Source: a virus. From it: DNA of 64,000 nucleotides. This document shows, one piece after another, positions 1 through 64,000 of this stretch. The notes below the pieces were generated by a model. That model was not told the origin of the DNA and did no database searches. It saw nothing but the letters and a program-made list of their open reading frames with translations. Position numbers and translations under genes: made by a program. The first letter of the stretch is position 1. The number at the start of each line of letters is the position of its first letter. The stretch spans positions 1 through 64,000 of the IMG/VR virus record IMGVR_UViG_3300020021_000003. The stretch is one strand, 5' to 3'.

Positions 1-940
1 CAAGGAGCCCTCGGATAGCCGGGAAGTTATGCTCCTGAACAGGCAGAACCTTACCAGTAGGCAGAGGATCACGGAAAGGGTTCGGACCCTTCTTGACAAA
101 GGGGATGCCTGCAACCTCAACATGAGTCCTAGCAACATACTCATCGAGAGACTCCTTCCCTACGTGGGCTCGTACAAGGCTCTGTACGGGCTTCTCCGGC
201 TCTACGGGAGCAGGAACGGGCTCAGGGTCCACTGGCTTCTTTGCAGCCCGCTTACGGGGCACTGTAGCCTTCTTAGGAGCCACACTGTGACGAGAGTCCT
301 CCTCCTTCTGAGAACAGACAGCACAGGTACCAAAGAAGTTAGTACTGGCTTCGTAAGGGTGGTCACCAATAACCTTGGCTGCAAGGTCAAAGGATTCCTG
401 CTTCATCTCACGATCGATACGGTCAGCATCTGTCTCAAATCCCTCAAAGGAATCCTGAAGACCCTCGGAGAGGTTCAGCGTGGTGATCCAGTCAAGGCTT
501 TTGACATCCCCGATTACCTCACGATCAGTCAGCGCGGGATCTCCCTGCTTGTAGATGCTCTCAGGGTTGTACTGCACGATGACCGCAGTCTCATCCCCGG
601 CATTGTGTGCCTCCTTGAGAAGGGAGATAGCACATCCCAGAGTATCCCTGTCGTCAGGGCACCGGATAAAGCAATCCGAAGAAATAGCAGCAGCCTCCCG
701 AATGAGAGGAGCATCCTCAGTATGAACGATAAGGAACTCGAATCCCATAGGGACAGCCCATTCGAAGAAAGTCTTCAGGTGTCCCACAGTATTCGTCAGT
801 ACGGGAACGATGATCTTTACTTCCCGGCTGTCCAGCGTACCAAAGATCCAGTCCTCAAGATTAGCCCTGAGGTTCTCCATAGTAGTCTTACCAGTTCCCG
901 TAACGAGAATGGTCAGGTCCTTGTCCCAAGCGCGCTTCAA
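1..940 (-). CDS. Hypothetical protein with P-loop-like N-terminus, 3' end outside window
   Basis: Open minus-strand frame from a TTG at 940 to the window edge, with no stop. The TTG follows a GGAGG that lies in the last codons of the upstream gene (stop 942-944). The N-terminus has a short nucleotide-binding-like motif (VTGTGKTT), which departs from the canonical Walker A spacing. The middle holds a Cys pair (CAVC) and then a Lys/Pro-rich linker (KKATVPRKRAAKK). No family is recognised. A long plus-strand frame in the same place is judged a shadow because this frame continues the operon with a ribosome site and stop/start overlap. Function unknown. Confidence 0.6.
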   Translation of the reverse strand, partial: MKRAWDKDLTILVTGTGKTTMENLRANLEDWIFGTLDSREVKIIVPVLTNTVGHLKTFFEWAVPMGFEFLIVHTEDAPLIREAAAISSDCFIRCPDDRDTLGCAISLLKEAHNAGDETAVIVQYNPESIYKQGDPALTDREVIGDVKSLDWITTLNLSEGLQDSFEGFETDADRIDREMKQESFDLAAKVIGDHPYEASTNFFGTCAVCSQKEEDSRHSVAPKKATVPRKRAAKKPVDPEPVPAPVEPEKPVQSLVRAHVGKESLDEYVARTHVEVAGIPFVKKGPNPFRDPLPTGKVLPVQEHNFPAIRGLL

Positions 941-941
941 G

Positions 942-1256
942 TCAAGCCTCCAGAAAGAAAGAACGGATAGTGATGTAGACGAACTCGGAAGGAGTACGGA
1001 GAACCCAGGCAGGATAGGCGATGTTGTCCTTCTCCAGCCAGATAAAATCAGGATCATCCTTCCAGTAGAAGGACTCATTGGTTGAGAAGTCCCAAGTCTT
1101 CAGGGCTTCAATCGCCTTGTCAAGATTTAGAAAGACCTGGTCGTCGTAGCCCTGCTCCCAATTCATCTCATAGTGATAGTCATCGTTGGGTGCGAAGTTG
1201 TGATCCGTCTCCACAATAACGTAAGCCATGGGAGAATCATTTGAATATCTGGTCAC
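942..1256 (-). CDS. Hypothetical acidic protein, 104 aa
   Basis: Starts with GTG at 1256, preceded by AAGGAGG; the GTG overlaps the TGA stop of the upstream 59-aa gene (GTGA), so translation is probably coupled. The protein is rich in Trp, Tyr and Asp with no recognised domain, signal or membrane segment. An internal ATG (MAYV) nine codons in is an alternative start. Function not recognised. Confidence 0.7.
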   Translation of the reverse strand: MTRYSNDSPMAYVIVETDHNFAPNDDYHYEMNWEQGYDDQVFLNLDKAIEALKTWDFSTNESFYWKDDPDFIWLEKDNIAYPAWVLRTPSEFVYITIRSFFLEA

Positions 1257-1432
1257 TGTGCCTCCTTGTATTCTGCGAGAATTCGCTTTACTTCCTTGAT
1301 GGGGATACCAAAAGTACGGGCGATCATCATATAGGGACCGGGAAGGTAACCCTTACGATAGTGCTCGTAACCGTACGCCCGGCTGTTCTTCAAACTTTTC
1401 TTCATAGCATAGATCCGTTGTGCCTGGCTCAT
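1253..1432 (-). CDS. Small protein with helix-turn-helix-like segment, 59 aa
   Basis: ATG at 1432 follows a GGAG at short spacing, and the TGA stop overlaps the next gene's GTG. The sequence is basic. Residues 35-55 (MMIARTFGIPIKEVKRILAEY) have the spacing of a helix-turn-helix (IARTFGIPIKEV, then a second helix). It could be a small DNA-binding protein, but it is too short for a firm family assignment. Confidence 0.65.
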   Translation of the reverse strand: MSQAQRIYAMKKSLKNSRAYGYEHYRKGYLPGPYMMIARTFGIPIKEVKRILAEYKEAQ

Positions 1433-1460
1433 CTTGCTCCAGTTCCTCTCTCAAGTCAAC

Positions 1461-1754
1461 TCAGGGCGGAGGTGGTATGTTGGACTTCTTTCGCTGCCGT
1501 ACAGGCTTGGTCCGCTGGACCATCACCAACCGGTCGATGAGTAGGACAATGCCACACACAGAGCCCACAAGCAACCCCACAGGTGGAACGAACAGGAGAC
1601 CTGTAACCAGACCAGGTAGGAGAAAGAAGTGGATAAACCACTCTGGTAGACTCTCCGCGTAAGCCCGTATGAAGGGCCAGAGGTAGACGATGGTCAGTGC
1701 CATAGTTATTAGGTGCATGCCTAGAGCATAGCCCAGACCTAGGAGTTGACACAA
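1461..1754 (-). CDS. Small membrane protein, 97 aa
   Basis: At least two long hydrophobic segments (near residues 13-35 and 44-75) and a basic C-terminus (KPVRQRKKS) suggest a two- or three-pass inner-membrane protein. The start is uncertain: TTG at 1754 sits against a GAGG, and an in-frame ATG lies 12 codons later. It opens the small operon read toward the left edge. A holin-like role is possible from size and topology but nothing shows it directly. Confidence 0.55.
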   Translation of the reverse strand: MCQLLGLGYALGMHLITMALTIVYLWPFIRAYAESLPEWFIHFFLLPGLVTGLLFVPPVGLLVGSVCGIVLLIDRLVMVQRTKPVRQRKKSNIPPPP

Positions 1755-1804
1755 CCTCTTACGATTTGGTACTGTGGTGTATGACGAAGCACTACCCCAT
1801 TAAT

Positions 1805-1841
1805 GAAGCAAAAAGACCTATACATAATATGTATAGGTCTT
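1805..1841 (-). terminator. Rho-independent terminator after tail fibre gene
   Basis: Perfect 13-bp stem (1813-1825 with 1829-1841, loop AAT) followed on the minus strand by TTTTGCTT. It sits 7 bp past the fibre stop codon and ends the tail/baseplate transcript. Confidence 0.9.
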
Positions 1842-1848
1842 CCTGTAT

Positions 1849-4275
1849 TTATAGAGTTGTTACGGGTTGAGCAAATAGAAGTTTATAACTTTCTCCTATA
1901 GGTAGAACAGAACTTAAAGATTTGTTGAGTCTCAAGAACTTGTTGTTATAGTCCTTATAGTAATAAGATCTACAAGCATTAGCTGTTCCACCAGATTCCC
2001 ATTTATAATCAGCAGAAGCAAAACCTCCATCAAAGTAACCATTGTAGGTTGGAGATTCTTCAACAAGAATAGAATCTACATTGAAAGAGAATGTTCCAGC
2101 ATTAACATAGTCCGGATACTTGACATATAGAAGGAAATGGTAGTCTTCTCCCATCTGTGGACCTACGGTAAATGTAGACTGTAGTCTTACCCAATTACCG
2201 TCTACTCTGTCTGGGAAATTACTTCTCGTATTGTTAGAGCTTATATTAGAAACTCCCTTGAAGTTAGCATCCATAAAGCTCATGGATATATCAGGACAAG
2301 TTCCATTAGGCTTTACCCATACAGATACGGTGTAGGTATGTCCTACCTTCAGTCCCTGGACTATGTTGAGATTACCTGACCCACTGAGAGAAGTAGAAGT
2401 ACGTACACCTAGTTGTGAAGTACTACCTCCGGTGAAGGAACCTGACGGAGGAACAAAACTCACCAGCATAGTTCCTCCAGACTGGTAACCTCCAATAGCA
2501 GACCAGGAAGGTGTAACAGGTACAGGAGTTCCGGTGGTGTTGAGCGTAAAGGTTGTCCAGTATGTACTGGTGAGAGCAGAGGAGTTGAATCCAGGATTCA
2601 ATGCGTAGTTGACTCTGTCTGCCTTTACATTTATCTCCGCAGTTCTAGGATTGGAATACGTTGTATTCGTCTCTGTGAAGTACAGGGATGCTCCGGTAAT
2701 CGTGTGGTTGGAAGCGTATACAGTTTCCACCAGGGAACCAGAGGGAACAACAACTGCTGGAATCAGTCCTACGTATACTGCGGAGGAAGGGATACCGGAA
2801 GTAATGGAAACACTTCCCGGCTGCCATACTCCACCACCAGGATGGGTATTCATATTAGTAATAGTCGCAGCAGAATACGTACTGGCTACCAGATTGTAAT
2901 TGGCATCGTAGAATACGAAAGAGGCCAACCACTGTGTACCAGCTCTCTGTGTGGACAGAAGAACTGAACCGAACAGGGCTTCGGCAACACTGGAAGCATT
3001 GCGTCGGATCGGTACTAGAGAAGACAGTGCTGGTCGTGTCCAGTAACCCAAGGCTCCTGTTCCCAGTGTTCCCGCTGATCCGCTGCTTACTATCTTCCCG
3101 GAGTACTGTCCTGTGTAAGCGACATCAGTACTTCTGATAACAGTGGCTACTCCATTGCCCGGATTGTAAGGGCAACTGCTGTTGTAGATGTAGGAATTCA
3201 GATTCAGTCTATTGGAAATACCAGTAGTCTGCTCTACCTGTGCATTGGTTACGAGAAGAGGATTATTGTTCGTACGGGCTGTCACAGCATTCTCTACGAG
3301 AGCATAGGCTGCTGGAGGCCAGTAGCTTCCGTCTCTGTACGTAGTAGGAACTGTGTAAGGATAGGCTCCTGTCTTCCATGTTCCCTGTACCAACGGATTG
3401 GCGTTGGTGAGTGCGAGTAGAGAATTTCCGAAACCTACACCCCATGAAGTAGACATTAGGGGATCTACAGCAGATGCCGCAGAGTAACTGAAGTCGGTAA
3501 GTCCGCCCTCGGGAGTTCCCAGTACAACACTGAAGCTTGCGCTAAGCCCTGCGGACGCGTGTGCGCGGCCAGAAAGTGAGTTGGGTGAGGATACCTCAAC
3601 GACACCGTTTGCGGCTGCTGTAGCCCCCGTAGAACCGCTTAGAGCCAGTGTTGTGCCGGGTAGGTTGACTCGGGAGATAGAAGCTCTGTTACCAGCGTCC
3701 TCAAGTCCCGTGAAACCTGCGAAGAACATGACTGTAATAGCTGTGGCGTCCCATGTGTATGGAACACTCCCCAGCTCTGTCCATGTAGATCCGTCAGGAC
3801 TCACATCGAAGTGGAAGTACAGGGCATCGTCATTGCGCAAGCGCCAGTAGGCATGTGCTGTCGGATCGTACGCAGGCATAGCAGAAGCGGTTGTCACGAC
3901 TGCTGTGTTGTTTACTGCGTACGCATTGAAGACTTCGTTGGGACCTACAGAGATCTCTACGTAGTTCTGGATATCGAACTTGATGATAAGGGCTGTCTGT
4001 ACAGTTCCCAATCCGTTCGGAGCCGGAGTCACCTTGGCAAAGAAGGAGTTGTAGGTAGCGTCATAAAGCGCTGCTCCTACATAGCTGGGAGTACTGGTAG
4101 CTTCCACATAAGGAATGAGGGTTACAGGATCTACTCCGAATACTCCCGCGTTTGTATTCCATTGAGGATTGACCAGCTCTAACGCTCCACCATATTCCCC
4201 GTCTCCGTATCCGAATGCACCATAACCGTCAGGCAGAAAGATATCGATAAGAGTACTGATCTTTGGGTTTGCCAT
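1849..4275 (-). CDS. Tail fibre / minor tail protein with lectin-like domains, 808 aa
   Basis: Last gene of the tail operon, immediately after the tail protein I-like fibre (stop and start adjacent at 4275/4276). The N-terminus (GYGAFGYGDGEYGG) is a Gly/Tyr repeat like that of the preceding protein (GYGVDLYGIDFYGY), which suggests both attach to the same baseplate partner. Residues about 45-205 look like a concanavalin/LamG-type beta-sandwich. The C-terminal third looks like carbohydrate-binding modules (NPGFNSSALTSTYW, then TYTVSVWVKPNG). Probably a host-surface binding fibre; the family calls are by pattern only. Confidence 0.75.
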   Translation of the reverse strand: MANPKISTLIDIFLPDGYGAFGYGDGEYGGALELVNPQWNTNAGVFGVDPVTLIPYVEATSTPSYVGAALYDATYNSFFAKVTPAPNGLGTVQTALIIKFDIQNYVEISVGPNEVFNAYAVNNTAVVTTASAMPAYDPTAHAYWRLRNDDALYFHFDVSPDGSTWTELGSVPYTWDATAITVMFFAGFTGLEDAGNRASISRVNLPGTTLALSGSTGATAAANGVVEVSSPNSLSGRAHASAGLSASFSVVLGTPEGGLTDFSYSAASAVDPLMSTSWGVGFGNSLLALTNANPLVQGTWKTGAYPYTVPTTYRDGSYWPPAAYALVENAVTARTNNNPLLVTNAQVEQTTGISNRLNLNSYIYNSSCPYNPGNGVATVIRSTDVAYTGQYSGKIVSSGSAGTLGTGALGYWTRPALSSLVPIRRNASSVAEALFGSVLLSTQRAGTQWLASFVFYDANYNLVASTYSAATITNMNTHPGGGVWQPGSVSITSGIPSSAVYVGLIPAVVVPSGSLVETVYASNHTITGASLYFTETNTTYSNPRTAEINVKADRVNYALNPGFNSSALTSTYWTTFTLNTTGTPVPVTPSWSAIGGYQSGGTMLVSFVPPSGSFTGGSTSQLGVRTSTSLSGSGNLNIVQGLKVGHTYTVSVWVKPNGTCPDISMSFMDANFKGVSNISSNNTRSNFPDRVDGNWVRLQSTFTVGPQMGEDYHFLLYVKYPDYVNAGTFSFNVDSILVEESPTYNGYFDGGFASADYKWESGGTANACRSYYYKDYNNKFLRLNKSLSSVLPIGESYKLLFAQPVTTL

Positions 4276-6654
4276 TTACAATGCTCCACTTGCTGAGTAC
4301 TTTTGAATTAATCCTATGCTTCCCATATTAGCTGGTCCAGCTCCGAATGTAGCGATGTTAGTAGTATCGGCATTTCCTGTACGAAGGTACTTGCTGACAA
4401 CTATCTGACTTGGTCCCACGTTCAGCAGAATACGATCTCCGTCTACCAGTCGTGTCCAAGAAGCTCGAACAGTTTCAACTCCAGCAGTTACCTGCCATAG
4501 AGTTGTACGGGTTGCATAGAAGAAGTTAGTAGAGTTCTGCCAGCCGAAGATAACTCCGTGAGTCTTGTGTGCGGCGTCTACGTAGTCGGAAGCAAAGGTG
4601 ACTCCTAGGAATCCACTTGGCTGTCCTGTAGCCAGAAGACTGTACACATACGTAGTAGTTCCAGCTATTGTCTGATTGGCCGAAGCCATTCCGTAACTGG
4701 TTCTCCACAGGTTGGCAGTCGCTGGTGTCGATGCCCAGGTTCCATTAGTGATAACAGAACTGGACACAGCATTGGCAAGACTGGGCTCACTACTTCCGGA
4801 CAGGTCTGTGTAGTCGTTGATGAATCTTGCAGCCAGTCCCTGTGTTCCACTGATTGCTGAAGCTTCAACAATCTCGTTCCCGTTCACGTCATAGAAGATC
4901 ATGGAACTTGTAATAGAGGAATTAGTAATAGATCCAGAGGCAAGTTCAGCCCAAGCAGCAGAAGTTACCACAGTCTCCTGTAGCACTGACAGGAACACCC
5001 AAGAGGAATTGGAATAGTAGTTACCGGAAGGAGACTGGTTGAGACTGGTCTGAGCAGCTTCGTAAAGGATGCCGAATAGCTGGACCTGATCTCCTGGTAA
5101 GTAAGTGGTAACGGGATTCCAGGTCTCAATTTGTGTGAACGGAATAGCATCCTTTATAAGTTGAACAGGTACAGTAGCTGCTGGATCGTAATAGAACGCC
5201 TTCCAGAACAGGTTGTTTGCTCCAGGAGTAATTGCTCCGTAAGGAGTCCCTGGACCGGACGGCTTTACCGCACGGTAGTAATATCCATCAGCTCCGAGTA
5301 CATAGTTGTTGATGATGTAATTGGTAGCGTTGGAGTAGGCAGGTGTAGCAATTGTAAGCTCGCCAGAGTACAGAGAATACCCACCCGCTGTACTGAAGTG
5401 ACTGGTCTGAACTGCTTCCAGAGCATTCCAGTTGTTTACTGTGCTGTCTGTAGGACTGGGAAGTCCTGTGAGAACTCCGGTGATACTTGTAACGCTCACG
5501 TTACTGATATGACCGATACTCCACGTTGTAAGAGCATTGGTCTTAGGATTGGCATTGACAGTAGTGTCAAGAATCTGTACCTGTACCTGCCACCATGTGT
5601 TGGAGCTGTTTGCTCCTGTTGGTGCCTGTGCTTGTCCTACAGCTTGTACCAGGCACTTGTAGTTGTAGCCGTTGTACTGGATAAGATTGTTAACGAAGTA
5701 CGTACTGTTGACGCTCCACGTATCGTACTTAGGATGAACGAAAGCAGTCTGGTCCGAAGTGTTGAACATATTAGGACCGTAAGTGATAGCCGTGTCCCAG
5801 CCAGTCAGCTCAGCGATAAGGTTGTGGATACTTTGCCCGGTTCCCTTCAGACGGTAGTTGACTGTCGCGTTCTTTACTCGCTGACGTCTCTGCTGAGGAG
5901 TAGACAGGTAATCCGTATCAAGTCCTAGCTGCTGTCCTAGGATATCCAGCCAAGTAGCTGAGACAGTGTCAGGGTTATTGAGCTGAAGATAACTGTCGTA
6001 ACTTCCCTTGATCGTGTCCAGACCGAACCCGAACAGGGATAGATAATTCTGTAATGCTATGTTGTCCACGCTTGTATTAGTGAAAGTATCAGAGGTGACT
6101 ATCTTGTACGGCTGCGGAGTGCGGTTATATAACAGCGCAGAGTAGCCTTGATTCTTAAGGGCTAGAGTCGCAGTGTTACCCGCTGGATACCATGTAGGAA
6201 CATAACTGCTAGGAGACCAGAAGGCTGAGCCAGCAGCAGGTGTGTGATTGATGTTACCGTTGCCGATACTCGTGTAGTAGAAACCCTGGTAGAGAACCTG
6301 AGCGTTAGTGTTGTACGTCGTACCTGAGTCCCAGGTCGGAGCCTCTACTGTAATGAACATGGAGTAGTAGTAGATCGTACCCTGAGTAAGTCCCGTGTCA
6401 TCGTATGATCTTGAGGGTGCTCCGGGCACGATCTCTGCTATCAGCACACCATCGATAGCTGATGACGGATAACCGTAGATACTTCGTACAAGGTGAAGCA
6501 GCTTCCATGAAGTGATGTTAGGAGAAGCCCAGGTCAGTGTGATCTCTCCGTAACCAGTCTGACTGGAGACGAATGGGGCCACACTGTAATCGGCTGGTTG
6601 TGAGTATCCGTAGAAATCGATACCGTACAGATCAACGCCGTAGCCATTGCTCAT
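4276..6654 (-). CDS. Baseplate tail protein I fused to fibre with four carbohydrate-binding repeats, 792 aa
   Basis: Mosaic protein: Gly/Tyr N-terminus; fibronectin III-like domain (about 25-105); tail protein I (P2 gpI-like) segment (about 195-290, with LGQQLGLD and QQRRQRVKNA); and a C-terminal beta-sandwich. Four modules of the CBM5/12 (chitin-binding) pattern W-x(n)-Y-x(n)-V-x(3)-G-x(2)-Y lie near residues 106-150, 310-356, 438-488 and 510-555. P2 gpI links the baseplate to the fibres, and the position next to gpJ fits that. The repeats suggest binding to a polysaccharide on the host surface. Confidence 0.8.
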   Translation of the reverse strand: MSNGYGVDLYGIDFYGYSQPADYSVAPFVSSQTGYGEITLTWASPNITSWKLLHLVRSIYGYPSSAIDGVLIAEIVPGAPSRSYDDTGLTQGTIYYYSMFITVEAPTWDSGTTYNTNAQVLYQGFYYTSIGNGNINHTPAAGSAFWSPSSYVPTWYPAGNTATLALKNQGYSALLYNRTPQPYKIVTSDTFTNTSVDNIALQNYLSLFGFGLDTIKGSYDSYLQLNNPDTVSATWLDILGQQLGLDTDYLSTPQQRRQRVKNATVNYRLKGTGQSIHNLIAELTGWDTAITYGPNMFNTSDQTAFVHPKYDTWSVNSTYFVNNLIQYNGYNYKCLVQAVGQAQAPTGANSSNTWWQVQVQILDTTVNANPKTNALTTWSIGHISNVSVTSITGVLTGLPSPTDSTVNNWNALEAVQTSHFSTAGGYSLYSGELTIATPAYSNATNYIINNYVLGADGYYYRAVKPSGPGTPYGAITPGANNLFWKAFYYDPAATVPVQLIKDAIPFTQIETWNPVTTYLPGDQVQLFGILYEAAQTSLNQSPSGNYYSNSSWVFLSVLQETVVTSAAWAELASGSITNSSITSSMIFYDVNGNEIVEASAISGTQGLAARFINDYTDLSGSSEPSLANAVSSSVITNGTWASTPATANLWRTSYGMASANQTIAGTTTYVYSLLATGQPSGFLGVTFASDYVDAAHKTHGVIFGWQNSTNFFYATRTTLWQVTAGVETVRASWTRLVDGDRILLNVGPSQIVVSKYLRTGNADTTNIATFGAGPANMGSIGLIQKYSASGAL

Positions 6655-6666
6655 TCGTTCTCCTCG

Positions 6667-7344
6667 TTACAAGTTATCCGTTGTCGGTGGGGCTCTGTGA
6701 TAAGTGATAGAGCACAGAGCAGTAGCTGTAATTCCTGTAGTCAGACACTGCTGATCTACTGACATGGTTATAGCGTTACCCTTAGCCCATGGCAGAGTCA
6801 TAGAAGCTGCCTGGTGATTGGCCTTCTGCCATCCCTGAGGGAAGTAACCACCTTGGTTTGTTATGTCAGTAGGTGTATTAGTTGGTGTGAGTGCGATCTT
6901 CAACTGCCCGCCTCTGTTGAAAACAGGCTGCTGGTTGTCGTGGGGAAGGTTGTCTGCATGCCATCTGATATAGATGTCAAAGGTATAGACACCATCTCTA
7001 GGGCAGATGAGTTGAGTTCCTCCCTGCCAGATTCCGTGTGTGTCCCAACTCTTGTTGGTCCACTGCACTTGAGTGTTGGTCTCATAGGGAATCGTTATAT
7101 TGTGAGCTGAGACATTGCAGTAAGGATTGGATACTCCTTCTCTCACCGCAGTTATTCTATTGCTTACAGTACTCCACGTATCGACTGCTCCGTCAATCGT
7201 ATCAGTATTAGGAAGTACTCCTAAGGTCTTCTGCGTTGCGCCGATCTCGTCGTACCCGACATTGACGTCAGCAGCTTCTACAAGCTCTGTATAGTCCTGT
7301 CGGTAAGCAAAGGTCTTTAACGCATTAGGGTAAACAGCTGTCAT
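6667..7344 (-). CDS. Putative virion protein with jelly-roll-like C-terminus, 225 aa
   Basis: Lies between the gpJ-like and gpI-like baseplate genes with short gaps, so it is probably part of the baseplate or fibre. The second half (GVYTFDIYIRWH, then ITMSVDQQCL) resembles TNF/C1q-type jelly rolls often used at fibre tips. No catalytic residues are seen. Exact role unknown. Confidence 0.6.
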   Translation of the reverse strand: MTAVYPNALKTFAYRQDYTELVEAADVNVGYDEIGATQKTLGVLPNTDTIDGAVDTWSTVSNRITAVREGVSNPYCNVSAHNITIPYETNTQVQWTNKSWDTHGIWQGGTQLICPRDGVYTFDIYIRWHADNLPHDNQQPVFNRGGQLKIALTPTNTPTDITNQGGYFPQGWQKANHQAASMTLPWAKGNAITMSVDQQCLTTGITATALCSITYHRAPPTTDNL

Positions 7345-7353
7345 TTTATCTCC

Positions 7354-8883
7354 TTATGCTGATGCTGTTACGGTAATTATGATATTACCAGCGGTTGGCA
7401 GTTCGTAGGAGCGCATGAGAATATCAGCAGCACCGGACTGTGTGGCGTCACTTCGGACGAACAGAGGAATGTTCACGTACTGAACACCTGGAATATTGTA
7501 CAGAGCTGAGAACACAGAACTAAGGGATACTCTTCCGGCCAGGGTTACATTGCTGGGCGCGAACAGATTCTGAATAGCCTGTGTGGCAAGGATCTGAATA
7601 GACGTAGGATTGTATCTGGAGCTGCATCCGATCAGTACAGGAGAACCTGTAGAACCCACATTGATAGGAACCAGCGTCGCTGCTGTCGTTGTCACTACTG
7701 TTCCCGCGAGAGACAGCGGCTGTAGGAAGGCTGTAACGCTGTCCAATGTCGCCTGGTTAGGAATAGTGTTTCCACTTCCTACCATGTAAACCGTGACATT
7801 GGTGTATGTATTGGCCACAGCATTAGCTTGTGAAACAACTGGAAGAGACATCGCAAGGCTGCCGTAGTCCGCAAGGGTTACGGCTCTTTGCTGTGTCGTG
7901 AATGCTCTCGGTGCATTGACTCTTATCTGATCGATAGTCTCAGCGTTTACTCCGCCTGTAGTAGCGGAAGATCCCACAATGGTTGCCCCGACTATTGGTG
8001 AGGCTATATCGATAATAGAGTTGGCAGACAGATTGCCTATGACTCCGCCACCTACACGGTAGTTCGTATAGATCTGTAGTCCTGCTGCGGGAATAGCTCC
8101 ATTGATATTGTCTCCGAAGTTAATCGTAACAATACCATTCGCATCCACACTCTCTGCCCAAGACAGACTGGAAGAGTTAGCCTGTTGAAGAGAAGCAACC
8201 TGTACCCAAGGAAGAATAGGGTCTACCCCAGAAGTACTAGGGTAGTTCGGATTCTGTACATAGACAGTGATAGATCCACTGACTACTGGATTGTTGGCTA
8301 GCTGGAACTCCTGTAACTGTGAACCGTCAGAGGTTCCCAGGAGTTCTGTAGTTATGGCAAACGGAGCAGCCGTAGAATTGCCGATGGTGAATACAGCAGA
8401 GCCCTGTGTAATCCCCTGGACGATAGGAACAGTTACCATTCCACCAGTAGCTGGAACTGTAGAGGCTTGGGTAGTCTCAAAGATGATAGGACCATTGATG
8501 CTGCTGACATAGTCTGTGGTCACCTGAGTAGCCAGCGGAACTGGAATAGCTGCGCTGGCTGAGCTAGACTGGAGGGTCACTGTTCCTGTAGCAGCCAGTG
8601 CCTGTCCTGGTGTGTATCCGAGTAGTGCAGCAAGCTGGATTACAGAGGACAACTGAGTAGCTGTTCCTATGTAGGATTCCCCAACGATACGGTCACCGTA
8701 GTAGGACAAGACGTCAAGCTCTCTGGACAGGGACTCCAAGAGCATGATTTCAAGACTCCCCGGATTCTGGTTGGTCCATTCCGGGAAAGCTGTTGTAGCG
8801 TAGGTGAGCATTGACTGGAGAAAGGCCGTGTAGTCCTTACTCGTATAGTCAATACTCGGAACTCCACTGTTAACTGTTGCCAT
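7354..8883 (-). CDS. Baseplate J-like protein, 509 aa
   Basis: Typical gpJ/T4 gp6-type wedge protein. The N-terminus (YTSKDYTAFLQSML) and the helical segment LEIMLLESLSRELDVLSYYGDR are family hallmarks, followed by a beta-rich core and the DQIRVNAPRAFTTQQRAVT segment. It overlaps the gp25-like gene upstream by 14 bp, the usual W-J order of contractile tails. It should form the baseplate wedge that triggers sheath contraction. Confidence 0.9.
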   Translation of the reverse strand: MATVNSGVPSIDYTSKDYTAFLQSMLTYATTAFPEWTNQNPGSLEIMLLESLSRELDVLSYYGDRIVGESYIGTATQLSSVIQLAALLGYTPGQALAATGTVTLQSSSASAAIPVPLATQVTTDYVSSINGPIIFETTQASTVPATGGMVTVPIVQGITQGSAVFTIGNSTAAPFAITTELLGTSDGSQLQEFQLANNPVVSGSITVYVQNPNYPSTSGVDPILPWVQVASLQQANSSSLSWAESVDANGIVTINFGDNINGAIPAAGLQIYTNYRVGGGVIGNLSANSIIDIASPIVGATIVGSSATTGGVNAETIDQIRVNAPRAFTTQQRAVTLADYGSLAMSLPVVSQANAVANTYTNVTVYMVGSGNTIPNQATLDSVTAFLQPLSLAGTVVTTTAATLVPINVGSTGSPVLIGCSSRYNPTSIQILATQAIQNLFAPSNVTLAGRVSLSSVFSALYNIPGVQYVNIPLFVRSDATQSGAADILMRSYELPTAGNIIITVTASA

Positions 8884-9289
8884 TGACTGTGATTCCCTTC
8901 ACTGTTCCGCCGACTTCGATTGTCACTACGTTAGCCACTGCGCTTGTTGTTGACGCTGCTAGGAGTGGTGAGTAGGTTACGTTGATTGCTGCTAGTCCGT
9001 TGTTGGACTCATTGGTGTTCTGAGTAACAGACAGCAACTGGATTCCTGGTTCGTAGATACTTAACTGAGTAGCTACGAGAGTCTTCAACCGTGCGGCTAC
9101 CAATGAGTTGTTAGGATCAAAGAGAAGCTGCGACAGAGGAAGACCCATCGTTGCGCGCATAGCTCTCTGTCCTATCTCAGTGGACACGATAGCGTTGACA
9201 CGCTGTGCCACCTGGACATTCTGATCTGATTCCACAGATACCGCTCCGTTTTGCAGAACGGTAAATGGAATTGTCATTTGAATTCCCAT
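8870..9289 (-). CDS. Baseplate wedge protein, gp25/GpW-like, 139 aa
   Basis: Length and sequence (VNAIVSTEIGQRAMRATMGLPLSQLLFD, then YEPGIQLLSV) match the gp25/gpW lysozyme-like family without catalytic residues. In known tails it joins sheath to wedge. The start may be the second Met (residue 5). It directly precedes gpJ with overlapping ends. Confidence 0.88.
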   Translation of the reverse strand: MGIQMTIPFTVLQNGAVSVESDQNVQVAQRVNAIVSTEIGQRAMRATMGLPLSQLLFDPNNSLVAARLKTLVATQLSIYEPGIQLLSVTQNTNESNNGLAAINVTYSPLLAASTTSAVANVVTIEVGGTVKGITVNGNS

Positions 9290-9306
9290 AATTGTTATTC
9301 CGTATT

Positions 9307-9942
9307 CTATAGAAAATAGCTTACACCATTAAAGGATACCCAAGGTGGCTGAATGGTTGTTGTGTTTGTTCCTACAATCTGACAGACACCTGAGGAGTTA
9401 GTATCTAATTTCAGTGAACTGAGAAGGGAAGCACTCGTAGAACAAGGAGCTGTGCAGGAACGGATAGTAGAACTCGTCGGCCAAGCCAGAGAATTGATAG
9501 GGAGAGTAAACGGCTGTGCTGTATTAGCCAGGTTTCCCCCAGGATAGGTAAGGTTCAATCCTCCCTGCCACTGAACCTGTCTAGTCCCCAGAATATCTAC
9601 CACTCGATACATGACTGTTCCATTGGTATTCCCGTTCTCTGTATAACCAGAGGCAAGAACAGGAGTAGTCCAGTCCAGTATGACAGCTAGTTCTGGAATA
9701 GCTGGAAAGGCTGCCACACTGTTTGGAAAGTACATCGGCTTGGTAAGATCCCCACCATTGAATACTACATAGACGATAGTATTCACTGCTGGTACCGGCT
9801 GCTGGGAATTGACAGAGGTAGCCCAGTTCAGTTCTGCCGCCGCTGAAATCTGGGGAACCTGTGCTCTGATTCTCTTGGAGTGAGTAGGATCACTGTTATT
9901 CGTGACTAATGCGGCATAGACACCTGTGTAGTTAGGTTGCAT
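9307..9942 (-). CDS. Baseplate assembly protein V-like, OB-fold spike, 211 aa
   Basis: N-terminal OB-fold pattern (YTGVYAALVTNNSDPTHSKRIRAQVPQIS, then VNTIVYVVFNGGD) is typical of gpV/gp5 spike and VgrG-like proteins. It overlaps the gpD-like hub gene by 11 bp, matching the D-V order of P2-type baseplates. There is no lysozyme domain; peptidoglycan cleavage appears to be carried by the tape measure instead. Confidence 0.82.
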   Translation of the reverse strand: MQPNYTGVYAALVTNNSDPTHSKRIRAQVPQISAAAELNWATSVNSQQPVPAVNTIVYVVFNGGDLTKPMYFPNSVAAFPAIPELAVILDWTTPVLASGYTENGNTNGTVMYRVVDILGTRQVQWQGGLNLTYPGGNLANTAQPFTLPINSLAWPTSSTIRSCTAPCSTSASLLSSLKLDTNSSGVCQIVGTNTTTIQPPWVSFNGVSYFL

Positions 9943-11164
9943 AAGTCGTTGCTCCTAGATTGGAGGACTTCCATACTCCGCCGACAAGCTTCGATGGAAC
10001 AGACTGGACCACTGGTGCTGTCTCTGCTAGAGCACTTGTAACCGCAGTATAGATCTGGTCTCGTCCCAAGCAGGCATCCATAGTGTATGTAGAAGCTACA
10101 GCACTTCCCATAGGAGCTGGCTTTGTCAACTCATGGGTAACTCCTTGGGTCAGCCAGATTCCCAGCTCATCATTAGGCAGAGCCGCACCGGTCAACTCCA
10201 ATAGAGTATTGGGCTTTATTCTTGCGTCACCGTACAGAGTACTGTCTGCTGTATTCCAGTAGAGGTTTCTATTGGCGTCAGCAGTAACCTTCTGTGCTGC
10301 CTCGTAGTAAGAGGATGCTGGGGCTATGTTGTAGTACTTGGTGATAGTCGGAGCCACTGGAGTAGCGGAAGTAGCTGAAGTATTTACGTCAGCCAGGGAA
10401 GTAGCCTGGACCAATGTATTGGTATTAGGATTCAGACCAACCACATTTCTATTGGCTACTACTCCGCCGTCCGGTGTGATGGTTCCTACTATTGGAGTGA
10501 AGCTTCTTATCGTATCCCAGATCCCCGGATTGTTCATGGACCAGAACTGAGGGATATTTCTGATGTTGCTTCTATCCAGAATAAGCTGAGGGTTTACAAA
10601 GTACAGATCAGTATTGTCTATATAGAATCTGTAACCTATTTCATCTGCAAGCTGTGCCAAGAACTTGAAGTCACTGGTGTTCTGTAGACGGTAGTTGATA
10701 GCCGCAGGATAGCTGTGTATAACTCCACGGAAGCCGTTGTTCGTAGCAATCGTTGCAGCAATAGTAGAAGGACTAGTGTACTTCCACGCCACATTCTTGG
10801 TTGACTGCATGACCTGCGACGTACCTGTGATGGTGTACTGGACAGTTGTAGTAGTCAGGTTGTTGTATCCAGGATCACTTCCTGTACGTATCAGCTTATA
10901 GGAAGCCACGTATCCGAGGAAAGGATAAACGAAATAAGGATTCATTCCGTAATTGATCTGGATAGGAGTCTGCTCCTTCAAGTACTGCCAACTGTTCTGC
11001 TTTACGTTGGCAATATTCTGTCCCACGTACACCACATCCAACAGAGCCACTGCATGAGCGTTGGTCTGTTGGATGATCTTTACACACGGTGTGTACTGGG
11101 GAAGAGGTTCTGTTCCATTCGTCAGTACTTCAAAGTAGGGAATGGAAGGTACTGGATTAAGCAC
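9932..11164 (-). CDS. Baseplate hub, gpD/gp27-like (late control D family), 410 aa
   Basis: Between the X/LysM-like protein and the spike, as for gpD. Family-like features include a domain with LLDVVYVGQN, FLGYV near residues 80-87, and a region with FKFLAQLADEIGYRFYID, a hallmark of gpD/VgrG hubs. It should form the trimeric hub ring that holds the spike. Assignment rests on context and these motifs. Confidence 0.8.
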   Translation of the reverse strand: MLNPVPSIPYFEVLTNGTEPLPQYTPCVKIIQQTNAHAVALLDVVYVGQNIANVKQNSWQYLKEQTPIQINYGMNPYFVYPFLGYVASYKLIRTGSDPGYNNLTTTTVQYTITGTSQVMQSTKNVAWKYTSPSTIAATIATNNGFRGVIHSYPAAINYRLQNTSDFKFLAQLADEIGYRFYIDNTDLYFVNPQLILDRSNIRNIPQFWSMNNPGIWDTIRSFTPIVGTITPDGGVVANRNVVGLNPNTNTLVQATSLADVNTSATSATPVAPTITKYYNIAPASSYYEAAQKVTADANRNLYWNTADSTLYGDARIKPNTLLELTGAALPNDELGIWLTQGVTHELTKPAPMGSAVASTYTMDACLGRDQIYTAVTSALAETAPVVQSVPSKLVGGVWKSSNLGATTYAT

Positions 11165-11438
11165 TTGGCACCCTCACTACTGTTCCCGGCTTTACGGAAT
11201 CCCAGAACAAGATCTCTGGATTGGCATCCCCGATTCTCCACCACTGTGTCTCGTCGCCGTAGGCAGAGAAAGCCAAGTAATCTATCTGGTCCTCATGTGC
11301 CCAAGTGTAGTAGGAGACATTGTATGTAGCCGGTTCCTCTGGGGGCGTGATGATAATGGTAGATCGGGTAATACCACCACGCCCCTGGATTGCTTGCACA
11401 GTATTGGAGGCATAGCGACTGAAGGCACTGATGGTCAT
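11157..11438 (-). CDS. Tail protein X / LysM-like baseplate protein, 93 aa
   Basis: C-terminal pattern WRIGDANPE, then a VKPGTVVRVP ending, is the LysM-like fold of gpX and gp53-type proteins. It overlaps the gpD-like gene by 8 bp. In known contractile tails this protein secures the hub to the tube initiator. Confidence 0.8.
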   Translation of the reverse strand: MTISAFSRYASNTVQAIQGRGGITRSTIIITPPEEPATYNVSYYTWAHEDQIDYLAFSAYGDETQWWRIGDANPEILFWDSVKPGTVVRVPSA

Positions 11439-11439
11439 A

Positions 11440-12213
11440 CTAACCTCCGATAAAGTAGTTGCTTGCTGTTGTTGGTAGAGCAGTAAAGGCTACGTCTACT
11501 TCAGCACGGACAGGAGTCATTGTCTGTGTGAAGTGAGACCAGGTGATGTCTATTTCCTGAACGAATCCATAGTAGGAAAGTGCTCCTGTGTTTTGTGCGC
11601 CGAAGTACAAATTACACGGAGCCATAAGCATTGGTCCCTGAGTAACAACATTCTGCTTTCCAGTCTGCCCCGGCTTAGGAACTACGACTGTAGGAACATT
11701 GGCCTTTAACTGGTTGATACCGAGAAGATTGTAGAACGCTTCGATATCAACACGACAACCGTACGTACCGGCTTGAGTTCCTATATAGGCGCTGTCCCAG
11801 ACCTCGAAGGTTCTGTCGAATAGCAAAGTGAAGCTGATAGAAGTACTCAAACCGGTAATGTACTGACCAGGGTCTCCGATGTTGCGATAGGAAGACGGTA
11901 GTACTCCATTGTTCAGGTCGATCCCGCGTGACTCCGAGATGGTCGCCGGATTGTAGAGGAAGTTGACTATGTAGGTATTGGAAGAGTTTGCTTGGGATAC
12001 TCCCGGACCTGTTACCAGCATTCCTCTCTGCAAGTTCCCGCCCGGATTGAATCCAGCCTTGTCACTGATAGGAGGACGGACTGCTGTATTGTTTCCACCG
12101 ATATTCAGAATGTTCTTATGGAACGGAGGATTCTGATAGGTGATGGAACCAGGCTTGCCACTAAGGGTCGGATAGAACACACCGCCAGAAATAGGTTCTG
12201 TAGAGACTGCCAT
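11440..12213 (-). CDS. Baseplate tube-initiator-like protein, 257 aa
   Basis: Contains the pattern YIVNFLYNPATISESRG and later FVQEIDITWSHFTQTMTPVRAEV, which recall contractile injection system tube/tube-initiator proteins (CIS_tube, Afp7/Pvc7 type). It lies between tape measure and LysM-like gene, the usual position. Its start overlaps the tape-measure stop by 1 bp. Role inferred. Confidence 0.7.
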   Translation of the reverse strand: MAVSTEPISGGVFYPTLSGKPGSITYQNPPFHKNILNIGGNNTAVRPPISDKAGFNPGGNLQRGMLVTGPGVSQANSSNTYIVNFLYNPATISESRGIDLNNGVLPSSYRNIGDPGQYITGLSTSISFTLLFDRTFEVWDSAYIGTQAGTYGCRVDIEAFYNLLGINQLKANVPTVVVPKPGQTGKQNVVTQGPMLMAPCNLYFGAQNTGALSYYGFVQEIDITWSHFTQTMTPVRAEVDVAFTALPTTASNYFIGG

Positions 12214-15131
12214 TATTGTCCTATCTGTAGACCATTAAGTCGAAGCTGTTCCTTCATAGTATCAACAATTACCTTACCTATCTGCTGGGTCTCACCAGTA
12301 GATCCTGAATATGTAGAAGGAAGATTTACGTTGATATCACCGAAGGAGATGCCACCCTTACTGGAAGAGTTCTTTGTGACATTGGGATTGAATGAATTGT
12401 TTAGAAGAGTCTGTCGGATAGTCTCAGCCTGCTGAGCAGGAATGATCATCTCGCCCTGGTGAACAGTTGCCTTCTGATCCTTGTCAATAGACCAGGCACC
12501 GTCGGCATACCAGTTGTTCTTCTGGTGGAATGACCATGCCTTGTCCGGAGATCCATAGCGGTCCTTGATGTAACCCATCATCCAGGCTAACTGAGTATCC
12601 CCGTTAGTCTTCCAATCCATTCCCGCAGAATTGTACTTGGAAGCAGGAAGGGCTTGAGCTAGTCCATAGGCACCTGAGGTTGGATTAGTAGCATGTGGAT
12701 TCCAACCAGCTTCAGACATCTCCAGAGCATTGAACGAAGACCACTGTCCTGCCCAGCCGTACTTTGCAAGCAAAGCCTTGGCGTAGGACTGGAGAGCTGA
12801 CTTGCTGTTGTTTCCATTGGCCTTAGGTGTAGCGCCTAGGGAAGAGGAGCTGGAAGTCCCTGCGGCAGAAGCAGACTGGCCAGTCATAGGAAGACCTCCT
12901 AGACTTCCTGCTAGAGCAGAGGCAACGACATCAGCTTCACTTGTCCCGAAGTTCCCGATGTCTCCACCGGACAGATTCTGCTGGTTGTTCAAGGTGTTCT
13001 GGTTAGGAGCACTGTTGTTTCCCAGAGAACCCATGTTTCCGACAGAGCCGACAATACGGGAAGCACTGTCGAACTCAGAAGGACTGAATGCACGGATACG
13101 TACCTTCTCTCCTGTGTGAGGAGCTTCGATAACCTTTCCGCCACCGACAGACATAACAACGTGGTGAGCAGGATTACCGACGAACAGAAGGTCACCAGGT
13201 TGTGTGGCATTAGTAGCCACCTGCTTCCCTGTCTTCTGCTGAGCGGAAGCAACACGTGGAATCTTTACTCCGGCCTTTCCGTACGCCCACTGAGTAAGGC
13301 CGGAACAGTCCATAGCCTTACCAGGAGTTTCGCCACCCCACACATAAGGAACACCTAACTGAGTCTCCGCAAACTTGATAACAGAAGCGTCAGTAGCCCC
13401 ACCAGAACTCTGGTTGTTTCCTGCCGTATTTCCTGCACCGTTGTTACCAGAACTTGCCTGTCCATATCCAGCAGGAATATTCAAAGAGGCACGTTCAGCA
13501 GCAGTCTGTGACTTAGTAGCGTTCAGGTGCTGCATTCTCCAGGACAAGAACTTAGTTATCGCTGAGTTAGCAGGCTTGCTTGCCCAGTTCTTCGCACTCT
13601 GCTTAGCTTGGTTACCAGCGCCGATAGCTGCAATACCTGCTCCAAGAACTGGAAGTGCAGCAACAGAGGATGCAGTTCCTAGAGAAGTAATACCATATAC
13701 GCCACCAGCTCCGGCTGTAGTAGCTGTTAGCCCTCCGCCGAGTGCTCCAGTAGAAGAAGCTGCCGCAGCTCCTCCACCAAATCCACCAAAGCCTCCCAGT
13801 AGCCCTGTACCGCCTCCGAATAGGCGCGCAGCTCCCAGGATACCTGTAGCCATTCCGAAGCCGTTAGAGAGGCCACCGAGCGCATTAGAGACAGGGCTAG
13901 CAACACCAGCAGCCCCACCGATAATTCTGTTAAGACCACTACTCTTCATCAAGTTGTCGATAGCAGTAGTAAGAGAGTTCACAGCATTGGTTGTCTTGGT
14001 GAAAGCAGTAGCCATACTCTCATTGATGTCTGCCTGGTTTCCCATGGTTACAGAGTTCAGGTTACGCTGGGCTTCAAATGCAGAGGTTCCTACACCTACC
14101 TTCTTCAACTGAGCCTGAGCATTCTTGTTACCAGAACCTGCTTGGTTAAGAAGATTGTAATAAGAAGTAGAACTCATACCGTTGTTCTGTGCGGATACCT
14201 GTCCCTTGATGAGTCCCTGGTATTCCTGTTGAGTAGATTGGCTCCAGCCTAACTGATTACCCAAGTACTGGAGGTTGACAGCAAGGGAGCCACCTTGAGC
14301 TGTAGCAGCAGAGTATCCGGCAGCAGTGATCTTCTGCGCGCCGAATGTTCGTGTATAGATCTGTGAGGCAATAGAGCCCATGGAATTCTTGATTCCACCA
14401 CGTGATGTAGGAGTGATGGTGTTGATACCCAGTGCCGCACCCATCAAAGCTGAACGAGAGGTATAGCTCTGCTGCAAGGCAGTAGCGGCAGCCTGTGAAC
14501 CCATTGTCGGATTAGCATAACCTAGAGCATTGGACTGACGCTGACCAGCAACGAACAGAGGATTAGACTGACCGTTGAGAATAGCGTTTCCATAAGTGAA
14601 CTGATTAATATACCCACCAGCAGCAGCATCGTTGACACTCAGTGCTCCGTAGTTGTTACGGAATACAGAGTTGATCGCTACATTGTTTCCGGCTGTTCCG
14701 CCACCACCAAGAGCTGCCTGAGTACCAAAGAAGTTCTCCTGCAACATGTTGGACATGTTCTTGTTGCCGTAGCTCGTAGCAGCAGAAGCCACAGAAGCAC
14801 TAGCCGCTAGAGTAAATCCTAGCTTTCCACCGACCTGGCTTCCCAGACGGCTTCCGTAAGAAGCTCCTCCACCGTTTCCTCTACCATTGGAACCGAAGGT
14901 TGCAGAACTACTGAAGCCTCCTCCACCACCGTTACCTGAGTACCCTGTTCTATTTGACTGGGCATTCCAAGCGGACCCAGCGGAGTTTCCGTTGGATCTA
15001 CTTGTGCTTCCGGACAAACTGCTGACAGCGGAAGTCAGTTTGTTAACTTGTGTGGACAAAGAATCAACCGCCGACTGTAGACCATTGGTCCCAATCAAGC
15101 GGCTGGCTCCGATATTGTTTTCCTCAGCCAT
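12213..15131 (-). CDS. Tape measure protein with NlpC/P60 and transglycosylase domains, 972 aa
   Basis: Longest tail gene, following the chaperone. The N-terminal 550 residues are Ala/Gly/Ser-rich with hydrophobic stretches (about 405-505). An NlpC/P60 peptidase domain spans about 577-690 with catalytic Cys609 in DCSG and His657 in HHVV. A lytic transglycosylase-like (SLT) domain lies at about 785-885 with Glu807 and AYGLAQ (821-826). Such domains open the peptidoglycan during DNA entry. The scaffold part is short for a tape measure carrying two enzymes. SD AAAGGAATC precedes the ATG. Confidence 0.9.
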   Translation of the reverse strand: MAEENNIGASRLIGTNGLQSAVDSLSTQVNKLTSAVSSLSGSTSRSNGNSAGSAWNAQSNRTGYSGNGGGGGFSSSATFGSNGRGNGGGASYGSRLGSQVGGKLGFTLAASASVASAATSYGNKNMSNMLQENFFGTQAALGGGGTAGNNVAINSVFRNNYGALSVNDAAAGGYINQFTYGNAILNGQSNPLFVAGQRQSNALGYANPTMGSQAAATALQQSYTSRSALMGAALGINTITPTSRGGIKNSMGSIASQIYTRTFGAQKITAAGYSAATAQGGSLAVNLQYLGNQLGWSQSTQQEYQGLIKGQVSAQNNGMSSTSYYNLLNQAGSGNKNAQAQLKKVGVGTSAFEAQRNLNSVTMGNQADINESMATAFTKTTNAVNSLTTAIDNLMKSSGLNRIIGGAAGVASPVSNALGGLSNGFGMATGILGAARLFGGGTGLLGGFGGFGGGAAAASSTGALGGGLTATTAGAGGVYGITSLGTASSVAALPVLGAGIAAIGAGNQAKQSAKNWASKPANSAITKFLSWRMQHLNATKSQTAAERASLNIPAGYGQASSGNNGAGNTAGNNQSSGGATDASVIKFAETQLGVPYVWGGETPGKAMDCSGLTQWAYGKAGVKIPRVASAQQKTGKQVATNATQPGDLLFVGNPAHHVVMSVGGGKVIEAPHTGEKVRIRAFSPSEFDSASRIVGSVGNMGSLGNNSAPNQNTLNNQQNLSGGDIGNFGTSEADVVASALAGSLGGLPMTGQSASAAGTSSSSSLGATPKANGNNSKSALQSYAKALLAKYGWAGQWSSFNALEMSEAGWNPHATNPTSGAYGLAQALPASKYNSAGMDWKTNGDTQLAWMMGYIKDRYGSPDKAWSFHQKNNWYADGAWSIDKDQKATVHQGEMIIPAQQAETIRQTLLNNSFNPNVTKNSSSKGGISFGDINVNLPSTYSGSTGETQQIGKVIVDTMKEQLRLNGLQIGQ

Positions 15132-15166
15132 TTAGATTCCTTTGTAGAAGTTGTACTTTCATTATA

Positions 15167-15394
15167 TTACCTAAACGGAATACCACTGAAAGCAGTTCCT
15201 TGCCCTACGGATCTCGTAATGGTCTGAGTTGCGTTATTCAATTGGTGCATTCTTTCGTATTCCTGTTCGAGCTTGTACAGGTACCTCTTGACCCAGTGCT
15301 TGCGTTCCCTGTAGCTGAGCTTACGGGACTCTGACACGGACCAGTTGAATGCGTCTACTAACTGCTCATAGTCGTTGTAAAGACTCTTGTAATT
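15167..15394 (-). CDS. Frameshift extension (T part) of tail-assembly chaperone, 75 aa
   Basis: Frame with no start of its own. It opens only after a stop 26 nt upstream of the CTT codon and contains no ATG/GTG/TTG before the upstream gene ends. It is in the +1 frame relative to the chaperone and begins exactly at that gene's stop, which reads CTT TAA. Slippage of the P-site tRNA from CTT to TTT would continue as NYKSLYNDYEQL and end at 15167. The extension is charged and helical (KHWVKRYLYKLEQEYERM), like known GT extensions, and sits directly before the tape measure gene. Confidence 0.8.
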   Translation of the reverse strand, partial: NYKSLYNDYEQLVDAFNWSVSESRKLSYRERKHWVKRYLYKLEQEYERMHQLNNATQTITRSVGQGTAFSGIPFR

Positions 15395-16256
15395 AAAGTT
15401 CGCGAAACAGAATACCCACGTTCAGCGGGACAAGAACCTCTCCTTCGCAAGAGTGGCAAGGTGCCACAACCTGGTCGTAACGTGGTCCGGGTTGATTGTT
15501 GAAGATGAACTTCTCCACAGTATTTCTATCCTGGATACCCATCTTCTTTACGTGAGCCAGACCATTGCAAGGGATCTCTGTTCCGTCTGCTTCAACGAAG
15601 GAAAGAATACATGCGGCCAGAGTAATGTGGTTCATCTCCGGCACAGTCATGACAGTCTTGTAGATCTCTGTCTGCACAGCACCGTTAGGGAACTGGACTC
15701 TAGCCTGACGCCCCTTCTTTAGGGGAACAAGGAAGTCTCTGATCTCAGGATTGTCCAAGCTCTTGACAGGAATAGAACTGAGATTCATCTCCATGTCATT
15801 GTGCTCGCCACAATGAGGACACTCGACATTGAATACTTCGAAGGTATCTCCGAAGGTTGCCTTTCTAATACCGAGCATCAGTACGTCAAGGTCACCTTGT
15901 AGAAGGGAGTCCAGAACACTAGGAGTTGCTGGGGTATCTCCGATAGAGACTATCCCGCACTGGAGAATAGTATTGATGTACTTGGCAGGGTTGTTCGTTA
16001 TACGAGCCTTTTCAATCTTCTCTTCGTGCTCTCCGTTCAGCTCCTGGACCTCAGCCTCTAGGACTACCTTGCTGTCTACAATAATTCCAGCACAGAGCTT
16101 TACATAAGTGTCGGGCAGTTCTTCAATGACAGGGGTCGGATTCAGGGACTGGAGTACCTTCTTGGTGAGGGCATTCATGTCTGTGTCCTGAGCTGTGTGT
16201 ACCGACCCCTGATCATCGTCGAAAGACATAGAGTACTGGGGCAGTTCGTAATCCAT
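15393..16256 (-). CDS. Tail-assembly chaperone (short form), zinc-binding-like, 287 aa
   Basis: Lies between tail tube and tape measure, the conserved place for the tail-assembly chaperone. Two Cys pairs (CPHCGEH near residue 140 and CHSCEGE near the C-terminus) suggest a zinc site as in T4 gp26/gp51-like baseplate chaperones. The final codons GAA CTT TAA form a classic +1 slippery stop, so a longer 362-aa fusion is expected. Function is inferred from position and frameshift architecture. Confidence 0.8.
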   Translation of the reverse strand: MDYELPQYSMSFDDDQGSVHTAQDTDMNALTKKVLQSLNPTPVIEELPDTYVKLCAGIIVDSKVVLEAEVQELNGEHEEKIEKARITNNPAKYINTILQCGIVSIGDTPATPSVLDSLLQGDLDVLMLGIRKATFGDTFEVFNVECPHCGEHNDMEMNLSSIPVKSLDNPEIRDFLVPLKKGRQARVQFPNGAVQTEIYKTVMTVPEMNHITLAACILSFVEADGTEIPCNGLAHVKKMGIQDRNTVEKFIFNNQPGPRYDQVVAPCHSCEGEVLVPLNVGILFREL

Positions 16257-16300
16257 TAAAACTCCAGTTGTTGATTCGTATTGGGTACTAGTAGTCTATC

Positions 16301-16897
16301 TTACTGACCAGAAGAATTGAAGGCTACTCCAGTAAGCCCGATCTTTGCGGCTAGCTTGTAGTCGAATCCTTCATGAGCTAGAGAGAGCTGCTGCATAAGA
16401 ACTGCGTTTGCTCCGGCATCTAGATCGGAGAAGGCAATACTGGTAGGCCAAGCATTGTAGATTCTATAGACAGCCTTGACAGGAACTACTGGTGTAGTAA
16501 CAGGGAAGTCAAGAACCATTACGTCTACAGTTGCACGGAAGTCCTGACCAGGTGCGCCAGTTCCTGTTCCCTGCATTACTGTGAACAGTTCCTTCATCCA
16601 TGCCCACATAGGTCCTGCACCAACTGCTACACCCTGACTTAACGTGATAGGTGCGAAGTCGCTCTGCCCAGGCATCTTCTGCGTAGTAGTATTCATACCA
16701 CCTTCACGGTATGGGATAACTTCAGTAGTGATATTCAACCCACTGACAGTCATGAATCCCATAGACGCGAAGCCACCAAGAGTGGGGTGCATGATATTCA
16801 CATTGAAACGGAAGTTACGTAAAGGGTCTGTCGCAAGGTGAGCGATAGAGGGCTTTACAGTAACGGATGAGGCAGAAGCGGTTGTACTGTTTGCCAT
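16301..16897 (-). CDS. Tail tube protein, 198 aa
   Basis: Directly downstream of the sheath gene. Pattern (NFRFNVNIMHPTLGGFASMGFMTVSGLNITTEVIPYREGG) matches the T4 gp19-like tail tube family. The start is placed at the ATG at 16897, which has GGAG upstream; a longer frame would overlap the sheath stop (16908). Hexamers form the inner tube. Confidence 0.93.
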   Translation of the reverse strand: MANSTTASASSVTVKPSIAHLATDPLRNFRFNVNIMHPTLGGFASMGFMTVSGLNITTEVIPYREGGMNTTTQKMPGQSDFAPITLSQGVAVGAGPMWAWMKELFTVMQGTGTGAPGQDFRATVDVMVLDFPVTTPVVPVKAVYRIYNAWPTSIAFSDLDAGANAVLMQQLSLAHEGFDYKLAAKIGLTGVAFNSSGQ

Positions 16898-16907
16898 GGA
16901 GGACTCC

Positions 16908-18809
16908 TTATCCTGTTGTGGTTGCTGAAGCAGCCATCTGGTTGATGTCAATTACGACGAATTCCGCAGGACTGTTCAAGGCCACACCAACCTGCACATG
17001 AACTTCCCCAGCCGCAATGGATGTAGGAGTGTTGTTACCGGAGTCACACTCTACGAAGAATGCCTGATCCGCAGTACTTCCCTGGAGAACGTTTGTCTGC
17101 CATAGGCTCTGTAGGTACTGAGAGACCACTGCATCTAGTCGTGACCATAGAGTTGAGTTGTTGTTCTCGAATACAGCGAACTGTGTAAGCTGTGTCAAGT
17201 TCAGAGTCAAGCTCATCAAGGTACGCTCGATAGAGACGTAACGGCTAGGAAGGTTAGGCATAAGAGTTCTTGCTCCCATGACACAGATACCGTAGCTGGA
17301 TACGTTGCGGATGATGTTGACTCCGTTAGTATTCAGGACGTCTAGGTTGCTGTTCTGGAAAGCTATCTCGGTTGAAGCAATTCTCTGTAGAGGAATGGAT
17401 ACTCCAGCAGGAGACTTCTGTACACCAACCTGTGCATCTGTCTGTGAGTACAGACCTAGGACAGCTCCACCAGGTGGAAGGGAACGAGTAGCTCCCGGAA
17501 CTGTAGAGATAGGGTCAGGAACTTCTAGCCATGGTCCGTACAGGGCTACGGAAGCTGCTGGAGTAATCTGGTTACTTCCGACAACCATTGCCAGGTATTC
17601 GTTTACAGTTGCGGCTTCATTAGGAGTAACTCCGTCTGATCCGATAATTGCCTGAGGTACATCTACTACTGCGAATAGATTAGGCTGTGTTTCAATCCAA
17701 GAAAGAATTGGGTTGAGGGTAGCTGTAGAGCTTACGCCTGGCAGGTTTATATCCATGTTGGTCTGGATAGTAGACAGGGTCTGAGTAGCTGCTAGAAGAC
17801 TTGGAGTAGCTGAACCGTCAGAACCAGCGGCTAGTGCAACAGCGCTCTGTGTCTGTGGAGTAATAGCAGCATTCCAAGTTGTGTAAGTTCCCAGGTCGAT
17901 TGCGCGAATGTAACTGGAACCAAGCAGTGTGGAGTTGATCATAGCCACAGCGTAACGCTGGTCAGTTCTGTTCATGCTGACATCAAGGAACTGCTCTACG
18001 ATGCTTGCGTTGTTTGTTCCGCCGTATCGTACAACGACATTGAATCTACCGGCTCCGGTTGTGCTGTCAGTGATATCAATGTAGATCTGGTTCCCCCATA
18101 CACCTACAGCAATGCAGGAAAGCTTAAGGATAGGTACAGGAGTTCCTGTTGTATTGAACATAGGAATTGGTGTAAGCGGTGTGAAGGTACCATCATCAGT
18201 AAAGGTGACAGTAGCCTGACCTGATACAGAACTCAGTAGAAGAGGAACAGCTAGAACTCCGCCAGTTGTCAGGTTACGACGGTAGATAGAATAGCCAGTA
18301 GCAGCGGTTACAGCAGTCCAAGTAAGGACTACCTTGTTGGTAGAAGTCAATACCTGGTTAGCTACTGCGGTTACCGGAGTTCCTCCGTTGGTTTCCCCGG
18401 AAGCGTTCTTTGCTGTGACTGTGTACTCATAGGTATATGAAGGAGTTACAGTTCCCGCAGGAGCTGCACCTACTCCAGTTGGAGGAAGAATTCCACCAAC
18501 ACCTACTTCACGGTCATTCAAAGTCTCAGTAGCAGTAACTGCATCAGAAGCCGCAGCTCTTACTACATAGCACTGGTTTCCATTGTTGGCGAAGTACTGC
18601 CACACAGCGAATGGAAGGTAGTTGGCGATATTTCCGAATCCTCCGTAGAGGTTCATGAAGTTGTTCCAACTTGTTACAAGAGTTGGCTGTGTAGGACCCT
18701 GAGTATGCACCCCTACAAATGCAGCCGTAGACTGTCCTGGACTGGTTGTCCCAGTAGACAGCGGAGTCAATGATGTGTTTACATACACACCAGGACGCTG
18801 GTAGGTCAT
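16908..18809 (-). CDS. Contractile tail sheath protein, 633 aa
   Basis: N-terminus (YQRPGVYVNTS, then TAAFVGVHTQGPTQPTLVTSWNNF) is the hallmark of tail sheath proteins; the C-terminal domain (NNSTLWSRLDAVVSQYLQSLWQTNVLQG, then VHVQVGVALNSPAEFVVI) matches the conserved sheath core. An inserted Ig/FnIII-like domain (about 100-220, TPSYTYEYTVTAKN) is typical of decorated sheaths. It is the direct evidence for a myovirus. Confidence 0.96.
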   Translation of the reverse strand: MTYQRPGVYVNTSLTPLSTGTTSPGQSTAAFVGVHTQGPTQPTLVTSWNNFMNLYGGFGNIANYLPFAVWQYFANNGNQCYVVRAAASDAVTATETLNDREVGVGGILPPTGVGAAPAGTVTPSYTYEYTVTAKNASGETNGGTPVTAVANQVLTSTNKVVLTWTAVTAATGYSIYRRNLTTGGVLAVPLLLSSVSGQATVTFTDDGTFTPLTPIPMFNTTGTPVPILKLSCIAVGVWGNQIYIDITDSTTGAGRFNVVVRYGGTNNASIVEQFLDVSMNRTDQRYAVAMINSTLLGSSYIRAIDLGTYTTWNAAITPQTQSAVALAAGSDGSATPSLLAATQTLSTIQTNMDINLPGVSSTATLNPILSWIETQPNLFAVVDVPQAIIGSDGVTPNEAATVNEYLAMVVGSNQITPAASVALYGPWLEVPDPISTVPGATRSLPPGGAVLGLYSQTDAQVGVQKSPAGVSIPLQRIASTEIAFQNSNLDVLNTNGVNIIRNVSSYGICVMGARTLMPNLPSRYVSIERTLMSLTLNLTQLTQFAVFENNNSTLWSRLDAVVSQYLQSLWQTNVLQGSTADQAFFVECDSGNNTPTSIAAGEVHVQVGVALNSPAEFVVIDINQMAASATTTG

Positions 18810-18842
18810 ATAAATCTCCTAGCTGAATAATTAAGTAGTGGC

Positions 18843-20219
18843 TTACGTGTGGTCTACAATAAACCATGCGACGGTAGAAGTATCTGTACCGCTAGTACTT
18901 GTGATAACAAAACTTGTACCAGCAGTAATAGTAGATACACGAAGTGCACCAGCAGTTCCACCAGTATTCTGTGCCGTCAAGAATATACGGCTATTAGCAT
19001 TTACAGCGCTTGTTGCTACTGTAATTGTACCGGCTGTCATAGCACCAGTAATTCCCATCTTAGCATTAGAACCTTCTGCAACCTTCAGTCCTCTACCTGC
19101 GGTAACAATAGCTAAGTCAGTTGTAGTAAGACCAAACTGGTTGGCGGCTGTTCTACCGAAGGTTACGTCTCTTGCCAGTGCTCCGGTTCCAATGGTTGTG
19201 GTTCCGTCTGCTGTAGTTCTGTGGCGATCGAATGTGTCACCAGAGACCTGGATACCGATAGCTGTCGTACCAGCAGAAACAGCATTGACTTCGAACTGGC
19301 TGTCAGTCTGTAGGATACCTGTTCCACCACGGTAAAGGTTCGTATCAGTAGTAGATACTCCAAGACCCCAGTTGTGCCCACCATCAGCATTCATTTGGAA
19401 TCTAGCAGTGGCATCTCCAGTAACTCTGGAAGTCACTACTCCTGTATTAGCTGTTGCGCCAGTGAAAGAGTTGGACAGTGAGTTGGTTGCTCCGCTGAAT
19501 GTCTTCACTCCAGCTATTGTCTGGTTGGTTGTCAGGTCAACGAAGTTCTGAGTCGTTGAAGCTGTTCCACCTTGGGCAATAGGAAGCGGAGCTGAAAGGT
19601 GGGTAACCAGAACAGTAGGGTTTGGGTACGTAGAACCTAGGTCTCCACCAGCGGAACCGTTAGGTGGAGAAGCTGGTGCCGCTTGCCAAGTAGCAGCAGT
19701 TCCAGAAGTGGCCACAAGTACTTGGTTAGCAGAAGGTGCAGCAGGAACGGATGTTCCATTGATCTTCGCTACGGTTGGTCCTGGGAAAGTTCCGGACAGG
19801 TCACCAGAAGGAGACTGCCATGTTGAAGCCGTTCCGCTGGTAGCAACTAAAGCCTGCCCCATTGTAGGAGTTGCGGGTACTGAAGTTCCGTTAACTTTAG
19901 CCACAGTAGGATTTGGATATGTACCAGAAAGATTTCCACCTGCGGCGCCAGTAGGAGAAGCTCCAGCAGTATTCCATGCCGCAGCAGTTCCAGAGGTAGC
20001 TACAATGGTCTGCCCGGATGTAGGTGTTCCAGTTACTGCTACACCATTGACCTGCATAACAGCAGGGTTAGGATAAGTTCCCCCTAGATCCCCGCCTGCT
20101 GGACCAGTTGGAGCACCACCTACAGTGATGGAACTGATCTGGGCTTGTAGATTTGCCAGTGCCGTATTAAGGGCTATGTCCCAGTTCAGGGATCCCTTTA
20201 CAGGTAGAACGATTGCCAT
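18843..20219 (-). CDS. Repeat-containing virion/fibre protein, 458 aa
   Basis: Four copies of a 35-40 residue unit with the core GDLxGTxPxPTVxxxNG and LVATSGTAxTW in residues 35-205, then a beta-rich C-terminus. This repeat is common in phage tail-fibre and long structural proteins. It starts the tail block next to the sheath; a collar or whisker role is possible. Assignment is structural only. Confidence 0.7.
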   Translation of the reverse strand: MAIVLPVKGSLNWDIALNTALANLQAQISSITVGGAPTGPAGGDLGGTYPNPAVMQVNGVAVTGTPTSGQTIVATSGTAAAWNTAGASPTGAAGGNLSGTYPNPTVAKVNGTSVPATPTMGQALVATSGTASTWQSPSGDLSGTFPGPTVAKINGTSVPAAPSANQVLVATSGTAATWQAAPASPPNGSAGGDLGSTYPNPTVLVTHLSAPLPIAQGGTASTTQNFVDLTTNQTIAGVKTFSGATNSLSNSFTGATANTGVVTSRVTGDATARFQMNADGGHNWGLGVSTTDTNLYRGGTGILQTDSQFEVNAVSAGTTAIGIQVSGDTFDRHRTTADGTTTIGTGALARDVTFGRTAANQFGLTTTDLAIVTAGRGLKVAEGSNAKMGITGAMTAGTITVATSAVNANSRIFLTAQNTGGTAGALRVSTITAGTSFVITSTSGTDTSTVAWFIVDHT

Positions 20220-20249
20220 AGTTTCCTCAATGTCTTTTACTGGCGCGGG

Positions 20250-20864
20250 TTATTCGGGAAGAATCTCAAGGTCGTTGACAACTGTCTGTACCTTGTAATA
20301 GGTATCGATTTCAACAGGTAGTAGTTCAGTAGACACACGTACAGTGTAGACAGAATGGAATACTCTCTTGTCGTCAGCGTCATGGGTATTCTGACGTTCA
20401 GGACCAGCAGTAAGATCCAGTCTTCTTACTGTTCCGTCCTCTGGTATAGCGAGGTAACCATGTCGTACGCTCAAGTAGTCCTGCCCGGAAAGTACTGCCT
20501 GTAGGAATGTAGCGTGCTTATTATTTCGGGTAAGAACTTCTATCTGATAATCAATATTATACGGGATAGGAGTAAACGCCCAATAGGGACTAGTAGTAAC
20601 ATCCTCGTTGGTATCAGACGCCCAAGTCTGAAAGTTCTCAGGAGTATAAGGAAGCTGAAACCATCCGGAAGCCGCACGTTCGGCATCATAGGAAAGACCC
20701 GTATTGCAGATGACAATGGAAGGATAGGTGAGATTGGTAAGCTCAACATCAGAGTCCAACCAGATCACCTGTACGGGTCTTCCTGTATTGGGTGCATTGA
20801 CATCCTGTACAACCAGGCCAGAGAACTTGTTCTTCATGGCGCGGTCTTCGTTGAAGATAAACAT
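20250..20864 (-). CDS. Putative virion neck/tail-completion protein, 204 aa
   Basis: Between connector-like and tail genes, preceded by AAGGAGAAC at 20864. An in-frame Met ten codons in is an alternative. The sequence is beta-rich with no clear family. Position suggests a tail terminator or neck protein. Confidence 0.55.
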   Translation of the reverse strand: MFIFNEDRAMKNKFSGLVVQDVNAPNTGRPVQVIWLDSDVELTNLTYPSIVICNTGLSYDAERAASGWFQLPYTPENFQTWASDTNEDVTTSPYWAFTPIPYNIDYQIEVLTRNNKHATFLQAVLSGQDYLSVRHGYLAIPEDGTVRRLDLTAGPERQNTHDADDKRVFHSVYTVRVSTELLPVEIDTYYKVQTVVNDLEILPE

Positions 20865-20872
20865 TGTTCTCC

Positions 20873-21676
20873 TTATCCTGTTGGGAAGTCTTGAGGTGCT
20901 GCTGGTCCTCTTAGTGTAGGAATAACCTGTCTCAGTTCCTTGCTCATGGAATGCGGTGAAGTCTTACCTGTGTAGTCCAGTGGGTAGACTCCTCTTCCAG
21001 TGTCGTACGGATCGTAGACAGTATCGTTAAGGCTCCATCTCTGGCTGAACTGCTTGTCGTTCGGTGCCGCGTACTGTGCGAACTGGAGATCGTTAACCAT
21101 CTCATCAGGCTTCACTTGAGTAGCATCGATGGAGACAATAATGTCTCGCTGCTGAATCTGTCCCATGACCTCCATACGGGTAACACGGAAGACCTTAGTA
21201 TCGTAGACAAAGCGATCCTTCAAGTAATTCTGAGTATTCAGGTCTACTCTGTCCAGACCCATACGCTTTATCTGGTCGAAGGACATTGTGATATGAGCTG
21301 TGTCGTTGTAGTAGAACCCGTCTACTCCATCGTCGTTGGCTCCCTCAGTGTGGAGTACGTGGAGAGCTGGGATCAGCATCGGTCCGTCATAGACACGGCC
21401 ATTAGGAGAATCAGCTTCTCCGTACACCGGATCATTAGAGGACTGGTCATAGGCGAAACGGAAGTAGTAGAACTGATCTCCAGTCCATCTCTGCCAATCA
21501 CGAAGACCCCCGTAGATAGAGGCTGTTTCAAAATCGACAGAGAATCGGCCACCCTTCCAGCCAGCGCGGTCAATCATGTGAAACACCATCTTTCTACAGG
21601 GGTCCTCATTTTTACAAGCCCCACATTCCACCAAAAATTGGGGAATCCAGATTGGACTCGTCTTCGTCTCTTGCAT
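20873..21676 (-). CDS. Putative head-tail connector protein, 267 aa
   Basis: Long soluble protein in the connector region. The start is doubtful: Met at 21676 overlaps the upstream gene by 65 bp and has no ribosome site, while ATG at 21589 leaves a 22-bp gap but loses a Cys cluster (CGACKNEDPC). No family recognised; a neck or tail-completion role is inferred from position. Confidence 0.6.
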   Translation of the reverse strand: MQETKTSPIWIPQFLVECGACKNEDPCRKMVFHMIDRAGWKGGRFSVDFETASIYGGLRDWQRWTGDQFYYFRFAYDQSSNDPVYGEADSPNGRVYDGPMLIPALHVLHTEGANDDGVDGFYYNDTAHITMSFDQIKRMGLDRVDLNTQNYLKDRFVYDTKVFRVTRMEVMGQIQQRDIIVSIDATQVKPDEMVNDLQFAQYAAPNDKQFSQRWSLNDTVYDPYDTGRGVYPLDYTGKTSPHSMSKELRQVIPTLRGPAAPQDFPTG

Positions 21677-22436
21677 TGATCGGAGGAAGCTGACGACGTG
21701 GAAGCGTGTAGTCGTCGTACTCTCTGTCCTCGAAGATCGGTACCAGACGTCCAGTAGTAAGAGAGACTCTTCTGATCTTGGACATCTCTATTGCATTCAG
21801 TCCGACATTCAGCATTGCACATAGCTGCTGGTATCTGTCGTACATTCCATCTATCTGTTCGCGCAACTGCTGATATCTCTGGCTTCGTGGAACTGTAGTT
21901 CCGTCAGCGGAAGAGATATCGATATCAGTAGAAGCGTCAGTAGCCAGAGCCCACAGAGCATCTATAGTTGCACGGAGAGCTACTAGGGTTCCTTCTATGT
22001 CCGGAAGGTTGGACAGGTCCATCGGTACAGTGATGTACTTGATGAAGCCATTGGAGTCCTTGAATCGGGTCTTGACAGTTCTACCGTTGACGTGTTGTAG
22101 AACCGCGTCATTGATGAAGTCTGTAAGCTCCTCATCAGAGAACATTCCACTCGCCTGCCCAGATACGATCAACGTATCTCCTTGAGGCAGAGGAGCAGGC
22201 GCGCCTATAAGATAGACACGACCTTCCTGGTAATTCAAGCTGTAGTCGGTCTCTGCAACCAGAGGAACAGCTACCTGATTTCTGATCCACATAACTGAGA
22301 CATTCCAGATATTGAAATCAGTCAGGTCATAGGAAGACAGCATTCCCGTTCCCAGGAAGGTGTCTGAGAAAGGTGCTCCGGTATCTCCCAGTTCAATACG
22401 GACTCTTCTTATGATGTCCTGTGTAGTGAAGGGCAT
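21612..22436 (-). CDS. Putative head-tail adaptor, 274 aa
   Basis: N-terminus (MPFTTQDIIRRVRIELGD) and helical body (FSDEELTDFINDAVLQHV) resemble head-completion/adaptor proteins that bind the portal. It is encoded after the capsid genes and before the sheath, as expected. Direct family match not proven. Confidence 0.65.
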   Translation of the reverse strand: MPFTTQDIIRRVRIELGDTGAPFSDTFLGTGMLSSYDLTDFNIWNVSVMWIRNQVAVPLVAETDYSLNYQEGRVYLIGAPAPLPQGDTLIVSGQASGMFSDEELTDFINDAVLQHVNGRTVKTRFKDSNGFIKYITVPMDLSNLPDIEGTLVALRATIDALWALATDASTDIDISSADGTTVPRSQRYQQLREQIDGMYDRYQQLCAMLNVGLNAIEMSKIRRVSLTTGRLVPIFEDREYDDYTLPRRQLPPINARDEDESNLDSPIFGGMWGL

Positions 22437-22442
22437 GAGAAC

Positions 22443-22895
22443 CTACTGTTGTGTGAGGATTAGATTTGCTGCCTGGATAATTATTGCTTGATTCTGTGCG
22501 GCGAGTACTGGGATATCCCATTGCCATACACTGATTACTTCTCCGGTTGTACCGCTAGCCGCAGTAACAAGTGCTCCGAAGGTTGTAGTGGTTCCCGAAC
22601 CAGAAGCTCCTGTGAAGGGACCAAAGGTCAATAGGTTGTTATTGACAATCTGGCTAAGCCCGTTAGCAGGAGATGTAGATGACGCCCACGTTACTACCTG
22701 TCGTGCGTACCCTACTGCACTCAGCTCAGTCAACTCAGAAAGCTGAGGGTCAGTAGGGTTGGCAGCAGTTGTGCTTGGATCTGCAACAAGCAGAGCTATA
22801 TATCCTGTTGTAGGAGGAGTCCAGCCACCGAGAGATGTACCAGTAATCCAGTTGAGAATAGCTCTATCCGTAGTATCGGTTAGATTACCTGACAT
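22443..22895 (-). CDS. Phage virion protein of the LYVAL/GYAR-type family, 150 aa
   Basis: Pattern (WTPPTTGYIALLVADP, then GYARQVVTWAS, then GTTGEVISVWQWDIP) is a widespread small virion protein family, usually annotated as head fibre, decoration or tail fibre-like. It lies between the capsid and connector genes. Role uncertain. Confidence 0.65.
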   Translation of the reverse strand: MSGNLTDTTDRAILNWITGTSLGGWTPPTTGYIALLVADPSTTAANPTDPQLSELTELSAVGYARQVVTWASSTSPANGLSQIVNNNLLTFGPFTGASGSGTTTTFGALVTAASGTTGEVISVWQWDIPVLAAQNQAIIIQAANLILTQQ

Positions 22896-22905
22896 GTGTT
22901 AATCC

Positions 22906-23286
22906 TTAACGGTAGTTGTTGTTCTCCCAAAGGAGACCCTTACTGGACAAATGGCGAGCCAGTTCAAGAGGAACGACGTACTTTCTACCCTCTTCGAAGG
23001 TATAGTGATTTCCAGAACCAAAGGTAACCTGCTCAAGATTAGTGATAGGGGTGATAGTACGAGTTGGGGATTCTACTTGAATCTCTTCCTCAAACTTCAG
23101 CTCATCCTGCGGCACGGCAGAAATAGGTCCATTGGAATAATCAATAGGGATATCGTTCTCTTCTGCTTCAAGCTCATTCATCATAGCGATCTCCAGGGCG
23201 CGCTTCTTAAGCTCCTCCTGGTTTTCCTTCTGAAGACGCTGAGTCTCAATACCTGTCAAATCTCCAACGCGCTTACGTGGCGGCAT
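22906..23286 (-). CDS. Hypothetical head-region protein, 126 aa
   Basis: Highly charged N-terminal half likely to form a helix or coiled coil (QRLQKENQEELKKRALEIAMMNELEAEE), then a conserved-looking end (FEEGRKYVVPLELARHLSSKGLLW). First gene after the capsid terminator. Function not recognised. Confidence 0.65.
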   Translation of the reverse strand: MPPRKRVGDLTGIETQRLQKENQEELKKRALEIAMMNELEAEENDIPIDYSNGPISAVPQDELKFEEEIQVESPTRTITPITNLEQVTFGSGNHYTFEEGRKYVVPLELARHLSSKGLLWENNNYR

Positions 23287-23330
23287 ACTGTTCTCCTAGT
23301 TTGTGTCTCGTTTATTACTTATATTGTACA

Positions 23331-23367
23331 ACAAGGAAAAGCCCTGCCCGTAATAGGCAAGGCTTCT
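23331..23367 (-). terminator. Terminator after major capsid gene
   Basis: 10-bp stem (23339-23348 with 23356-23365, one G-U pair on the minus strand) followed by TTCCTTGTTGT. It lies between the capsid gene stop and the next gene and probably sets high capsid mRNA relative to downstream genes. Confidence 0.8.
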
Positions 23368-23379
23368 CATTTTTAAAGC

Positions 23380-24417
23380 TTAGTTAGTAGAGGCGATAAC
23401 AACAGAGATATCTGTGATTAGTCCTAGGCCCCAGATCGCGTACCAAGCAAGTGCGTGCTCACGGCCGAAGTCCAGAATACCACCATCACGAAGTTCAACA
23501 GGAAGTGAGATAGCGTGACCGAATGCATTGTCTCCGATAAAGATAGAGTCGTATCGGTTGGCTGTTCCGTTACCAGTTGTGATTCCATTAGTGGTTGTGT
23601 CTGTAGTCCAACCAGTTCCAGCTCCACCGACAACGTTTCTTACCTGAGTTGTCTCGATAAATACCACGTCATTCAAGCGCCCGATTTCTCCAAGCATGAA
23701 ATTACCTGGAGCGGCATACTTAGTCATTTCGATGAACTGTGGATCGTTTCTCAACCAACGGGACTGGTGAGGGTGTACGAAACATACGTAAGTCTCGCCC
23801 AAACGAGGTACATTCTTCGTAGCCAAAGTCTCGACTGCATCGTACACAGTCTGGGAGCTTAGGTTGAAGTCACCAGTCATAGAAGCATTGGATGTTCCAG
23901 GAGTACCGATGTTGTAGAAGACCTGGTTGTTGATAGCGCCAGTGTCCTTCTCGTAACCGAATAGCTGAGAGGAAGCCTGTAGAAGAGTGTTACGTGCACT
24001 GACATCTAGGTATGTTGCCATGTTACGGCCTAGTAGACGAGAAGCAGATGCCATAACATCGTCGAAGGAAGCGTTAAGAAGTAGCTCAGAAACGGCTACA
24101 GCGTATCCCTGCTCAGCAACTGTGATAGAGAACTGAGAAGCTGTTAGAGGGTTAGTCTGGATACGAATACCTTCAACAAGCTGAGTAGCCTGTCCAAGGT
24201 TGTTGTAACGCATGAAGTTAATTGTCAATCCAGGTGTAACACCGAGCTCTGTCTTTTTTACAGCGAACTGCTCGAAGCGCAGGATTGGCATCGCCTGAAA
24301 CAAGATCTCCTTTGACCATACGGTCTGGATTGCAGGAGAAAGCGCAGAGCTTCCACCTGGATAAGATGTTGGAGCACCAGAGATATTCGGTGTGCCCGTA
24401 ATTGCGGAACCAGCCAT
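23380..24417 (-). CDS. Major capsid protein, 345 aa
   Basis: HK97-fold type sequence with the pattern VWSKEILFQAMPILRFEQFAVKKTELGVTPGLTINFMRY at the N-arm and SITVAEQGYAVAVSELLLNASFDDVM in the core, as in many actinophage and N4 gp56-like capsids. It follows scaffold and precedes a terminator. No protease gene is seen nearby, so the N-terminus may stay uncleaved. Confidence 0.92.
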   Translation of the reverse strand: MAGSAITGTPNISGAPTSYPGGSSALSPAIQTVWSKEILFQAMPILRFEQFAVKKTELGVTPGLTINFMRYNNLGQATQLVEGIRIQTNPLTASQFSITVAEQGYAVAVSELLLNASFDDVMASASRLLGRNMATYLDVSARNTLLQASSQLFGYEKDTGAINNQVFYNIGTPGTSNASMTGDFNLSSQTVYDAVETLATKNVPRLGETYVCFVHPHQSRWLRNDPQFIEMTKYAAPGNFMLGEIGRLNDVVFIETTQVRNVVGGAGTGWTTDTTTNGITTGNGTANRYDSIFIGDNAFGHAISLPVELRDGGILDFGREHALAWYAIWGLGLITDISVVIASTN

Positions 24418-24479
24418 AGTTAGTCCTTATCGATTATGTGGGTTCGGGCACTAGCCGTACCCAGGTTATTAGTTAAAAC

Positions 24480-25277
24480 TTAGCCGAAGATTCCACGGCT
24501 TCTTGCCGCATCATTACCAGCAAGCCCAGATTCCTGTCGGAATACTGCATACTCAGCCATACTCATGTTATTGATATCTGCCTGAGTGTAAGTCTTCTGT
24601 CCCATTGCGCCCTCCAGAGGACCCATAGAGGTGTAACCGGTTGGGGATACTCCACGCATCTGTGCCTGCTGCTGTGCTCTGGCCGTTGCCACTTCGTCAT
24701 AGATGGATTGAGTCTGGACCTTAGCTTGTGCTATAGCGTTGTCGATTTGTTCCTTGGTCTCACCCATAATGAAGTTGTGGAACTGTGGAGCGATTTCATC
24801 CTTCTCGTCCTGTAGACGGGAGGCTCTGTAATCTACAAGCTCGTTGTATGCTCGCTCCTTGGCAAGGATTGCTCTATCTGCTTCTCTTTCAGACTGAAGC
24901 TTGGTAAAGCGTTCTTCCCAATTATCGTTGGTCTCCTTCAGCTTCTGCTCTAGGAGCTGCTTTGCAGACATCTCCTCTTCCTTCTTGGCCTGAACAGTTG
25001 CTTCCTTCTCCTGCTGCTTGCGTGCTGCTTCTGCAAGTTCCTGTGCGCGCTGGTCTTCGATAGCCTTGATACTTGCTGTAAGTCTGTCGATTTCCGGATA
25101 GAGTTTGTCCTTCTCTTCCTTACGGATTCTCTCTAGGTCCGCTGCGGTGAAAGTTCTCTCACCATTGGCTCCATGAGCGAAAGCTACTGGGGAAGGATTG
25201 GGGCTCTGTGCGCCATTGTCTGTTGGGGTTGGAGACTCAATTGATGTCGCCAAACCTGGCTGTACTGGAACTGTCAT
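24480..25277 (-). CDS. Scaffolding protein, 265 aa
   Basis: Between portal and capsid. Residues about 45-175 form a long charged coiled coil rich in Glu, Lys, Arg and Gln (ARKQQEKEATVQAKKEEEM), typical of scaffolds. The C-terminal part (ADINNMSMAEYAVFRQESG) is the likely capsid-binding end. Confidence 0.88.
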   Translation of the reverse strand: MTVPVQPGLATSIESPTPTDNGAQSPNPSPVAFAHGANGERTFTAADLERIRKEEKDKLYPEIDRLTASIKAIEDQRAQELAEAARKQQEKEATVQAKKEEEMSAKQLLEQKLKETNDNWEERFTKLQSEREADRAILAKERAYNELVDYRASRLQDEKDEIAPQFHNFIMGETKEQIDNAIAQAKVQTQSIYDEVATARAQQQAQMRGVSPTGYTSMGPLEGAMGQKTYTQADINNMSMAEYAVFRQESGLAGNDAARSRGIFG

Positions 25278-25348
25278 TTCTATTATCTCCTAGAGTTGGG
25301 CTGATTATTTTCCGAATATGTCCCGAGTATGTAAGCTGTTCTTATCTA

Positions 25349-27076
25349 CTAATTGTCATCTGTTGGTAGCTGTCGAGAACCTAGCTTGGTTCCGTAAGCA
25401 TTGACGACTGCCTCACGCAAGGCATTCATTGATCCCGCACCATCGAGATCTTGGAGGTTCAGATCCTTTGAACCCATTGGTCCTGGTCCCTTTGCGGGAG
25501 ATGCCTTAGGGTTGCCCTCAGCATCACTAGGAGGAACTATGGACGGATCAGGAATGACACTGCCATCAGGCTGTGGAATCATTCCGGTGAGTTCTGTGAT
25601 TACAGAATCGATCTGTGTTCTCAGCATACGTAGAGCACCATCACGAACAGCATCATCGTGCAGTTCATCGTAGATCTCTTGTAGCTTGTCATCTGGGAAC
25701 TGCTCTCCCAGATCCTTGAGTGCGCCGCGACGGCTTTCCAGATCCATATTCATCATTCCCATGATCTCGTTGAGCTTGATCAAACGGTCAACAGGAAGTG
25801 GTGAAGGCCAGTCGATGTCACTGAAGTAAAGAAGAGGGTCAGAGGGATCAACCATGAACGGCTGACCTTCCTTGATAATTCCCTCAGTATCAGGATTGTA
25901 AAGGGTTGCTTCAGGCTCAAAGATAAATAGAGTCTTAAGTGCTAGCTCATTTATCTTTTGTAGTCCCTTACCATATTGTATCTTCTTTAGCTCAAACTTT
26001 TGCATTAGAGGTAAGAATTGAATAGAAAGAGCTACACCAGAAGTATTACTGATTGGCTGTGATTGTCCAAGAGCTGACTCTGGAACACCAGTCATTTCAT
26101 GCATAGCAACCTTGAGCATGTTGAGTGCGTCGAGCGGACCTTCTAGTTCCACACCATTTTCCAGGTTGTGGATATCTACGTCCTTGTTACCGATGGACCA
26201 CACGCGGTTGGTTCCCTTCTCAAGCTGAGAAGGCTTTGCTCCGATAACAACGGTGATAGGAGCTGCATGGTAATTGACTATGTCAGCAATATCTGTAGCA
26301 GTTTCATTATACTGTCTATTCAGTGTAATGAGGTTTTGTACATCTGATAATCCCCAAGGAGAACCAGAAGCCGGGTGATTTGCAATGTGGACGATAGGGA
26401 TAACACCTAGCGCGTTAGGACGCTCATCGATCAGCTCATCGTTTACATACTCACGGATAATGTCTGATCGGATTAATTCAGTATAGGTGTATACAGATCT
26501 GGTTCCCTCTGTGTTGGTTCCCCAGAAACGGTACTTCAACTTGAACTCAAGAAGTCTGTCACGGTCGTGTGGATGCCACGTAGGGAAGCAGTAGGCAGAG
26601 TTGAGAGGAAGGATACGAACTCTTCCTGCATGATTGTTTCCCGCGTCATCGATCCAAGAAGATTCGTAAGCTACCTTAACGAAACAATCTCCAGAGACAC
26701 CGCCCTGCTGACCCATTTCCCAAGTGACGGCCTTCATGTTGTTGTCCTGTTGCCAAACTCTCTTGAGCAGGGCAGGGATAATGTGGTCGTACTCCTTGAT
26801 GGTGTCAAAGGCGATGCCTCTGGAGAAACAGAAGTTATTGATATAGTCGGCGAATGCCTGGACATAGTTGAAGGTAAGCTGAGGATCTCCGAACTCGCGG
26901 CGAACTCCCCAGTGATGCCCTAAGTACCAAGCCCAGTATTCTGCGTAGCGATTTAGGCGGGGGCCGTGCATTTCAAATTCTTCATCAGATAATTCAACTA
27001 GACCTAGCGGTGATACTGCTATCGCTAGGTCGGATGATGCGGCTCTCATTGATGGAGAGTAGAAAGTCATTGACAT
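25349..27076 (-). CDS. Portal protein, 575 aa
   Basis: Portal family features: PRLNRYAEYWAWYLGHHW near the N-terminus, the segment NGVELEGPLDALNMLKVAMHEMTGVPESALG, and a Pro/Gly-rich C-tail. Order terminase-portal-scaffold-capsid is conserved. It forms the dodecameric DNA entry ring. Confidence 0.93.
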   Translation of the reverse strand: MSMTFYSPSMRAASSDLAIAVSPLGLVELSDEEFEMHGPRLNRYAEYWAWYLGHHWGVRREFGDPQLTFNYVQAFADYINNFCFSRGIAFDTIKEYDHIIPALLKRVWQQDNNMKAVTWEMGQQGGVSGDCFVKVAYESSWIDDAGNNHAGRVRILPLNSAYCFPTWHPHDRDRLLEFKLKYRFWGTNTEGTRSVYTYTELIRSDIIREYVNDELIDERPNALGVIPIVHIANHPASGSPWGLSDVQNLITLNRQYNETATDIADIVNYHAAPITVVIGAKPSQLEKGTNRVWSIGNKDVDIHNLENGVELEGPLDALNMLKVAMHEMTGVPESALGQSQPISNTSGVALSIQFLPLMQKFELKKIQYGKGLQKINELALKTLFIFEPEATLYNPDTEGIIKEGQPFMVDPSDPLLYFSDIDWPSPLPVDRLIKLNEIMGMMNMDLESRRGALKDLGEQFPDDKLQEIYDELHDDAVRDGALRMLRTQIDSVITELTGMIPQPDGSVIPDPSIVPPSDAEGNPKASPAKGPGPMGSKDLNLQDLDGAGSMNALREAVVNAYGTKLGSRQLPTDDN

Positions 27077-27129
27077 TAAATTACCTGATTCTTCGAATTA
27101 GTATCTCTGATCTATAGGTTACCACATAA

Positions 27130-27432
27130 TTAGGAAGCGTACACAGTAAAGGGAACTGCTGTATCAGAGATCAACAGCACACTTGTTCCACTTACCATTC
27201 TGGTAATAGGCTCCTGTGAAAGGATTCCATTAGGGAAAGTTATAGACTGGCCGGGTAGGACAGGATAGTTGTCATCTTCTAGAACTTCTGGTTCGATACC
27301 ATCAGTACGTAGCCAAATTGTTCCAGTAGCTCCGCGATGCACAACAGTGATATAGGCAAAGTACTGAGGGAAGTTGACAGGGTAAACCGTATCGACTATA
27401 AGCGTGTCTGAATGCGCTCTACTGGCTGCCAT
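27130..27432 (-). CDS. Hypothetical small beta-rich protein, 100 aa
   Basis: SD GAGG before the ATG. Predicted beta-rich (YFAYITVVHRGATGTIWLRTDG), like small capsid-associated proteins. Lies upstream of portal in a run of short genes. No family recognised. Confidence 0.6.
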   Translation of the reverse strand: MAASRAHSDTLIVDTVYPVNFPQYFAYITVVHRGATGTIWLRTDGIEPEVLEDDNYPVLPGQSITFPNGILSQEPITRMVSGTSVLLISDTAVPFTVYAS

Positions 27433-27434
27433 AG

Positions 27435-27620
27435 TTACCTCATGTTCGTGACCGAAACGGTCTGGTCTAGTGGATACTGCTTCTGGACGTCTTCTCTAGT
27501 GGGTAGTTCTCCACCACTGAGTCCTATGCTATTGAGACTGGAAGCACTAACAACAGCGTCATTAGTGCTTCCAGACAGTTCATGCATGGCAGCCGTTCTT
27601 CTATCGTTGAAGACTGTCAC
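27435..27620 (-). CDS. Hypothetical protein, 61 aa
   Basis: GTG start at 27620 with GGAT upstream, 2-bp gap to the next gene. Ser/Thr-rich and acidic, no recognised motif. Kept because it fills the operon without gaps. Confidence 0.5.
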   Translation of the reverse strand: MTVFNDRRTAAMHELSGSTNDAVVSASSLNSIGLSGGELPTREDVQKQYPLDQTVSVTNMR

Positions 27621-27629
27621 GGTAAATCC

Positions 27630-28001
27630 TTAGCCGATAACTGCGAAAGTACCTGCACTGGTAGCTAGAGCAAGAACTACTCCAGCAGTAGAAGCAGCAG
27701 CTACAGCACTGATAGGTGTGGTAGCTGTAAGTGCAGCAGGAACAGCAGCAGGATCGGTTGCCAGCGGTGTGGAGGTTGTAAGCTCTGGACGTGCAGAACG
27801 GTTACGCACATATGTAGTCGCACCAGCGGCACAGGAGATAGAGTCAACTCCTGTGGTCAGAGCAGTACCTGAAGTAGATACGAACACAGGACCAGCAGCA
27901 CCACTGGGAACGGAGACAGCTACATAAGGTGCCCAAGAAGTAAGGGTAGTTGTTGCGGCTGTTGTAGCGGGAACAGTCACAGTGGTTGTGTAAACAGCCA
28001 T
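27630..28001 (-). CDS. Hypothetical Ala/Thr-rich beta protein, 123 aa
   Basis: ATG at 28001 (MAVYTTTVTVPATT). Low-complexity Thr/Ala/Val composition and similarity in style to the 100-aa neighbour suggest a head decoration or fibre component. No family recognised. Confidence 0.6.
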   Translation of the reverse strand: MAVYTTTVTVPATTAATTTLTSWAPYVAVSVPSGAAGPVFVSTSGTALTTGVDSISCAAGATTYVRNRSARPELTTSTPLATDPAAVPAALTATTPISAVAAASTAGVVLALATSAGTFAVIG

Positions 28002-28020
28002 AGTTAAATCCAATCAATAG

Positions 28021-28296
28021 TTACTTGGTGGCTGTCTTGTCTACGACAGTATCGACAACGTCTACAGCCTGGTCTACTACGTCCACGTCGGATCGTAGAG
28101 TATCCGCAATAGCTTCTACTTTGGTAGCCGCGTCATGCAGGTTGGTTGCAACAGCTTCCTTTACCACGTCCTCTAGAGGAGCCTGGTGGATATGCTGAAA
28201 TACAGCCTCCAGCTTTGTAACGAGAACCTTGAAGTCTCCCTCAAGACTGTTCTTCAACTGGTTCAACTTTGCTTCTGTATCGACTATTACATTCAT
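28021..28296 (-). CDS. Hypothetical helical acidic protein, 91 aa
   Basis: Almost entirely helical by composition, with a heptad-like C-terminus rich in Val and Asp (VDVVDQAVDVVDTVVDK). Immediately downstream of the Acb2-like gene, probably translated with it. Function not recognised. Confidence 0.6.
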   Translation of the reverse strand: MNVIVDTEAKLNQLKNSLEGDFKVLVTKLEAVFQHIHQAPLEDVVKEAVATNLHDAATKVEAIADTLRSDVDVVDQAVDVVDTVVDKTATK

Positions 28297-28304
28297 AATT
28301 TTCC

Positions 28305-28511
28305 TTAGTTTCTAGCTACTGACGCATTAGCGGAGTAGACAACGCTTTCTAGATGTGTGATAGCAAGAGACTTGTCTCTGCCCTCAGGAAGTACTGTATT
28401 CAACCAGAGTGCATACTCTCTTGCCTTGCCGCGAATCTCTTCGTATAGAGCAGCCGTCTCTGGTGTAGACGCATGAAATGTAAATCGATTAGTAATGTCA
28501 GTGATATCCAT
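28305..28511 (-). CDS. acb2: Acb2/Tad1-hairpin family anti-CBASS protein, 68 aa
   Basis: Size and sequence match the Acb2 (Vs.4) family of phage cyclic-nucleotide sponges: NRFTFH near the N-terminus, a first helix with YEEIRGKAREYA, the signature EGRDKSLAITHLE, and the C-terminal SANASVARN (family form WANAAIARN). Acb2 hexamers bind cGAMP and cyclic trinucleotides and block CBASS, and some members act against Thoeris. It is encoded inside the head operon between small unknown genes. The position usually held by Trp before ANA is Ser here, which could change ligand preference. Confidence 0.88.
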   Translation of the reverse strand: MDITDITNRFTFHASTPETAALYEEIRGKAREYALWLNTVLPEGRDKSLAITHLESVVYSANASVARN

Positions 28512-28531
28512 TTAGTATTCCTTGTTAGTGA

Positions 28532-28969
28532 TTAGTCAGATACGATTGCTGAATGCAGTCTTTCGTAGCGTCCGCCAGAGCGATTGACCTGCTCGAAGCG
28601 ACGGGTAGCATTGGTGTCTACATTCACGCCGTGCATGAACTCACCAGTCATGTCAACAGAGTCGAGCCATGCGGCAGAACCTGCGTGAGCACGCTGCTTC
28701 ATTGTCTCTTCTGGAGACTTCTCGAATACATTCATGTTGTGGTTAGGGCGACCTGGTGCAGTTCTGTAGCCCTGCATTGCTCCTAGAGTAAAGTCGCTAG
28801 GAACGTCAGTGTCAGTTGCAAGACCTTCCTCGAAACGAAGTGGTCCGCGACGCTCCGTGTTGGCTGCCATCTTACCCTCGTAATTGATAGCACCACGGTC
28901 TCTCTCTGCAAATCTTGGAGTTGGGGCCAGATTTACTGCGCGCCCAGCTTCCTGATACATATCAGCCAT
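28532..28969 (-). CDS. Hypothetical virion-region protein, 145 aa
   Basis: Follows terminase. Polar, charged sequence (RFAERDRGAINYEGKMAANTERRGPLRFEEG) with few hydrophobic residues. Position and composition suggest a structural or internal head protein. No family recognised. Confidence 0.6.
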   Translation of the reverse strand: MADMYQEAGRAVNLAPTPRFAERDRGAINYEGKMAANTERRGPLRFEEGLATDTDVPSDFTLGAMQGYRTAPGRPNHNMNVFEKSPEETMKQRAHAGSAAWLDSVDMTGEFMHGVNVDTNATRRFEQVNRSGGRYERLHSAIVSD

Positions 28970-29012
28970 AGTGGCTCCTTAAGTTTATAGACTAGTCTAC
29001 CTATATGATAGC

Positions 29013-30590
29013 TTAACTTCGTCTGCGATCGTAGAAAGGATTATTGCTCTGTTCTATTTCCTCGGTAACACTGACTGGAATAACACTCAGAGCAATAGCA
29101 AGAGAGTCACAATAGTCATCATGAGCGTTGGCTTCCTTAGGAGCTTCCGCTAACATATAGGGTCCTTCGAATTTCACCTGAAGGTCTGACATCTGCTGAA
29201 TGAAGTTTCTGTACGTACGCAGTGAACGTGTCTTAGCATGTGCTGGCCAGGTGAGCTTGGCTCGATCCAGCATTTCACGAAGGTACTTCCAACGAGATGA
29301 CTGCTCTGCTCTTTGGGAAGAGACATCAAGAATCTCTATATGCGGTAGAAGAACTCTGAGACGGGATATAACTACATCTCCCACCCCACCTTCATCTACA
29401 CCGATTGCCCATACATTATATCTGGATACGAACTCTACTATCCTGTGATACTGTTCTTCCCAGCCAAGACCCTGTAGATCCATCCAATTGAGAATACGAG
29501 TATCGTAGTAGCCGAATTCATCTCTGCGTTCCCAGTCCACGAATACAGCAGTGACAATAGTACTGTCGATCTTTCGTGCCGGGTCTATACCTATGACCAC
29601 AGGAGTCATGTAGTAGTTCTTCTCTGTCTGCATCGTTCTGTCCCCGAGTTCCTCAAGACGCTCGGAGGTTGTGAACATTCCCTGTTCCAGAAGCCACATG
29701 AGACGGTAGGACAGCTTGAATTCATCAGAGTCATAGCCCATACGAAGCATGTCACCAGCTACGTGCTTCTCGTATCTCTTGTTCCACTTTCCTACCTCAC
29801 GGTAGTCAGCTTCGAAGTGATTGGATCTAGCGCCGCGCTTTGTGGCATTTCTCTTGTTGTGCTGGATCTCTCGGTGGAATACACCCTTCTCGTAAGTAGG
29901 TGTACCTGTCATGACAAAGGTTCCACGAGTGGATGCGAGCATAGGACGGATGGACTTGTCCACTACTCGCTGGTCTGCCACCTGTGCTTCGTCAAGGAGG
30001 GCAATATGATATGTCTTACCTTCAATAGAAGCTCTGGGGTGAGCCGTCTGACGACGCACGATAGAACCGCACTTTTCCAGACGTAGTTCTGATCCTCTGC
30101 CCTTTACTCGTTCATCGATCTCAGGGTCAAGAAGGATAGCCTGTGCTCTCTCGCTGGTAATCATAGAGACGATACGGGAGAACAGAGTCTTTGCCATGTC
30201 GTCTACTGGTGCGAAAGCTCCAACCCATACGCCTTCCTTGAAATCGTCCAGCCATTCATTGAACGGTTCTACCTTGGCCAGACGGGGAAGCATGATCATC
30301 AGAGTGGCAACCGTGGCTGCCACTGTCTCAGTCTTACCGCTCTGACGGCTGAAGAGGGCTGTTATAGTGGCTCCGTCATTGATGATGACCGATTCCATCA
30401 ACCGCGCCGCAAAGGGTCTCTGGTAGCCGTACAGCGGGTGTCCTGACAGCTTGTCCGCGAACATCAGCAAGCGTTCGACAATCGCATCAATGAATGCCTG
30501 TGAATGCGGGTCGATATCTATCTTGGTCGTAGCAAGAGCTTCCCGTTCCTCAGAACTCAGCTCATCTAAGTCTTCCTCATACATGTTCAT
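29013..30590 (-). CDS. terL: Terminase large subunit, 525 aa
   Basis: Walker A-like SRQSGKT at residues 81-87, Walker B with catalytic pair in ALLDEAQ (Asp200-Glu201), motif TGTPTYEKG, and a nuclease domain starting at IGIDPAR (Asp336) with VDEGGVGD further on. It packages DNA into the prohead with ATP. No small-subunit gene is recognised nearby. SD TTAGGAG precedes the ATG. Confidence 0.95.
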   Translation of the reverse strand: MNMYEEDLDELSSEEREALATTKIDIDPHSQAFIDAIVERLLMFADKLSGHPLYGYQRPFAARLMESVIINDGATITALFSRQSGKTETVAATVATLMIMLPRLAKVEPFNEWLDDFKEGVWVGAFAPVDDMAKTLFSRIVSMITSERAQAILLDPEIDERVKGRGSELRLEKCGSIVRRQTAHPRASIEGKTYHIALLDEAQVADQRVVDKSIRPMLASTRGTFVMTGTPTYEKGVFHREIQHNKRNATKRGARSNHFEADYREVGKWNKRYEKHVAGDMLRMGYDSDEFKLSYRLMWLLEQGMFTTSERLEELGDRTMQTEKNYYMTPVVIGIDPARKIDSTIVTAVFVDWERRDEFGYYDTRILNWMDLQGLGWEEQYHRIVEFVSRYNVWAIGVDEGGVGDVVISRLRVLLPHIEILDVSSQRAEQSSRWKYLREMLDRAKLTWPAHAKTRSLRTYRNFIQQMSDLQVKFEGPYMLAEAPKEANAHDDYCDSLAIALSVIPVSVTEEIEQSNNPFYDRRRS

Positions 30591-30634
30591 GTAGTTCTCC
30601 TAATTGGTATCTCATCAGTACTATTGTACCTAAG

Positions 30635-30664
30635 TTGACACGAGCTGACGTGGCGCGGTACGGT
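30635..30664 (+). promoter_or_regulatory. Putative promoter for 30694 gene
   Basis: TTGACA (30635-30640), 18 bp, TACGGT (30659-30664), about 30 bp before the plus-strand ATG at 30694. The -10 is weak. Confidence 0.4.
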
Positions 30665-30693
30665 GGTACTCCGATACTTACTAAGGAGAGACT

Positions 30694-30942
30694 ATGGACC
30701 AGGATATATTCGAGCAGATGAGACAGGACACCCATCCTTCTCATGCCAGAGAGTTTGCTCGCCCGATCATTGCTGCTGCTATCGGCGGTTACATCGGGCA
30801 TAAGCTGGACCAGACACGTTTCGGCATCTGGTTCAATAACAACCGCGTTGTCAATTGGGTCTACGTGACTATCGCACAGCTAGGTGTAAGTACAGTCATC
30901 GCTGGTGTACTCAACATCGCCTGGTACCTGTTTACTCACTAA
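30694..30942 (+). CDS. Small two-pass membrane protein, opposite strand, 82 aa
   Basis: Plus-strand gene in an otherwise minus-strand block, with strong SD (AAGGAGAGACT) before the ATG. Two hydrophobic segments (about 25-37 and 55-79). The 3' end overlaps the convergent 30932-31186 gene by 11 bp. It may be expressed at a different time from the structural genes. Function unknown; antiholin- or exclusion-like roles are speculative. Confidence 0.65.
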   Translation: MDQDIFEQMRQDTHPSHAREFARPIIAAAIGGYIGHKLDQTRFGIWFNNNRVVNWVYVTIAQLGVSTVIAGVLNIAWYLFTH

Positions 30943-31186
30943 TACGTTCTTCCAACACCTGGAGAGCCGCGAGAAGTGATACTGCTCCACTACGTGTGTC
31001 CTGTAGGTATACAAGAGCCTGTTCCGGATTTCGGGGCAGGCTCTTTCTTATCTCCGAGATGTTCTTTCCTACTCCTGTATTGATGGTGTCCAGCCAGCGG
31101 ATGAGATCTACGTCGTCTACTTTGCGCAGTCTTCTCAATAGCTTGCCCTTGATATTCTCGTCTGTCTTTCTATTGAACAGTCTCAT
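30932..31186 (-). CDS. Hypothetical basic protein, 84 aa
   Basis: Basic N-terminus (RLFNRKTDENIKGKLLRRLRK), helical. Its start overlaps the stop of the 117-aa gene by 1 bp. No family recognised. Confidence 0.6.
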   Translation of the reverse strand: MRLFNRKTDENIKGKLLRRLRKVDDVDLIRWLDTINTGVGKNISEIRKSLPRNPEQALVYLQDTRSGAVSLLAALQVLEERISE

Positions 31187-31539
31187 TACAAATCCAATAC
31201 GTCTACTAGTAGTTGCTGCTTATCCATAGGGATCTGCTTCCGAATCATAGTACGTCTTATGTGAACCTTCTCTGCTTCAGAGAATTCTAGGTCAGTCATC
31301 CTGCGGCCTTCCATGGCAGCTATAAGAGCCTGTTCCTCCGTTCGCTCAGTCTTGTGCCACCAACCCATGACAAGGCCGTATTCGGTACACGGAAGGCGGA
31401 GGATGAAGCTGTTAGCCCAACGGTAGGGTTCGTCTACTTCGTGTGTAGGGTAGCGATGGATGATGGAGGACTTCAGCTTGAGCTTGATCGGGTGCCAGAA
31501 TAGTCTTCCGAGATCGTGTGTCGTATTGTTGATAGACAA
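31186..31539 (-). CDS. Hypothetical protein, 117 aa
   Basis: Soluble, with a Trp/Tyr-rich first half (WANSFILRLPCTEYGLVMGWWHK) and helical C-terminus. Operon member between KTSC and the 84-aa gene. No family recognised. Confidence 0.6.
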   Translation of the reverse strand: MSINNTTHDLGRLFWHPIKLKLKSSIIHRYPTHEVDEPYRWANSFILRLPCTEYGLVMGWWHKTERTEEQALIAAMEGRRMTDLEFSEAEKVHIRRTMIRKQIPMDKQQLLVDVLDL

Positions 31540-31547
31540 GATAGTCC

Positions 31548-32027
31548 TTACATGAGTCCATTGTTGTAGGGGAAGTTATTCAATGTGCTGTTTATGAATC
31601 TGCCCGGAGAATTGGTGCGCTGGAATCTGTACCAGACAGAAGGGGGAATATTGTAGTAGGTGTAGTACTCTCCGTCTCTGAACTTTATACGGAGAGTCTG
31701 GCTTCTCTCGTCATATCCTGCCGCAAGAGTTCTCGGGCGCTTAGGATCGATTGTAGCTGTCGGTTGATAAGGCAGTAAAGCCCTGTCATTTCCATTGACC
31801 GCTTGTGCTATCTCCTGCTCAGTACGCAGATCAGTTCTCTGTGCCGCCTGGATCTGCGTAGCATTCAAATCAAGAAATGAACGTCCTGGGACATCTACTA
31901 CAGGAGCCATTGTCTCTGGAGCAGTATATCTGTTCTGTCCAAGGAATTCTCTGTCCCACGCCGCGCCCGCTCTATTTCTCGTCGGTGCAATAGGTGGAAC
32001 CCTATTGGTTACTTTTCTTCTCGCCAT
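31548..32027 (-). CDS. KTSC-domain protein, 159 aa
   Basis: The C-terminal 60 residues match the KTSC domain pattern: LAAGYDERSQTLRIKFRDGEYYTYYNIPPSVWYRF, then GRFINSTL. KTSC domains occur in phage and bacterial proteins of unclear, possibly nucleic-acid-related, role. The N-terminal 85 residues are disordered and basic. Confidence 0.8.
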   Translation of the reverse strand: MARRKVTNRVPPIAPTRNRAGAAWDREFLGQNRYTAPETMAPVVDVPGRSFLDLNATQIQAAQRTDLRTEQEIAQAVNGNDRALLPYQPTATIDPKRPRTLAAGYDERSQTLRIKFRDGEYYTYYNIPPSVWYRFQRTNSPGRFINSTLNNFPYNNGLM

Positions 32028-32040
32028 TGTATCTCCTTAC

Positions 32041-32088
32041 TTAAAACAAAAATACCCCATCCTGTAATTATCCTACAGGATGGGGTAT
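32041..32088 (-). terminator. Strong terminator
   Basis: Perfect 15-bp stem (32052-32066 with 32074-32088, 7-nt loop) followed on the minus strand by TTTTGTTTTAA. Ends transcription from the 32098-32550 gene. Confidence 0.92.
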
Positions 32089-32097
32089 CTTAGTATA

Positions 32098-32550
32098 CTA
32101 CTCGGAAAGTTCTTCCTCAGTATCTACAGGAACTTCCTCAACTACTGGAGAACCGTAGGGAGCAGGAACGTTGTGCAGGCTGTCCAAGATGTGTCCAGAA
32201 GCTGAACGTGGATACTCTAGTCCCTTGTCGCTTCCACCAACGTACTGGGAAACGTAGAACTCTCTTGGGTAGTCACCAGGGCTGCTCTGGAAGGACTCCA
32301 TAGTACCTGTGTTGTTGTAGACCTCTTCTGGAGTTCTACCAGTCTCTGTTCCTAGGAACTCAGGGCGTTCTGCATCAGAGAACTCTACCCACAGTCCGTG
32401 CTGGTTGCGGTACTGCTCTGGATTGATTCCAGATGTGCGCTGTACTTCAGGGTGAGGAAGCTGGTCCTCTGTGAATGTCTGTCCAGGCATTCCTTCATCA
32501 TGGACATAGCCATGTGTGGATTGTGCTGTCCAGCCGATATTACTGTTCAT
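32098..32550 (-). CDS. Hypothetical acidic protein, 150 aa
   Basis: Acidic, polar and probably extended (Pro/Glu/Ser-rich C-terminus). Single strong terminator directly after it. No family recognised; possibly a virion protein. Confidence 0.6.
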   Translation of the reverse strand: MNSNIGWTAQSTHGYVHDEGMPGQTFTEDQLPHPEVQRTSGINPEQYRNQHGLWVEFSDAERPEFLGTETGRTPEEVYNNTGTMESFQSSPGDYPREFYVSQYVGGSDKGLEYPRSASGHILDSLHNVPAPYGSPVVEEVPVDTEEELSE

Positions 32551-32558
32551 AGTTATCC

Positions 32559-32792
32559 TTACTTATCAAGCACGGTCCAACCGGGCTTTAATCCAGACTC
32601 GTCTAATCCATTATAGTGCGGACAGTGGTAACCACTTGCAACGTGCTGGCCATCTTCGTAGACACAGGTGGATACTGCCTGAGGGTGGAAGTACTCATAG
32701 GGTACATGTGTTCCACCATGAGCTGTCCAGCTCTCCTCTTGCCAGGCATCGTTGTCCTGATCCGCCGTGAAGTGAAAATCAATTCCAGTCAT
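32559..32792 (-). CDS. Hypothetical His/Trp-rich protein, 77 aa
   Basis: Rich in His, Trp and Asp with two Cys (ACVYEDG-like segment and YHCPHYNG), possibly metal-binding. Overlaps the MazG-like gene end by 14 bp. Function unknown. Confidence 0.55.
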   Translation of the reverse strand: MTGIDFHFTADQDNDAWQEESWTAHGGTHVPYEYFHPQAVSTCVYEDGQHVASGYHCPHYNGLDESGLKPGWTVLDK

Positions 32793-33219
32793 AGAATACG
32801 TGTCCTAAATCAGGGGGAGTATACGTAGGAGGCTTAATAACCTTCCCATACTCATTGTAGTGCACTTGACCATCTGGCCACAACTTATCCATATTGGACT
32901 GGTGTACTGTATTGAATGCGGCTTCCAGATCCATGTTCAATTCTTCGCCACTGCCGTAGGTTACGTAGAGAAGGTCAGCAAATTCCTTTGCCAGATCTAC
33001 CCAGGCATCTCCAAGCGTGTGGCAGGATACTGTGTCCTCATTCAGCATCAGGTGCATTACATAGTCCAGTTGGTCTATTACCTCACCGTATTCTTCCTTG
33101 ATGAGTTTACGTCTTTTCTGCAATAGGGAAATAGAAATAGCCCGCGCATGGCGGGCCTTTCCATCCCTATCGAACTTGTCGTGAAAATCCGTCAAGTCCT
33201 GCATAGGGTTATAAGTCAC
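32779..33219 (-). CDS. MazG-like nucleotide pyrophosphohydrolase, 146 aa
   Basis: All-alpha NTP-pyrophosphatase pattern: ERR-like segment KLIKEEYGEVIDQL (E-E-x-x-E) and EFADLLYVTYG (E-x-x-D) supply the metal-binding acids; the tail DLEAAFNTVHQSNMDKLWPDG is typical of phosphoribosyl-ATP-pyrophosphohydrolase-like phage enzymes. Likely hydrolyses (d)NTPs or alarmone-like nucleotides. GTG start at 33219 overlaps the upstream stop (GTGA). Confidence 0.85.
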   Translation of the reverse strand: MTYNPMQDLTDFHDKFDRDGKARHARAISISLLQKRRKLIKEEYGEVIDQLDYVMHLMLNEDTVSCHTLGDAWVDLAKEFADLLYVTYGSGEELNMDLEAAFNTVHQSNMDKLWPDGQVHYNEYGKVIKPPTYTPPDLGHVFYDWN

Positions 33220-33404
33220 TTAATTACCTTTCCGCACCATGTGCAGCTAATGTCTAGGCCAGGTGGCTCATCATGTAGGTTAAGCTTATGTCGCAATTTA
33301 CGGGTCAGCACGTAAAATTTGAACCAGTATCTGTATCTCCTCGGTTCTGGATCAAATTCATCTCCTGACCATGGACAAGGTATACAGAAAGCTGTAGGTC
33401 TCAT
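33216..33404 (-). CDS. Small zinc-ribbon-like protein, 62 aa
   Basis: Two Cys pairs (CIPC near residue 7 and CTWC near residue 54) around a basic, aromatic middle. Tight coupling to MPE upstream (33405) and MazG downstream. Probably a small metal-binding protein. Confidence 0.6.
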   Translation of the reverse strand: MRPTAFCIPCPWSGDEFDPEPRRYRYWFKFYVLTRKLRHKLNLHDEPPGLDISCTWCGKVIK

Positions 33405-34502
33405 TTAGTACTCTACTCCGTCAACGCTAAAACAACCATCTTGGACAGTGATAAGACGCGGGTAAACTCGCTGACCGTACACCTCAAGGATACCGAATGC
33501 CTGCTGCCAGTTCGCCGCTACACCCTTCTTCTTAAGATAGTCAGCCTTGGACAGATCCATGAAGTGACCAACCTCAAGTCCAGTCAGAGTGTTGCGGGAA
33601 ATACCGTTGTAGCCAGTACTCTCACTGGTCATACCTGCTCGGTGAGTATGGCCGCATACAGTGGATACTCCGAACTTGTTCTTAGCCAGACCGAATGCTG
33701 TCTTACCTGCGGAAGGGCTGAGAGAACCTTCGTCACCATGAGCCATAACCCAACCTGGTGCAAGCTCTACAACTGCATCTCTCACGAACTCTACATGGTA
33801 CTGATCGAATCCCAACTGGAATTCAATAGTATTGGACCGCAGTGTGGCAGCACCAGGTGAGCATCCCTGAATGTAGTTCTCAAGGCGATCATCGTGATTA
33901 GAGCGAACAATACGCATACGTCCAGAATAGACCTTACGGATCTCTTCAAGGATACTCATAGAAGTATCAAAGCCTGCCTGGAGGTCCCCAGCAAATTCTG
34001 GCTTCTTACCGCGCACCCAACGACTGATCTCAGTGGAGTCAGTGAAGTCACCAACCTGTGCAAGCTCAGTAGGCTGATAATCGCCCAGGAACCGAATGAA
34101 CTTCTCTACCAGTGCAACATCATGGAGAGGAGCCTGAACGTCAGGCATGACCACGATGGTCTTAGGCTTCTCCTTGAAGGGCTTGATGAATACCGTAGTA
34201 CCTGTTGAGGGCATTGGAGCCGGATAGGTAGGTATAGTAATCGGAGGAAACATGGGAGCAGAAGGATTGTAATAGCTGTTGATGTAGGACATTCCCTTTG
34301 CAGCCGACTCAATTTCTACAGGCTCTACCTTGTTGTTCTCTCGATAGGTTCGAACCAGCTTCTCCGATACCTGCTCTCCGGTAATCCAGAGGATTCTATC
34401 TGCTGCTGACTTACGTCCCCGAGTCATGTCATTCAGGATATCGGATACTTCCTGGTTGACCTCAGCGAAGTTCTTAAGCTTGTCAATGGTGTCAATACGC
34501 AT
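33405..34502 (-). CDS. Metallophosphoesterase, 365 aa
   Basis: Calcineurin-like motifs in order: MPDVQAP (119-125, D-x-Q instead of D-x-H), GDFTDS (151-156), SNHDDR (201-206, for GNHD), HGDEG (255-259) and GHTHRAG (284-290). The Gln in motif I is common in phage members. The N-terminal 60 residues look like a DNA-binding helix bundle. Could act on nucleic-acid ends or cyclic nucleotides; substrate not predictable. Confidence 0.85.
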   Translation of the reverse strand: MRIDTIDKLKNFAEVNQEVSDILNDMTRGRKSAADRILWITGEQVSEKLVRTYRENNKVEPVEIESAAKGMSYINSYYNPSAPMFPPITIPTYPAPMPSTGTTVFIKPFKEKPKTIVVMPDVQAPLHDVALVEKFIRFLGDYQPTELAQVGDFTDSTEISRWVRGKKPEFAGDLQAGFDTSMSILEEIRKVYSGRMRIVRSNHDDRLENYIQGCSPGAATLRSNTIEFQLGFDQYHVEFVRDAVVELAPGWVMAHGDEGSLSPSAGKTAFGLAKNKFGVSTVCGHTHRAGMTSESTGYNGISRNTLTGLEVGHFMDLSKADYLKKKGVAANWQQAFGILEVYGQRVYPRLITVQDGCFSVDGVEY

Positions 34503-34514
34503 TCTGCCTCCTCA

Positions 34515-34566
34515 TAGAAAAATCTGCATGGTGTGGATATTGAGGTACATCCTACACCATACAGAT
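34515..34566 (-). terminator. Terminator
   Basis: Imperfect hairpin (34522-34537 with 34550-34566; one mismatch and one bulge) followed on the minus strand by TTTTTC. Closes the coiled-coil gene unit. Confidence 0.7.
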
Positions 34567-34574
34567 CAACGTGT

Positions 34575-35009
34575 CTACCGCTTGTTAACAAGAAGATCAA
34601 CAACCGCTATAGCTATCGGGATCATTACAAGGGACACGAACCAACGGAACTGCTCCTTTTTCTCCTGTAGATAGCTGGTGTGCTGATCTTTTCTTTCATC
34701 AGTCTCGCGCTGTATAGCTGTCTCAAATCTAGCTCTTTCGGCCAAGATTTCTCTTCTGAGCAGCTCCAATGAATCTCTGAGTTCTCTTTTCAGTACATCG
34801 AGATCCTTTTCAGTATCGTGTACCTTCTCATTGATATTGTCTAGTCGTATCTCAGAAGAACGCTTATCGGCTTGATATTCTGTTAACGTCAGGAGCTTGT
34901 CCAGGCGATTGGTAAAATCCGCGAATCGAGTATCAACACTTCTCTGCAAAGCATCAAGTTCTCTCTGAACAGCCCCAGACCAGGCTGGACCGTCTGGTTG
35001 TGTAGTCAT
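34575..35009 (-). CDS. Coiled-coil protein with C-terminal membrane anchor, 144 aa
   Basis: Residues about 15-120 form a long charged coiled coil (EKDLDVLKRELRDSLELLRREI); a single hydrophobic segment (WFVSLVMIPIAIAVVDLLV) lies at the C-terminus before KR. Tail-anchored topology as in some phage holin-associated proteins. No endolysin is seen in this window, so a lysis role is unproven. Confidence 0.65.
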   Translation of the reverse strand: MTTQPDGPAWSGAVQRELDALQRSVDTRFADFTNRLDKLLTLTEYQADKRSSEIRLDNINEKVHDTEKDLDVLKRELRDSLELLRREILAERARFETAIQRETDERKDQHTSYLQEKKEQFRWFVSLVMIPIAIAVVDLLVNKR

Positions 35010-35105
35010 AGTAACTCACTCGGGGCTAGGTCTGAATGGGACAAATAGACCAGACCAGAGTATCTATGTATTCTACAAATGAGGTATCCCGAGGTAATGA
35101 GTGGG

Positions 35106-35147
35106 GAGGTCTAGTGCTATTACTTTATTAGGATAGCACTAGACCTC
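35106..35147. terminator. Long perfect hairpin, probable terminator
   Basis: Perfect 15-bp stem (35106-35120 with 35133-35147, loop of 12). It lies 11 bp past the RNA ligase stop. The T-rich side is on the plus strand (TTTACTTTC), so it may work in both directions or mainly against plus-strand reading. Confidence 0.65.
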
Positions 35148-35158
35148 TTTACTTTCTG

Positions 35159-36226
35159 TTACTGCTCCGCAGACGGACGAACCAACTCCCACACCTTCTC
35201 TGAGATGCTCTTGTTATCCAGTAGGGAGAACATGAAACCCTGGTACTGCATTCCCTTTACCCTCTGTGCGAAATCCTTTCGAGTTCCACCATCAGGAAAC
35301 TTCTCAGTGTTCTGCATGTCCCAGACTGCTAATTGGAAGTCGTGCTTGATGGCCTCAATCGTCATCATGTAGTCATAAGCAATGGCACTGTATGTCTTAC
35401 TCAACCAGGCATGCCACTCGTCCGGAACGATAGCGTAAAGCTCTGGAAGAGTCTTGCCGTCCTTCATGTTCTCCCAGATACGACGCTCTGTCAAGCCAGT
35501 CACGATCTTGTGCAGAAGCACGTAATCCCCTTGCTTGATCTTGATTCGGTAGTCCAACTCGGGGAAGTACACTACGAACCCCTCAGCATTGGTGCGTGGA
35601 GGGGCCTCCAATGCCTCTGTAAGCGTCTTGTAGGGGAAGGTAGTGGTCTTGGGACCATACCACTCCTCCACGTCCTTAGCGGCCCGTACAGCGCCTGTTA
35701 CAGCATTACGTGCAGCCAGCAGCACAAGGTCTTCCCGATCCCCATAGTTCAGGACCACTCGGTTCCCAGGATAGATGATCTCTACCAGGTAGGTCTCCTC
35801 ATACCACAGATCAAGCTTGTAGTCCTTGTGCGGAGTGTGCAGGAAACTGGTTGCCCAGACTGCCTGATCGGAAGTAAAGGAACCGCGAGTCGCTACGTGC
35901 CATTCGCCCTCGTACTCAAAGACAATACCGAGTGAACCATCCATCTTGTCGGTAACCTCAACTGTATAATCCTTGAGGAATACGTCAGACTGGTTCTGGC
36001 CATAGTTCAGGAACTTGTCGAAAGGCCGCGCGACAATATTGAGCTTATTATCGATAATCAGATCTCGACACTGACGAGTTACCTCGTTCCACACGTTCTC
36101 GAACTGAGACTTTTCCGTATAATTGACAATAGAGATAGGCAGATTCGGGTGCTTGTTGACCCGAATATACTTCTCAAACAGCATCATCCGGTACAAGTCC
36201 ATCGGCATAATATCCCATAGCTTCAC
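35159..36226 (-). CDS. RNA ligase, T4 Rnl1-like, 355 aa
   Basis: Nucleotidyltransferase motif I is KMDGS with predicted AMP-linked Lys94 (94-98); ATRGSF follows at 112-117, then a VEIIYP segment like motif IIIa, EGFVV (motif IV) and RIKIKQGDYV (motif V, K-x-K). The N-terminal region (CRDLIIDNKLNIVARPFDKFLNYGQ) is typical of Rnl1. Such enzymes reseal tRNA cut in the anticodon loop by host defence nucleases. GTG start at 36226 with AAAAGGAG. It closes the tRNA array. No kinase/phosphatase partner was seen. Confidence 0.92.
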   Translation of the reverse strand: MKLWDIMPMDLYRMMLFEKYIRVNKHPNLPISIVNYTEKSQFENVWNEVTRQCRDLIIDNKLNIVARPFDKFLNYGQNQSDVFLKDYTVEVTDKMDGSLGIVFEYEGEWHVATRGSFTSDQAVWATSFLHTPHKDYKLDLWYEETYLVEIIYPGNRVVLNYGDREDLVLLAARNAVTGAVRAAKDVEEWYGPKTTTFPYKTLTEALEAPPRTNAEGFVVYFPELDYRIKIKQGDYVLLHKIVTGLTERRIWENMKDGKTLPELYAIVPDEWHAWLSKTYSAIAYDYMMTIEAIKHDFQLAVWDMQNTEKFPDGGTRKDFAQRVKGMQYQGFMFSLLDNKSISEKVWELVRPSAEQ

Positions 36227-36410
36227 GCTCGTACTCCTTTTCTAATTCGATTACCTGAGCACAATTACACGTACAATTGCCTTCCGGTGGTTCCAGTCCA
36301 GCATACTCATTGGACTCGACATCGTCCATACCCCACCAAGGATGGGGCTCTAGATTGTGGTATCCGAACTTACAGGACCAACAAGTCACATAGCAAATGA
36401 TAAGATCCAT
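36174..36410 (-). CDS. Small Cys-rich protein, 78 aa
   Basis: ATG at 36410 preceded by AAGGAGG. Cys residues at CYVTCWSC and CTCNC suggest a metal cluster. Its last 53 bp overlap the start of the RNA ligase gene in another frame, so the two are probably co-translated. Function unknown. Confidence 0.6.
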   Translation of the reverse strand: MDLIICYVTCWSCKFGYHNLEPHPWWGMDDVESNEYAGLEPPEGNCTCNCAQVIELEKEYEREAMGYYADGLVPDDAV

Positions 36411-36444
36411 CAGGTAGCCTCCTTGGTCGGTATGTCGTGGTACG

Positions 36445-36472
36445 AGTCTACTGCATGAAAAACCCCTGTCAA
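36445..36472 (-). promoter_or_regulatory. Putative promoter
   Basis: TTGACA, 16 bp, TAGACT on the minus strand, overlapping the array terminator and about 35 bp before the 36410 gene. Spacer is one base short, so uncertain. Confidence 0.35.
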
Positions 36473-36506
36473 CCCATCGAGCCAAAGCCGTAGATTAACA
36501 GGGGTT
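36455..36506 (-). terminator. Terminator of the tRNA array
   Basis: Stem of 9 bp (36461-36469 with 36498-36506) followed on the minus strand by TTTTTCATG. Lies just past the last tRNA. Confidence 0.75.
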
Positions 36507-36509
36507 ACG

Positions 36510-36592
36510 TGACAGTAGAGGGATTCGAACCCCCAAGTCCCGAAGAAATGAGATTTACAGTCTCAGGAGCCAGCCAATTGCTCAATACTGCC
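36510..36592 (-). tRNA. tRNA-Tyr (GUA)
   Basis: Acceptor GGCAGTA with TACTGTC; anticodon loop CTGTAAA; long variable arm as expected for Tyr; T loop TTCGAAT. Confidence 0.92.
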
Positions 36593-36698
36593 ATTAACAT
36601 CACAGCCTATCCTTCGCCTTTCGTCTTCTAGGACGTCGCGCAAGGCATGTTATGTACTCCTGAGCGGAGGATTTTTTACTAATACTCAGGACCGTTCG

Positions 36699-36769
36699 AG
36701 GGAAGACGGAGAATCGAACTCCGATAACTGGGGCCACATCCCAGTGCTTTGCCGTTAAGCTATCAACCC
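36699..36769 (-). tRNA. tRNA-His (GUG), weak acceptor stem
   Basis: Anticodon loop ATGTGGC on a perfect CTGGG/CCCAG stem; T arm intact. Acceptor GGGTTGA with TCTTCCC has two U-U oppositions, unusual and possibly a sign of decay. Confidence 0.7.
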
Positions 36770-36806
36770 AAAGACTAGTCTACACTAGCCGTCTTGCTTT
36801 GTAAAG

Positions 36807-36878
36807 TACGAACACCAGGAATTGAACTTAGAACTAGATTTTATCAGAATCTCGTGATAACCGTTTCACCATGCTCGC
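36807..36878 (-). tRNA. tRNA-Ile (GAU)
   Basis: Anticodon loop CTGATAA on AGATT/AATCT; acceptor GCGAGCA with TGTTCGT; one mismatch in the T stem. Confidence 0.85.
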
Positions 36879-36941
36879 ATTAATACTAGTACCGGTTTTT
36901 GTCGACGTGTTGTTTGAGAACCGGGTACACAAAACTCAAGG

Positions 36942-37014
36942 TAGGACATGAAGGAATTGAACCTTCTATCGTCAGGATATAAGCCTGCTGCATCGACCGT
37001 TATGCTAATGTCCC
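36942..37014 (-). tRNA. tRNA-Ile (UAU)
   Basis: Anticodon loop CTTATAT gives UAU, reading AUA directly; top pair of the anticodon stem is mismatched. Acceptor GGGACAT with ATGTCCT. Bacteria usually read AUA with a lysidine-modified CAU tRNA. Confidence 0.82.
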
Positions 37015-37123
37015 ATTAATGAGGTTGCTATTCCGGAGCCAAATACCTTTTACGCGCGATTAAGTATAAGACTCTTGCACGATATTACACCCATCCAACC
37101 CCCAATGGGAACACGTGACTAAG

Positions 37124-37207
37124 CGGAAAGTGTGGAGAATCGAACCCACTAGGGCATTAACCCCTACTACATTTCCAATGTAGCTGCTCACCGGTTGCAT
37201 ACTTTCC
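37124..37207 (-). tRNA. tRNA-Ser (GGA)
   Basis: Anticodon loop TTGGAAA; long variable arm; acceptor GGAAAGT with ACTTTCC; discriminator G. Confidence 0.92.
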
Positions 37208-37391
37208 ATAAGGCCCTTCCCATTTGAGCATCGCCGAGAGGCTTGGGAAGGGGTCGATTAAGCACTATACTAACATCTCCAGAGCGTTCGTGCAACCGAT
37301 CACTTCTCTGGTCTCAGACTAGCATTTTTCCTGAACATGGCAAAACCGGCTGCACGTGGTTGTCAGGCAGGCGAGTGAATCACCTGTGCTG

Positions 37392-37476
37392 CGGATGATG
37401 TAGGATTTGAACCCACGGAGCTGTTACACTCTCCAGTTTTCAAGACTGGTGCAATCGGCCGCTCTGCCAATCATCC
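37392..37476 (-). tRNA. tRNA-Ser (UGA)
   Basis: Anticodon loop CTTGAAA on CCAGT/ACTGG; long variable arm; acceptor GGATGAT with ATCATCC; discriminator G. Confidence 0.93.
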
Positions 37477-37569
37477 ATGCCATACTAGCTTTGTTCTATG
37501 ACGTCAGCCTATCAGCCGAAACTGGATTCTGGTCAAAAGCAGATCTACATATGGTTGAACTGCTCGGCG

Positions 37570-37656
37570 CGGAGATAACAGGATTCGAACCTGCGGAGGT
37601 TTTACCCTCTCTTCATTAGCAGTGAAGTGCCTTAAGCCGTACTCAGCCACATCTCC
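37570..37656 (-). tRNA. tRNA-Ser (GCU)
   Basis: Anticodon loop CTGCTAA on CTTCA/TGAAG; long variable arm; acceptor GGAGATG with TATCTCC; discriminator G. Confidence 0.93.
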
Positions 37657-37668
37657 ATTATTACTACG

Positions 37669-37744
37669 AGCGCATAGTGGGAATCGAACCCCTTGTAACG
37701 GCTTTGCAGGCCATCTCCATCCCAGACGAATTAACTCTACGCGC
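37669..37744 (-). tRNA. tRNA-Cys (GCA)
   Basis: Anticodon loop CTGCAAA; acceptor GCGCGTA with TATGCGC; discriminator U as usual for Cys. Confidence 0.92.
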
Positions 37745-37767
37745 ATAAAGGATTCTGTAGAATCCAG

Positions 37768-37847
37768 TGGAACTGCTGGGATTCGAACCCAGGTGCTGAT
37801 AACTTCCGACTTGCGGTTTTTACTACCAGACGAAACCAACCAGCCCC
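37768..37847 (-). tRNA. tRNA-like gene, anticodon arm unresolved
   Basis: Acceptor GGGGCTG pairs fully with CAGTTCC (with G-U), and the T arm CTGGG-TTCGAAT-CCCAG is perfect; length 80 nt. No 7-nt anticodon loop with U33 on a 5-bp stem can be placed in the middle (candidate hairpins GGTTT/AAACC and CCG/CGG). Either decayed or unusually folded. Confidence 0.45.
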
Positions 37848-37848
37848 G

Positions 37849-37917
37849 CTATATTACACACAGGACAATTACCAGCAGAACTGCTAGTACAAGCCACAGT
37901 GCTTCAAGTGCGTTCAT
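37849..37917 (-). CDS. Single-pass membrane micropeptide, 22 aa
   Basis: Between two tRNAs. ATG at 37917 has a near-perfect SD (AAGGAGG, 5-nt spacing) and the product MNALEALWLVLAVLLVIVLCVI is one hydrophobic helix. A second 22-codon frame (MERYSLTQEQEAW...) ends in a TGA overlapping this ATG (ATGA), which suggests a coupled leader peptide, though its own ribosome site is poorly spaced. Confidence 0.6.
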   Translation of the reverse strand: MNALEALWLVLAVLLVIVLCVI

Positions 37918-38007
37918 ATTATCCTCCTTGTAGATGCAGGGTACCAAGCCTCCTGCTCCTGGGTCAACGAATAACGTTCCATCTCCGTAGAAATCCCAGC
38001 CCTTACG

Positions 38008-38078
38008 TACCCGCTGAGGGAATCGAACCCCCGTCTTTGGTGTGTAAAACCAAGGCCCTCCCATTAGACGAAGCGGGC
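38008..38078 (-). tRNA. tRNA-Val (UAC)
   Basis: Anticodon loop TTTACAC on TTGGT/ACCAA; acceptor GCCCGCT with AGCGGGT; discriminator A. Confidence 0.92.
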
Positions 38079-38101
38079 AATACCCTTTCGGGCGATACTG
38101 C

Positions 38102-38287
38102 TTAAAACAATCCTGTACCTTTTAGCATATTAGCATATAGAATTTCTATTTCATTTGTATCTAGCCACTGGATCTTTACTATTCGTGATCCTTGCCAGTC
38201 GTACTCGTCTTCCAGCACACGAGCCTTGCGGTTACGTGGACCGAATGCTCCGTCACCTTCACGGAGAGGTGTACGTCTACCAAACAC
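38102..38287 (-). CDS. Hypothetical protein, 61 aa
   Basis: GTG start at 38287 with CAAGGAGATAAT upstream, one base after the stop of the 48-aa gene. Charged sequence with a beta-like end (GSRIVKIQWLDTNEIEILY). An upstream Met would overlap the neighbour heavily and lacks a ribosome site. Function unknown. Confidence 0.6.
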   Translation of the reverse strand: MFGRRTPLREGDGAFGPRNRKARVLEDEYDWQGSRIVKIQWLDTNEIEILYANMLKGTGLF

Positions 38288-38288
38288 A

Positions 38289-38435
38289 TTATCTCCTTGT
38301 AAGCTGTGCTTCAGTAAATAATCTGCCATTGACTTTGTACTTGCATAGTCCATGCATGCATTCACGAGCAGTTATCTTACCTTCACCACCCTGATAGGAA
38401 ACATGGTCTCCGATATTGAATTTATATCTGGACAC
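38289..38435 (-). CDS. Small KOW/SH3-like protein, 48 aa
   Basis: GTG start at 38435 preceded by CAGGAGG. Pattern YKFNIGDHVSYQGGEGKITAREC looks like a KOW/SH3 barrel (GDxVxxxxGxGxI). It starts just downstream of a tRNA-like gene. Function unknown. Confidence 0.62.
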   Translation of the reverse strand: MSRYKFNIGDHVSYQGGEGKITARECMHGLCKYKVNGRLFTEAQLTRR

Positions 38436-38456
38436 TATACCTCCTGAGTAGTTTGG

Positions 38457-38532
38457 TGGTATCCCCTGAATTTGAATCAGGAACTTCGTGCTTATGGCCC
38501 GATCGGTTAATAGATCTACTGACAATCTACCC
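38457..38532 (-). tRNA. tRNA-like gene, possibly Met (CAU) remnant
   Basis: T arm CCTGA-TTCAAAT-TCAGG is perfect and GGATACC-A-CCA follows, so a 3' CCA may be encoded. The acceptor has two mismatches. The anticodon region reads GGGCCATAAGCAC, like a Met loop (CTCATAA) lacking U33. Confidence 0.4.
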
Positions 38533-38623
38533 AACTAGTACACAAACCTTCACTGTCGCTACCACGGCCGATCCACGACGGTTCGTCAGTTTATGCTTTT
38601 CACAGCTTACCTACAGAATACCG

Positions 38624-38696
38624 TACCCCTGACTGGATTCGAACCAGCAATTTTCGGCTTAGAAGGCCGTTGAGTTGTCCCTTACTCTACAGAGGC
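38624..38696 (-). tRNA. tRNA-Arg (UCU)
   Basis: Anticodon loop CTTCTAA on CGGC/GCCG; acceptor GCCTCTG with CAGGGGT; T arm GCTGG-TTCGAAT-CCAGT. Confidence 0.9.
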
Positions 38697-38783
38697 ATAC
38701 GTAACAGACCTATTGTATCCGCTTCTCCTTCAGTCTGCTACTTCCAATTCGGGGAAGGAGCTGACGGCCCCAAATTTAAAACT

Positions 38784-39221
38784 TTAATCCCACCAGCCGT
38801 ACCAATCGTACTTGGAGTCAGTATAGATGTCAACTTCTTCCCAGTCTCCGTCCAGCAAAGCTTCTCTGATCTGCTGTCTCACTTTAGAGCGGATAGCTCC
38901 GTTTGTCAACTGCTTGATATCCTTGTTGCTTCGGATGTTCGGGTAGTACTCAAGCCAGTGACAGCAGTGCTTATCGTCTCGGTATCTTGAATCGTTAGGA
39001 CTTTCGGGAAGGTCCAGAGTACAGTCTACATACTCAGACCAGCTATTGTAAATACCAGCCATGTACCAGACTACTTCGTTGCCGTAGCCGTCCTTACGCA
39101 TGATAGGCTCTTCACCGATTCGTTCCCTATGGGTAACCAAGTGATGATGGTACGCATATCGGTCCATCTTAGGATCATTCTTGAGAACCCAATAAGGACG
39201 GTCCTTGAGTGTGCGAGACAT
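38784..39221 (-). CDS. Hypothetical protein, 145 aa
   Basis: His/Tyr/Trp-rich (RYAYHHHLVTHRERIG, then KHCCHWLEYY) with a helical, charged C-terminus. Embedded in the tRNA array. The pattern might hold a metal site, but no family is recognised. Confidence 0.7.
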   Translation of the reverse strand: MSRTLKDRPYWVLKNDPKMDRYAYHHHLVTHRERIGEEPIMRKDGYGNEVVWYMAGIYNSWSEYVDCTLDLPESPNDSRYRDDKHCCHWLEYYPNIRSNKDIKQLTNGAIRSKVRQQIREALLDGDWEEVDIYTDSKYDWYGWWD

Positions 39222-39253
39222 ACAAACCTCCGATAGTGCTAGGAGTTCTTACG

Positions 39254-39300
39254 TGTCGGTAGAGGGATTCGAACCCCCGACTTCCTCACCAACTGAGTAG
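39254..39300 (-). pseudogene. tRNA remnant without anticodon arm
   Basis: Intact T arm (GGGGG-TTCGAAT-CCCTC) and 3' acceptor TACCGAC with discriminator A, preceded by a D-arm-like CTACTCAGTTGGTGAG but no anticodon arm. Its acceptor complement GTCGGTA is found 0.56 kb away at 39849-39855, on the far side of the HNH gene. Confidence 0.6.
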
Positions 39301-39312
39301 ACGCTTTTAACG

Positions 39313-39388
39313 TACCCCTGACTGGATTCGAACCAGCATGTGTCCATTAACCTTTCAACGCGTTCGTAGCGCGAGGGTATACAGAGGC
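39313..39388 (-). pseudogene. tRNA-like element overlapping HNH 3' end
   Basis: Acceptor GCCTCTG/CAGGGGT and the T arm are the same as in tRNA-Arg(UCU) at 38624, and the length is 76 nt, but the middle is the last 42 bp of the HNH gene. A hairpin CGCG-CTACGAA-CGCG with an Arg ACG-type loop takes the place of the D arm. Probably non-functional. Confidence 0.5.
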
Positions 39389-39811
39389 AGGACCAGTCCA
39401 CCATCCAAACTGCTCAAAGGTCTTTCTCCTGTGACAGTTTGCACATAGTACCTGGCATTTATCAATCTCAGCTTGAACAGTCTCAATCTTAGAGACATTC
39501 TTGGCTGCTTCACTAATGTTGAACGATTTGATAGAAGGATCTAGATGATCAAACTCTAGCATACGTGGATCAGTTTCACCACAGTGAACACAAGGATGAT
39601 CAAGTAAGTAGCTCCAGACGTACTCTCGTATTATCTGTATATATCTTAGATCGTTCTTTCTAGCCTTGTCAAGATAGACTTGCTTGTTAGCTGTGTAATG
39701 ATCCCTGTTGTATTGGTTGTGGCAGGGCTTACACATTGAGCTTTTCGAAGCAAACTCACTTAATGGCTTTTCGATACTGCACTTGCTACATGTCTTCATG
39801 CTATTAATCAT
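39347..39811 (-). CDS. HNH endonuclease, 154 aa
   Basis: Zinc-finger N-terminus (CSKCSIEKPLSEF, then CKPCHNQYNRDHY) and HNH core: CVHCGETDPRMLEFDHLDP and CQVLCANCHRRKT. Typical small phage homing endonuclease. It is flanked by the 9-bp direct repeat CGTTCGTAG (39361-39369 and 39816-39824) and by separated halves of a tRNA-Arg-like gene. Confidence 0.9.
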   Translation of the reverse strand: MINSMKTCSKCSIEKPLSEFASKSSMCKPCHNQYNRDHYTANKQVYLDKARKNDLRYIQIIREYVWSYLLDHPCVHCGETDPRMLEFDHLDPSIKSFNISEAAKNVSKIETVQAEIDKCQVLCANCHRRKTFEQFGWWTGPASVYPRATNALKG

Positions 39812-39817
39812 AGCACG

Positions 39818-39855
39818 TTCGTAGGCAAGTGCTCTATCCGCTGAGCTATACCGAC
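39818..39855 (-). pseudogene. 5' half of tRNA-Arg (ACG)
   Basis: Acceptor 5' strand GTCGGTA, canonical D arm (GCTCAGCGGATAGAGC), anticodon 5' stem CTTGC and loop CTACGAA. The sequence then runs into the HNH gene, whose ATG lies 7 nt further. Its 3' half appears to be at 39254-39300. Confidence 0.65.
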
Positions 39856-39877
39856 AGAGCCCCGAAGGGCTTGATAC

Positions 39878-40162
39878 TTAGTATTGAATTTGTTCTCCGT
39901 TGATATAGAGAACATATCCCTTGGGAAGCCCAATGTCAACTCGTCCAGCCCGTTGCTTTACAGTGACGCCACCAGCCTGAGTAATGCTGATGCTGCTGTT
40001 GTCACTGAATACATTATTGTAACTTCCAGCCCCAGCAGTACGATTACCCGTTCCTCTTACCTTAACACTACTATTTGTTCCAATAGCGTTGCCAGTGATA
40101 TTCCCACCAGCTTGAACGATCGTGCTGTTCTTGCCGCCACGAGCCCTCTGAAAAATCTGCAC
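39878..40162 (-). CDS. Hypothetical Gly/Asn-rich protein, 94 aa
   Basis: Composed of short beta-repeat-like units (STIVQAGGNITGN, SISITQAGGVTVKQ) ending VLYINGEQIQY. Could form a beta-solenoid. It lies directly after the NlpC/P60-like gene in the array. No family recognised. Confidence 0.6.
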   Translation of the reverse strand: MQIFQRARGGKNSTIVQAGGNITGNAIGTNSSVKVRGTGNRTAGAGSYNNVFSDNSSISITQAGGVTVKQRAGRVDIGLPKGYVLYINGEQIQY

Positions 40163-40169
40163 TGTGCTC

Positions 40170-40655
40170 CTATTCAGTGAACGGAATCAACTGTCCTGGT
40201 GTTACTAGGCTTGGCAGTCTGTCATCAGTGAAGAGATGAACACCGGCCATGCTGTACACGTAGTCCACAATCTGAGAACAGATCATGTGCTTTGATTTCA
40301 CTACTCTAGCAGTCAAGAAGGGCACTGGCAAGTGGAACCTCTTGGCCGCAATAGCAAAGTAGTCCAGGAAGCTGTATGGGACGCCCTTGAGAGCTGCTGC
40401 GTAGTCTATGATGTCCTTGCGCTGTTCGATCGCCAGGGGCACCGTAGAGACCCGTACAGAGGCATACTTGGAGGCATCAGAGACGATCGCACCACCAGGC
40501 ATAGCTTCAAGGATCTTTCCGTTGTACATGTAGATGAAAGCGTGCTCATAGTTCTTGAAGCCGTCTCCGTTAAGCCATTGGCCTAATCGGATGAGAAAGC
40601 CTACTCCACCAGGAATACTTGTTAAGCCGAAATCTCCTGGCTGGGCGTCTCTCAT
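40170..40655 (-). CDS. Permuted NlpC/P60-like (YiiX/LRAT-type) protein, 161 aa
   Basis: Begins RDAQPGDFGLTSIPG, with a His in NYEHAFIYM (His38) and a downstream catalytic-type Cys in MICSQIVDYVY (Cys126): the His-before-Cys order of permuted papain-like folds (YiiX/YebB). Such enzymes cleave amide bonds in peptidoglycan or lipids. It is too small and lacks a wall-binding domain for a typical endolysin. Confidence 0.78.
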   Translation of the reverse strand: MRDAQPGDFGLTSIPGGVGFLIRLGQWLNGDGFKNYEHAFIYMYNGKILEAMPGGAIVSDASKYASVRVSTVPLAIEQRKDIIDYAAALKGVPYSFLDYFAIAAKRFHLPVPFLTARVVKSKHMICSQIVDYVYSMAGVHLFTDDRLPSLVTPGQLIPFTE

Positions 40656-40672
40656 ATCTCTCCTCGTTAAAG

Positions 40673-40745
40673 TGCTGGCAGCAGGGATCGAACCCGCAGA
40701 ATTTCGATTAAAAGTCGAATACCGTAGCCATTTGGTTATACCAGC
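40673..40745 (-). tRNA. tRNA-Lys (UUU)
   Basis: Anticodon loop CTTTTAA on TTCGA/TCGAA; acceptor GCTGGTA with TGCCAGC; discriminator A. Confidence 0.93.
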
Positions 40746-40771
40746 ATACAGCCCTTTCGGGCCGGTCGAAC

Positions 40772-41245
40772 TTACTTGCCTGTACCAGCCTGTGCAGTGA
40801 TGGTAGGAACGCCACCCTGTCCATCAGGGACATAGATAACAGTGTTGTTCTTTCCAGACTGTGCAATAGCCTGTAGCGCCTGAATCTGCTCCCATTGAAG
40901 ATACATGGGGGTCAGGGTCTTGGCAATCTCATCCTGTGCCCTACGGACACCTACAGCCTGCTGGAAACGAATGTCAGCCTGCTGTTCAGTAACCTGAAGC
41001 TGTTGCTTCTGGTTGGAAATTTCGATCTCAGTCACTTGGACCTTGTTGTTCGCGGCGATAATCGCGTTCTTAGCAGCGTTGTTTGCCTTGATGGTAGCAT
41101 TCTGTGCATTAGTATTCGCATTCTTAGTACTCTGTGAACGGTTGAAATCACTGCAACCAGCAACACCACCAGTCAAAATACCACCTGCAACCACAACGAC
41201 GACTAGCCAACTAGCAGCAACAGCAAGGGGATTGGACTGTGCCAT
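40772..41245 (-). CDS. Lipoprotein with coiled coil, SPFH-like C-terminus, 157 aa
   Basis: N-terminal hydrophobic segment with a lipobox (GVAGC, Cys31), then a repetitive Asn/Ala/Lys helical region (NAKNAIIAANNK) and a C-terminus TPMYLQWEQIQALQAIA...NNTVIYVPDG that resembles the tail of SPFH/band-7 proteins in other phages. Likely anchored outside the membrane; could act in superinfection exclusion or lysis timing, unproven. Confidence 0.72.
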   Translation of the reverse strand: MAQSNPLAVAASWLVVVVVAGGILTGGVAGCSDFNRSQSTKNANTNAQNATIKANNAAKNAIIAANNKVQVTEIEISNQKQQLQVTEQQADIRFQQAVGVRRAQDEIAKTLTPMYLQWEQIQALQAIAQSGKNNTVIYVPDGQGGVPTITAQAGTGK

Positions 41246-41282
41246 ATTCTTTTTGCCTCCGAATTAGTACTCCGTTATAACG

Positions 41283-41353
41283 AGCCTCACCAGGGAATCG
41301 GACCCTGTTCCACGCCTTACGAAAGCGTTATTCTACCAGTGAACTAATGAGGC
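41283..41353 (-). tRNA. tRNA-Thr (CGU)
   Basis: Anticodon loop TTCGTAA on ACGCT/GGCGT; acceptor GCCTCAT with GTGAGGC; discriminator U. Confidence 0.9.
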
Positions 41354-41399
41354 AGAGCCGGGCGGGTACCATGCCTGGTATGCATTCCCTAACCCAACG

Positions 41400-41472
41400 A
41401 GCCTTATCTCGGAGTCGAACCGAGTCTCTCTCCGTACCAAGGAGAAGTGCTAACCATAGTCACTAATAAGGC
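41400..41472 (-). tRNA. tRNA-Thr (GGU)
   Basis: Anticodon loop TTGGTAC on TCTCC/GGAGA; acceptor GCCTTAT with ATAAGGC; discriminator U. Confidence 0.92.
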
Positions 41473-41485
41473 ATTACTACTTACG

Positions 41486-41556
41486 TACTCCTCCGGGGTA
41501 TCGAACCCCGTTCCGCTGGGTAAGAGCCAGCTACATCACCTTAATGCTTGAGGAGC
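41486..41556 (-). tRNA. tRNA-Lys (CUU)
   Basis: Anticodon loop CTCTTAC on GCTGG/CCAGC; acceptor GCTCCTC with GAGGAGT; T arm CGGGG/CCCCG. Confidence 0.92.
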
Positions 41557-41559
41557 ATA

Positions 41560-41582
41560 AGCCTTACTGTTTTAGTAAGGCT
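41560..41582. terminator. Hairpin after 81-aa gene, weak terminator
   Basis: Perfect 9-bp stem AGCCTTACT/AGTAAGGCT with loop GTTTT, 7 bp past the stop codon of the next gene. No T-run follows on the minus strand, so it may be a processing site instead. Confidence 0.45.
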
Positions 41583-41588
41583 GCCAAA

Positions 41589-41834
41589 CTATGAGAATCC
41601 TTTACCGTTCATGTGCTTATCGCAGAAGGAGTTACCCTCAGAAGCTTCGTCCTTACATGTCCGCTTCTCACAGATGTAAGGAGTAGAACCAGCAGTCCAC
41701 TTCTCCCGATCTTCCGCAGTCCAGCCCTTTGGATCAGGAGGACCAAGTTTGATGCCGTGAATATTTGTCTTTGACTTCCCCGGCTTAGCAGGTGGCTCTG
41801 CACCTGCTGGGTACTTCGGTGTCCAGAATCCCAT
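41589..41834 (-). CDS. Small zinc-finger-like protein, 81 aa
   Basis: Pro/Lys-rich N-terminal half and a C-terminal CEKRTC...FCDKHM pattern (C-x4-C, C-x2-H) that could bind zinc. SD AGGAGG precedes the ATG. Function unknown. Confidence 0.62.
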   Translation of the reverse strand: MGFWTPKYPAGAEPPAKPGKSKTNIHGIKLGPPDPKGWTAEDREKWTAGSTPYICEKRTCKDEASEGNSFCDKHMNGKGFS

Positions 41835-41865
41835 AGTTTTGCCTCCTATGTCAATGAATAAAACG

Positions 41866-41935
41866 TGGAGCTAGTCGGAATCGAACCGACTGCAACGACT
41901 TTGCAAAAGTAGTCCGCTACCTCAGCGTTAGCCCC
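41866..41935 (-). tRNA. tRNA-Ala (UGC)
   Basis: Anticodon loop TTTGCAA, one mismatch in the anticodon stem (CTACT/AGTCG); acceptor GGGGCTA with TAGCTCC; discriminator A. The acceptor lacks the usual G3-U70 position but has a G-U at pair 3. Confidence 0.85.
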
Positions 41936-42057
41936 ATTGTAGGTGGTGTCCCCGTTATCACTGCACGACGACTCCAAGATAAGCATTAGCCCAGTGATAC
42001 TCAGCATATCTTATCCCAGAAGGCATCCACATACTCGTTGCCCTTCGGTGTTCTTAT

Positions 42058-42087
42058 ATCTTAGCAGATCAACTAGTGGCTAGTCAA
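42058..42087 (-). promoter_or_regulatory. Promoter inside tRNA array
   Basis: TTGACT (42087-42082), 18 bp, TAAGAT (42063-42058) on the minus strand, just past the terminator at 42105-42142 and upstream of tRNA-Ala. Confidence 0.65.
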
Positions 42088-42104
42088 CCTGTGGTACGTT
42101 ATAA

Positions 42105-42142
42105 GGGTAAAAATAATCTCCACCAGTATTTCTACGGTGGAG
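42105..42142 (-). terminator. Terminator inside tRNA array
   Basis: 7-bp stem CTCCACC/GGTGGAG (42118-42124 with 42136-42142) followed on the minus strand by ATTATTTTTACCC. Follows tRNA-Asn. Confidence 0.7.
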
Positions 42143-42152
42143 AGGATTAAGG

Positions 42153-42224
42153 CTCCCACAGCTGGATTCGAACCAACAACCTTGGAGTTAACAGCTCCCT
42201 GCTCTGCCATTGAGCTATGCGGGA
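42153..42224 (-). tRNA. tRNA-Asn (GUU)
   Basis: Anticodon loop CTGTTAA on GGAG/CTCC; acceptor TCCCGCA with TGTGGGA; discriminator G. Confidence 0.93.
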
Positions 42225-42272
42225 AAAACCTGAACCACAAGGGAACAGGTGGGTTATAACTTACTACTTAAC

Positions 42273-42302
42273 ATGATACTCGAAGTTGTTTTCTCATGTC
42301 AA
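42273..42302 (-). promoter_or_regulatory. Promoter for tRNA-Asn segment
   Basis: Consensus TTGACA (42302-42297), 18 bp, TATCAT (42278-42273) on the minus strand, about 50 bp before tRNA-Asn. Confidence 0.75.
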
Positions 42303-42308
42303 GCAAAG

Positions 42309-42377
42309 CACGCCCCGTAGGAATCGAACCCACGCTTAGAGGTTTGGAATCTCTAGTACTACCATTATACGAGAGGC
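42309..42377 (-). tRNA. tRNA-Trp (CCA)
   Basis: Anticodon loop TTCCAAA on AGAGA/CCTCT (last pair A-C); acceptor GCCTCTC with GGGGCGT, one C-C mismatch; discriminator G; short D arm. Confidence 0.78.
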
Positions 42378-42423
42378 ATAAGTTGGTTCCGTTGTTCATG
42401 CCCAACGGTTTCCTAAAAGCTCG

Positions 42424-42497
42424 TACGGGTGGAGGGACTCGAACCCCCGACGCATGGTTTCTAAGACCACGTCCTCTAGCCACTGGGATACACCCGC
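42424..42497 (-). tRNA. tRNA-Leu (UAG), short variable loop
   Basis: Anticodon loop CTTAGAA on GTGGT/ACCAT; acceptor GCGGGTG with CACCCGT. The variable region is only about 5 nt, whereas bacterial tRNA-Leu has a long arm. Confidence 0.85.
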
Positions 42498-42562
42498 ATA
42501 CTGGACTACCTACGATTAAGTTGTATACCTGGAGCTTATCACACGTTACAACGGTTGTCCAG

Positions 42563-42635
42563 TAGTTCTAGTCGGACTCGAACCGACACTGTTTCGATTT
42601 TAAGTCGAATGCCTCTGCCATTGGGCTATAGAACC
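42563..42635 (-). tRNA. tRNA-Leu (UAA), short variable loop
   Basis: Anticodon loop CTTAAAA on TTCGA/TCGAA; acceptor GGTTCTA with TAGAACT; variable loop about 5 nt, again class I in shape. Confidence 0.85.
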
Positions 42636-42687
42636 ATAGATCTACTAGGAGTGTTCTAGTTCTGTGTTTATACTTCCGTTCAATACG

Positions 42688-42761
42688 TACTCCAGGTCGG
42701 ACTTGAACCGACACTAGCACAGTTTTTGAGACTGTGTCCTCTGCCATTGGGATACTGGAGC
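42688..42761 (-). tRNA. tRNA-Leu (CAA), short variable loop
   Basis: Anticodon loop CTCAAAA on ACAGT/ACTGT; acceptor GCTCCAG with CTGGAGT; variable loop about 6 nt. Confidence 0.85.
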
Positions 42762-42840
42762 ATAAGGTGAGGGTCTGGAACCATTGTCCAGTCTCACCAC
42801 ACAGGTCTTTAGCTTTTAGTCGGGTCAACGCTTTCCACTT

Positions 42841-42870
42841 ACTGTACCCCGGAAGTACCATCCACGTCAA
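42841..42870 (-). promoter_or_regulatory. Putative promoter for Leu tRNAs
   Basis: TTGACG (42870-42865), 18 bp, TACAGT (42846-42841) on the minus strand. It lies in the gene-free gap 42762-43000 between tRNA-Thr(UGU) and tRNA-Leu(CAA). A GGTGAG/CTCACC hairpin (about 42767-42802) follows. Confidence 0.5.
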
Positions 42871-42999
42871 GCTGTCCGTGCCAGGAGTTACTGTGCAGAA
42901 CCTAAAAACTATTCGATGGGAAAGCACGTTCGTAGCATATTACAGGGGCGGTAAAACCGATTACAATCGCTAGCAGATTACCCAGACCATCGAATAAAG

Positions 43000-43074
43000 A
43001 GCCCCATGTCGGATTCGAACCGACGACCTGCGCTTTACAAGAGCGCTGCTCTGACCGGACTGAGCTAACAGGGC
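43000..43074 (-). tRNA. tRNA-Thr (UGU)
   Basis: Anticodon loop CTTGTAA on GCGCT/AGCGC; acceptor GCCCTGT with ATGGGGC; discriminator U. Confidence 0.92.
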
Positions 43075-43139
43075 AATCCCACTATATCCTATTACCCAGC
43101 GCAAGTGGTCAACGCCAGAACCCGTATTAGGGGGTTATA

Positions 43140-43442
43140 TTAGGCAGTACCAGTTGCGGTAATTGCCCAGTCTGTGTTCAGGTTGACTGTGAAGTCAGTT
43201 GGTAGGTTGTAAACGCTACTGTTGTTCAACTGGAATGTTACCAGACCATCTCCAGCGCCGGTACCAGGTGGTAGAGGAGCTGCGAAGATTGCACGAACAG
43301 TAGTAGGATAACCTACACCAGAACCAGAAGCAGGAGTTGGGTAAACGTACCCGTGTCCGTCAGCACAAAGGACACCTACGACCTGAGTACCCACTGCTGG
43401 AGTTGTAGCTGTGAACTTAGCTACAGAATATGTAAAAGCCAT
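43140..43442 (-). CDS. Hypothetical small beta-rich protein, 100 aa
   Basis: SD AGGAG before the ATG. Val/Thr/Gly-rich with VRAIFAAPLPPGTG and a regular end (TVNLNTDWAITATGTA), similar in style to the small head-region proteins at 27 kb, so possibly a capsid decoration. It lies alone in the tRNA array. Confidence 0.65.
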   Translation of the reverse strand: MAFTYSVAKFTATTPAVGTQVVGVLCADGHGYVYPTPASGSGVGYPTTVRAIFAAPLPPGTGAGDGLVTFQLNNSSVYNLPTDFTVNLNTDWAITATGTA

Positions 43443-43519
43443 TTGTTCTCCTAGGAGTTTAGAAATTGCCGCTATAGCAACTTAATTCTACCACCCTTAG
43501 AAGATATTAAATTGTGGAG

Positions 43520-43591
43520 CACCCCCAGTGAGAATTGAACTCACTCCTCAGGCTTGAAAGGCCAGTGTACTAACCAATATACTATGGGGAC
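43520..43591 (-). tRNA. tRNA-Glu (UUC)
   Basis: Anticodon loop CTTTCAA; acceptor GTCCCCA with TGGGGGT; one mismatch in the anticodon stem; discriminator G. Confidence 0.9.
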
Positions 43592-43793
43592 AAAAGCCCT
43601 GCCAGTTCCTGAGAACGACAGGGAGCAATCTCAGGTAGCGAGCCTGAGTATAAAACAGTCCTTGGGGCTATCCATCCCTTAACTGCACTGAAAAGTCGAA
43701 CATAGGCAGCGTATTCCAATTTTCGCTAACACAACCCACTACAACCCCTCCAGGGCATGGCCATTGCTTTGGAACCTATGCAGATAGCTAACG
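43592..43793. other. Gene-free spacer with small hairpins
   Basis: Holds CCCTG/CAGGG (about 43597-43618) and CTCAGG/CCTGAG (about 43632-43650) hairpins but no tRNA or convincing frame. Possibly processing or pausing sites between the two tRNA-Glu genes. Confidence 0.4.
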
Positions 43794-43867
43794 TACTCCA
43801 GACGGGATTCGAACCCGCAATCTTCACCTTGAGAGGGTGACGAGATAACCGCTTACTCTACTGGAGC
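43794..43867 (-). tRNA. tRNA-Glu (CUC)
   Basis: Anticodon loop CTCTCAA on TCACC/GGTGA; acceptor GCTCCAG with CTGGAGT; discriminator A. Confidence 0.93.
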
Positions 43868-43985
43868 ATACACCAGGGCCGTTTCCATGGCAACCCTGGT
43901 TTCACCTGTGCTCCCCGTTAGGATAGGCTAGGGTCTTCCCGCCCTAGTAGGTATCACAGCATCCATGGCGCTATGAGATTCAAGT

Positions 43986-44126
43986 CTAGAATTTCTTGGG
44001 ACGCTTTTCCATTTCAGCCCGAATCTTCTTTAGTTCGAGCTTAGCTTGTAGCTTGGCTTTCACTCGGGAAATGGGACTATCTAGGATAGCCTGCCATTTC
44101 TTCTCGTAAATCTTCAGATCACTCAT
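43986..44126 (-). CDS. Small basic helical protein, 46 aa
   Basis: ATG at 44126, stop 43986. Lys/Arg/Glu-rich, almost all helix (VKAKLQAKLELKKIRAEMEKRPKK). No clear ribosome site, so it might be leaderless or a shadow. The next 100 bp to tRNA-Glu(CUC) hold only hairpins. Confidence 0.5.
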   Translation of the reverse strand: MSDLKIYEKKWQAILDSPISRVKAKLQAKLELKKIRAEMEKRPKKF

Positions 44127-44148
44127 GGGTTTGTATGTGTAGTCCACG

Positions 44149-44220
44149 TCAACCCAACGGGAGTCGAACCCGCTCTAACACCGTGACAGGGTGTCGTGCG
44201 CACCGGTACACTATGGATCG
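44149..44220 (-). tRNA. tRNA-Asp (GUC)
   Basis: Anticodon loop CTGTCAC on ACACC/GGTGT; acceptor CGATCCA with TGGGTTG (two G-U); discriminator A. Confidence 0.88.
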
Positions 44221-44255
44221 AATACGAGAAGTTTACCTGCTCTCGCTCAGGATGT

Positions 44256-44567
44256 CTAGTACTTAGGCCACACAACATCTGGTGTTACTGAAGTAACCGT
44301 ACCATTCTTGATGACTGCTCGCTCGACGTCCAAGCTGTCCTCACCTTCACGCTCGATTACCAAGTAGTTGTCTGGATAGAGCGTAGCAAGGTCTTGAAGG
44401 TCTGTCAACCAGTAATACCACTTGGTAGCGTCATAACCCTGGATACCATTACCGTAGTCTTCCCAACCAGGATGACCCCAGTCCTTCTCATCTCCTAAAT
44501 CATTTAAGACATTGAGAATATCGGGAATATCAGTATCGATAACTTCGAATGTTGAATAGTAACCCAT
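44256..44567 (-). CDS. Hypothetical acidic protein, 103 aa
   Basis: ATG at 44567 with GGAGGC upstream; a longer frame lacks a ribosome site. Asp/Glu/Trp-rich with an ordered alpha/beta look (TFEVIDTDIPDILNVL, then YLVIEREGEDSL). Function unknown. Confidence 0.7.
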   Translation of the reverse strand: MGYYSTFEVIDTDIPDILNVLNDLGDEKDWGHPGWEDYGNGIQGYDATKWYYWLTDLQDLATLYPDNYLVIEREGEDSLDVERAVIKNGTVTSVTPDVVWPKY

Positions 44568-44592
44568 AGTTGCCTCCATAGATTGTAGGATT

Positions 44593-44685
44593 TTCGTAGA
44601 GTGGGACTTGAACCCACATCCGTTACTACCCAGTCGGGTGCACCTTTACTAGAAGGTCTCGTCTGCCAATTGCTAATATCTACGA
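44593..44685 (-). tRNA. Class II tRNA, anticodon uncertain
   Basis: Perfect acceptor TCGTAGA/TCTACGA, T arm GTGGG/CCCAC and a long variable arm (ACCC/GGGT). The anticodon stem ACCTT/AAGGT is perfect but leaves a 6-nt loop, CTAGTA. UAG (Leu) or a shifted reading are both possible. Confidence 0.65.
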
Positions 44686-44690
44686 AAAAG

Positions 44691-44763
44691 CTGGAGATGT
44701 AGGATTCGAACCTACACTTTCCTGATTCAAAGTCAGGTGGGCTGCCAATTACCCCAATCTCCA
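44691..44763 (-). tRNA. tRNA-Gln (UUG)
   Basis: Anticodon loop CTTTGAA on CCTGA/TCAGG; acceptor TGGAGAT with ATCTCCA; discriminator G. Confidence 0.93.
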
Positions 44764-44994
44764 ATTAATTACTTAGTTTACACAGGTGCGGTCGGGTTTA
44801 CCCCGATCCACCGGCCTTCATCCACATCCTCCGTAGTCTGCGACTACTCCTCAACTAAGCAAGTGTTTGACGTGTGTGGCTCTACCTTAAAGGGTAGCCC
44901 CAGCTCTTTCCTTATCTTATCGCCACTTTCCACACTTTTACGTACGTTATTATGTGTGTTCCATATTGACTACTTCCGGAATTCTGTACGTCAG

Positions 44995-45065
44995 CTCCCC
45001 GACCTGGATTCGAACCAAGTCTAGCGGCTTCAGAGACCGCTGTGCTGCCGTTACACCATCGGGGA
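44995..45065 (-). tRNA. tRNA-Gln (CUG)
   Basis: Anticodon loop CTCTGAA on GCGGT/GCCGC; acceptor TCCCCGA with TCGGGGA; discriminator G. The 230-bp gap before tRNA-Gln(UUG) shows no other gene. Confidence 0.93.
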
Positions 45066-45122
45066 ATAAAGCGGTATTTATTTGGTTTTTCACCAAGAGG
45101 CGAACCGCAGAACCTCATTGCG

Positions 45123-45193
45123 TACCGTATGCCGGAATCGGACCGGCGAACTCTGTTTGGAAGACAGATATGTTACCTCTACATCAATACGGC
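45123..45193 (-). tRNA. tRNA-Gly (UCC)
   Basis: Anticodon loop CTTCCAA on TCTGT/ACAGA; acceptor GCCGTAT with ATACGGT; discriminator A. Confidence 0.92.
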
Positions 45194-45275
45194 ATTGGGA
45201 AGGGCTAACCTAACTTCACATTAGGCTCTTTTACTTTACGCACCCAACGATAACGCAAAACCCCAAAAGGGTAGG

Positions 45276-45318
45276 TGGGAGCAGGAAATCGGACTCGCAC
45301 CGACAATCTCTGCCTCAG
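45276..45318 (-). pseudogene. tRNA 3' fragment
   Basis: A T-arm-like GTCGG-TGCGAGT-CCGAT and following sequence without matching 5' half, directly after tRNA-Met(CAU), with the same T loop (TGCGAGT). Probably a remnant. Confidence 0.4.
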
Positions 45319-45392
45319 TGGCCCATTCCGCACTCGCAGCGGACGATCTCAAGCTTATGAGGCTTGCGAGACACTATTTCTCTATATGGGCA
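45319..45392 (-). tRNA. tRNA-Met (CAU), unpaired first acceptor position
   Basis: Anticodon loop CTCATAA on CAAGC/GCTTG; T arm TCCGC-TGCGAGT-GCGGA; acceptor TGCCCAT with ATGGGCC leaves U1-C72 unpaired, as in initiators, but the anticodon stem lacks the three G-C pairs of tRNA-fMet. The unusual T loop lowers certainty. Confidence 0.7.
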
Positions 45393-45424
45393 TGAATTGC
45401 AGACCTAAGACTCGATCTGATACA

Positions 45425-45453
45425 ATTAAAACATGATTATACTAACCTGTCAA
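45425..45453 (-). promoter_or_regulatory. Putative promoter facing tRNA-Met
   Basis: TTGACA (45453-45448), 17 bp, TTTAAT (45430-45425) on the minus strand, overlapping the start of the divergent HNH gene and about 30 bp before tRNA-Met. Confidence 0.5.
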
Positions 45454-46023
45454 GCCTGCAACCTTGACTTTCAGCGCAAGACCAGCCAGCATAATAGTAA
45501 TCTAAAGAGAGGAAGAAAACTTATAGCCTGCTCACGTGATTGTCTAACAATACTACAAACAAAACCTAAAGTCGAATATCACTGTGAGGAATGTAACACT
45601 ATATTTTCTAGAAAGAAAAGTAATAAAGATTTTTGTAGATTTTGTTCAACATCATGTTCTGCTAAATATACTACTAGAATACGATTTAAGGATTATGTAT
45701 CTACAGCTAAATCATATGTAAAGAAACCTAAGTCGATTAATACCACTACATTACAAGATTTAAAAGATAAGTATTCAATATCTCAATATCATGCAAAAAT
45801 TAGAGGTTGGTCTAGACAAGTGTACAAAGATTCGGGTAGACCATTATGCTGTTATAACTGCGGCTATGATCTACACGTAGATATTTGTCATATACAGGAC
45901 GTCAAGAGTTTTCCTATGACTACTCTAGTATCTGTTGTTAATGCCCCAGATAATTTAATAGCTCTAGATAAAAGGTGCCACTGGGAATTTGACAATGGAT
46001 ATCTTGAGTTGAGCCCAGTGTAG
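45433..46023 (+). CDS. HNH endonuclease, AT-rich insert, 196 aa
   Basis: Three Cys-pair zinc motifs (CQACNLDF, CEECNTIF, CSTSC) and an HNH core CYNCGYDLHVDICHIQDVK...NLIALDKRCHWEFDNG. Plus strand inside the minus-strand array, and visibly more AT-rich than its neighbours, so a recent arrival is likely. Homing endonuclease-like. No strong ribosome site before the ATG at 45433. Confidence 0.85.
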   Translation: MIILTCQACNLDFQRKTSQHNSNLKRGRKLIACSRDCLTILQTKPKVEYHCEECNTIFSRKKSNKDFCRFCSTSCSAKYTTRIRFKDYVSTAKSYVKKPKSINTTTLQDLKDKYSISQYHAKIRGWSRQVYKDSGRPLCCYNCGYDLHVDICHIQDVKSFPMTTLVSVVNAPDNLIALDKRCHWEFDNGYLELSPV

Positions 46024-46045
46024 AAGCATTCTACCATCCTGCGAG

Positions 46046-46117
46046 TAGTGCATGGGGGAATCGAACCACCGACGAAGAGGATATGAATCTCTCGTTCTAC
46101 CACTGAACTAATGCACC
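46046..46117 (-). tRNA. tRNA-Met/Ile2 (CAU)
   Basis: Anticodon loop TTCATAT on AGAGA/CCTCT (last pair A-C); acceptor GGTGCAT with ATGCACT; T stem has one mismatch. CAU could also be a lysidine-type Ile tRNA. Confidence 0.85.
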
Positions 46118-46122
46118 ATTAA

Positions 46123-46195
46123 TATTGCGGGCAGGATTCGTACCTGCGAACACCTTCGCTCTTGGCTAGTATGCATTGATACGCATCACCGCAAT
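46123..46195 (-). tRNA. tRNA-like gene with aberrant D/anticodon region
   Basis: Perfect acceptor ATTGCGG/CCGCAAT and T arm GCAGG-TACGAAT-CCTGC, 73 nt long. A hairpin ATGCG-TATCAA-TGCAT stands at the D position and no anticodon stem follows (CTAGC/GAAGG pairs poorly). Confidence 0.45.
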
Positions 46196-46264
46196 TGTGG
46201 TCGGTCCTGAATCTAATCAAAGATTCCAACACCCCAATGGATCAGAAAGGGATTTACGGACCAG

Positions 46265-46337
46265 TGGCTCCCCCCGGATTTGAACCGAGATACATCGGGC
46301 TTCAACCGATTGCTCTACCAAGTTGAGCTAAAGAGCC
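46265..46337 (-). tRNA. tRNA-Phe (GAA)
   Basis: Anticodon loop TTGAAGC on ATCGG/CCGAT; acceptor GGCTCTT with GGGAGCC; discriminator A. Confidence 0.92.
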
Positions 46338-46413
46338 AGTGAGTTACTTACTTGTATTTAGCATCGTATCTATTATGTGATTTGGTGATGTCTATACATT
46401 GATCATAACTCTA

Positions 46414-46487
46414 GTCTAATGCCGGGGTAACGCTCCCCGTGTCTTCGGTTTCCAAAACCGACGGATTACTTTCTTCCTCGCACTAGA
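46414..46487 (-). tRNA. tRNA-Pro-like (UGG), unusual T loop
   Basis: Anticodon loop TTTGGAA on TCGGT/ACCGA; acceptor TCTAGTG with CATTAGA; T arm CGGGG-AGCGTTA-CCCCG lacks the TTC start of the T loop. Confidence 0.75.
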
Positions 46488-46498
46488 TTAATACTACG

Positions 46499-46569
46499 TC
46501 GGGATAGGGAGAATCGAACTCCCGCTGCTAGTTCCCAAAACTAGCGCGCTACCATTACGCGATATCCCG
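46499..46569 (-). tRNA. tRNA-Pro (UGG)
   Basis: Anticodon loop TTTGGGA on CTAGT/ACTAG; acceptor CGGGATA with TATCCCG (C1-G72, typical for Pro); discriminator A. First tRNA of the array. Confidence 0.92.
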
Positions 46570-46619
46570 TCAGTTACAGAGTCTGGTTAGAGTCCCTGTA
46601 ACTTTTGGAGGCAAGTCCT

Positions 46620-46648
46620 ATTCTAGCAGCTTGCCAGGTGTAAGTCAA
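46620..46648 (-). promoter_or_regulatory. Main promoter at head of tRNA array
   Basis: TTGACT (46648-46643), 17 bp, TAGAAT (46625-46620) on the minus strand, 50 bp before the first tRNA. The -35 overlaps the stop codon of the 44-aa gene; an ATGGTCC/GGACCAT hairpin lies just upstream. Confidence 0.8.
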
Positions 46649-46779
46649 TATTTATGGTCCTTACCACCAGGACCATAATTACGTGCATGTTCTGTACAGA
46701 CCCAGATGAGCTTACCACGGTACTGGATCTGTACGCTAGCTGGTTTCTTGCATCTCGACTTCCAGCACCGGTTCTGCAT
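46645..46779 (-). CDS. Small zinc-ribbon protein, 44 aa
   Basis: Cys/His spacing RCWKSRCKKPA...VCTEHARNYG (C-x4-C, C-x2-H) as in small phage zinc ribbons. It lies 5 bp after the 74-aa gene stop with a weak ribosome site. Function unknown. Confidence 0.6.
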   Translation of the reverse strand: MQNRCWKSRCKKPASVQIQYRGKLIWVCTEHARNYGPGGKDHKY

Positions 46780-46784
46780 AGGGT

Positions 46785-47009
46785 CTACAGTACCACGGTT
46801 ACTTCATCTCCGTCAACCTTTGCTATCAGTACTTCACCAGAGCGAACTGAGACCTTCAAACCTACCAAGTCCTTGAGAGGCTCTGTGTGCTCCCAGACTA
46901 TGTTGTAGTGACCCAGATGGTCAAGTAGGTCTTCTGTGACCTCCAGAGAGCCTCCTAGCCTGTGTAGAGCAGCTACCAGGAGCCTAGCCAATGTCTGTTC
47001 CTGAGTCAA
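46785..47009 (-). CDS. Hypothetical protein, 74 aa
   Basis: Leu/Val-rich alpha/beta protein ending VLIAKVDGDEVTVVL. Operon with the ribbon-helix-helix gene upstream. No family recognised. Confidence 0.62.
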   Translation of the reverse strand: MTQEQTLARLLVAALHRLGGSLEVTEDLLDHLGHYNIVWEHTEPLKDLVGLKVSVRSGEVLIAKVDGDEVTVVL

Positions 47010-47012
47010 GGT

Positions 47013-47207
47013 CTAACCTTCCTTGGTAAGTCGATGTATGGTCTCCTGTAAATGGATATTAGCTTCCTCAAGATCAGAGACATACTCGTTAAATACACCG
47101 GAGGTAAGAACAGCTATCTCTTGGATAAACCTTAATTCATCTGCATTACTGGGGTTTATCTTATCTGTTAGAGCTTTCTCTACAAGAAGGAATATATTCT
47201 CTACCAT
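47013..47207 (-). CDS. Hypothetical helical protein, 64 aa
   Basis: Helical and acidic (ELRFIQEIAVLTSGVFNEYVSDLEEANIHLQETI). Start overlaps the RHH gene stop (TAATG). Could be a partner of that regulator. Confidence 0.6.
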   Translation of the reverse strand: MVENIFLLVEKALTDKINPSNADELRFIQEIAVLTSGVFNEYVSDLEEANIHLQETIHRLTKEG

Positions 47208-47389
47208 TAGACCTCTTGGTTCTCAGTAGTCAGTTCTTCATTGAGAATATTCTCTACTAGAGATTCTAATACTCTTCTGATATAAACAGTAATTCCTAGA
47301 TTCTGTATATCTGCTTGGTTCTTAAGAACAGTTAGAGTCTCTCTCTTTAACCTAAGACTACGTGAAACCATAGCTTTGTTGTCTTCCAT
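47207..47389 (-). CDS. Ribbon-helix-helix type DNA-binding protein, 60 aa
   Basis: MVSRSLRLKRETLTVLKNQADIQNLGITVYIRRVLESLV has the Arc/MetJ-like pattern: basic beta strand, helix, GxTVxxYIRR-type second helix. First gene after the minus promoter at 47427-47456, so it may regulate the divergent promoter pair. Confidence 0.72.
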   Translation of the reverse strand: MEDNKAMVSRSLRLKRETLTVLKNQADIQNLGITVYIRRVLESLVENILNEELTTENQEV

Positions 47390-47426
47390 GTATGTTCTCC
47401 TTGTTATAAGTTCTTTCTTCTTAAGG

Positions 47427-47456
47427 AGTATACATGAGACTGTACCACCTGGTCAA
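47427..47456 (-). promoter_or_regulatory. Minus-strand promoter of divergent pair
   Basis: TTGACC (47456-47451), 18 bp, TATACT (47432-47427). The spacer contains GTGGTACAGTCTC, also present in the plus-strand promoter at 47620. Confidence 0.8.
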
Positions 47457-47619
47457 CTCTTCAACCAAGTCTTCGAAGACTTCGTTAGAAGTCTAGACTT
47501 TAACTAACAGAAGATATATAGTCTTACCAACAAGCTTTTTCATGCTTTCGATCGGTAGTGCTTCGATCATACACCATCCCACCAAACAATACAACTCCTT
47601 TCCTCTGGTGCTCTCTAGG

Positions 47620-47649
47620 TTGACTCAGTGGTACAGTCTCTGGTAGAGT
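47620..47649 (+). promoter_or_regulatory. Plus-strand promoter of divergent pair
   Basis: TTGACT (47620-47625), 18 bp, TAGAGT (47644-47649). Shares the spacer core GTGGTACAGTCTC with the minus promoter. Drives the right-arm genes. Confidence 0.75.
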
Positions 47650-47701
47650 AGCTGATGCAGGGGGAAACGGTGGGGGTACTACCAAAAAGAAGGTCAGAAC
47701 T

Positions 47702-47869
47702 ATGGCGTACAAGTCTATAAACGATATCAAGGACAAAGGTCCATGTCTAGTCCCTGGTGAATCTCACAAGGGTATTCACCGCTTGGAGCTGGCATGTTGG
47801 ACTTCTATCCGGAGATATCTATTCGACCACACATTCCAGGAATTCCTGGAGGAATCTAGAAAGAAGTAG
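47702..47869 (+). CDS. Hypothetical protein, 55 aa
   Basis: ATG at 47702 with AAGAAGG nine bases upstream; first gene after the plus promoter. Charged with a helical C-terminus (FQEFLEESRKK). No family recognised. Confidence 0.6.
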   Translation: MAYKSINDIKDKGPCLVPGESHKGIHRLELACWTSIRRYLFDHTFQEFLEESRKK

Positions 47870-47874
47870 AGGTT

Positions 47875-48282
47875 ATGGGACGGAAGAATGAGGGTTCCTA
47901 CTATTCCAAACCCTTGGCACAGATCCACGCTTACTTCAATGGGATCTGTGCCTTGTGCGGTAAGTATGTGGAGCTTGATGATGCGTCCCGTGACCACATA
48001 GTACCAAGGGCTGCCGGTGGTGGGAACGAGAAGTCGAATATCCAGTTGACCCACAAGAAGTGCAACAACCTGAAGAGTGACAGTACCTATCCTCCGGACT
48101 GGAAGGAACGGATCGAGATAGGAATCAATATCCCCGAGGGTTACCGGTGCATGTACTGCAACTTGCAGATAACTGTTCAGCACAAGGATTTTCAATACGT
48201 CGATTACATTATCTACAAGAGAAATGTCATGGCCCTGCACACTTGGTGCAATGAGGAGAGAATAGCTTATGGAAAGTTTTAG
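47875..48282 (+). CDS. HNH endonuclease, 135 aa
   Basis: Core CALCGKYVELDDASRDHIVPRAAGGGNEKSNIQLTHKKCNN with a second Cys pair later (CMYCNLQITVQHKDF). McrA/HNH type. TAG-GAGG ribosome site. Overlaps the next gene by 14 bp. Confidence 0.88.
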   Translation: MGRKNEGSYYSKPLAQIHAYFNGICALCGKYVELDDASRDHIVPRAAGGGNEKSNIQLTHKKCNNLKSDSTYPPDWKERIEIGINIPEGYRCMYCNLQITVQHKDFQYVDYIIYKRNVMALHTWCNEERIAYGKF

Positions 48283-48520
48283 TTATGCTTTCAATACGAG
48301 GTTCGAGCCTATTATCAAGCATGAACTACTGGTGTACCAGAAGGAGCCGTACGGTTCTATTGCTGACGTATGCTCGGTCTGTAGTGATCCGGATAAGGGT
48401 ATATGGGTTCCGGTAAGTTTCTGTCCAGAGGCTAAGGCTGATGCGGATAAGTACTATAAGCAGATTAATAAGGACTATCTGGAACTACTGATAGAAAGAG
48501 GTAAGCGTGGGAAGGGATGA
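48269..48520 (+). CDS. Hypothetical protein, 83 aa
   Basis: Contains CSVCSDPDKG and a later Cys, possibly metal-binding, and a helical charged C-terminus. Overlaps the HNH gene upstream. Function unknown. Confidence 0.65.
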   Translation: MESFSYAFNTRFEPIIKHELLVYQKEPYGSIADVCSVCSDPDKGIWVPVSFCPEAKADADKYYKQINKDYLELLIERGKRGKG

Positions 48521-48524
48521 GGAC

Positions 48525-48944
48525 ATGGTCTACTTCTGGTCCGATGGCTGTTATGCGACTAAGAGATATAAAGACAGTTATCTAAGAGACCAGATAATCC
48601 AGATAGAGCTACATAAAGAGCGTGTACGTCTGGAAGAGACAGATCGTAGGGCTAACCAGTCCAGAAGAGATAAGATCCTCACTCATCCCGGTATTGACTG
48701 CTGTGACAGTTGTTACGGCGAGTACATAGATAACTACATGGGTGGCGGAGTAATGATGGACGGTTACTGCTGTTGTCTCGATAACCATATAAGCGGTATC
48801 GTCTATCCGTTGGACGACGCCCGGTACAGACCTATGTATCCGCCAGTCAACGGTAAGGTTCCCGAGATATTCGATAAGTGGGGACCGAAGACACAAGAGC
48901 GCTATCTTAAGCGATTTAAGGATGAACTAAGTGCTGACTCCTGA
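48525..48944 (+). CDS. Hypothetical Cys-rich protein, 139 aa
   Basis: ATG at 48525 with GAGG; a GTG at 48507 is an alternative overlapping the previous gene. Middle has CCDSCYGEYIDN and GYCCCLDNH, a likely zinc site. End KRFKDEL is helical. Function unknown. Confidence 0.65.
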   Translation: MVYFWSDGCYATKRYKDSYLRDQIIQIELHKERVRLEETDRRANQSRRDKILTHPGIDCCDSCYGEYIDNYMGGGVMMDGYCCCLDNHISGIVYPLDDARYRPMYPPVNGKVPEIFDKWGPKTQERYLKRFKDELSADS

Positions 48945-49107
48945 ACAGAGAATCAATAACTATCTCAATAACGGCAGAACTGTTCTTACTTACAAGCAGG
49001 GCAGACGTTATACCCAGAAGTGGCGCAAGTTCATGCAGTGCGCCGATGAAGATGCTTATTACGAAATATGGAAAGAATCCGTCAGCAAGTACTGGTATGG
49101 AGAATAG
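48931..49107 (+). CDS. Hypothetical basic protein, 58 aa
   Basis: GTG at 48931 with AAGGATG; overlaps the previous gene by 14 bp. Basic helical protein (YKQGRRYTQKWRKFMQ). Stop at 49107, 3 bp before the HNH Met. Confidence 0.6.
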   Translation: MLTPEQRINNYLNNGRTVLTYKQGRRYTQKWRKFMQCADEDAYYEIWKESVSKYWYGE

Positions 49108-49109
49108 TA

Positions 49110-49622
49110 ATGTGCGGGATGCACTATCGTCGTTGGAGAGTCAATGGTGATCCTCAAATAGTACGAGTTATACGAGAAAATCCTGAAGCTGCCTTTTGGA
49201 GCAAGGTTACCAAAGATCCTGAATCGGGGTGTTGGTTGTGGACTGGTGCGACTAACCACAACGGTTATGGCAAAATACAGCGTGAGGGTACTACTCAAGC
49301 AGCACATATCTGGGCTTATAAGACTTTCGTAGGTGAAATTCCAGAGGGATACCAGATAGATCATGTAAAAAGTGTGGGTTGTTTACACCGTAACTGTGTA
49401 AACTATGAAAATCATCTTGAAGCAGTGACTTCTGAAGAGAATTTTCTTAGAAGTCATGGAATTGCCCGAGTTAATAAAGATAAGACGCATTGTAAAAATG
49501 GGCATGAGTTCACTGAAGAGAACACCATAGTAAAAATTAATTCACGAACGGGTAAGCCGTTCCGAAACTGCCGGGAGTGTAGAAATGCAAGTCAAAGAAA
49601 GTCAGGTGTTGCCCACGTCTAG
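49110..49622 (+). CDS. HNH endonuclease, N-terminally short, 170 aa
   Basis: HNH_3 pattern: CWLWTGATNHNGYGK, AHIWAYKTFVGEIPEGYQIDHVKSVGCLHRNCVNYENHLEAVTSEEN, then a C-terminal zinc region (CKNGHEF, CRECRN). The start MCGMHYRRWRVNGDP is the second half of the usual N-terminal zinc finger; the first Cys pair is missing. The 3' end overlaps the HAD gene start. Confidence 0.8.
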   Translation: MCGMHYRRWRVNGDPQIVRVIRENPEAAFWSKVTKDPESGCWLWTGATNHNGYGKIQREGTTQAAHIWAYKTFVGEIPEGYQIDHVKSVGCLHRNCVNYENHLEAVTSEENFLRSHGIARVNKDKTHCKNGHEFTEENTIVKINSRTGKPFRNCRECRNASQRKSGVAHV

Positions 49623-50159
49623 GCCAGTAATTCTCCTAGACGTAGATTAGGTGGGCCACTGAACCCTTATGCGGCCAAGGCTACGAAGCGTCCAGAGGGC
49701 TATCTGACGCACCGAATGAAGCCGCAGGGGTTCGAGCACACAAACGGGCTCAGAGTCTGGCTGAACCCCCTTCACGGCCCGTCTCTGATGGCTCTGGAGG
49801 CAGACCTGGTGTGGGCAACCATGTGGGAAGCAGACGCCAACAAGTTTATCGGCCCCGAAATCGGGCTTCCAGAGCTTCCTTTCATCGATTTCAAGGGTAA
49901 TCAGACAGTTATTTACGCTACTGAGAACATGGATTCGATAAAGACCTACTTCAAGACCCCCAGAATCGCCTTCAAGATGCTCAAGCACTTCCCTGGAGTC
50001 CCGTTTCTGTGGATTGACGACGAATGCACGCAGATTGATGAAGACTTTCTCAAGGAAGCCTGCGGAGTAGAGGTAAAAGCCTACTATGTAGACCCGAGAA
50101 TAGGTTTGACGGACGAAGATTTCGAAAATATCGCTGAATGGATAAAGGAGAACAGCTAA
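49585..50159 (+). pseudogene. HAD-family hydrolase with disrupted frame
   Basis: ATG at 49585 (ribosome site GGGAGTG) reads MQVKESQ...PVILLDVD, the HAD motif I of an actinobacterial/actinophage family, then hits TAG at 49648. The family's continuation (GPLNPYAAK, then GLRVWLNPLHG, VWATMWEADANKFIGP, FLWIDDE) follows in another frame from 49653. The break equals 5 extra bases (49648-49652). Without shifting, only a protein from the Met at 49716 is made, without the catalytic DxD. Confidence 0.78.
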
Positions 50160-50178
50160 TGGAAAGGGATTATAGATA

Positions 50179-50355
50179 ATGGGACTACTAGGAGACAACC
50201 TTCCTCCCGGTTATGAGATCCGGGAGACAGCTAGAGACGACGGAAATACCGAGTATACGATCTGGCGTCAGAACCAGAAGACCTACTACACTACTTTCAA
50301 GAGAAAGCTGGCTGTAACAAAGGCCAAGGAGATGTACCGTGTTCAGGGAAGGTAA
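50179..50355 (+). CDS. Hypothetical protein, 58 aa
   Basis: Small basic alpha/beta protein (YEIRETARDDGNTEYTIWRQ, then FKRKLAVTKAKEMY). Overlaps the next gene by 17 bp. No family recognised. Confidence 0.6.
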   Translation: MGLLGDNLPPGYEIRETARDDGNTEYTIWRQNQKTYYTTFKRKLAVTKAKEMYRVQGR

Positions 50356-50491
50356 CTTCGACTACCAGGGCTGGGAAGCAGAAAAGATTATTGTAAAAGA
50401 AGTCTGGCGGGCCACCAAGGGAACCAGAACTATTACAGCAGGAGACCGAAGAACACTCATCAACAAGATAGACAAGGTGGAAGACAAGTAA
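50339..50491 (+). CDS. Hypothetical protein, 50 aa
   Basis: GTG at 50339 with AAGGAG seven bases before it. Basic (WRATKGTRTITAGDRRTLINK). Its TAA is followed directly by the next ATG. Confidence 0.6.
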   Translation: MFREGNFDYQGWEAEKIIVKEVWRATKGTRTITAGDRRTLINKIDKVEDK

Positions 50492-51163
50492 ATGAAATAT
50501 TGGTACGATACAGAATTCATTGACGACGGATATACTATCGAGTTGTTAAGCATCGGTATTGTCGCAGAGGACGGTAGGGAGTACTATGCTGTCGTCAAGG
50601 ACATCTACACAATGCGCAGGGCATGGGATATGAAGTCGGGAAATGAATTCTGGCTCCGCAAGAACGTTATGAACAGCCTTCCCTTCCTCCCTTCCGGCAA
50701 CTGGGACGAAAACCATTTCGACTACACGAACCTGAAGACCAGAGCAGAGATAGCAAGGGAAGTAGAGGATTTCTTCCTGGACATAGAGCATAGGGACCGT
50801 ACACAGATGCTTCCGCATGTAGAACTGTGGGCATGGTTCGCAGCTTACGACCATGTAGCACTGAGCCAGCTTTTCGGGCGCATGCTGGACCTTCCTGAAG
50901 GTATACCGATGTACACCAACGACATCAAGCAGGAGCACCACAGACTAGGCTTCCCACGTGTCCCACAGCAGGCTCAAGGGGCTCACAACGCCCTGGAAGA
51001 CGCACGATGGAACAAGACTGCCTATGAGTACTTAGCGTCCCTTGACGGGCCTATTGCGCGCTCTGAGGACGGTACGCTACTCTACATGCAGACAGGCTTC
51101 GACGGATCGGTCTACGCACAAGCAGTTCCTACAGCAAACCCGAAGCGTACACGCGTCTGGTAA
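50492..51163 (+). CDS. DEDD 3'-5' exoribonuclease, Rv2179c-like, 223 aa
   Basis: DEDD-type exonuclease motifs: YWYDTEFID (Exo I, D-x-E), WAWFAAYDHVAL (Exo II, Asp), and GAHNALEDARWNKTAYEYL (Exo III, H-x4-D). Length and sequence resemble the small RNase AS family (Rv2179c), which trims RNA 3' ends, more than a polymerase proofreading domain. Could mature or degrade RNA in a tRNA-rich phage. Confidence 0.85.
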   Translation: MKYWYDTEFIDDGYTIELLSIGIVAEDGREYYAVVKDIYTMRRAWDMKSGNEFWLRKNVMNSLPFLPSGNWDENHFDYTNLKTRAEIAREVEDFFLDIEHRDRTQMLPHVELWAWFAAYDHVALSQLFGRMLDLPEGIPMYTNDIKQEHHRLGFPRVPQQAQGAHNALEDARWNKTAYEYLASLDGPIARSEDGTLLYMQTGFDGSVYAQAVPTANPKRTRVW

Positions 51164-51172
51164 GGAGAGGAC

Positions 51173-51352
51173 ATGGGCAAGAAGCCCCATCCGGATGAGA
51201 ACAGACCAGCACACATGAAGGGGCACGCTCCAACGGAAGATGTCAAGTCAACCTGCGGGGCGTGCCTGAGAAGGGACCACAAGAGCTGCAACGGCTGGTC
51301 CACAAGAGGTAAGGTCAAGTGCCTCTGCGCTTGGCTCAAGCACACTGACTAG
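51173..51352 (+). CDS. Zinc-ribbon protein, 59 aa
   Basis: SD AAGGAGAGG. Cys pattern STCGACLRRDHKSCNG...KCLCAW. Similar in layout to the next gene, so a small family. Function unknown. Confidence 0.65.
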   Translation: MGKKPHPDENRPAHMKGHAPTEDVKSTCGACLRRDHKSCNGWSTRGKVKCLCAWLKHTD

Positions 51353-51386
51353 AAGGATTACAAGTAATGAGAGGAGATTACAAGTA

Positions 51387-51551
51387 ATGGCAAGGTTTTT
51401 CGGAAAGGAACGCCCAAAGGCATGGATCTGCAACAACTGTAATAAGGGAAAGCACGACAAGTGTTCAGGTACCCGGTTGATATCCAATCACGATAATCTC
51501 GGGCACAAACAAGCATGCTCCTGCTATGTAGTAATCCACGACAAGGACTGA
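51387..51551 (+). CDS. Zinc-ribbon protein, 54 aa
   Basis: Cys pattern CNNCNKGKHDKCSG...ACSCYVV is alike that of the 59-aa gene before it (C-x2-C-x6/7-C, C-x-C), suggesting a duplication. SD GAGGAG. Confidence 0.65.
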   Translation: MARFFGKERPKAWICNNCNKGKHDKCSGTRLISNHDNLGHKQACSCYVVIHDKD

Positions 51552-51560
51552 GGAATTCCC

Positions 51561-51704
51561 ATGGGACAGATGGTAAACGGCTGGCTGATCGAAGAGAAGA
51601 ACGGATTCTTCACAGCCACGAATGCTGCGGGGAGAGTAGGAGTTACTTCCACCAGCGAATCCAAGGTAATGACCTGGGCACTATCCCACCGAGCAGACAG
51701 GTAG
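51561..51704 (+). CDS. Hypothetical protein, 47 aa
   Basis: Starts MGQMVNGWLIEEKNGFFTATN; shares the VNGWxI opening with the next gene. Small beta fold likely. Weak ribosome site. Confidence 0.55.
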   Translation: MGQMVNGWLIEEKNGFFTATNAAGRVGVTSTSESKVMTWALSHRADR

Positions 51705-51712
51705 GAGTATCC

Positions 51713-51880
51713 GTGAAGGAAAGAATAGGGGATACTCTCCCAGAGGTAGTAAACGGCTGGACCATATCCCAGAAGACCCTTTTCAACGGGGGCAACTGGC
51801 AAGCTGTTAAAAACGGAGTAATAGGTATCAAGCACAAAGACTACCTGTACGTAGTAGCTTGGGCAAGAACCAACCGATAA
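51713..51880 (+). CDS. Hypothetical protein, 55 aa
   Basis: GTG at 51713 with TAGGAG. Contains VVNGWTISQKTLFNGGNW, paralogous in style to the 47-aa gene before it. Function unknown. Confidence 0.6.
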   Translation: MKERIGDTLPEVVNGWTISQKTLFNGGNWQAVKNGVIGIKHKDYLYVVAWARTNR

Positions 51881-51892
51881 GGAGGCTGTACC

Positions 51893-52093
51893 GTGGCTCC
51901 GTTCAAGAAGGACCAGATACCAGTAGAGTCTTTCGCAACAGCAGATGAAGCCTGGTATGCAGTTTCACACAAGTACCAGAACCTTCTGAATTCCCCGAAA
52001 TTTCGGGAAGCAAAACGACTAGGGTACTCCATAGGAGTAGCAGAGTCCAAGAGAAGGTACTGGGTGGTGGTCAATCCTCCTGGGATCAACTAA
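51893..52093 (+). CDS. Hypothetical protein, 66 aa
   Basis: GTG at 51893 with strong AAGGAGG. Charged alpha/beta protein ending RRYWVVVNPPGIN. Last gene before the terminator at 52098. Confidence 0.65.
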   Translation: MAPFKKDQIPVESFATADEAWYAVSHKYQNLLNSPKFREAKRLGYSIGVAESKRRYWVVVNPPGIN

Positions 52094-52097
52094 TAGA

Positions 52098-52136
52098 AAG
52101 AACCTCCTTCCCTTTACTGGGTTGGAGGTTCTTTTA
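52098..52136 (+). terminator. Plus-strand terminator
   Basis: 10-bp stem AAGAACCTCC/GGAGGTTCTT (52098-52107 with 52124-52133) followed by TTATTAC. Ends the first right-arm transcript. Confidence 0.88.
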
Positions 52137-53213
52137 TTACTCTGTGTAGCTAGTGTACCCCATTATTTTTACTAAACCTGGTCTTTTTTCGATCGAGTCT
52201 CATATACTGAGATGAGTGTAGTTACACTAAGTAATAAAATAGCTAGAACTGGTACTGTATAGATCTCCTGATACTGTCATATTCGAATAACTGAAACCAT
52301 ATTCGGATTACCAGGCACCCCTTCCCCATGATCAACTCTTTTAAGGGTACCCCCTTCGCCCTCTAACTATCGAGTGGAATGGCTATTGAATGGCGCTGTA
52401 AGGGGCTGAATAGACGACCTACGTTCGTGAATAGGGGGATTCAATCGGGGCATAGGCTATCTCTGGCCACAGGTATTGCTGTAGGGGCGTGGATAGGGCA
52501 CGAATGGCTATTCTCATAGGCTCGAATGGGTATTGCTATATAGATAAACATCGATACTGCGATCAATTCCCTTGTGAATAGGAGGAGTTGTGTCCTAGTA
52601 ATTGGCTGTCCACTCATTCACCCTAGTTGGTACTCTATCCGTTGAGAGGGTGAATGAGAGGATTCATGTCCTAGAAAAGAGGGTATAACCATTCGGTGTC
52701 AGTTAGTAGTCATAGAAATGAGTACCAGGGGGCTTGACAGGGGAGTTAGTTATGTGCTCCGTAATAACGGACATATAGTAGGGTTTGGTGTCTCCCGGGC
52801 ATGTACGTATAGGGATGAGCCTGTGACCAGCACATATGATGGTCTGTCAGTACCGTGGTCCATGTCTAGACCAGTCTACGGAGAGTGAAAATCGTCTGTA
52901 CGGGCCCGGGAGAGGTGAGCTGGACAGAGGGGACCATCAGCATGATCAACAGGCGTGAGAGGGGCCTCTGAGTGGTTCTCTCTCTATACTTGTCAGTAGT
53001 CTTGACAGGATGATTTTGTTCTGCCTCCGGCGGCCCGAAATTATTTTAAAATGGACATATACGGATGGAGTGACCTTGATCCAGTCTCAGTGTGGTAACG
53101 ATGTGGTGTCTTTTCGCGTTCGCGCTTGCGCGGCACATGGTCTGACGTGCAGTCTTCTCCCATGCCCACGCACGCCAGTGCACATAAAGGGGCGCACGGA
53201 CAAGGGAGACGAC
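52137..53213. other. Gene-free regulatory or origin-like region
   Basis: About 1.1 kb without a convincing gene. Holds repeated GAATGGCTATT/GAATGGGTATTG-like units (52376-52540), two TGTCCTAG copies and a perfect 12-bp inverted repeat (52613-52624 with 52647-52658). Two TTGACA boxes (about 52733 and 52996) lack good -10 elements. Composition shifts to GC-rich toward its right end. Confidence 0.5.
52613..52658. repeat. Perfect 12-bp inverted repeat
   Basis: CTCATTCACCCT and AGGGTGAATGAG separated by 22 bp, with TGTCCTAG on both outer sides. Could be a protein-binding site or cruciform. Confidence 0.8.
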
Positions 53214-53378
53214 ATGATCCTCGCGGAGATCACTCAGGCGATGCGTTCGGCCATCCTGACCATGGCTGCACAGGAGATGGACCGTATGCGCGACGCTGAC
53301 ATGAACGCTTGGCTTACCCCTGAGTATGTGGAGCTGGAGAACCTCGCCTACGCGCTCACTGTCGCCGCTGCTGAGTAG
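53214..53378 (+). CDS. Hypothetical helical protein, 54 aa
   Basis: ATG at 53214 after AAGGGAG. Met/Ala/Glu-rich helical protein. First gene of the GC-rich block. A longer frame upstream lacks a ribosome site. Confidence 0.6.
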   Translation: MILAEITQAMRSAILTMAAQEMDRMRDADMNAWLTPEYVELENLAYALTVAAAE

Positions 53379-53475
53379 CTGTCTGACCTAGACCCGAAAC
53401 GCTCTCTATGGAGCGTCTGTCCCTAGTGGAGGGGCACTGACGATGGGTCGTCAGAGACAAGAGGAGTACCGGGAC

Positions 53476-54684
53476 ATGGCAGCCACTCAGTACATGATTA
53501 CCACGAACGGCGTTGACTACGGCCCCCGCTACACGAGCAAGGGGCGCGCGGTGAGTGAGGCGGAGACCATCGGCAAGGTTGCCACGGAGCGCGCACACGG
53601 TGATGTCGTCACGGTGCAGACGGTCAAGACTGCCAAGGTTGTGTGGAGGGAGATCTACTACACGCACAACGAGGGATTGAAGTTCGGTCCCGTGCATGTC
53701 GAGATCACCGGAGACACCGACGTTCCGGCGTGCCTCACCACGGCTGACGGACCGGTGGAGACGCTGACGGATGACCAGTGGGAGATTGAGCACGCTGCCT
53801 ATGTGGAGTCGCTGAGGAGTGACCCTGAGGTGGCGCGCATGATGGCTGACTATGACGCTCACGTGGCCTCTCAGCCCGTGGTGGCGTATGTGGGCATCCG
53901 GCAGGGTCCGGCGGGATACGTCGCCGTGGAACACGTCCATGCGGCCGGTTGCGCGGACATCGCGCGCACTGAGGGCAAGTACAAGGGTGGCAGTGACGCG
54001 TACGCGTACATGTCCGACATGACCATTGCTGAGATCCTGTCGTCTAACTACGGCGACATTGCCAGTGATGAGAACGAGACGGACACCCCGGAGTGGTGGG
54101 CATCGATCATGGACAACGCCAACGACAACGGAAGGGACGGACACTCCGGTATCCGCATCCTGCCGTGCGCACGTAAGACCATTGAGGACGGAACGGTATG
54201 CGGGATGCCGCTACTGACGTCCGGTGACGTGTTCCGTGTGAATTACGTGCCTGCCGTAGACGGTCCCATGACGGGACAGTTTGACGATTACGACTACGCA
54301 CAGGATGAGGTCAAGTTCGCTGCCATGGACGCCGGTACCGCCACCATGTGCACCCATGGCAACGTCGTGGCTATCCAGGACGGACAGACCTACGTGTGTG
54401 GCGATTGCGAGACTGGCACGGTGGCCAGTGAGACGACAGAGATGGTCATGGGTTACGACGTGCCCATGAATGACACCATGTCTCAGCCGCTCATGGTTGA
54501 CGCGCTCCTGAGTGTGACGGTGGACGGTATCAAGATCAGTCTTGGATGGCACACGTTCACCATTCCGGTTGGTTGCGAGACGTCCATTGCTACCCTGTAC
54601 GGGCAGGCTCGCGGCGAGTGGAACCGTGCCACGGTGGCCGATTGGGACAGCATCATCACGGTTGAGGACAGCGAGACCTACTAG
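53476..54684 (+). CDS. Large hypothetical protein with Cys pairs, 402 aa
   Basis: Start chosen at the ATG at 53476 (AGGAG upstream) over 53443. Acidic; N-terminal TNGVDYGPRYTSKGRAV unit, middle with many Asp/Glu, and Cys pairs in CARKTIEDGTVCG and CGDC with CTHG, possibly zinc ribbons. No family recognised. GC-rich codons unlike the left genes. Confidence 0.65.
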   Translation: MAATQYMITTNGVDYGPRYTSKGRAVSEAETIGKVATERAHGDVVTVQTVKTAKVVWREIYYTHNEGLKFGPVHVEITGDTDVPACLTTADGPVETLTDDQWEIEHAAYVESLRSDPEVARMMADYDAHVASQPVVAYVGIRQGPAGYVAVEHVHAAGCADIARTEGKYKGGSDAYAYMSDMTIAEILSSNYGDIASDENETDTPEWWASIMDNANDNGRDGHSGIRILPCARKTIEDGTVCGMPLLTSGDVFRVNYVPAVDGPMTGQFDDYDYAQDEVKFAAMDAGTATMCTHGNVVAIQDGQTYVCGDCETGTVASETTEMVMGYDVPMNDTMSQPLMVDALLSVTVDGIKISLGWHTFTIPVGCETSIATLYGQARGEWNRATVADWDSIITVEDSETY

Positions 54685-54750
54685 GACACCCTGAGTGCCA
54701 CTCTCCGCCCCTTTGAGTGTGTGAGTGGCACTCTTCCCCACCTAGGCTAT

Positions 54751-54766
54751 TTGATCTTGCTACAGG
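54751..54766 (+). repeat. Repeated upstream motif, copy 1
   Basis: TTGATCTTGCTACAGGG; related to copies at 56751 and 58480 (GATCTTGTTAGAGAG core). Each lies before a gene block. Confidence 0.5.
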
Positions 54767-54898
54767 GCCGATTCTGTCCCTTGTGCGGATCATGGTATGT
54801 GGTCACAACTCGATAACAATCATGTGGTATCCGCTTGACACTCCTCACGTGCCTATTGGAGCGTGGCCAGTGGCAGGCATCAACGAAGGGAAATGATC

Positions 54899-56674
54899 AT
54901 GGTCAAGATCGGTTCACGGCTGCATGGTGCGGTCGCTCACGTCATCACTCGCACGGGCGACGTGTCCGCGTGCGGTCGGATGGTGATCCCTGGCAAGGGT
55001 GAGAGTAAGCGCATGTGCCGCACGTGTGTCCGTGTGAACGGGGACGCGCGGAAGGTGAACGACACTCGCCGCAAGAGTGCGCGTGAGTCCGTGATCATGC
55101 CTAAGGCTTCCGCCATGACCAGTGAGACCACTGGTGAGCAATACGTGTCTTGGGAGTACGCTCTCAGCCGCTTTGAGCTTGACGTCACCATGGAGAAAAT
55201 CGCCAAGATCAATGAGCGCTGCGCTAAGCGCGGCATTCCCGGCGGACTTTCCGTGGAGTTCACAGAGCGCATTGTCAAGGAAAAGAATGATCTCGGAATC
55301 GAGATAGAAAAGCTTTTCTATGACACGCACATCACGGGAATTGCTCCCCAGCTCCCTGGTTGGGAGTTCATCGGGATAATCGACTTTGACCAGCACGCGG
55401 GATTGATTGTCCGTGGCTACCCCGGTGCCGCTCAGATTGACCGTGCGTCCATTCGTGACGGTTGGTGCGATCACTGCCAGACGAATCGGTACCGCACGTC
55501 CACCATGGTTGTCCGCAACGTCAATACCGGAATGCAAATTCAGGTCGGCTCATCCTGCATTAAGGACTTCACCGGATGGACCGCTCTCCCGTACACCTTT
55601 GACCGTATGTCCAAGGATGTTGAGGACATGTGCGAAGGGTTCGGCGGAGGAGCGCGTGACGTGACCACAGAAACCGTTCTAGGGGTCGCATGGGCGTGTG
55701 TGCAGACTTGGGGCTTCGTTCGCTCCAATGAGGCGGGAGCAACCGTCCACATGGTGCGTGACGTCATCAATCCGCCTAAGGCCAACAGCCGCAATGCCGA
55801 CTACCGCGCCGAACTGGCACGGGTGCGGGATCTCTCCGGAGAGATGACGGAGAGGGCAATTGCACTACGCGAATGGATTGCGTCGGATGAGTTCTCCGGT
55901 CACTCGGACTACGTCCTCAATCTCAAGTCCATTGCTGCGGCGCACATGGTGAGTGATCGGAATTATGGCATCCTCGCTTCCGCTCCTCAGGCATGGGCAC
56001 GCTTTCTTGAGAAGTCCCTCATTCGCAAGATTGAGGCTGACACCCGAGTGAGTGAGCACGTCGGCGAAATCGGAGAGCGTTGGGCATTGCTGGTGACCGT
56101 GGAAAGTGAGCGGTATATTGAAACCGCTTATGGTTCCTCCACCCTTTACAAGATGCGTGACGATAAGGGAAATCTCTTCTCTTGGTTCGCATCGAATGAC
56201 ATTCTGTCCGATTCCATTGGGGAAAAGGTTTCTCTCTCCGCTGGTATCAAGCGTCACGCCGAATACAAGGGAGTGTTTGAAACTCAGCTCACCCGAGTGA
56301 AGGTGATTGACGCTATCGAGACTGCCGGAATGCTTAAGGCAGCCCCGATTAAGGTCAAGGATGAAATGCGCCTCTCTGATTTGACCGTGAATCAGAATGA
56401 CGTGTTCTACGTCGGTGGCACTTACTACCGGATTCGCGTTACCAAGGGAACGGCATACGCGGTCAAGTTCACTGACAACGGGTGGGAGTACTCTCCCAAG
56501 GCAATTCACACGCTCACCGTGACTGACGTCGTGTCGGCAGAGGATGCGGCACGGTTCGGCAAGCTGTACAGCCGTTGCGTCTACTGCGGTAAAGGACTGA
56601 CTGACGACCGGTCCGCCAAGGTTGGCTATGGGGAGACCTGTGCACACACCCATGGGCTTCCCTGGGGAGAGTAG
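54899..56674 (+). CDS. DUF6011-like zinc protein, 591 aa
   Basis: ATG at 54899 after GAAGGGAA. Cys pairs CGRM...CRTC (N-term), WCDHCQTNRYRTST...GSSCIKDFTGW (about residues 185-220) and a C-terminal CVYCGKGLTDDRSAKVGYGETCAH, the pattern of DUF6011-type phage proteins. The middle looks like an OB- or NTF2-like beta region. The family is common in actinophage right arms; function unknown, nucleic-acid binding plausible. Confidence 0.75.
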   Translation: MVKIGSRLHGAVAHVITRTGDVSACGRMVIPGKGESKRMCRTCVRVNGDARKVNDTRRKSARESVIMPKASAMTSETTGEQYVSWEYALSRFELDVTMEKIAKINERCAKRGIPGGLSVEFTERIVKEKNDLGIEIEKLFYDTHITGIAPQLPGWEFIGIIDFDQHAGLIVRGYPGAAQIDRASIRDGWCDHCQTNRYRTSTMVVRNVNTGMQIQVGSSCIKDFTGWTALPYTFDRMSKDVEDMCEGFGGGARDVTTETVLGVAWACVQTWGFVRSNEAGATVHMVRDVINPPKANSRNADYRAELARVRDLSGEMTERAIALREWIASDEFSGHSDYVLNLKSIAAAHMVSDRNYGILASAPQAWARFLEKSLIRKIEADTRVSEHVGEIGERWALLVTVESERYIETAYGSSTLYKMRDDKGNLFSWFASNDILSDSIGEKVSLSAGIKRHAEYKGVFETQLTRVKVIDAIETAGMLKAAPIKVKDEMRLSDLTVNQNDVFYVGGTYYRIRVTKGTAYAVKFTDNGWEYSPKAIHTLTVTDVVSAEDAARFGKLYSRCVYCGKGLTDDRSAKVGYGETCAHTHGLPWGE

Positions 56675-56689
56675 TACCGAGAGAGGGTC

Positions 56690-56730
56690 TAGGGGGCGTC
56701 CTGCGGACGTCGGAGGGTGTCCCCTAGCCC
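56690..56730 (+). terminator. GC-rich hairpin after DUF6011-like gene
   Basis: CTAGGGG...CCCCTAG enclosing GGCGTCC/GGACGTC, with no T-run. Plausible but unproven terminator. Confidence 0.5.
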
Positions 56731-56750
56731 ATCAGTCCACCACACCTGAA

Positions 56751-56766
56751 CGATCTTGTTAGAGAG
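56751..56766 (+). repeat. Repeated upstream motif, copy 2
   Basis: CGATCTTGTTAGAGAGG just before the 37-aa gene; see copies at 54751 and 58480. Confidence 0.55.
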
Positions 56767-56777
56767 GCACACAGGCC

Positions 56778-56891
56778 ATGCGCACGCTTCGCAACATCAT
56801 CACTGGACTGACGTTCCGTCCCGCTGTTCCCGAGTGGAATGGTATTCCGGATGAGATTTGGTCCAAGCATTTGAAGAATAGGGGAAAGTAA
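56778..56891 (+). CDS. Hypothetical micro-protein, 37 aa
   Basis: ATG at 56778 soon after the repeated motif. Basic ends, aromatic middle (PEWNGIPDEIWSKH). Stop followed directly by the next ATG (TAAATG). Confidence 0.5.
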   Translation: MRTLRNIITGLTFRPAVPEWNGIPDEIWSKHLKNRGK

Positions 56892-57029
56892 ATGCGATTC
56901 CATGTATTTCACAAATGGACTCCATGGCGTTTTATCAGCAATGAATCGGGGTGGGGACATGTAAGGCATTGTCGAGTCTGCTACACATGTAGGCTCAAGC
57001 TCCCTGGGAGGTTCTCCGTACGGATTTGA
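56892..57029 (+). CDS. Hypothetical micro-protein with CxxC, 45 aa
   Basis: ATG directly after the previous stop. Trp/His/Arg-rich with CRVCYTC. Its stop TGA overlaps the TTGACA box of the next promoter. Confidence 0.5.
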   Translation: MRFHVFHKWTPWRFISNESGWGHVRHCRVCYTCRLKLPGRFSVRI

Positions 57030-57054
57030 CAGAGACTTTGAAGTTTGGTAGAGT
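57026..57054 (+). promoter_or_regulatory. Promoter
   Basis: Consensus TTGACA (57026-57031), 17 bp, TAGAGT (57049-57054). The transcript would contain the inverted repeat at 57096-57145. Confidence 0.75.
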
Positions 57055-57095
57055 CCTGTACGTCGAAGCGCTACCGTAAATCATGTGTTTACGAT

Positions 57096-57145
57096 GTCTT
57101 GACCAGACTTTGTTTATATCATCTATAAGCAGGTCTGGTCAAGAC
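57096..57145. repeat. Perfect 13-bp inverted repeat with promoter-like boxes
   Basis: GTCTTGACCAGAC (57096-57108) and GTCTGGTCAAGAC (57133-57145), 24-nt loop. Each arm carries TTGACC on its own strand; the minus arm is followed after 18 bp by TATAAA. Could be operator, attenuator or divergent promoter. Confidence 0.75.
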
Positions 57146-57269
57146 AGAGTCTCAACTGATAACAGAATGGTCTCAACCTTCGGTTTCGACTGATTCTGAA
57201 TATGGTTAGCCATAGATTCTAGATAGAAATCTAGGATTTATAGTTATCCGTATTAGATAGGAAAAACAG

Positions 57270-57374
57270 ATGAGAGAATTCGGGAGAATAGTTCTTCTGG
57301 TCATCCCTGTTTATATAGTTGTGTGTTATCTGCTATTCGTCATCTATTCGGTTATGCCTCACTTCTGGAGATAA
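57270..57374 (+). CDS. Single-pass membrane micropeptide, 34 aa
   Basis: Almost fully hydrophobic (VLLVIPVYIVVCYLLFVIY). AGGA ribosome site. Stop followed directly by the next ATG. Confidence 0.6.
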   Translation: MREFGRIVLLVIPVYIVVCYLLFVIYSVMPHFWR

Positions 57375-57740
57375 ATGGAAATCGTATTGGCAGCAGGCAT
57401 CTCTCTGGGATATCTTTATGTCTCTGCTCTGGTGGCGAAGCATCGTTACAGCTATACCAGAGCTAAAGAACTTGACTTGAGTACGAAAAGTCATCCTAAT
57501 CTAGGTATTGAGTACCATGTCGGATCTTTCAATACGTATTACAAGGGAATGTATGTACTCTCTGCCTGGTGCTTTGGTCTGTTCTTTCCCTTGACTGTTT
57601 TGGCTAGTCTTGTTGGTAGGTTCCTGGTTGACTTCACGTCAGCTGACCCTGTACTCTCTCAAGCAGAGCATGAGGCACGGTACCTTGCCTGTCTCAAGAG
57701 GATTGACGAACTGGAGAAAGTCAATGAGCAAGCTAGGTGA
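57375..57740 (+). CDS. Membrane protein, 121 aa
   Basis: Two hydrophobic segments (about 3-21 and 59-86) and a charged helical C-terminus (LKRIDELEKVNEQ). Translationally coupled to the 34-aa peptide. Function unknown. Confidence 0.65.
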   Translation: MEIVLAAGISLGYLYVSALVAKHRYSYTRAKELDLSTKSHPNLGIEYHVGSFNTYYKGMYVLSAWCFGLFFPLTVLASLVGRFLVDFTSADPVLSQAEHEARYLACLKRIDELEKVNEQAR

Positions 57741-58029
57741 TATGCCTGTTCCTCTGGTATTGACCAGGGACCAGGTTCGTACCATTCGAGGGGCTCTCTC
57801 TGTTATCTCAGAGTTCTCCCCTGAGTGGTCCATTGGTCCTGTAGACATCCAGCCTGTTCTAGACCTCTTGGACAGTGCAGAGACACAGGCTACGATAGTC
57901 CATGCCTCTAAGAAGCCTGAAAATGTCCCTCACTGGCGTTGTGGTACCGTTCATGGTCCCTCTGGTTGTCCCCGTGGTGGAGGCAATGACGGATGGCATA
58001 TCTCTGATGGGGAATGGGAGAGTCACTGA
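57724..58029 (+). CDS. Hypothetical protein, 101 aa
   Basis: ATG at 57724 with GGAGAAAG, overlapping the membrane protein by 17 bp. Helical first half and a Cys/His/Gly-rich end (HWRCGTVHGPSGCPRGGG), possibly metal-binding. Confidence 0.62.
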   Translation: MSKLGDMPVPLVLTRDQVRTIRGALSVISEFSPEWSIGPVDIQPVLDLLDSAETQATIVHASKKPENVPHWRCGTVHGPSGCPRGGGNDGWHISDGEWESH

Positions 58030-58322
58030 TGGCTAACGAATACGTGAATCAGGCTTACACGCTTGAAGATCTTCGGCTGATTCAGGCAATGTGCCGAACT
58101 GCCTGCCCGTATCAGGAAGTTGAGGAGATGTTTCCGGCATTCCGGGAGGTCTATCTCACCACCACCAATCTCATTCGCAATATGGAGCAGGCTGCTAAGG
58201 CTATGCCGTATTCGGATGAGGACATGGAGCACGACGAGTACGAGTGCATGCACTATGACGATGGCTGTCGATGCCTGTGCCTGCCCTGTCGCGCTGGTAA
58301 GGGGGTGGAGACTTCTCCATGA
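58029..58322 (+). CDS. Hypothetical protein with Cys-rich C-terminus, 97 aa
   Basis: ATG at 58029 overlapping the previous stop. C-terminal CMHYDDGCRCLCLPCRAG is Cys-rich; N-terminus helical. Function unknown. Confidence 0.65.
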   Translation: MANEYVNQAYTLEDLRLIQAMCRTACPYQEVEEMFPAFREVYLTTTNLIRNMEQAAKAMPYSDEDMEHDEYECMHYDDGCRCLCLPCRAGKGVETSP

Positions 58323-58405
58323 TCATCCGTTGGTGGTGGATGTTCCGGCGTAGGCACCACAGACCCAAGCTAGACAGTGCAGGTTACTGCGTTCGCTGCG
58401 ACTAG
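58319..58405 (+). CDS. Micro-protein, 28 aa
   Basis: ATG overlaps the previous TGA (ATGA). Very basic with CVRC at the end. Coupled translation likely; existence uncertain. Confidence 0.45.
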   Translation: MIIRWWWMFRRRHHRPKLDSAGYCVRCD

Positions 58406-58414
58406 CACCATACA

Positions 58415-58445
58415 AGCCCCTGAGACAGCCTCTCAGGGGTTTTGG
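58415..58445 (+). terminator. Plus-strand terminator
   Basis: 9-bp stem CCCCTGAGA/TCTCAGGGG (58417-58425 with 58431-58439) followed by TTTTGG. Confidence 0.88.
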
Positions 58446-58479
58446 TGTGTCTGGTGGACTCCTGGACCACCCTAGCTAG

Positions 58480-58496
58480 TTGATCTTGTTAGAGAG
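58480..58496 (+). repeat. Repeated upstream motif, copy 3
   Basis: TTGATCTTGTTAGAGAG, matching copies at 54751 and 56751; lies between terminator and promoter. Confidence 0.6.
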
Positions 58497-58522
58497 CCCT
58501 TCAATCCGTTTCAGACCAGGGC

Positions 58523-58551
58523 TTGACACGGATCATCAGAGCTACTAGATT
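58523..58551 (+). promoter_or_regulatory. Promoter
   Basis: TTGACA (58523-58528), 17 bp, TAGATT (58546-58551); the next ATG is at 58611. Confidence 0.72.
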
Positions 58552-58610
58552 CATGTTTGTCAGCACGACGCAGACACCCGACTGAGGGTCAACGCAACGG
58601 AGAGCAGACA

Positions 58611-58838
58611 ATGACTGAGAAGATGCAGAGTTGCCGATCGGATGAGGGAAAGATCGTCGGATTGGTTGATGCCTGCATTGGCATTCACCGGTTCTTGGCA
58701 GAGTCTGATTTGAGCCTGCCCGATGTGCAGGAAGCACTAGCCGACATGTTCATGGACCCTGATTTCCTCAAGATCCAAGAGGCAGGCATGCACGCTGTGC
58801 AGATGGTTGCGGCAAGAAAGGCAAAGCAATGCCAATAG
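58611..58838 (+). CDS. Hypothetical protein, 75 aa
   Basis: ATG at 58611 with CGGAG; upstream in-frame Met lacks a ribosome site. Helical acidic protein (LSLPDVQEALADMFMD). No family recognised. Confidence 0.62.
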   Translation: MTEKMQSCRSDEGKIVGLVDACIGIHRFLAESDLSLPDVQEALADMFMDPDFLKIQEAGMHAVQMVAARKAKQCQ

Positions 58839-59071
58839 GTGTAGGATCAAAGGCTACCGTGTGGCATGAGGATGATAAGACCTCAGAGATCAAGGGTCTC
58901 ACCACTTCCGAACTTGCTCTACTCGTGGTAGGTTTGGGAGCGCTCGTTGAGTATGAGAGCATCAGTGCTACGGCTGCGATAGAGGCTCTTGATCTTCGGG
59001 AGGCTTTGGCCGAAGCAATGGATCTGAAATTGGGTCTCCCACCCCGCTTGACGGAGTCGCAGACGACTTGA
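58829..59071 (+). CDS. Hypothetical protein, 80 aa
   Basis: Overlaps the previous gene by 10 bp. Helical, with LTTSELALLVVGLGALVEYE. No family recognised. Confidence 0.62.
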   Translation: MPIGVGSKATVWHEDDKTSEIKGLTTSELALLVVGLGALVEYESISATAAIEALDLREALAEAMDLKLGLPPRLTESQTT

Positions 59072-59182
59072 CACGCTAGACAGCAAGTGCAAGGATAGGC
59101 GCAGCAGGACAGCACAAAGCCCCAAACAGAGGGTCAGGGAAACTTGACACCGTGCGGGGAGCATGAAAGGGTACACAGTACG

Positions 59183-59266
59183 GGAATGGTCGTTCAGCAG
59201 GTAAGAAACCTGAGATGTCCGCATAAAACATGCGGGATAAGCTGTAACATCAGGGTTCACCATTCC
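59183..59266 (+). ncRNA. Structured RNA candidate, tRNA-like ends
   Basis: GGAATGGT pairs with ACCATTCC (84 nt span); inside are a D-arm-like GTTCAGCAGGTAAGAAAC, a perfect CCGCAT-AAAAC-ATGCGG hairpin and a long-range AACCTGAGATGT/ACATCAGGGTT pairing. No canonical anticodon or T arm. Sits in the 290-bp gene-free leader of the 59359 gene. Confidence 0.45.
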
Positions 59267-59278
59267 GCCTAGTGGTTG

Positions 59279-59324
59279 CTTACCTTCTACAGGGATCGAA
59301 TAATATCTCTCTGTAGCGGGTAAG
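59279..59324 (+). promoter_or_regulatory. Leader hairpin before Cys-rich gene
   Basis: CTTACC/GGGTAAG and CTACAG/CTGTAG form one long hairpin 35 bp before the ATG at 59359. Could regulate translation. Confidence 0.45.
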
Positions 59325-59358
59325 GAACTACTAGACGCGCAGCACAATAGGAGTAGTA

Positions 59359-59754
59359 ATGTGCATTGCAGGGGACGCGCCTTGTCCCAACGCTTGTCGG
59401 TGTGGTTGTAACTCTGGCGAATACGAATGTGCTTGTGAGGCTGCAATGCAGATCGTCTATCAGAACCGTGTGCCGCATGCTTCGCAAGAGGTCATTGACT
59501 CTGAGGTGTGGTCATGGCAGGATGGCACTGTGGACCACATCGGAGACAGTGTGGCACAGGCGATTGCGGCACAGTGGCACTCGCCTGGATCTCCGAACAG
59601 TACGGCACTGAGCACAATGGGTGCCGTTACGTGGGATATGCGCATTGAGGACTTTGCGAGTGATGTGGAGTACCTGTTGGCTGGGCAAGAGGACCGCTGG
59701 GCACTTGATGCCCTTGAGACCTACATTCAGGCTGCACAAGAGGGAGAGCTGTAA
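59359..59754 (+). CDS. Hypothetical Cys-rich protein, 131 aa
   Basis: SD AGGAGTAGTA. N-terminal 30 residues have eight Cys (CIAGDAPCPNACRCGCNSGEYECAC), a likely metal cluster; the rest is helical and acidic. Function unknown. Confidence 0.68.
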   Translation: MCIAGDAPCPNACRCGCNSGEYECACEAAMQIVYQNRVPHASQEVIDSEVWSWQDGTVDHIGDSVAQAIAAQWHSPGSPNSTALSTMGAVTWDMRIEDFASDVEYLLAGQEDRWALDALETYIQAAQEGEL

Positions 59755-59961
59755 ATGATGACTCGCCAGGATTTCGAGAAGTTCGCCATTGTCATTCGTG
59801 ACCAGGTGAACAGTGTTCCTGATGGACTCAGTCCGTTTGAAAGGCATTTGATTGCGGCAACTCTCATCGAAATTGCCTCTGATCTCGCCGACGTGATGGA
59901 GGGTTCGAATTCTCTGTTTGACCGGAGTCGTTTCCTCAAGGCTTGTGGAGTGCCGGAGTAG
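59755..59961 (+). CDS. Hypothetical helical protein, 68 aa
   Basis: Starts right after the previous stop. Helical (LIAATLIEIASDLADVMEG). No family recognised. Confidence 0.62.
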   Translation: MMTRQDFEKFAIVIRDQVNSVPDGLSPFERHLIAATLIEIASDLADVMEGSNSLFDRSRFLKACGVPE

Positions 59962-59976
59962 TTCGCTTAGCTTTCT

Positions 59977-60017
59977 CTAGGAAATACACGTAAGGGTTGT
60001 GCCCTTATAGTTCCTAG
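59977..60017. terminator. Long hairpin between genes
   Basis: CTAGGAA/TTCCTAG outer stem and TAAGGG/CCCTTA inner stem with loop TTGTG. No T-run follows; possible terminator or processing site. Confidence 0.5.
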
Positions 60018-60070
60018 GGATTACTAGCCGAATTACACAGGGTAATCGACTTAACGTGAAGGGTAGTCTC

Positions 60071-60469
60071 ATGACTGCAATTACTGTCGCCGCTTTCTTC
60101 CCGGACAACGACGGTGAGATCGTTCGGGTGCACGATGCCTCTTGCACGCATACGCTGCGAGACTGGCGCGCCTATGGTGCTCCTGTCATGCTGTACGTGG
60201 AGACCGGTAAGGCCATCGTTCGACAGCTCAGCAAGAACGGTATTCGCTTCAAGGGTGTGCGCGTGATGCCCTGTGCACGGATTCCTGAAGGGTACTGGAG
60301 CCACACTCCGACCGGTGAGCGTATGAAGCTCCACCACACTCGTATCGGCGCTCTCAACGCCACTCACCGTATCCGCAAGATCGATGCGGAGTCGGGCCAC
60401 TTCAACACCCCTGAGCTTGCGCCGTACATGAGCGTGCGCTACGGTTTCAAGTACACCAACGCCAAGTAA
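60071..60469 (+). CDS. Hypothetical protein, 132 aa
   Basis: ATG at 60071 after GAAGGG. Alpha/beta protein with a conserved-looking core (VMPCARIPEGYWSHTPTGERM). No family recognised. Confidence 0.65.
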   Translation: MTAITVAAFFPDNDGEIVRVHDASCTHTLRDWRAYGAPVMLYVETGKAIVRQLSKNGIRFKGVRVMPCARIPEGYWSHTPTGERMKLHHTRIGALNATHRIRKIDAESGHFNTPELAPYMSVRYGFKYTNAK

Positions 60470-60548
60470 TCCAGCGAATATCATTCCCGTTACGGCGGGA
60501 TTGGTATTGACCGGATTAAAGGGTAATTCGGGCAACGAGAGGACTGTC

Positions 60549-60935
60549 ATGTCAAGGGTTATCGATGTTCCCGAAACTGTTGCACTTGTTGACGCTGCGA
60601 TTGAGTTGCGTGGACGCAAGTACGTCTATCCGCGTCCCCAGGGTGCTGGCTGCCAATACGTGACCAACCTGGGCACGCCTGAGCAGGAGCCTGGTTGCAT
60701 TATTGGAGCGGCTCTGATCAATGGTGGAGTAGTAGAGCCTGAGTTCTTTTTGGGAGAGAATAACGCGGGTGAGTACAATCACCTGATCATCAATGCTATC
60801 TACGAAAGCATTCCTGGAGTGGAGTTCACTAGTCAAGCCATGTCTTACATGTCCATAGTTCAGGCACGACAGGATTGCGGTGAATCCTGGGGAGCCTCTG
60901 TTGACTACGCCAAGAGCAAGCTCGATATCAACTAG
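60549..60935 (+). CDS. Hypothetical protein, 128 aa
   Basis: ATG at 60549 after GAGAGG. Pattern YVYPRPQGAGCQYV...PGCIIGAALINGGV is seen in actinophage proteins of unknown role. A small TCCCG/CGGGA hairpin lies upstream. Confidence 0.66.
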   Translation: MSRVIDVPETVALVDAAIELRGRKYVYPRPQGAGCQYVTNLGTPEQEPGCIIGAALINGGVVEPEFFLGENNAGEYNHLIINAIYESIPGVEFTSQAMSYMSIVQARQDCGESWGASVDYAKSKLDIN

Positions 60936-60946
60936 GGAGAAACAAT

Positions 60947-61144
60947 ATGGATAAGACTGCTCTTGCTAAGCTTGGATTTGCTATGGTCTGTTCCGTTCTA
61001 CTTGGCGGAATGGTTCTGATGTTCGCGGCGCCGTTTGTTGGCCTGTCTTTCGGGTATTGGGCTGGAGTACTGATCTGCTATGCGATTGAGGGTATGATCG
61101 GCGCAGGTGTGATGTTCGGTATTCAGGCAGCCCAGGATGTTTAG
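60947..61144 (+). CDS. Small membrane protein, 65 aa
   Basis: Two hydrophobic helices (about 9-29 and 36-60), Gly-rich. GGGAGAAAC upstream. Holin-like in size and topology, but no lysis neighbours. Confidence 0.62.
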   Translation: MDKTALAKLGFAMVCSVLLGGMVLMFAAPFVGLSFGYWAGVLICYAIEGMIGAGVMFGIQAAQDV

Positions 61145-61174
61145 GCTTCCAAGTAACTTCTATGATTGGATGCT

Positions 61175-61312
61175 ATGAAGAAATTTAGGTATTTCGTTTG
61201 GGGATTTTCCTCCGCGTGGTTCCTTAGTTTGGCTCTAGTCGGTAGTATTTACGGCATGGTTGGACTAGTTCTGATTGTTGCTATTCTTGTTATTGACTAT
61301 CTCTCTAGTTGA
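61175..61312 (+). CDS. Small membrane protein, 45 aa
   Basis: One or two hydrophobic helices after a basic start (MKKFRYF). Weak ribosome site. Followed by a hairpin at 61321-61367. Confidence 0.55.
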   Translation: MKKFRYFVWGFSSAWFLSLALVGSIYGMVGLVLIVAILVIDYLSS

Positions 61313-61320
61313 TTGAGCTT

Positions 61321-61367
61321 CCCGCTATTCATACACGTTCTCTTTGTGAGGGAATAGGAATAGCGGG
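61321..61367 (+). terminator. Hairpin, probable terminator
   Basis: 10-bp stem CCCGCTATTC/GAATAGCGGG (61321-61330 with 61358-61367); short T content after it. Confidence 0.6.
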
Positions 61368-61402
61368 TTACTGAACCAATTAAAAGATCTTGAGGTCAGG
61401 TA

Positions 61403-61431
61403 TTGACTCAGGCTGGCTAGGAGGCTAGGTT
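61403..61431 (+). promoter_or_regulatory. Promoter giving a leaderless mRNA
   Basis: TTGACT (61403-61408), 17 bp, TAGGTT (61426-61431). The ATG at 61438 lies 7 bp after the -10, where transcription would start. Confidence 0.68.
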
Positions 61432-61437
61432 GAAGGC

Positions 61438-61752
61438 ATGACAAAGACGATGGATCTTGCGGCACTGCTGTCCATGGACTCCAACGATGCACGGTGCATG
61501 GGACTCCGCAAGGTACGGGACATCATGAGTGTGAAGCGCAAGGATGCCGGATACCTGCGTCTGTGCGACTCGATCAGGAGCGAGGGTATCTCTTCCCCCA
61601 TCCTGATCTGCCGTAGCCGTAGGGGACGTCCTGTAGTCTTCAACGGGCATCACAGGATCGCTGCCGCTATCGAATGCGGCATCACAGAGCTTCCGGTCAC
61701 GGAAGATTTCATGCTGAGCGAAGATGAGAAGTGGACGGAAGAATGCGCGTAA
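61438..61752 (+). CDS. ParB/Srx-like N-domain protein, 104 aa
   Basis: Core YLRLCDSIRSEGISSPILI...GRPVVFNGHHRIAAAIECG matches the ParB/sulfiredoxin-like nuclease fold, with the GHHR motif. No C-terminal DNA-binding part. May bind CTP or cut nucleic acid; role unknown. Probably leaderless. Confidence 0.78.
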   Translation: MTKTMDLAALLSMDSNDARCMGLRKVRDIMSVKRKDAGYLRLCDSIRSEGISSPILICRSRRGRPVVFNGHHRIAAAIECGITELPVTEDFMLSEDEKWTEECA

Positions 61753-62138
61753 CTGAGGATGACTTTAACCGGCTGGTGACTCAGGTTGCAGTCTATGATC
61801 CGAAGTGGTATTTCGAAGACTACAACGAGGGTGTTACGGATCATGTAGTCCATCGCGTGTACCCGTTCCGCTACATCAACGAGCTGGACAGCTCTTACAG
61901 CTCAGTCCTGTTCGCCCGAGAGTTCTTGGAGCGCCAAGACATCGCCTATACGGTCGTCTACGACGCCGGAGACATGAATTGGTGCATCCTGTCCGACTAC
62001 GCTCCTCCGCACTGGGTTGAGGCTGTAGAGCGCTCCAAGGCTTGGAATGATCAACTGACACTCCAGAACTTGCAGCCCCGGGAGCTTGACAAGCCTTTCG
62101 CCCCTGCACTAGGTTGGAACCAACAGCCCAGCGAATAA
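61743..62138 (+). CDS. Hypothetical protein, 131 aa
   Basis: ATG at 61743 overlaps the ParB-like stop by 10 bp. Aromatic and acidic (DPKWYFEDYNEGVTDHVVHRVYPF). No family recognised. Confidence 0.65.
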   Translation: MRVTEDDFNRLVTQVAVYDPKWYFEDYNEGVTDHVVHRVYPFRYINELDSSYSSVLFAREFLERQDIAYTVVYDAGDMNWCILSDYAPPHWVEAVERSKAWNDQLTLQNLQPRELDKPFAPALGWNQQPSE

Positions 62139-62146
62139 GGGAAGTT

Positions 62147-62452
62147 ATGGAAACGGCAGTCAAGGAATATCGCGTATGGCTGGAGACTGGTGATCTGCTA
62201 GGTCTGGTCTGCGTCTACAAGCGGCGTGCATGGTGGACGGTTGAGAACGAACAGCCGTTCTATATCAGTGAGCGTCCGAAGCCCAAGGGTTTCCGCAGTG
62301 AGCAGGATGCTTACGACTACGCCATGGGCGAGGCAGAACGTTACATGTCTCAGGCCATGGAATGGGAAGAGGCAGAGACCGAACGTCAGGGTTACGCATG
62401 GGATGCGGAGTTCTCCGATTCCTATCACATTCAAGTGACGGAGGCAGAATGA
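62147..62452 (+). CDS. Hypothetical protein, 101 aa
   Basis: SD AAGGGAAG. Glu-rich helical C-terminus (AEDAYDYAMGEAERYMSQAMEW-like). The stop overlaps the next ATG (ATGA). Confidence 0.65.
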   Translation: METAVKEYRVWLETGDLLGLVCVYKRRAWWTVENEQPFYISERPKPKGFRSEQDAYDYAMGEAERYMSQAMEWEEAETERQGYAWDAEFSDSYHIQVTEAE

Positions 62453-62682
62453 CCAGCACCAATGAGCAGGTTGCACAGGATTTCTTCAAGAACTTCCCGG
62501 ATAAGCCTGGTGCGCGAGTCGGCGACAAGGTAGTCTTCCTGATGGTAGAGAACGACAGCATCCTCCGCTATCAGGGTACGCTGTGGCAGACACGGTCAGA
62601 TGGTGCGGGTACCATCCTTGTAGGCAACCTGTTCAAGACTACCACCATGACCTACGTTCGCAAGGCACAGACGGATAGCTGA
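62449..62682 (+). CDS. Hypothetical protein, 77 aa
   Basis: SD GGAGGC, coupled to the previous gene. Small beta protein (VGDKVVFLMVENDSILRYQG). No family recognised. Confidence 0.64.
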   Translation: MTSTNEQVAQDFFKNFPDKPGARVGDKVVFLMVENDSILRYQGTLWQTRSDGAGTILVGNLFKTTTMTYVRKAQTDS

Positions 62683-62764
62683 GTTTTTCACTGCATAGGG
62701 CTTGCGTTCTGTGCGGTGAGATGGTTAGCTAGCACCAGCAACCAACCGGACGAGAGGCTACACC

Positions 62765-63022
62765 ATGACTGAGCTTGAGATGATGGCGCGAGTTGCTGTC
62801 AACCCGCTCGTACAGCAGTACCGCAAGGTTGTGCAGGAGTATCGTAACCGCATGGTCGCTGCGTATGGTCCCGACTTCGATGCCGAGTGGACGAACGATG
62901 CTGACCTTGACCCGCGCGGCTTCAAGATCATGACGGACCGTGAGCGTGAGAAGTACAATGCTCTGCACATCCGGATGAACGTGGTCCGGAAGATGGTCCG
63001 GGAAAGTCTTCAGAACCGCTAG
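62765..63022 (+). CDS. Hypothetical helical protein, 85 aa
   Basis: SD GAGAGG. Basic helical protein (VQQYRKVVQEYRNRM, then RMNVVRKMVRESLQNR). No family recognised. Confidence 0.65.
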   Translation: MTELEMMARVAVNPLVQQYRKVVQEYRNRMVAAYGPDFDAEWTNDADLDPRGFKIMTDREREKYNALHIRMNVVRKMVRESLQNR

Positions 63023-63100
63023 ACAGCGTAGCTAGTAGGGTATAGAGTTACACCAACAAGCCAAACAGAGCCAAACGGCTCAAGGACAAAGGATTACACC

Positions 63101-63304
63101 ATGAACGCTCTGCTCCGGAAGCTCGTTTCGTACACCACCATCAGCGGCGAGACCGTCAAGGGCAAGATCATTGCGGCCGGTCGGGACAAGTACGGCCCGC
63201 TGTACGTCGTCAAGGTCACCACTGCGGATGTGCGTGCGTATGCCAAGGGTTCGACCTTCGCTGTCTCCGCTGAGAACTTCGGCAGTGTCCTGGTCCTGCG
63301 GTGA
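63101..63304 (+). CDS. Hypothetical SH3-like protein, 67 aa
   Basis: AAAGGATTACACC before ATG. Beta-rich (GETVKGKIIAAGRDKYGPLYVVKVTTADV), SH3-barrel-like. Overlaps the next GTG. Confidence 0.65.
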   Translation: MNALLRKLVSYTTISGETVKGKIIAAGRDKYGPLYVVKVTTADVRAYAKGSTFAVSAENFGSVLVLR

Positions 63305-63507
63305 GAATCGCAATCATTGAGTGGACCGTGAACATTGGAAACGGTCCCAGGACAATGACACATGCGATTGTCGAGAGGACAGGACAAGATTTGGAAAGTG
63401 CCGCATCTCGTTGGGCATACATGTCCCTGTCCGAAAAGGCTTACGAGAACTGCACCATTACGGTGTGCAATACCGATCCCGCGAGCATGGAAGTTATTCG
63501 TGGATAA
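63301..63507 (+). CDS. Hypothetical protein, 68 aa
   Basis: GTG start at 63301 overlapping the previous stop. Small alpha/beta protein. No family recognised. Confidence 0.6.
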   Translation: MRIAIIEWTVNIGNGPRTMTHAIVERTGQDLESAASRWAYMSLSEKAYENCTITVCNTDPASMEVIRG

Positions 63508-63670
63508 TCTGATCTCAACCGTAGGGGAATTGCGAAAGAGGCTCGCAGGAATGCCGGACGATTGGCCGGTGGCTGTGTTCGTTGATGACAATTGCGGTTG
63601 CTGTTCTACCGGTGGCGGATGGGAGCAACTGCAAGTTGAGCTTACGGACGGAATGGTTAAGATTCGGTAA
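63500..63670 (+). CDS. Hypothetical protein, tandem paralogue 1, 56 aa
   Basis: GTG at 63500 with GGAAG. STVGELRKRLAGMPDDWPVAVFVDD...GWEQLQVEL parallels the next gene (TTGELIKFLQELPADTPVYISAHD...GWEAVEAF). Overlaps it as TAATG. Confidence 0.62.
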   Translation: MDNLISTVGELRKRLAGMPDDWPVAVFVDDNCGCCSTGGGWEQLQVELTDGMVKIR

Positions 63671-63825
63671 TGGACTACTCAGATGCATATCCGCAGACTA
63701 CGGGAGAACTGATTAAGTTTCTTCAGGAACTCCCCGCAGACACTCCGGTGTATATCAGTGCGCACGATGGTGGTTGGGAAGCTGTAGAGGCTTTCTTTGA
63801 GGATGGAATAGCTTACCTGAGCTAG
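63670..63825 (+). CDS. Hypothetical protein, tandem paralogue 2, 51 aa
   Basis: ATG overlaps the previous TAA. Same layout as paralogue 1 without the Cys pair. Function unknown. Confidence 0.65.
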   Translation: MDYSDAYPQTTGELIKFLQELPADTPVYISAHDGGWEAVEAFFEDGIAYLS

Positions 63826-63887
63826 TTCTCTTGTGGGATTCAGAATGCAGAGTTTCTGAGTCCTACTGGACCACTAGAGGAGAGAAC

Positions 63888-64000
63888 ATGGCTGACACGT
63901 CGATCGACTCTGACACGCTTGCCTACGTAGCAGCAGGAGCCAAGTATCTCGACGAAACATCGCCCGATTGGGCGCTGTACATGAATTCGCGAGAGCTGGA
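63888..64000 (+). CDS. Hypothetical protein, 3' end outside window
   Basis: ATG at 63888 with AGAGGAGAG; open to the window end (MADTSIDSDTLAYVAAGAKY). No family recognised. Confidence 0.6.
   Translation, partial: MADTSIDSDTLAYVAAGAKYLDETSPDWALYMNSREL

Follow-up and report, generated by a model that had tools for sequence, protein, structure and literature searches.

A gene for a 68-aa protein lies among the head genes of a virus represented here by the window, the 64,000-nucleotide stretch of DNA that we analyzed, which is part of a 101-kb record. A preliminary description, drawn from the letters of the sequence, had named this protein a cyclic-nucleotide sponge of the Acb2 type. The locus raises the question of whether a counter-defense protein is encoded inside a head operon and, if so, which signals it would bind.

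Family membership and predicted fold

The proposed open reading frame is present on the minus strand, begins with ATG, and contains each of the signature motifs ascribed to it (NRFTFH, EGRDKSLAITHLE, and ANASVARN). Comparison with its two closest relatives gave a dN/dS of approximately 0.05; the gene is thus under purifying selection and far from a chance ORF. Its features are as follows.

28305–28511, minus strand: Acb2/Tad1-hairpin protein, 68 aa, predicted nucleotide-signal sponge (PF24729, phrog_1454, AlphaFold2 [AF2] model, dN/dS)
28485–28505, minus strand: N-terminal short helix, residues 3–9 (AF2 model, DSSP)
28392–28463, minus strand: helix 1 of the hairpin, residues 17–40, with invariant R27 and A34 (AF2 model, conservation)
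28311–28379, minus strand: helix 2 of the hairpin, residues 45–67 (AF2 model, conservation)
28519–28523, minus strand: AAGGA, a Shine-Dalgarno-like element 7 nt upstream of the ATG (sequence)

Membership in the Acb2/Tad1 hairpin family was borne out by HMM search, in which PF24729 (Acb2_Tad1_hairpin) matched the protein over the whole profile (positions 1–58) at 59.7 bits (E 3.3e-16), against a curated cut-off of 27 bits; T4 Acb2 scores 71.4 bits with this model. The 101-kb record contains no PF24729 match other than the 68-aa protein, and all 14 control genomes lacked one. PHROG 1454 matched as well (E 4e-25), and searches with PADLOC and NCBIfam returned no match. The protein is a genuine member of the family. 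In pairwise comparison, it shows very little sequence similarity to the Acb2 proteins that have been tested, with hhalign against T4 Acb2 yielding a probability of 41% over 20 columns. Among solved structures, the best chain in a profile search of the PDB was 9ptq, "Acb2 homolog 43" (E 1.5e-5), a 76-aa protein with six chains in the entry, whose alignment to our protein is limited to residues 19–59; a literature search found no publication on this entry.

The AF2 monomer, built from an alignment with 53 homologs, is confident (pLDDT 96.7) and consists of a short N-terminal helix (residues 3–9) and two long antiparallel helices (17–40 and 45–67), with no strands. The Acb2 protomer has been described with this same arrangement of helices (PMC12043709, PMC10419184), and the Acb2-like helical fold anticipated for this protein is thus what the model gives. 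All top matches to the model in BFVD are Acb2/Tad1-hairpin proteins. A Foldseek search of the PDB placed the model on T4 Vs.4/Acb2 chains at TM 0.65–0.67 by query length, with non-significant E values and nothing below E 0.001; little fold information resides in a hairpin of two helices. By analogy with the family, the protein would be a homo-oligomer, probably hexameric.

Candidate pocket residues and ligands

By the same analogy, the 68-aa protein would bind cGAMP and cyclic trinucleotides and disarm CBASS, and we compared its residues with those of known members, with residue roles based on PMC12657218 and reviews. PF24729 positions 1–58 correspond to residues 7–83 of T4 Vs.4/Acb2 (PDB 7uq2; an 88-aa protein whose hairpin loop is longer) and to residues 11–67 of the 68-aa protein, and this common register places T4 Y8 on F12 and T4 K23 on R27. 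In T4 Acb2, the mutation Y8A disrupts cyclic-dinucleotide binding (PMC12657218). The F12 position is F or Y in 51 of the 53 homologs and R27 is invariant among them, so that the Acb2 pocket pair, an aromatic residue at T4 Y8 and a basic one 15 residues later, is found here with the T4 spacing. We take K26 of p26 Acb2, from a P. aeruginosa phage (93 aa; PDB 8h2j, 8ixz), to be the basic pocket residue 15 after the aromatic in that protein.

Other T4 residues are replaced. The counterpart of F82, the residue that stacks against the base of the bound ligand (PMC12657218), is A66, leaving the base-stacking Phe absent; R79 corresponds to A63. The subfamily profile gave no direct sequence match to p26 Acb2. 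An alignment puts Ala at the F82 position of p26 Acb2 also, and we treat F82 as a T4 trait rather than a defining one. The subfamily has a near-invariant set of N8, R9, F10, H13, R27, A34, P42, E46 and, conserved in helix 2 of the 68-aa protein, R45, A50, T52, L54, N62, A63, A66, and R67; N62, R67, H13, and R45 are among those that are the subfamily's own. E46 is Asp in the window protein.

A serine precedes ANA where Trp is usual (it occurs in 43 of the 53 homologs in the alignment), as had been noticed at the outset. The accompanying suggestion that this substitution could alter ligand choice did not hold up. The position varies among S, W, H, and Q in near relatives, with Gln at the equivalent position 60 in the homolog from Streptomyces phage BRock, and p26 Acb2 has Ala at the positions of both T4 Trp76 and Phe82. 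These two T4 residues are therefore dispensable for function, the Ser is uninformative, and Trp-to-Ser is ruled out as a marker of ligand choice. The same Ser, together with the sequence distance from tested members, could be read as the mark of a degenerate, non-binding relative retained only through operon structure. We consider this extremely improbable given the strong purifying selection, the retention of every family-invariant residue, and the confident, full-length AF2 model.

A second alternative concerns the ligand: the protein might be a sponge mainly for the cyclic ADP-ribose signals of Thoeris rather than for CBASS nucleotides, combining a Tad1-like ligand with an Acb2-like, hairpin-only frame. 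In profile searches, its helix-2 motif is closer to that of Tad1 (SRENACALTHVEEALMWMN) than to that of T4 Acb2, and it has in common with Tad1 (PDB 7uav, 8smd, 8kbb–8kbh) the pattern R-E-x-x-x-A-L-T-H-x-E-E-x-x-M-W-x-N. Genomic context offers further hints, in that one homolog has Tad3 some 0.5 kb away and others lie near NAD-salvage genes (Octobien14) or a PnuC-like transporter (Jasmine), but these are single cases. Moreover, Tad1 couples an N-terminal antiparallel beta-sheet, which helps form its gcADPR pocket (PMC12043709), to two C-terminal helices, whereas the 68-aa protein is a hairpin only and strandless in the model. The Tad1 entries are also weak matches (E 0.13), below 9ptq in the same search. 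On balance, a sponge mainly for Thoeris signals is unlikely.

Place in the head operon and absence from two relatives

The genes that surround the hairpin gene, all on the minus strand, include the following.

29013–30590, minus strand: terminase large subunit, TerL (PF17289, PF03237; 79% to BRock TerL)
28532–28969, minus strand: 145-aa protein, function unassigned, between TerL and the hairpin gene (tblastn synteny)
28021–28296, minus strand: 91-aa protein, function unassigned (directly 3' of the 145-aa gene in relatives that lack the hairpin gene)
25349–27076, minus strand: portal protein (PF05133, phrog_64)
23380–24417, minus strand: major capsid protein (phrog_1357, PF25209)

Read along the minus strand, the order is TerL, the 145-aa protein, the hairpin protein, four small unassigned genes, portal, a scaffold-like protein, and capsid. 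With TerL, portal, and major capsid as flanking genes, in an order kept in relatives, the original placement of the gene inside the head operon is correct. TerL is 79% identical to that of BRock (Borockvirus), in which gp154 is a homolog of the hairpin protein (55% identity over 68 aa) and likewise lies between TerL and portal; we conclude that the window virus is a BRock-like phage. UniProt lists gp154 (A0A1J0GW61) as an Acb2/Tad1 hairpin domain-containing protein, and its GenBank record gives hypothetical protein only; it is among the BFVD matches described above. The 145-aa protein follows the terminase in BRock-like phages and is 56–85% identical among them. It has no Pfam or PHROG match and might be a packaging or head gene. 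Elsewhere in the window, 30 predicted tRNA genes, which together serve most amino acids, form an array at positions 36509–46569 (minus strand).

Conservation of this place was assessed by scanning, with the family HMM, 30 loci that had been recruited by their terminase and that hold the 145-aa gene. In 28 of these, the hairpin gene lies downstream of the 145-aa gene. In the other two, L091 and L108, it is missing, and the stop codon of the 145-aa gene directly abuts the start of the 91-aa gene (L091:2158–2171, L108:8013–8019); a PF24729 protein is also lacking from the rest of the 14.6-kb record of L091 and of the 110-kb record of L108. Three more distant loci (L062, L067, and L069), with terminases about 59–60% identical, keep the order TerL, 145-aa gene, hairpin, portal. 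The gene is thus probably ancestral in the BRock-like group and was later lost in L091 and L108.

Such a conserved place invites the explanation that the protein serves in the head or in packaging, perhaps as a connector, a plug, or an accessory to the terminase, and has the hairpin fold without sponge function. In almost every BRock-like relative, the gene sits between TerL and portal, and homologs in unrelated phages often adjoin portal, capsid, or terminase genes. Its clean absence from two relatives, however, with the remaining head operon in place, marks it as an accessory gene: to vanish without damage to the operon is unexpected for a required head part and expected for a counter-defense gene. 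Some homologs have replication, lysis, or tRNA genes as neighbors, PHROG gives the family no structural class, and the Pfam model is common to verified sponges. We therefore regard a purely structural role as highly unlikely.

We instead consider it likely that the 68-aa protein is a functional sponge of the hairpin family, made together with head proteins, that binds cyclic nucleotide signals without cleaving them. In this proposal, the protein would be expressed late, alongside the head proteins, and would bind the cyclic di- and trinucleotides of CBASS, and possibly the cyclic ADP-ribose of Thoeris, leaving them intact, so that host death effectors would be held off during head assembly. 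Published findings on head proteins bear on this proposal: a capsid protein sets off Thoeris (PMC11312562), the TIR NADase SpbK is triggered by a portal protein (PMC11984713), and capsid mutations arise when a phage lacking acb2 escapes CBASS (PMC10419184). Production of a sponge together with such proteins would be sensible timing.

The hairpin family in other genomes

Homologs were found in 348 phage records (E 0.01), chiefly from phages of Mycobacterium, Paenibacillus, Gordonia, and Streptomyces, and in four plasmid records. An alignment-based scan of genome contigs yielded 33 bacterial loci, mostly in Actinomycetota and Bacillota; a scan of genome contigs with the single protein as query gave no match. 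Relatives in mycobacteriophages Xandras and BigBubba (PMC11953737), Microbacterium phage Statler (PMC13348362), and Curtobacterium phage Sunfish are annotated as cyclic-oligonucleotide-sequestering. As relatives already go by Acb2/Tad1-type names in UniProt and among some actinophage annotators, the kind is known, and the window protein is another member of a widespread sponge family, fairly ordinary and mildly notable for its place.

A scan of neighboring genes, picked for size and closeness, found homologs adjoining or near portal (Gordonia phage Chidiebere; L022, L040, L045, L050, L052, L055, and L061), capsid (L042), and terminase genes (ZenTime222, Jasmine, Alex44; L089). Others lie by replication or nucleotide genes (Anthony, Scottie; L039, L060, L071, L073, and L088) or by a holin (Scarif, FidgetOrca). 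A Pfam tally of 99 neighbor proteins contained only single-member families. That homologs recur next to genes for portal, capsid, or terminase hints at a sponge produced alongside the head proteins to which CBASS or Thoeris responds.

A stronger version of this idea holds that the hairpin-only subfamily (NRFxF/YH...R...PxxREKSLAxTxLE...NAxxAR) forms a distinct sponge class with a pocket of its own, located beside head genes and made or packaged with head proteins. We give this only a small chance of being right. If true, several unrelated lineages would place a sponge by genes for portal, capsid, or terminase. The sponge family has been described from phages of E. coli and Pseudomonas, and the largest reservoir visible in our searches is in actinophages and Paenibacillus phages, whose members the papers we found do not appear to have tested. 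The conserved place in the head operon, together with relatives that naturally lack the gene, provides a tractable system, and opens the question of whether counter-defense is timed to match the structural proteins that immunity senses.

Several individual neighborhoods merit description. L015:6725–7135 encodes Tad3 (PF25185, E 1.7e-27), an inhibitor of type I Thoeris, at a distance of about 0.5 kb from a homolog, and the two possibly form an anti-defense cluster. In Gordonia phage Octobien14 (L007:287–3785), genes for a PRPP transferase, a nicotinate ribosyltransferase, and a nucleotidyl transferase lie about 1.2 kb upstream of the homolog, with an HTH gene and tRNA genes between, a set that hints at restoration of NAD in parallel with a sponge. 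In Jasmine, the homolog is beside the PnuC-like transporter. Finally, GenBank annotates the homologs of Paenibacillus phages Heath, Halcyone, Scottie, and Vegas as (putative) phosphomannomutase, which, given a length of about 70 aa, looks like a misannotation.
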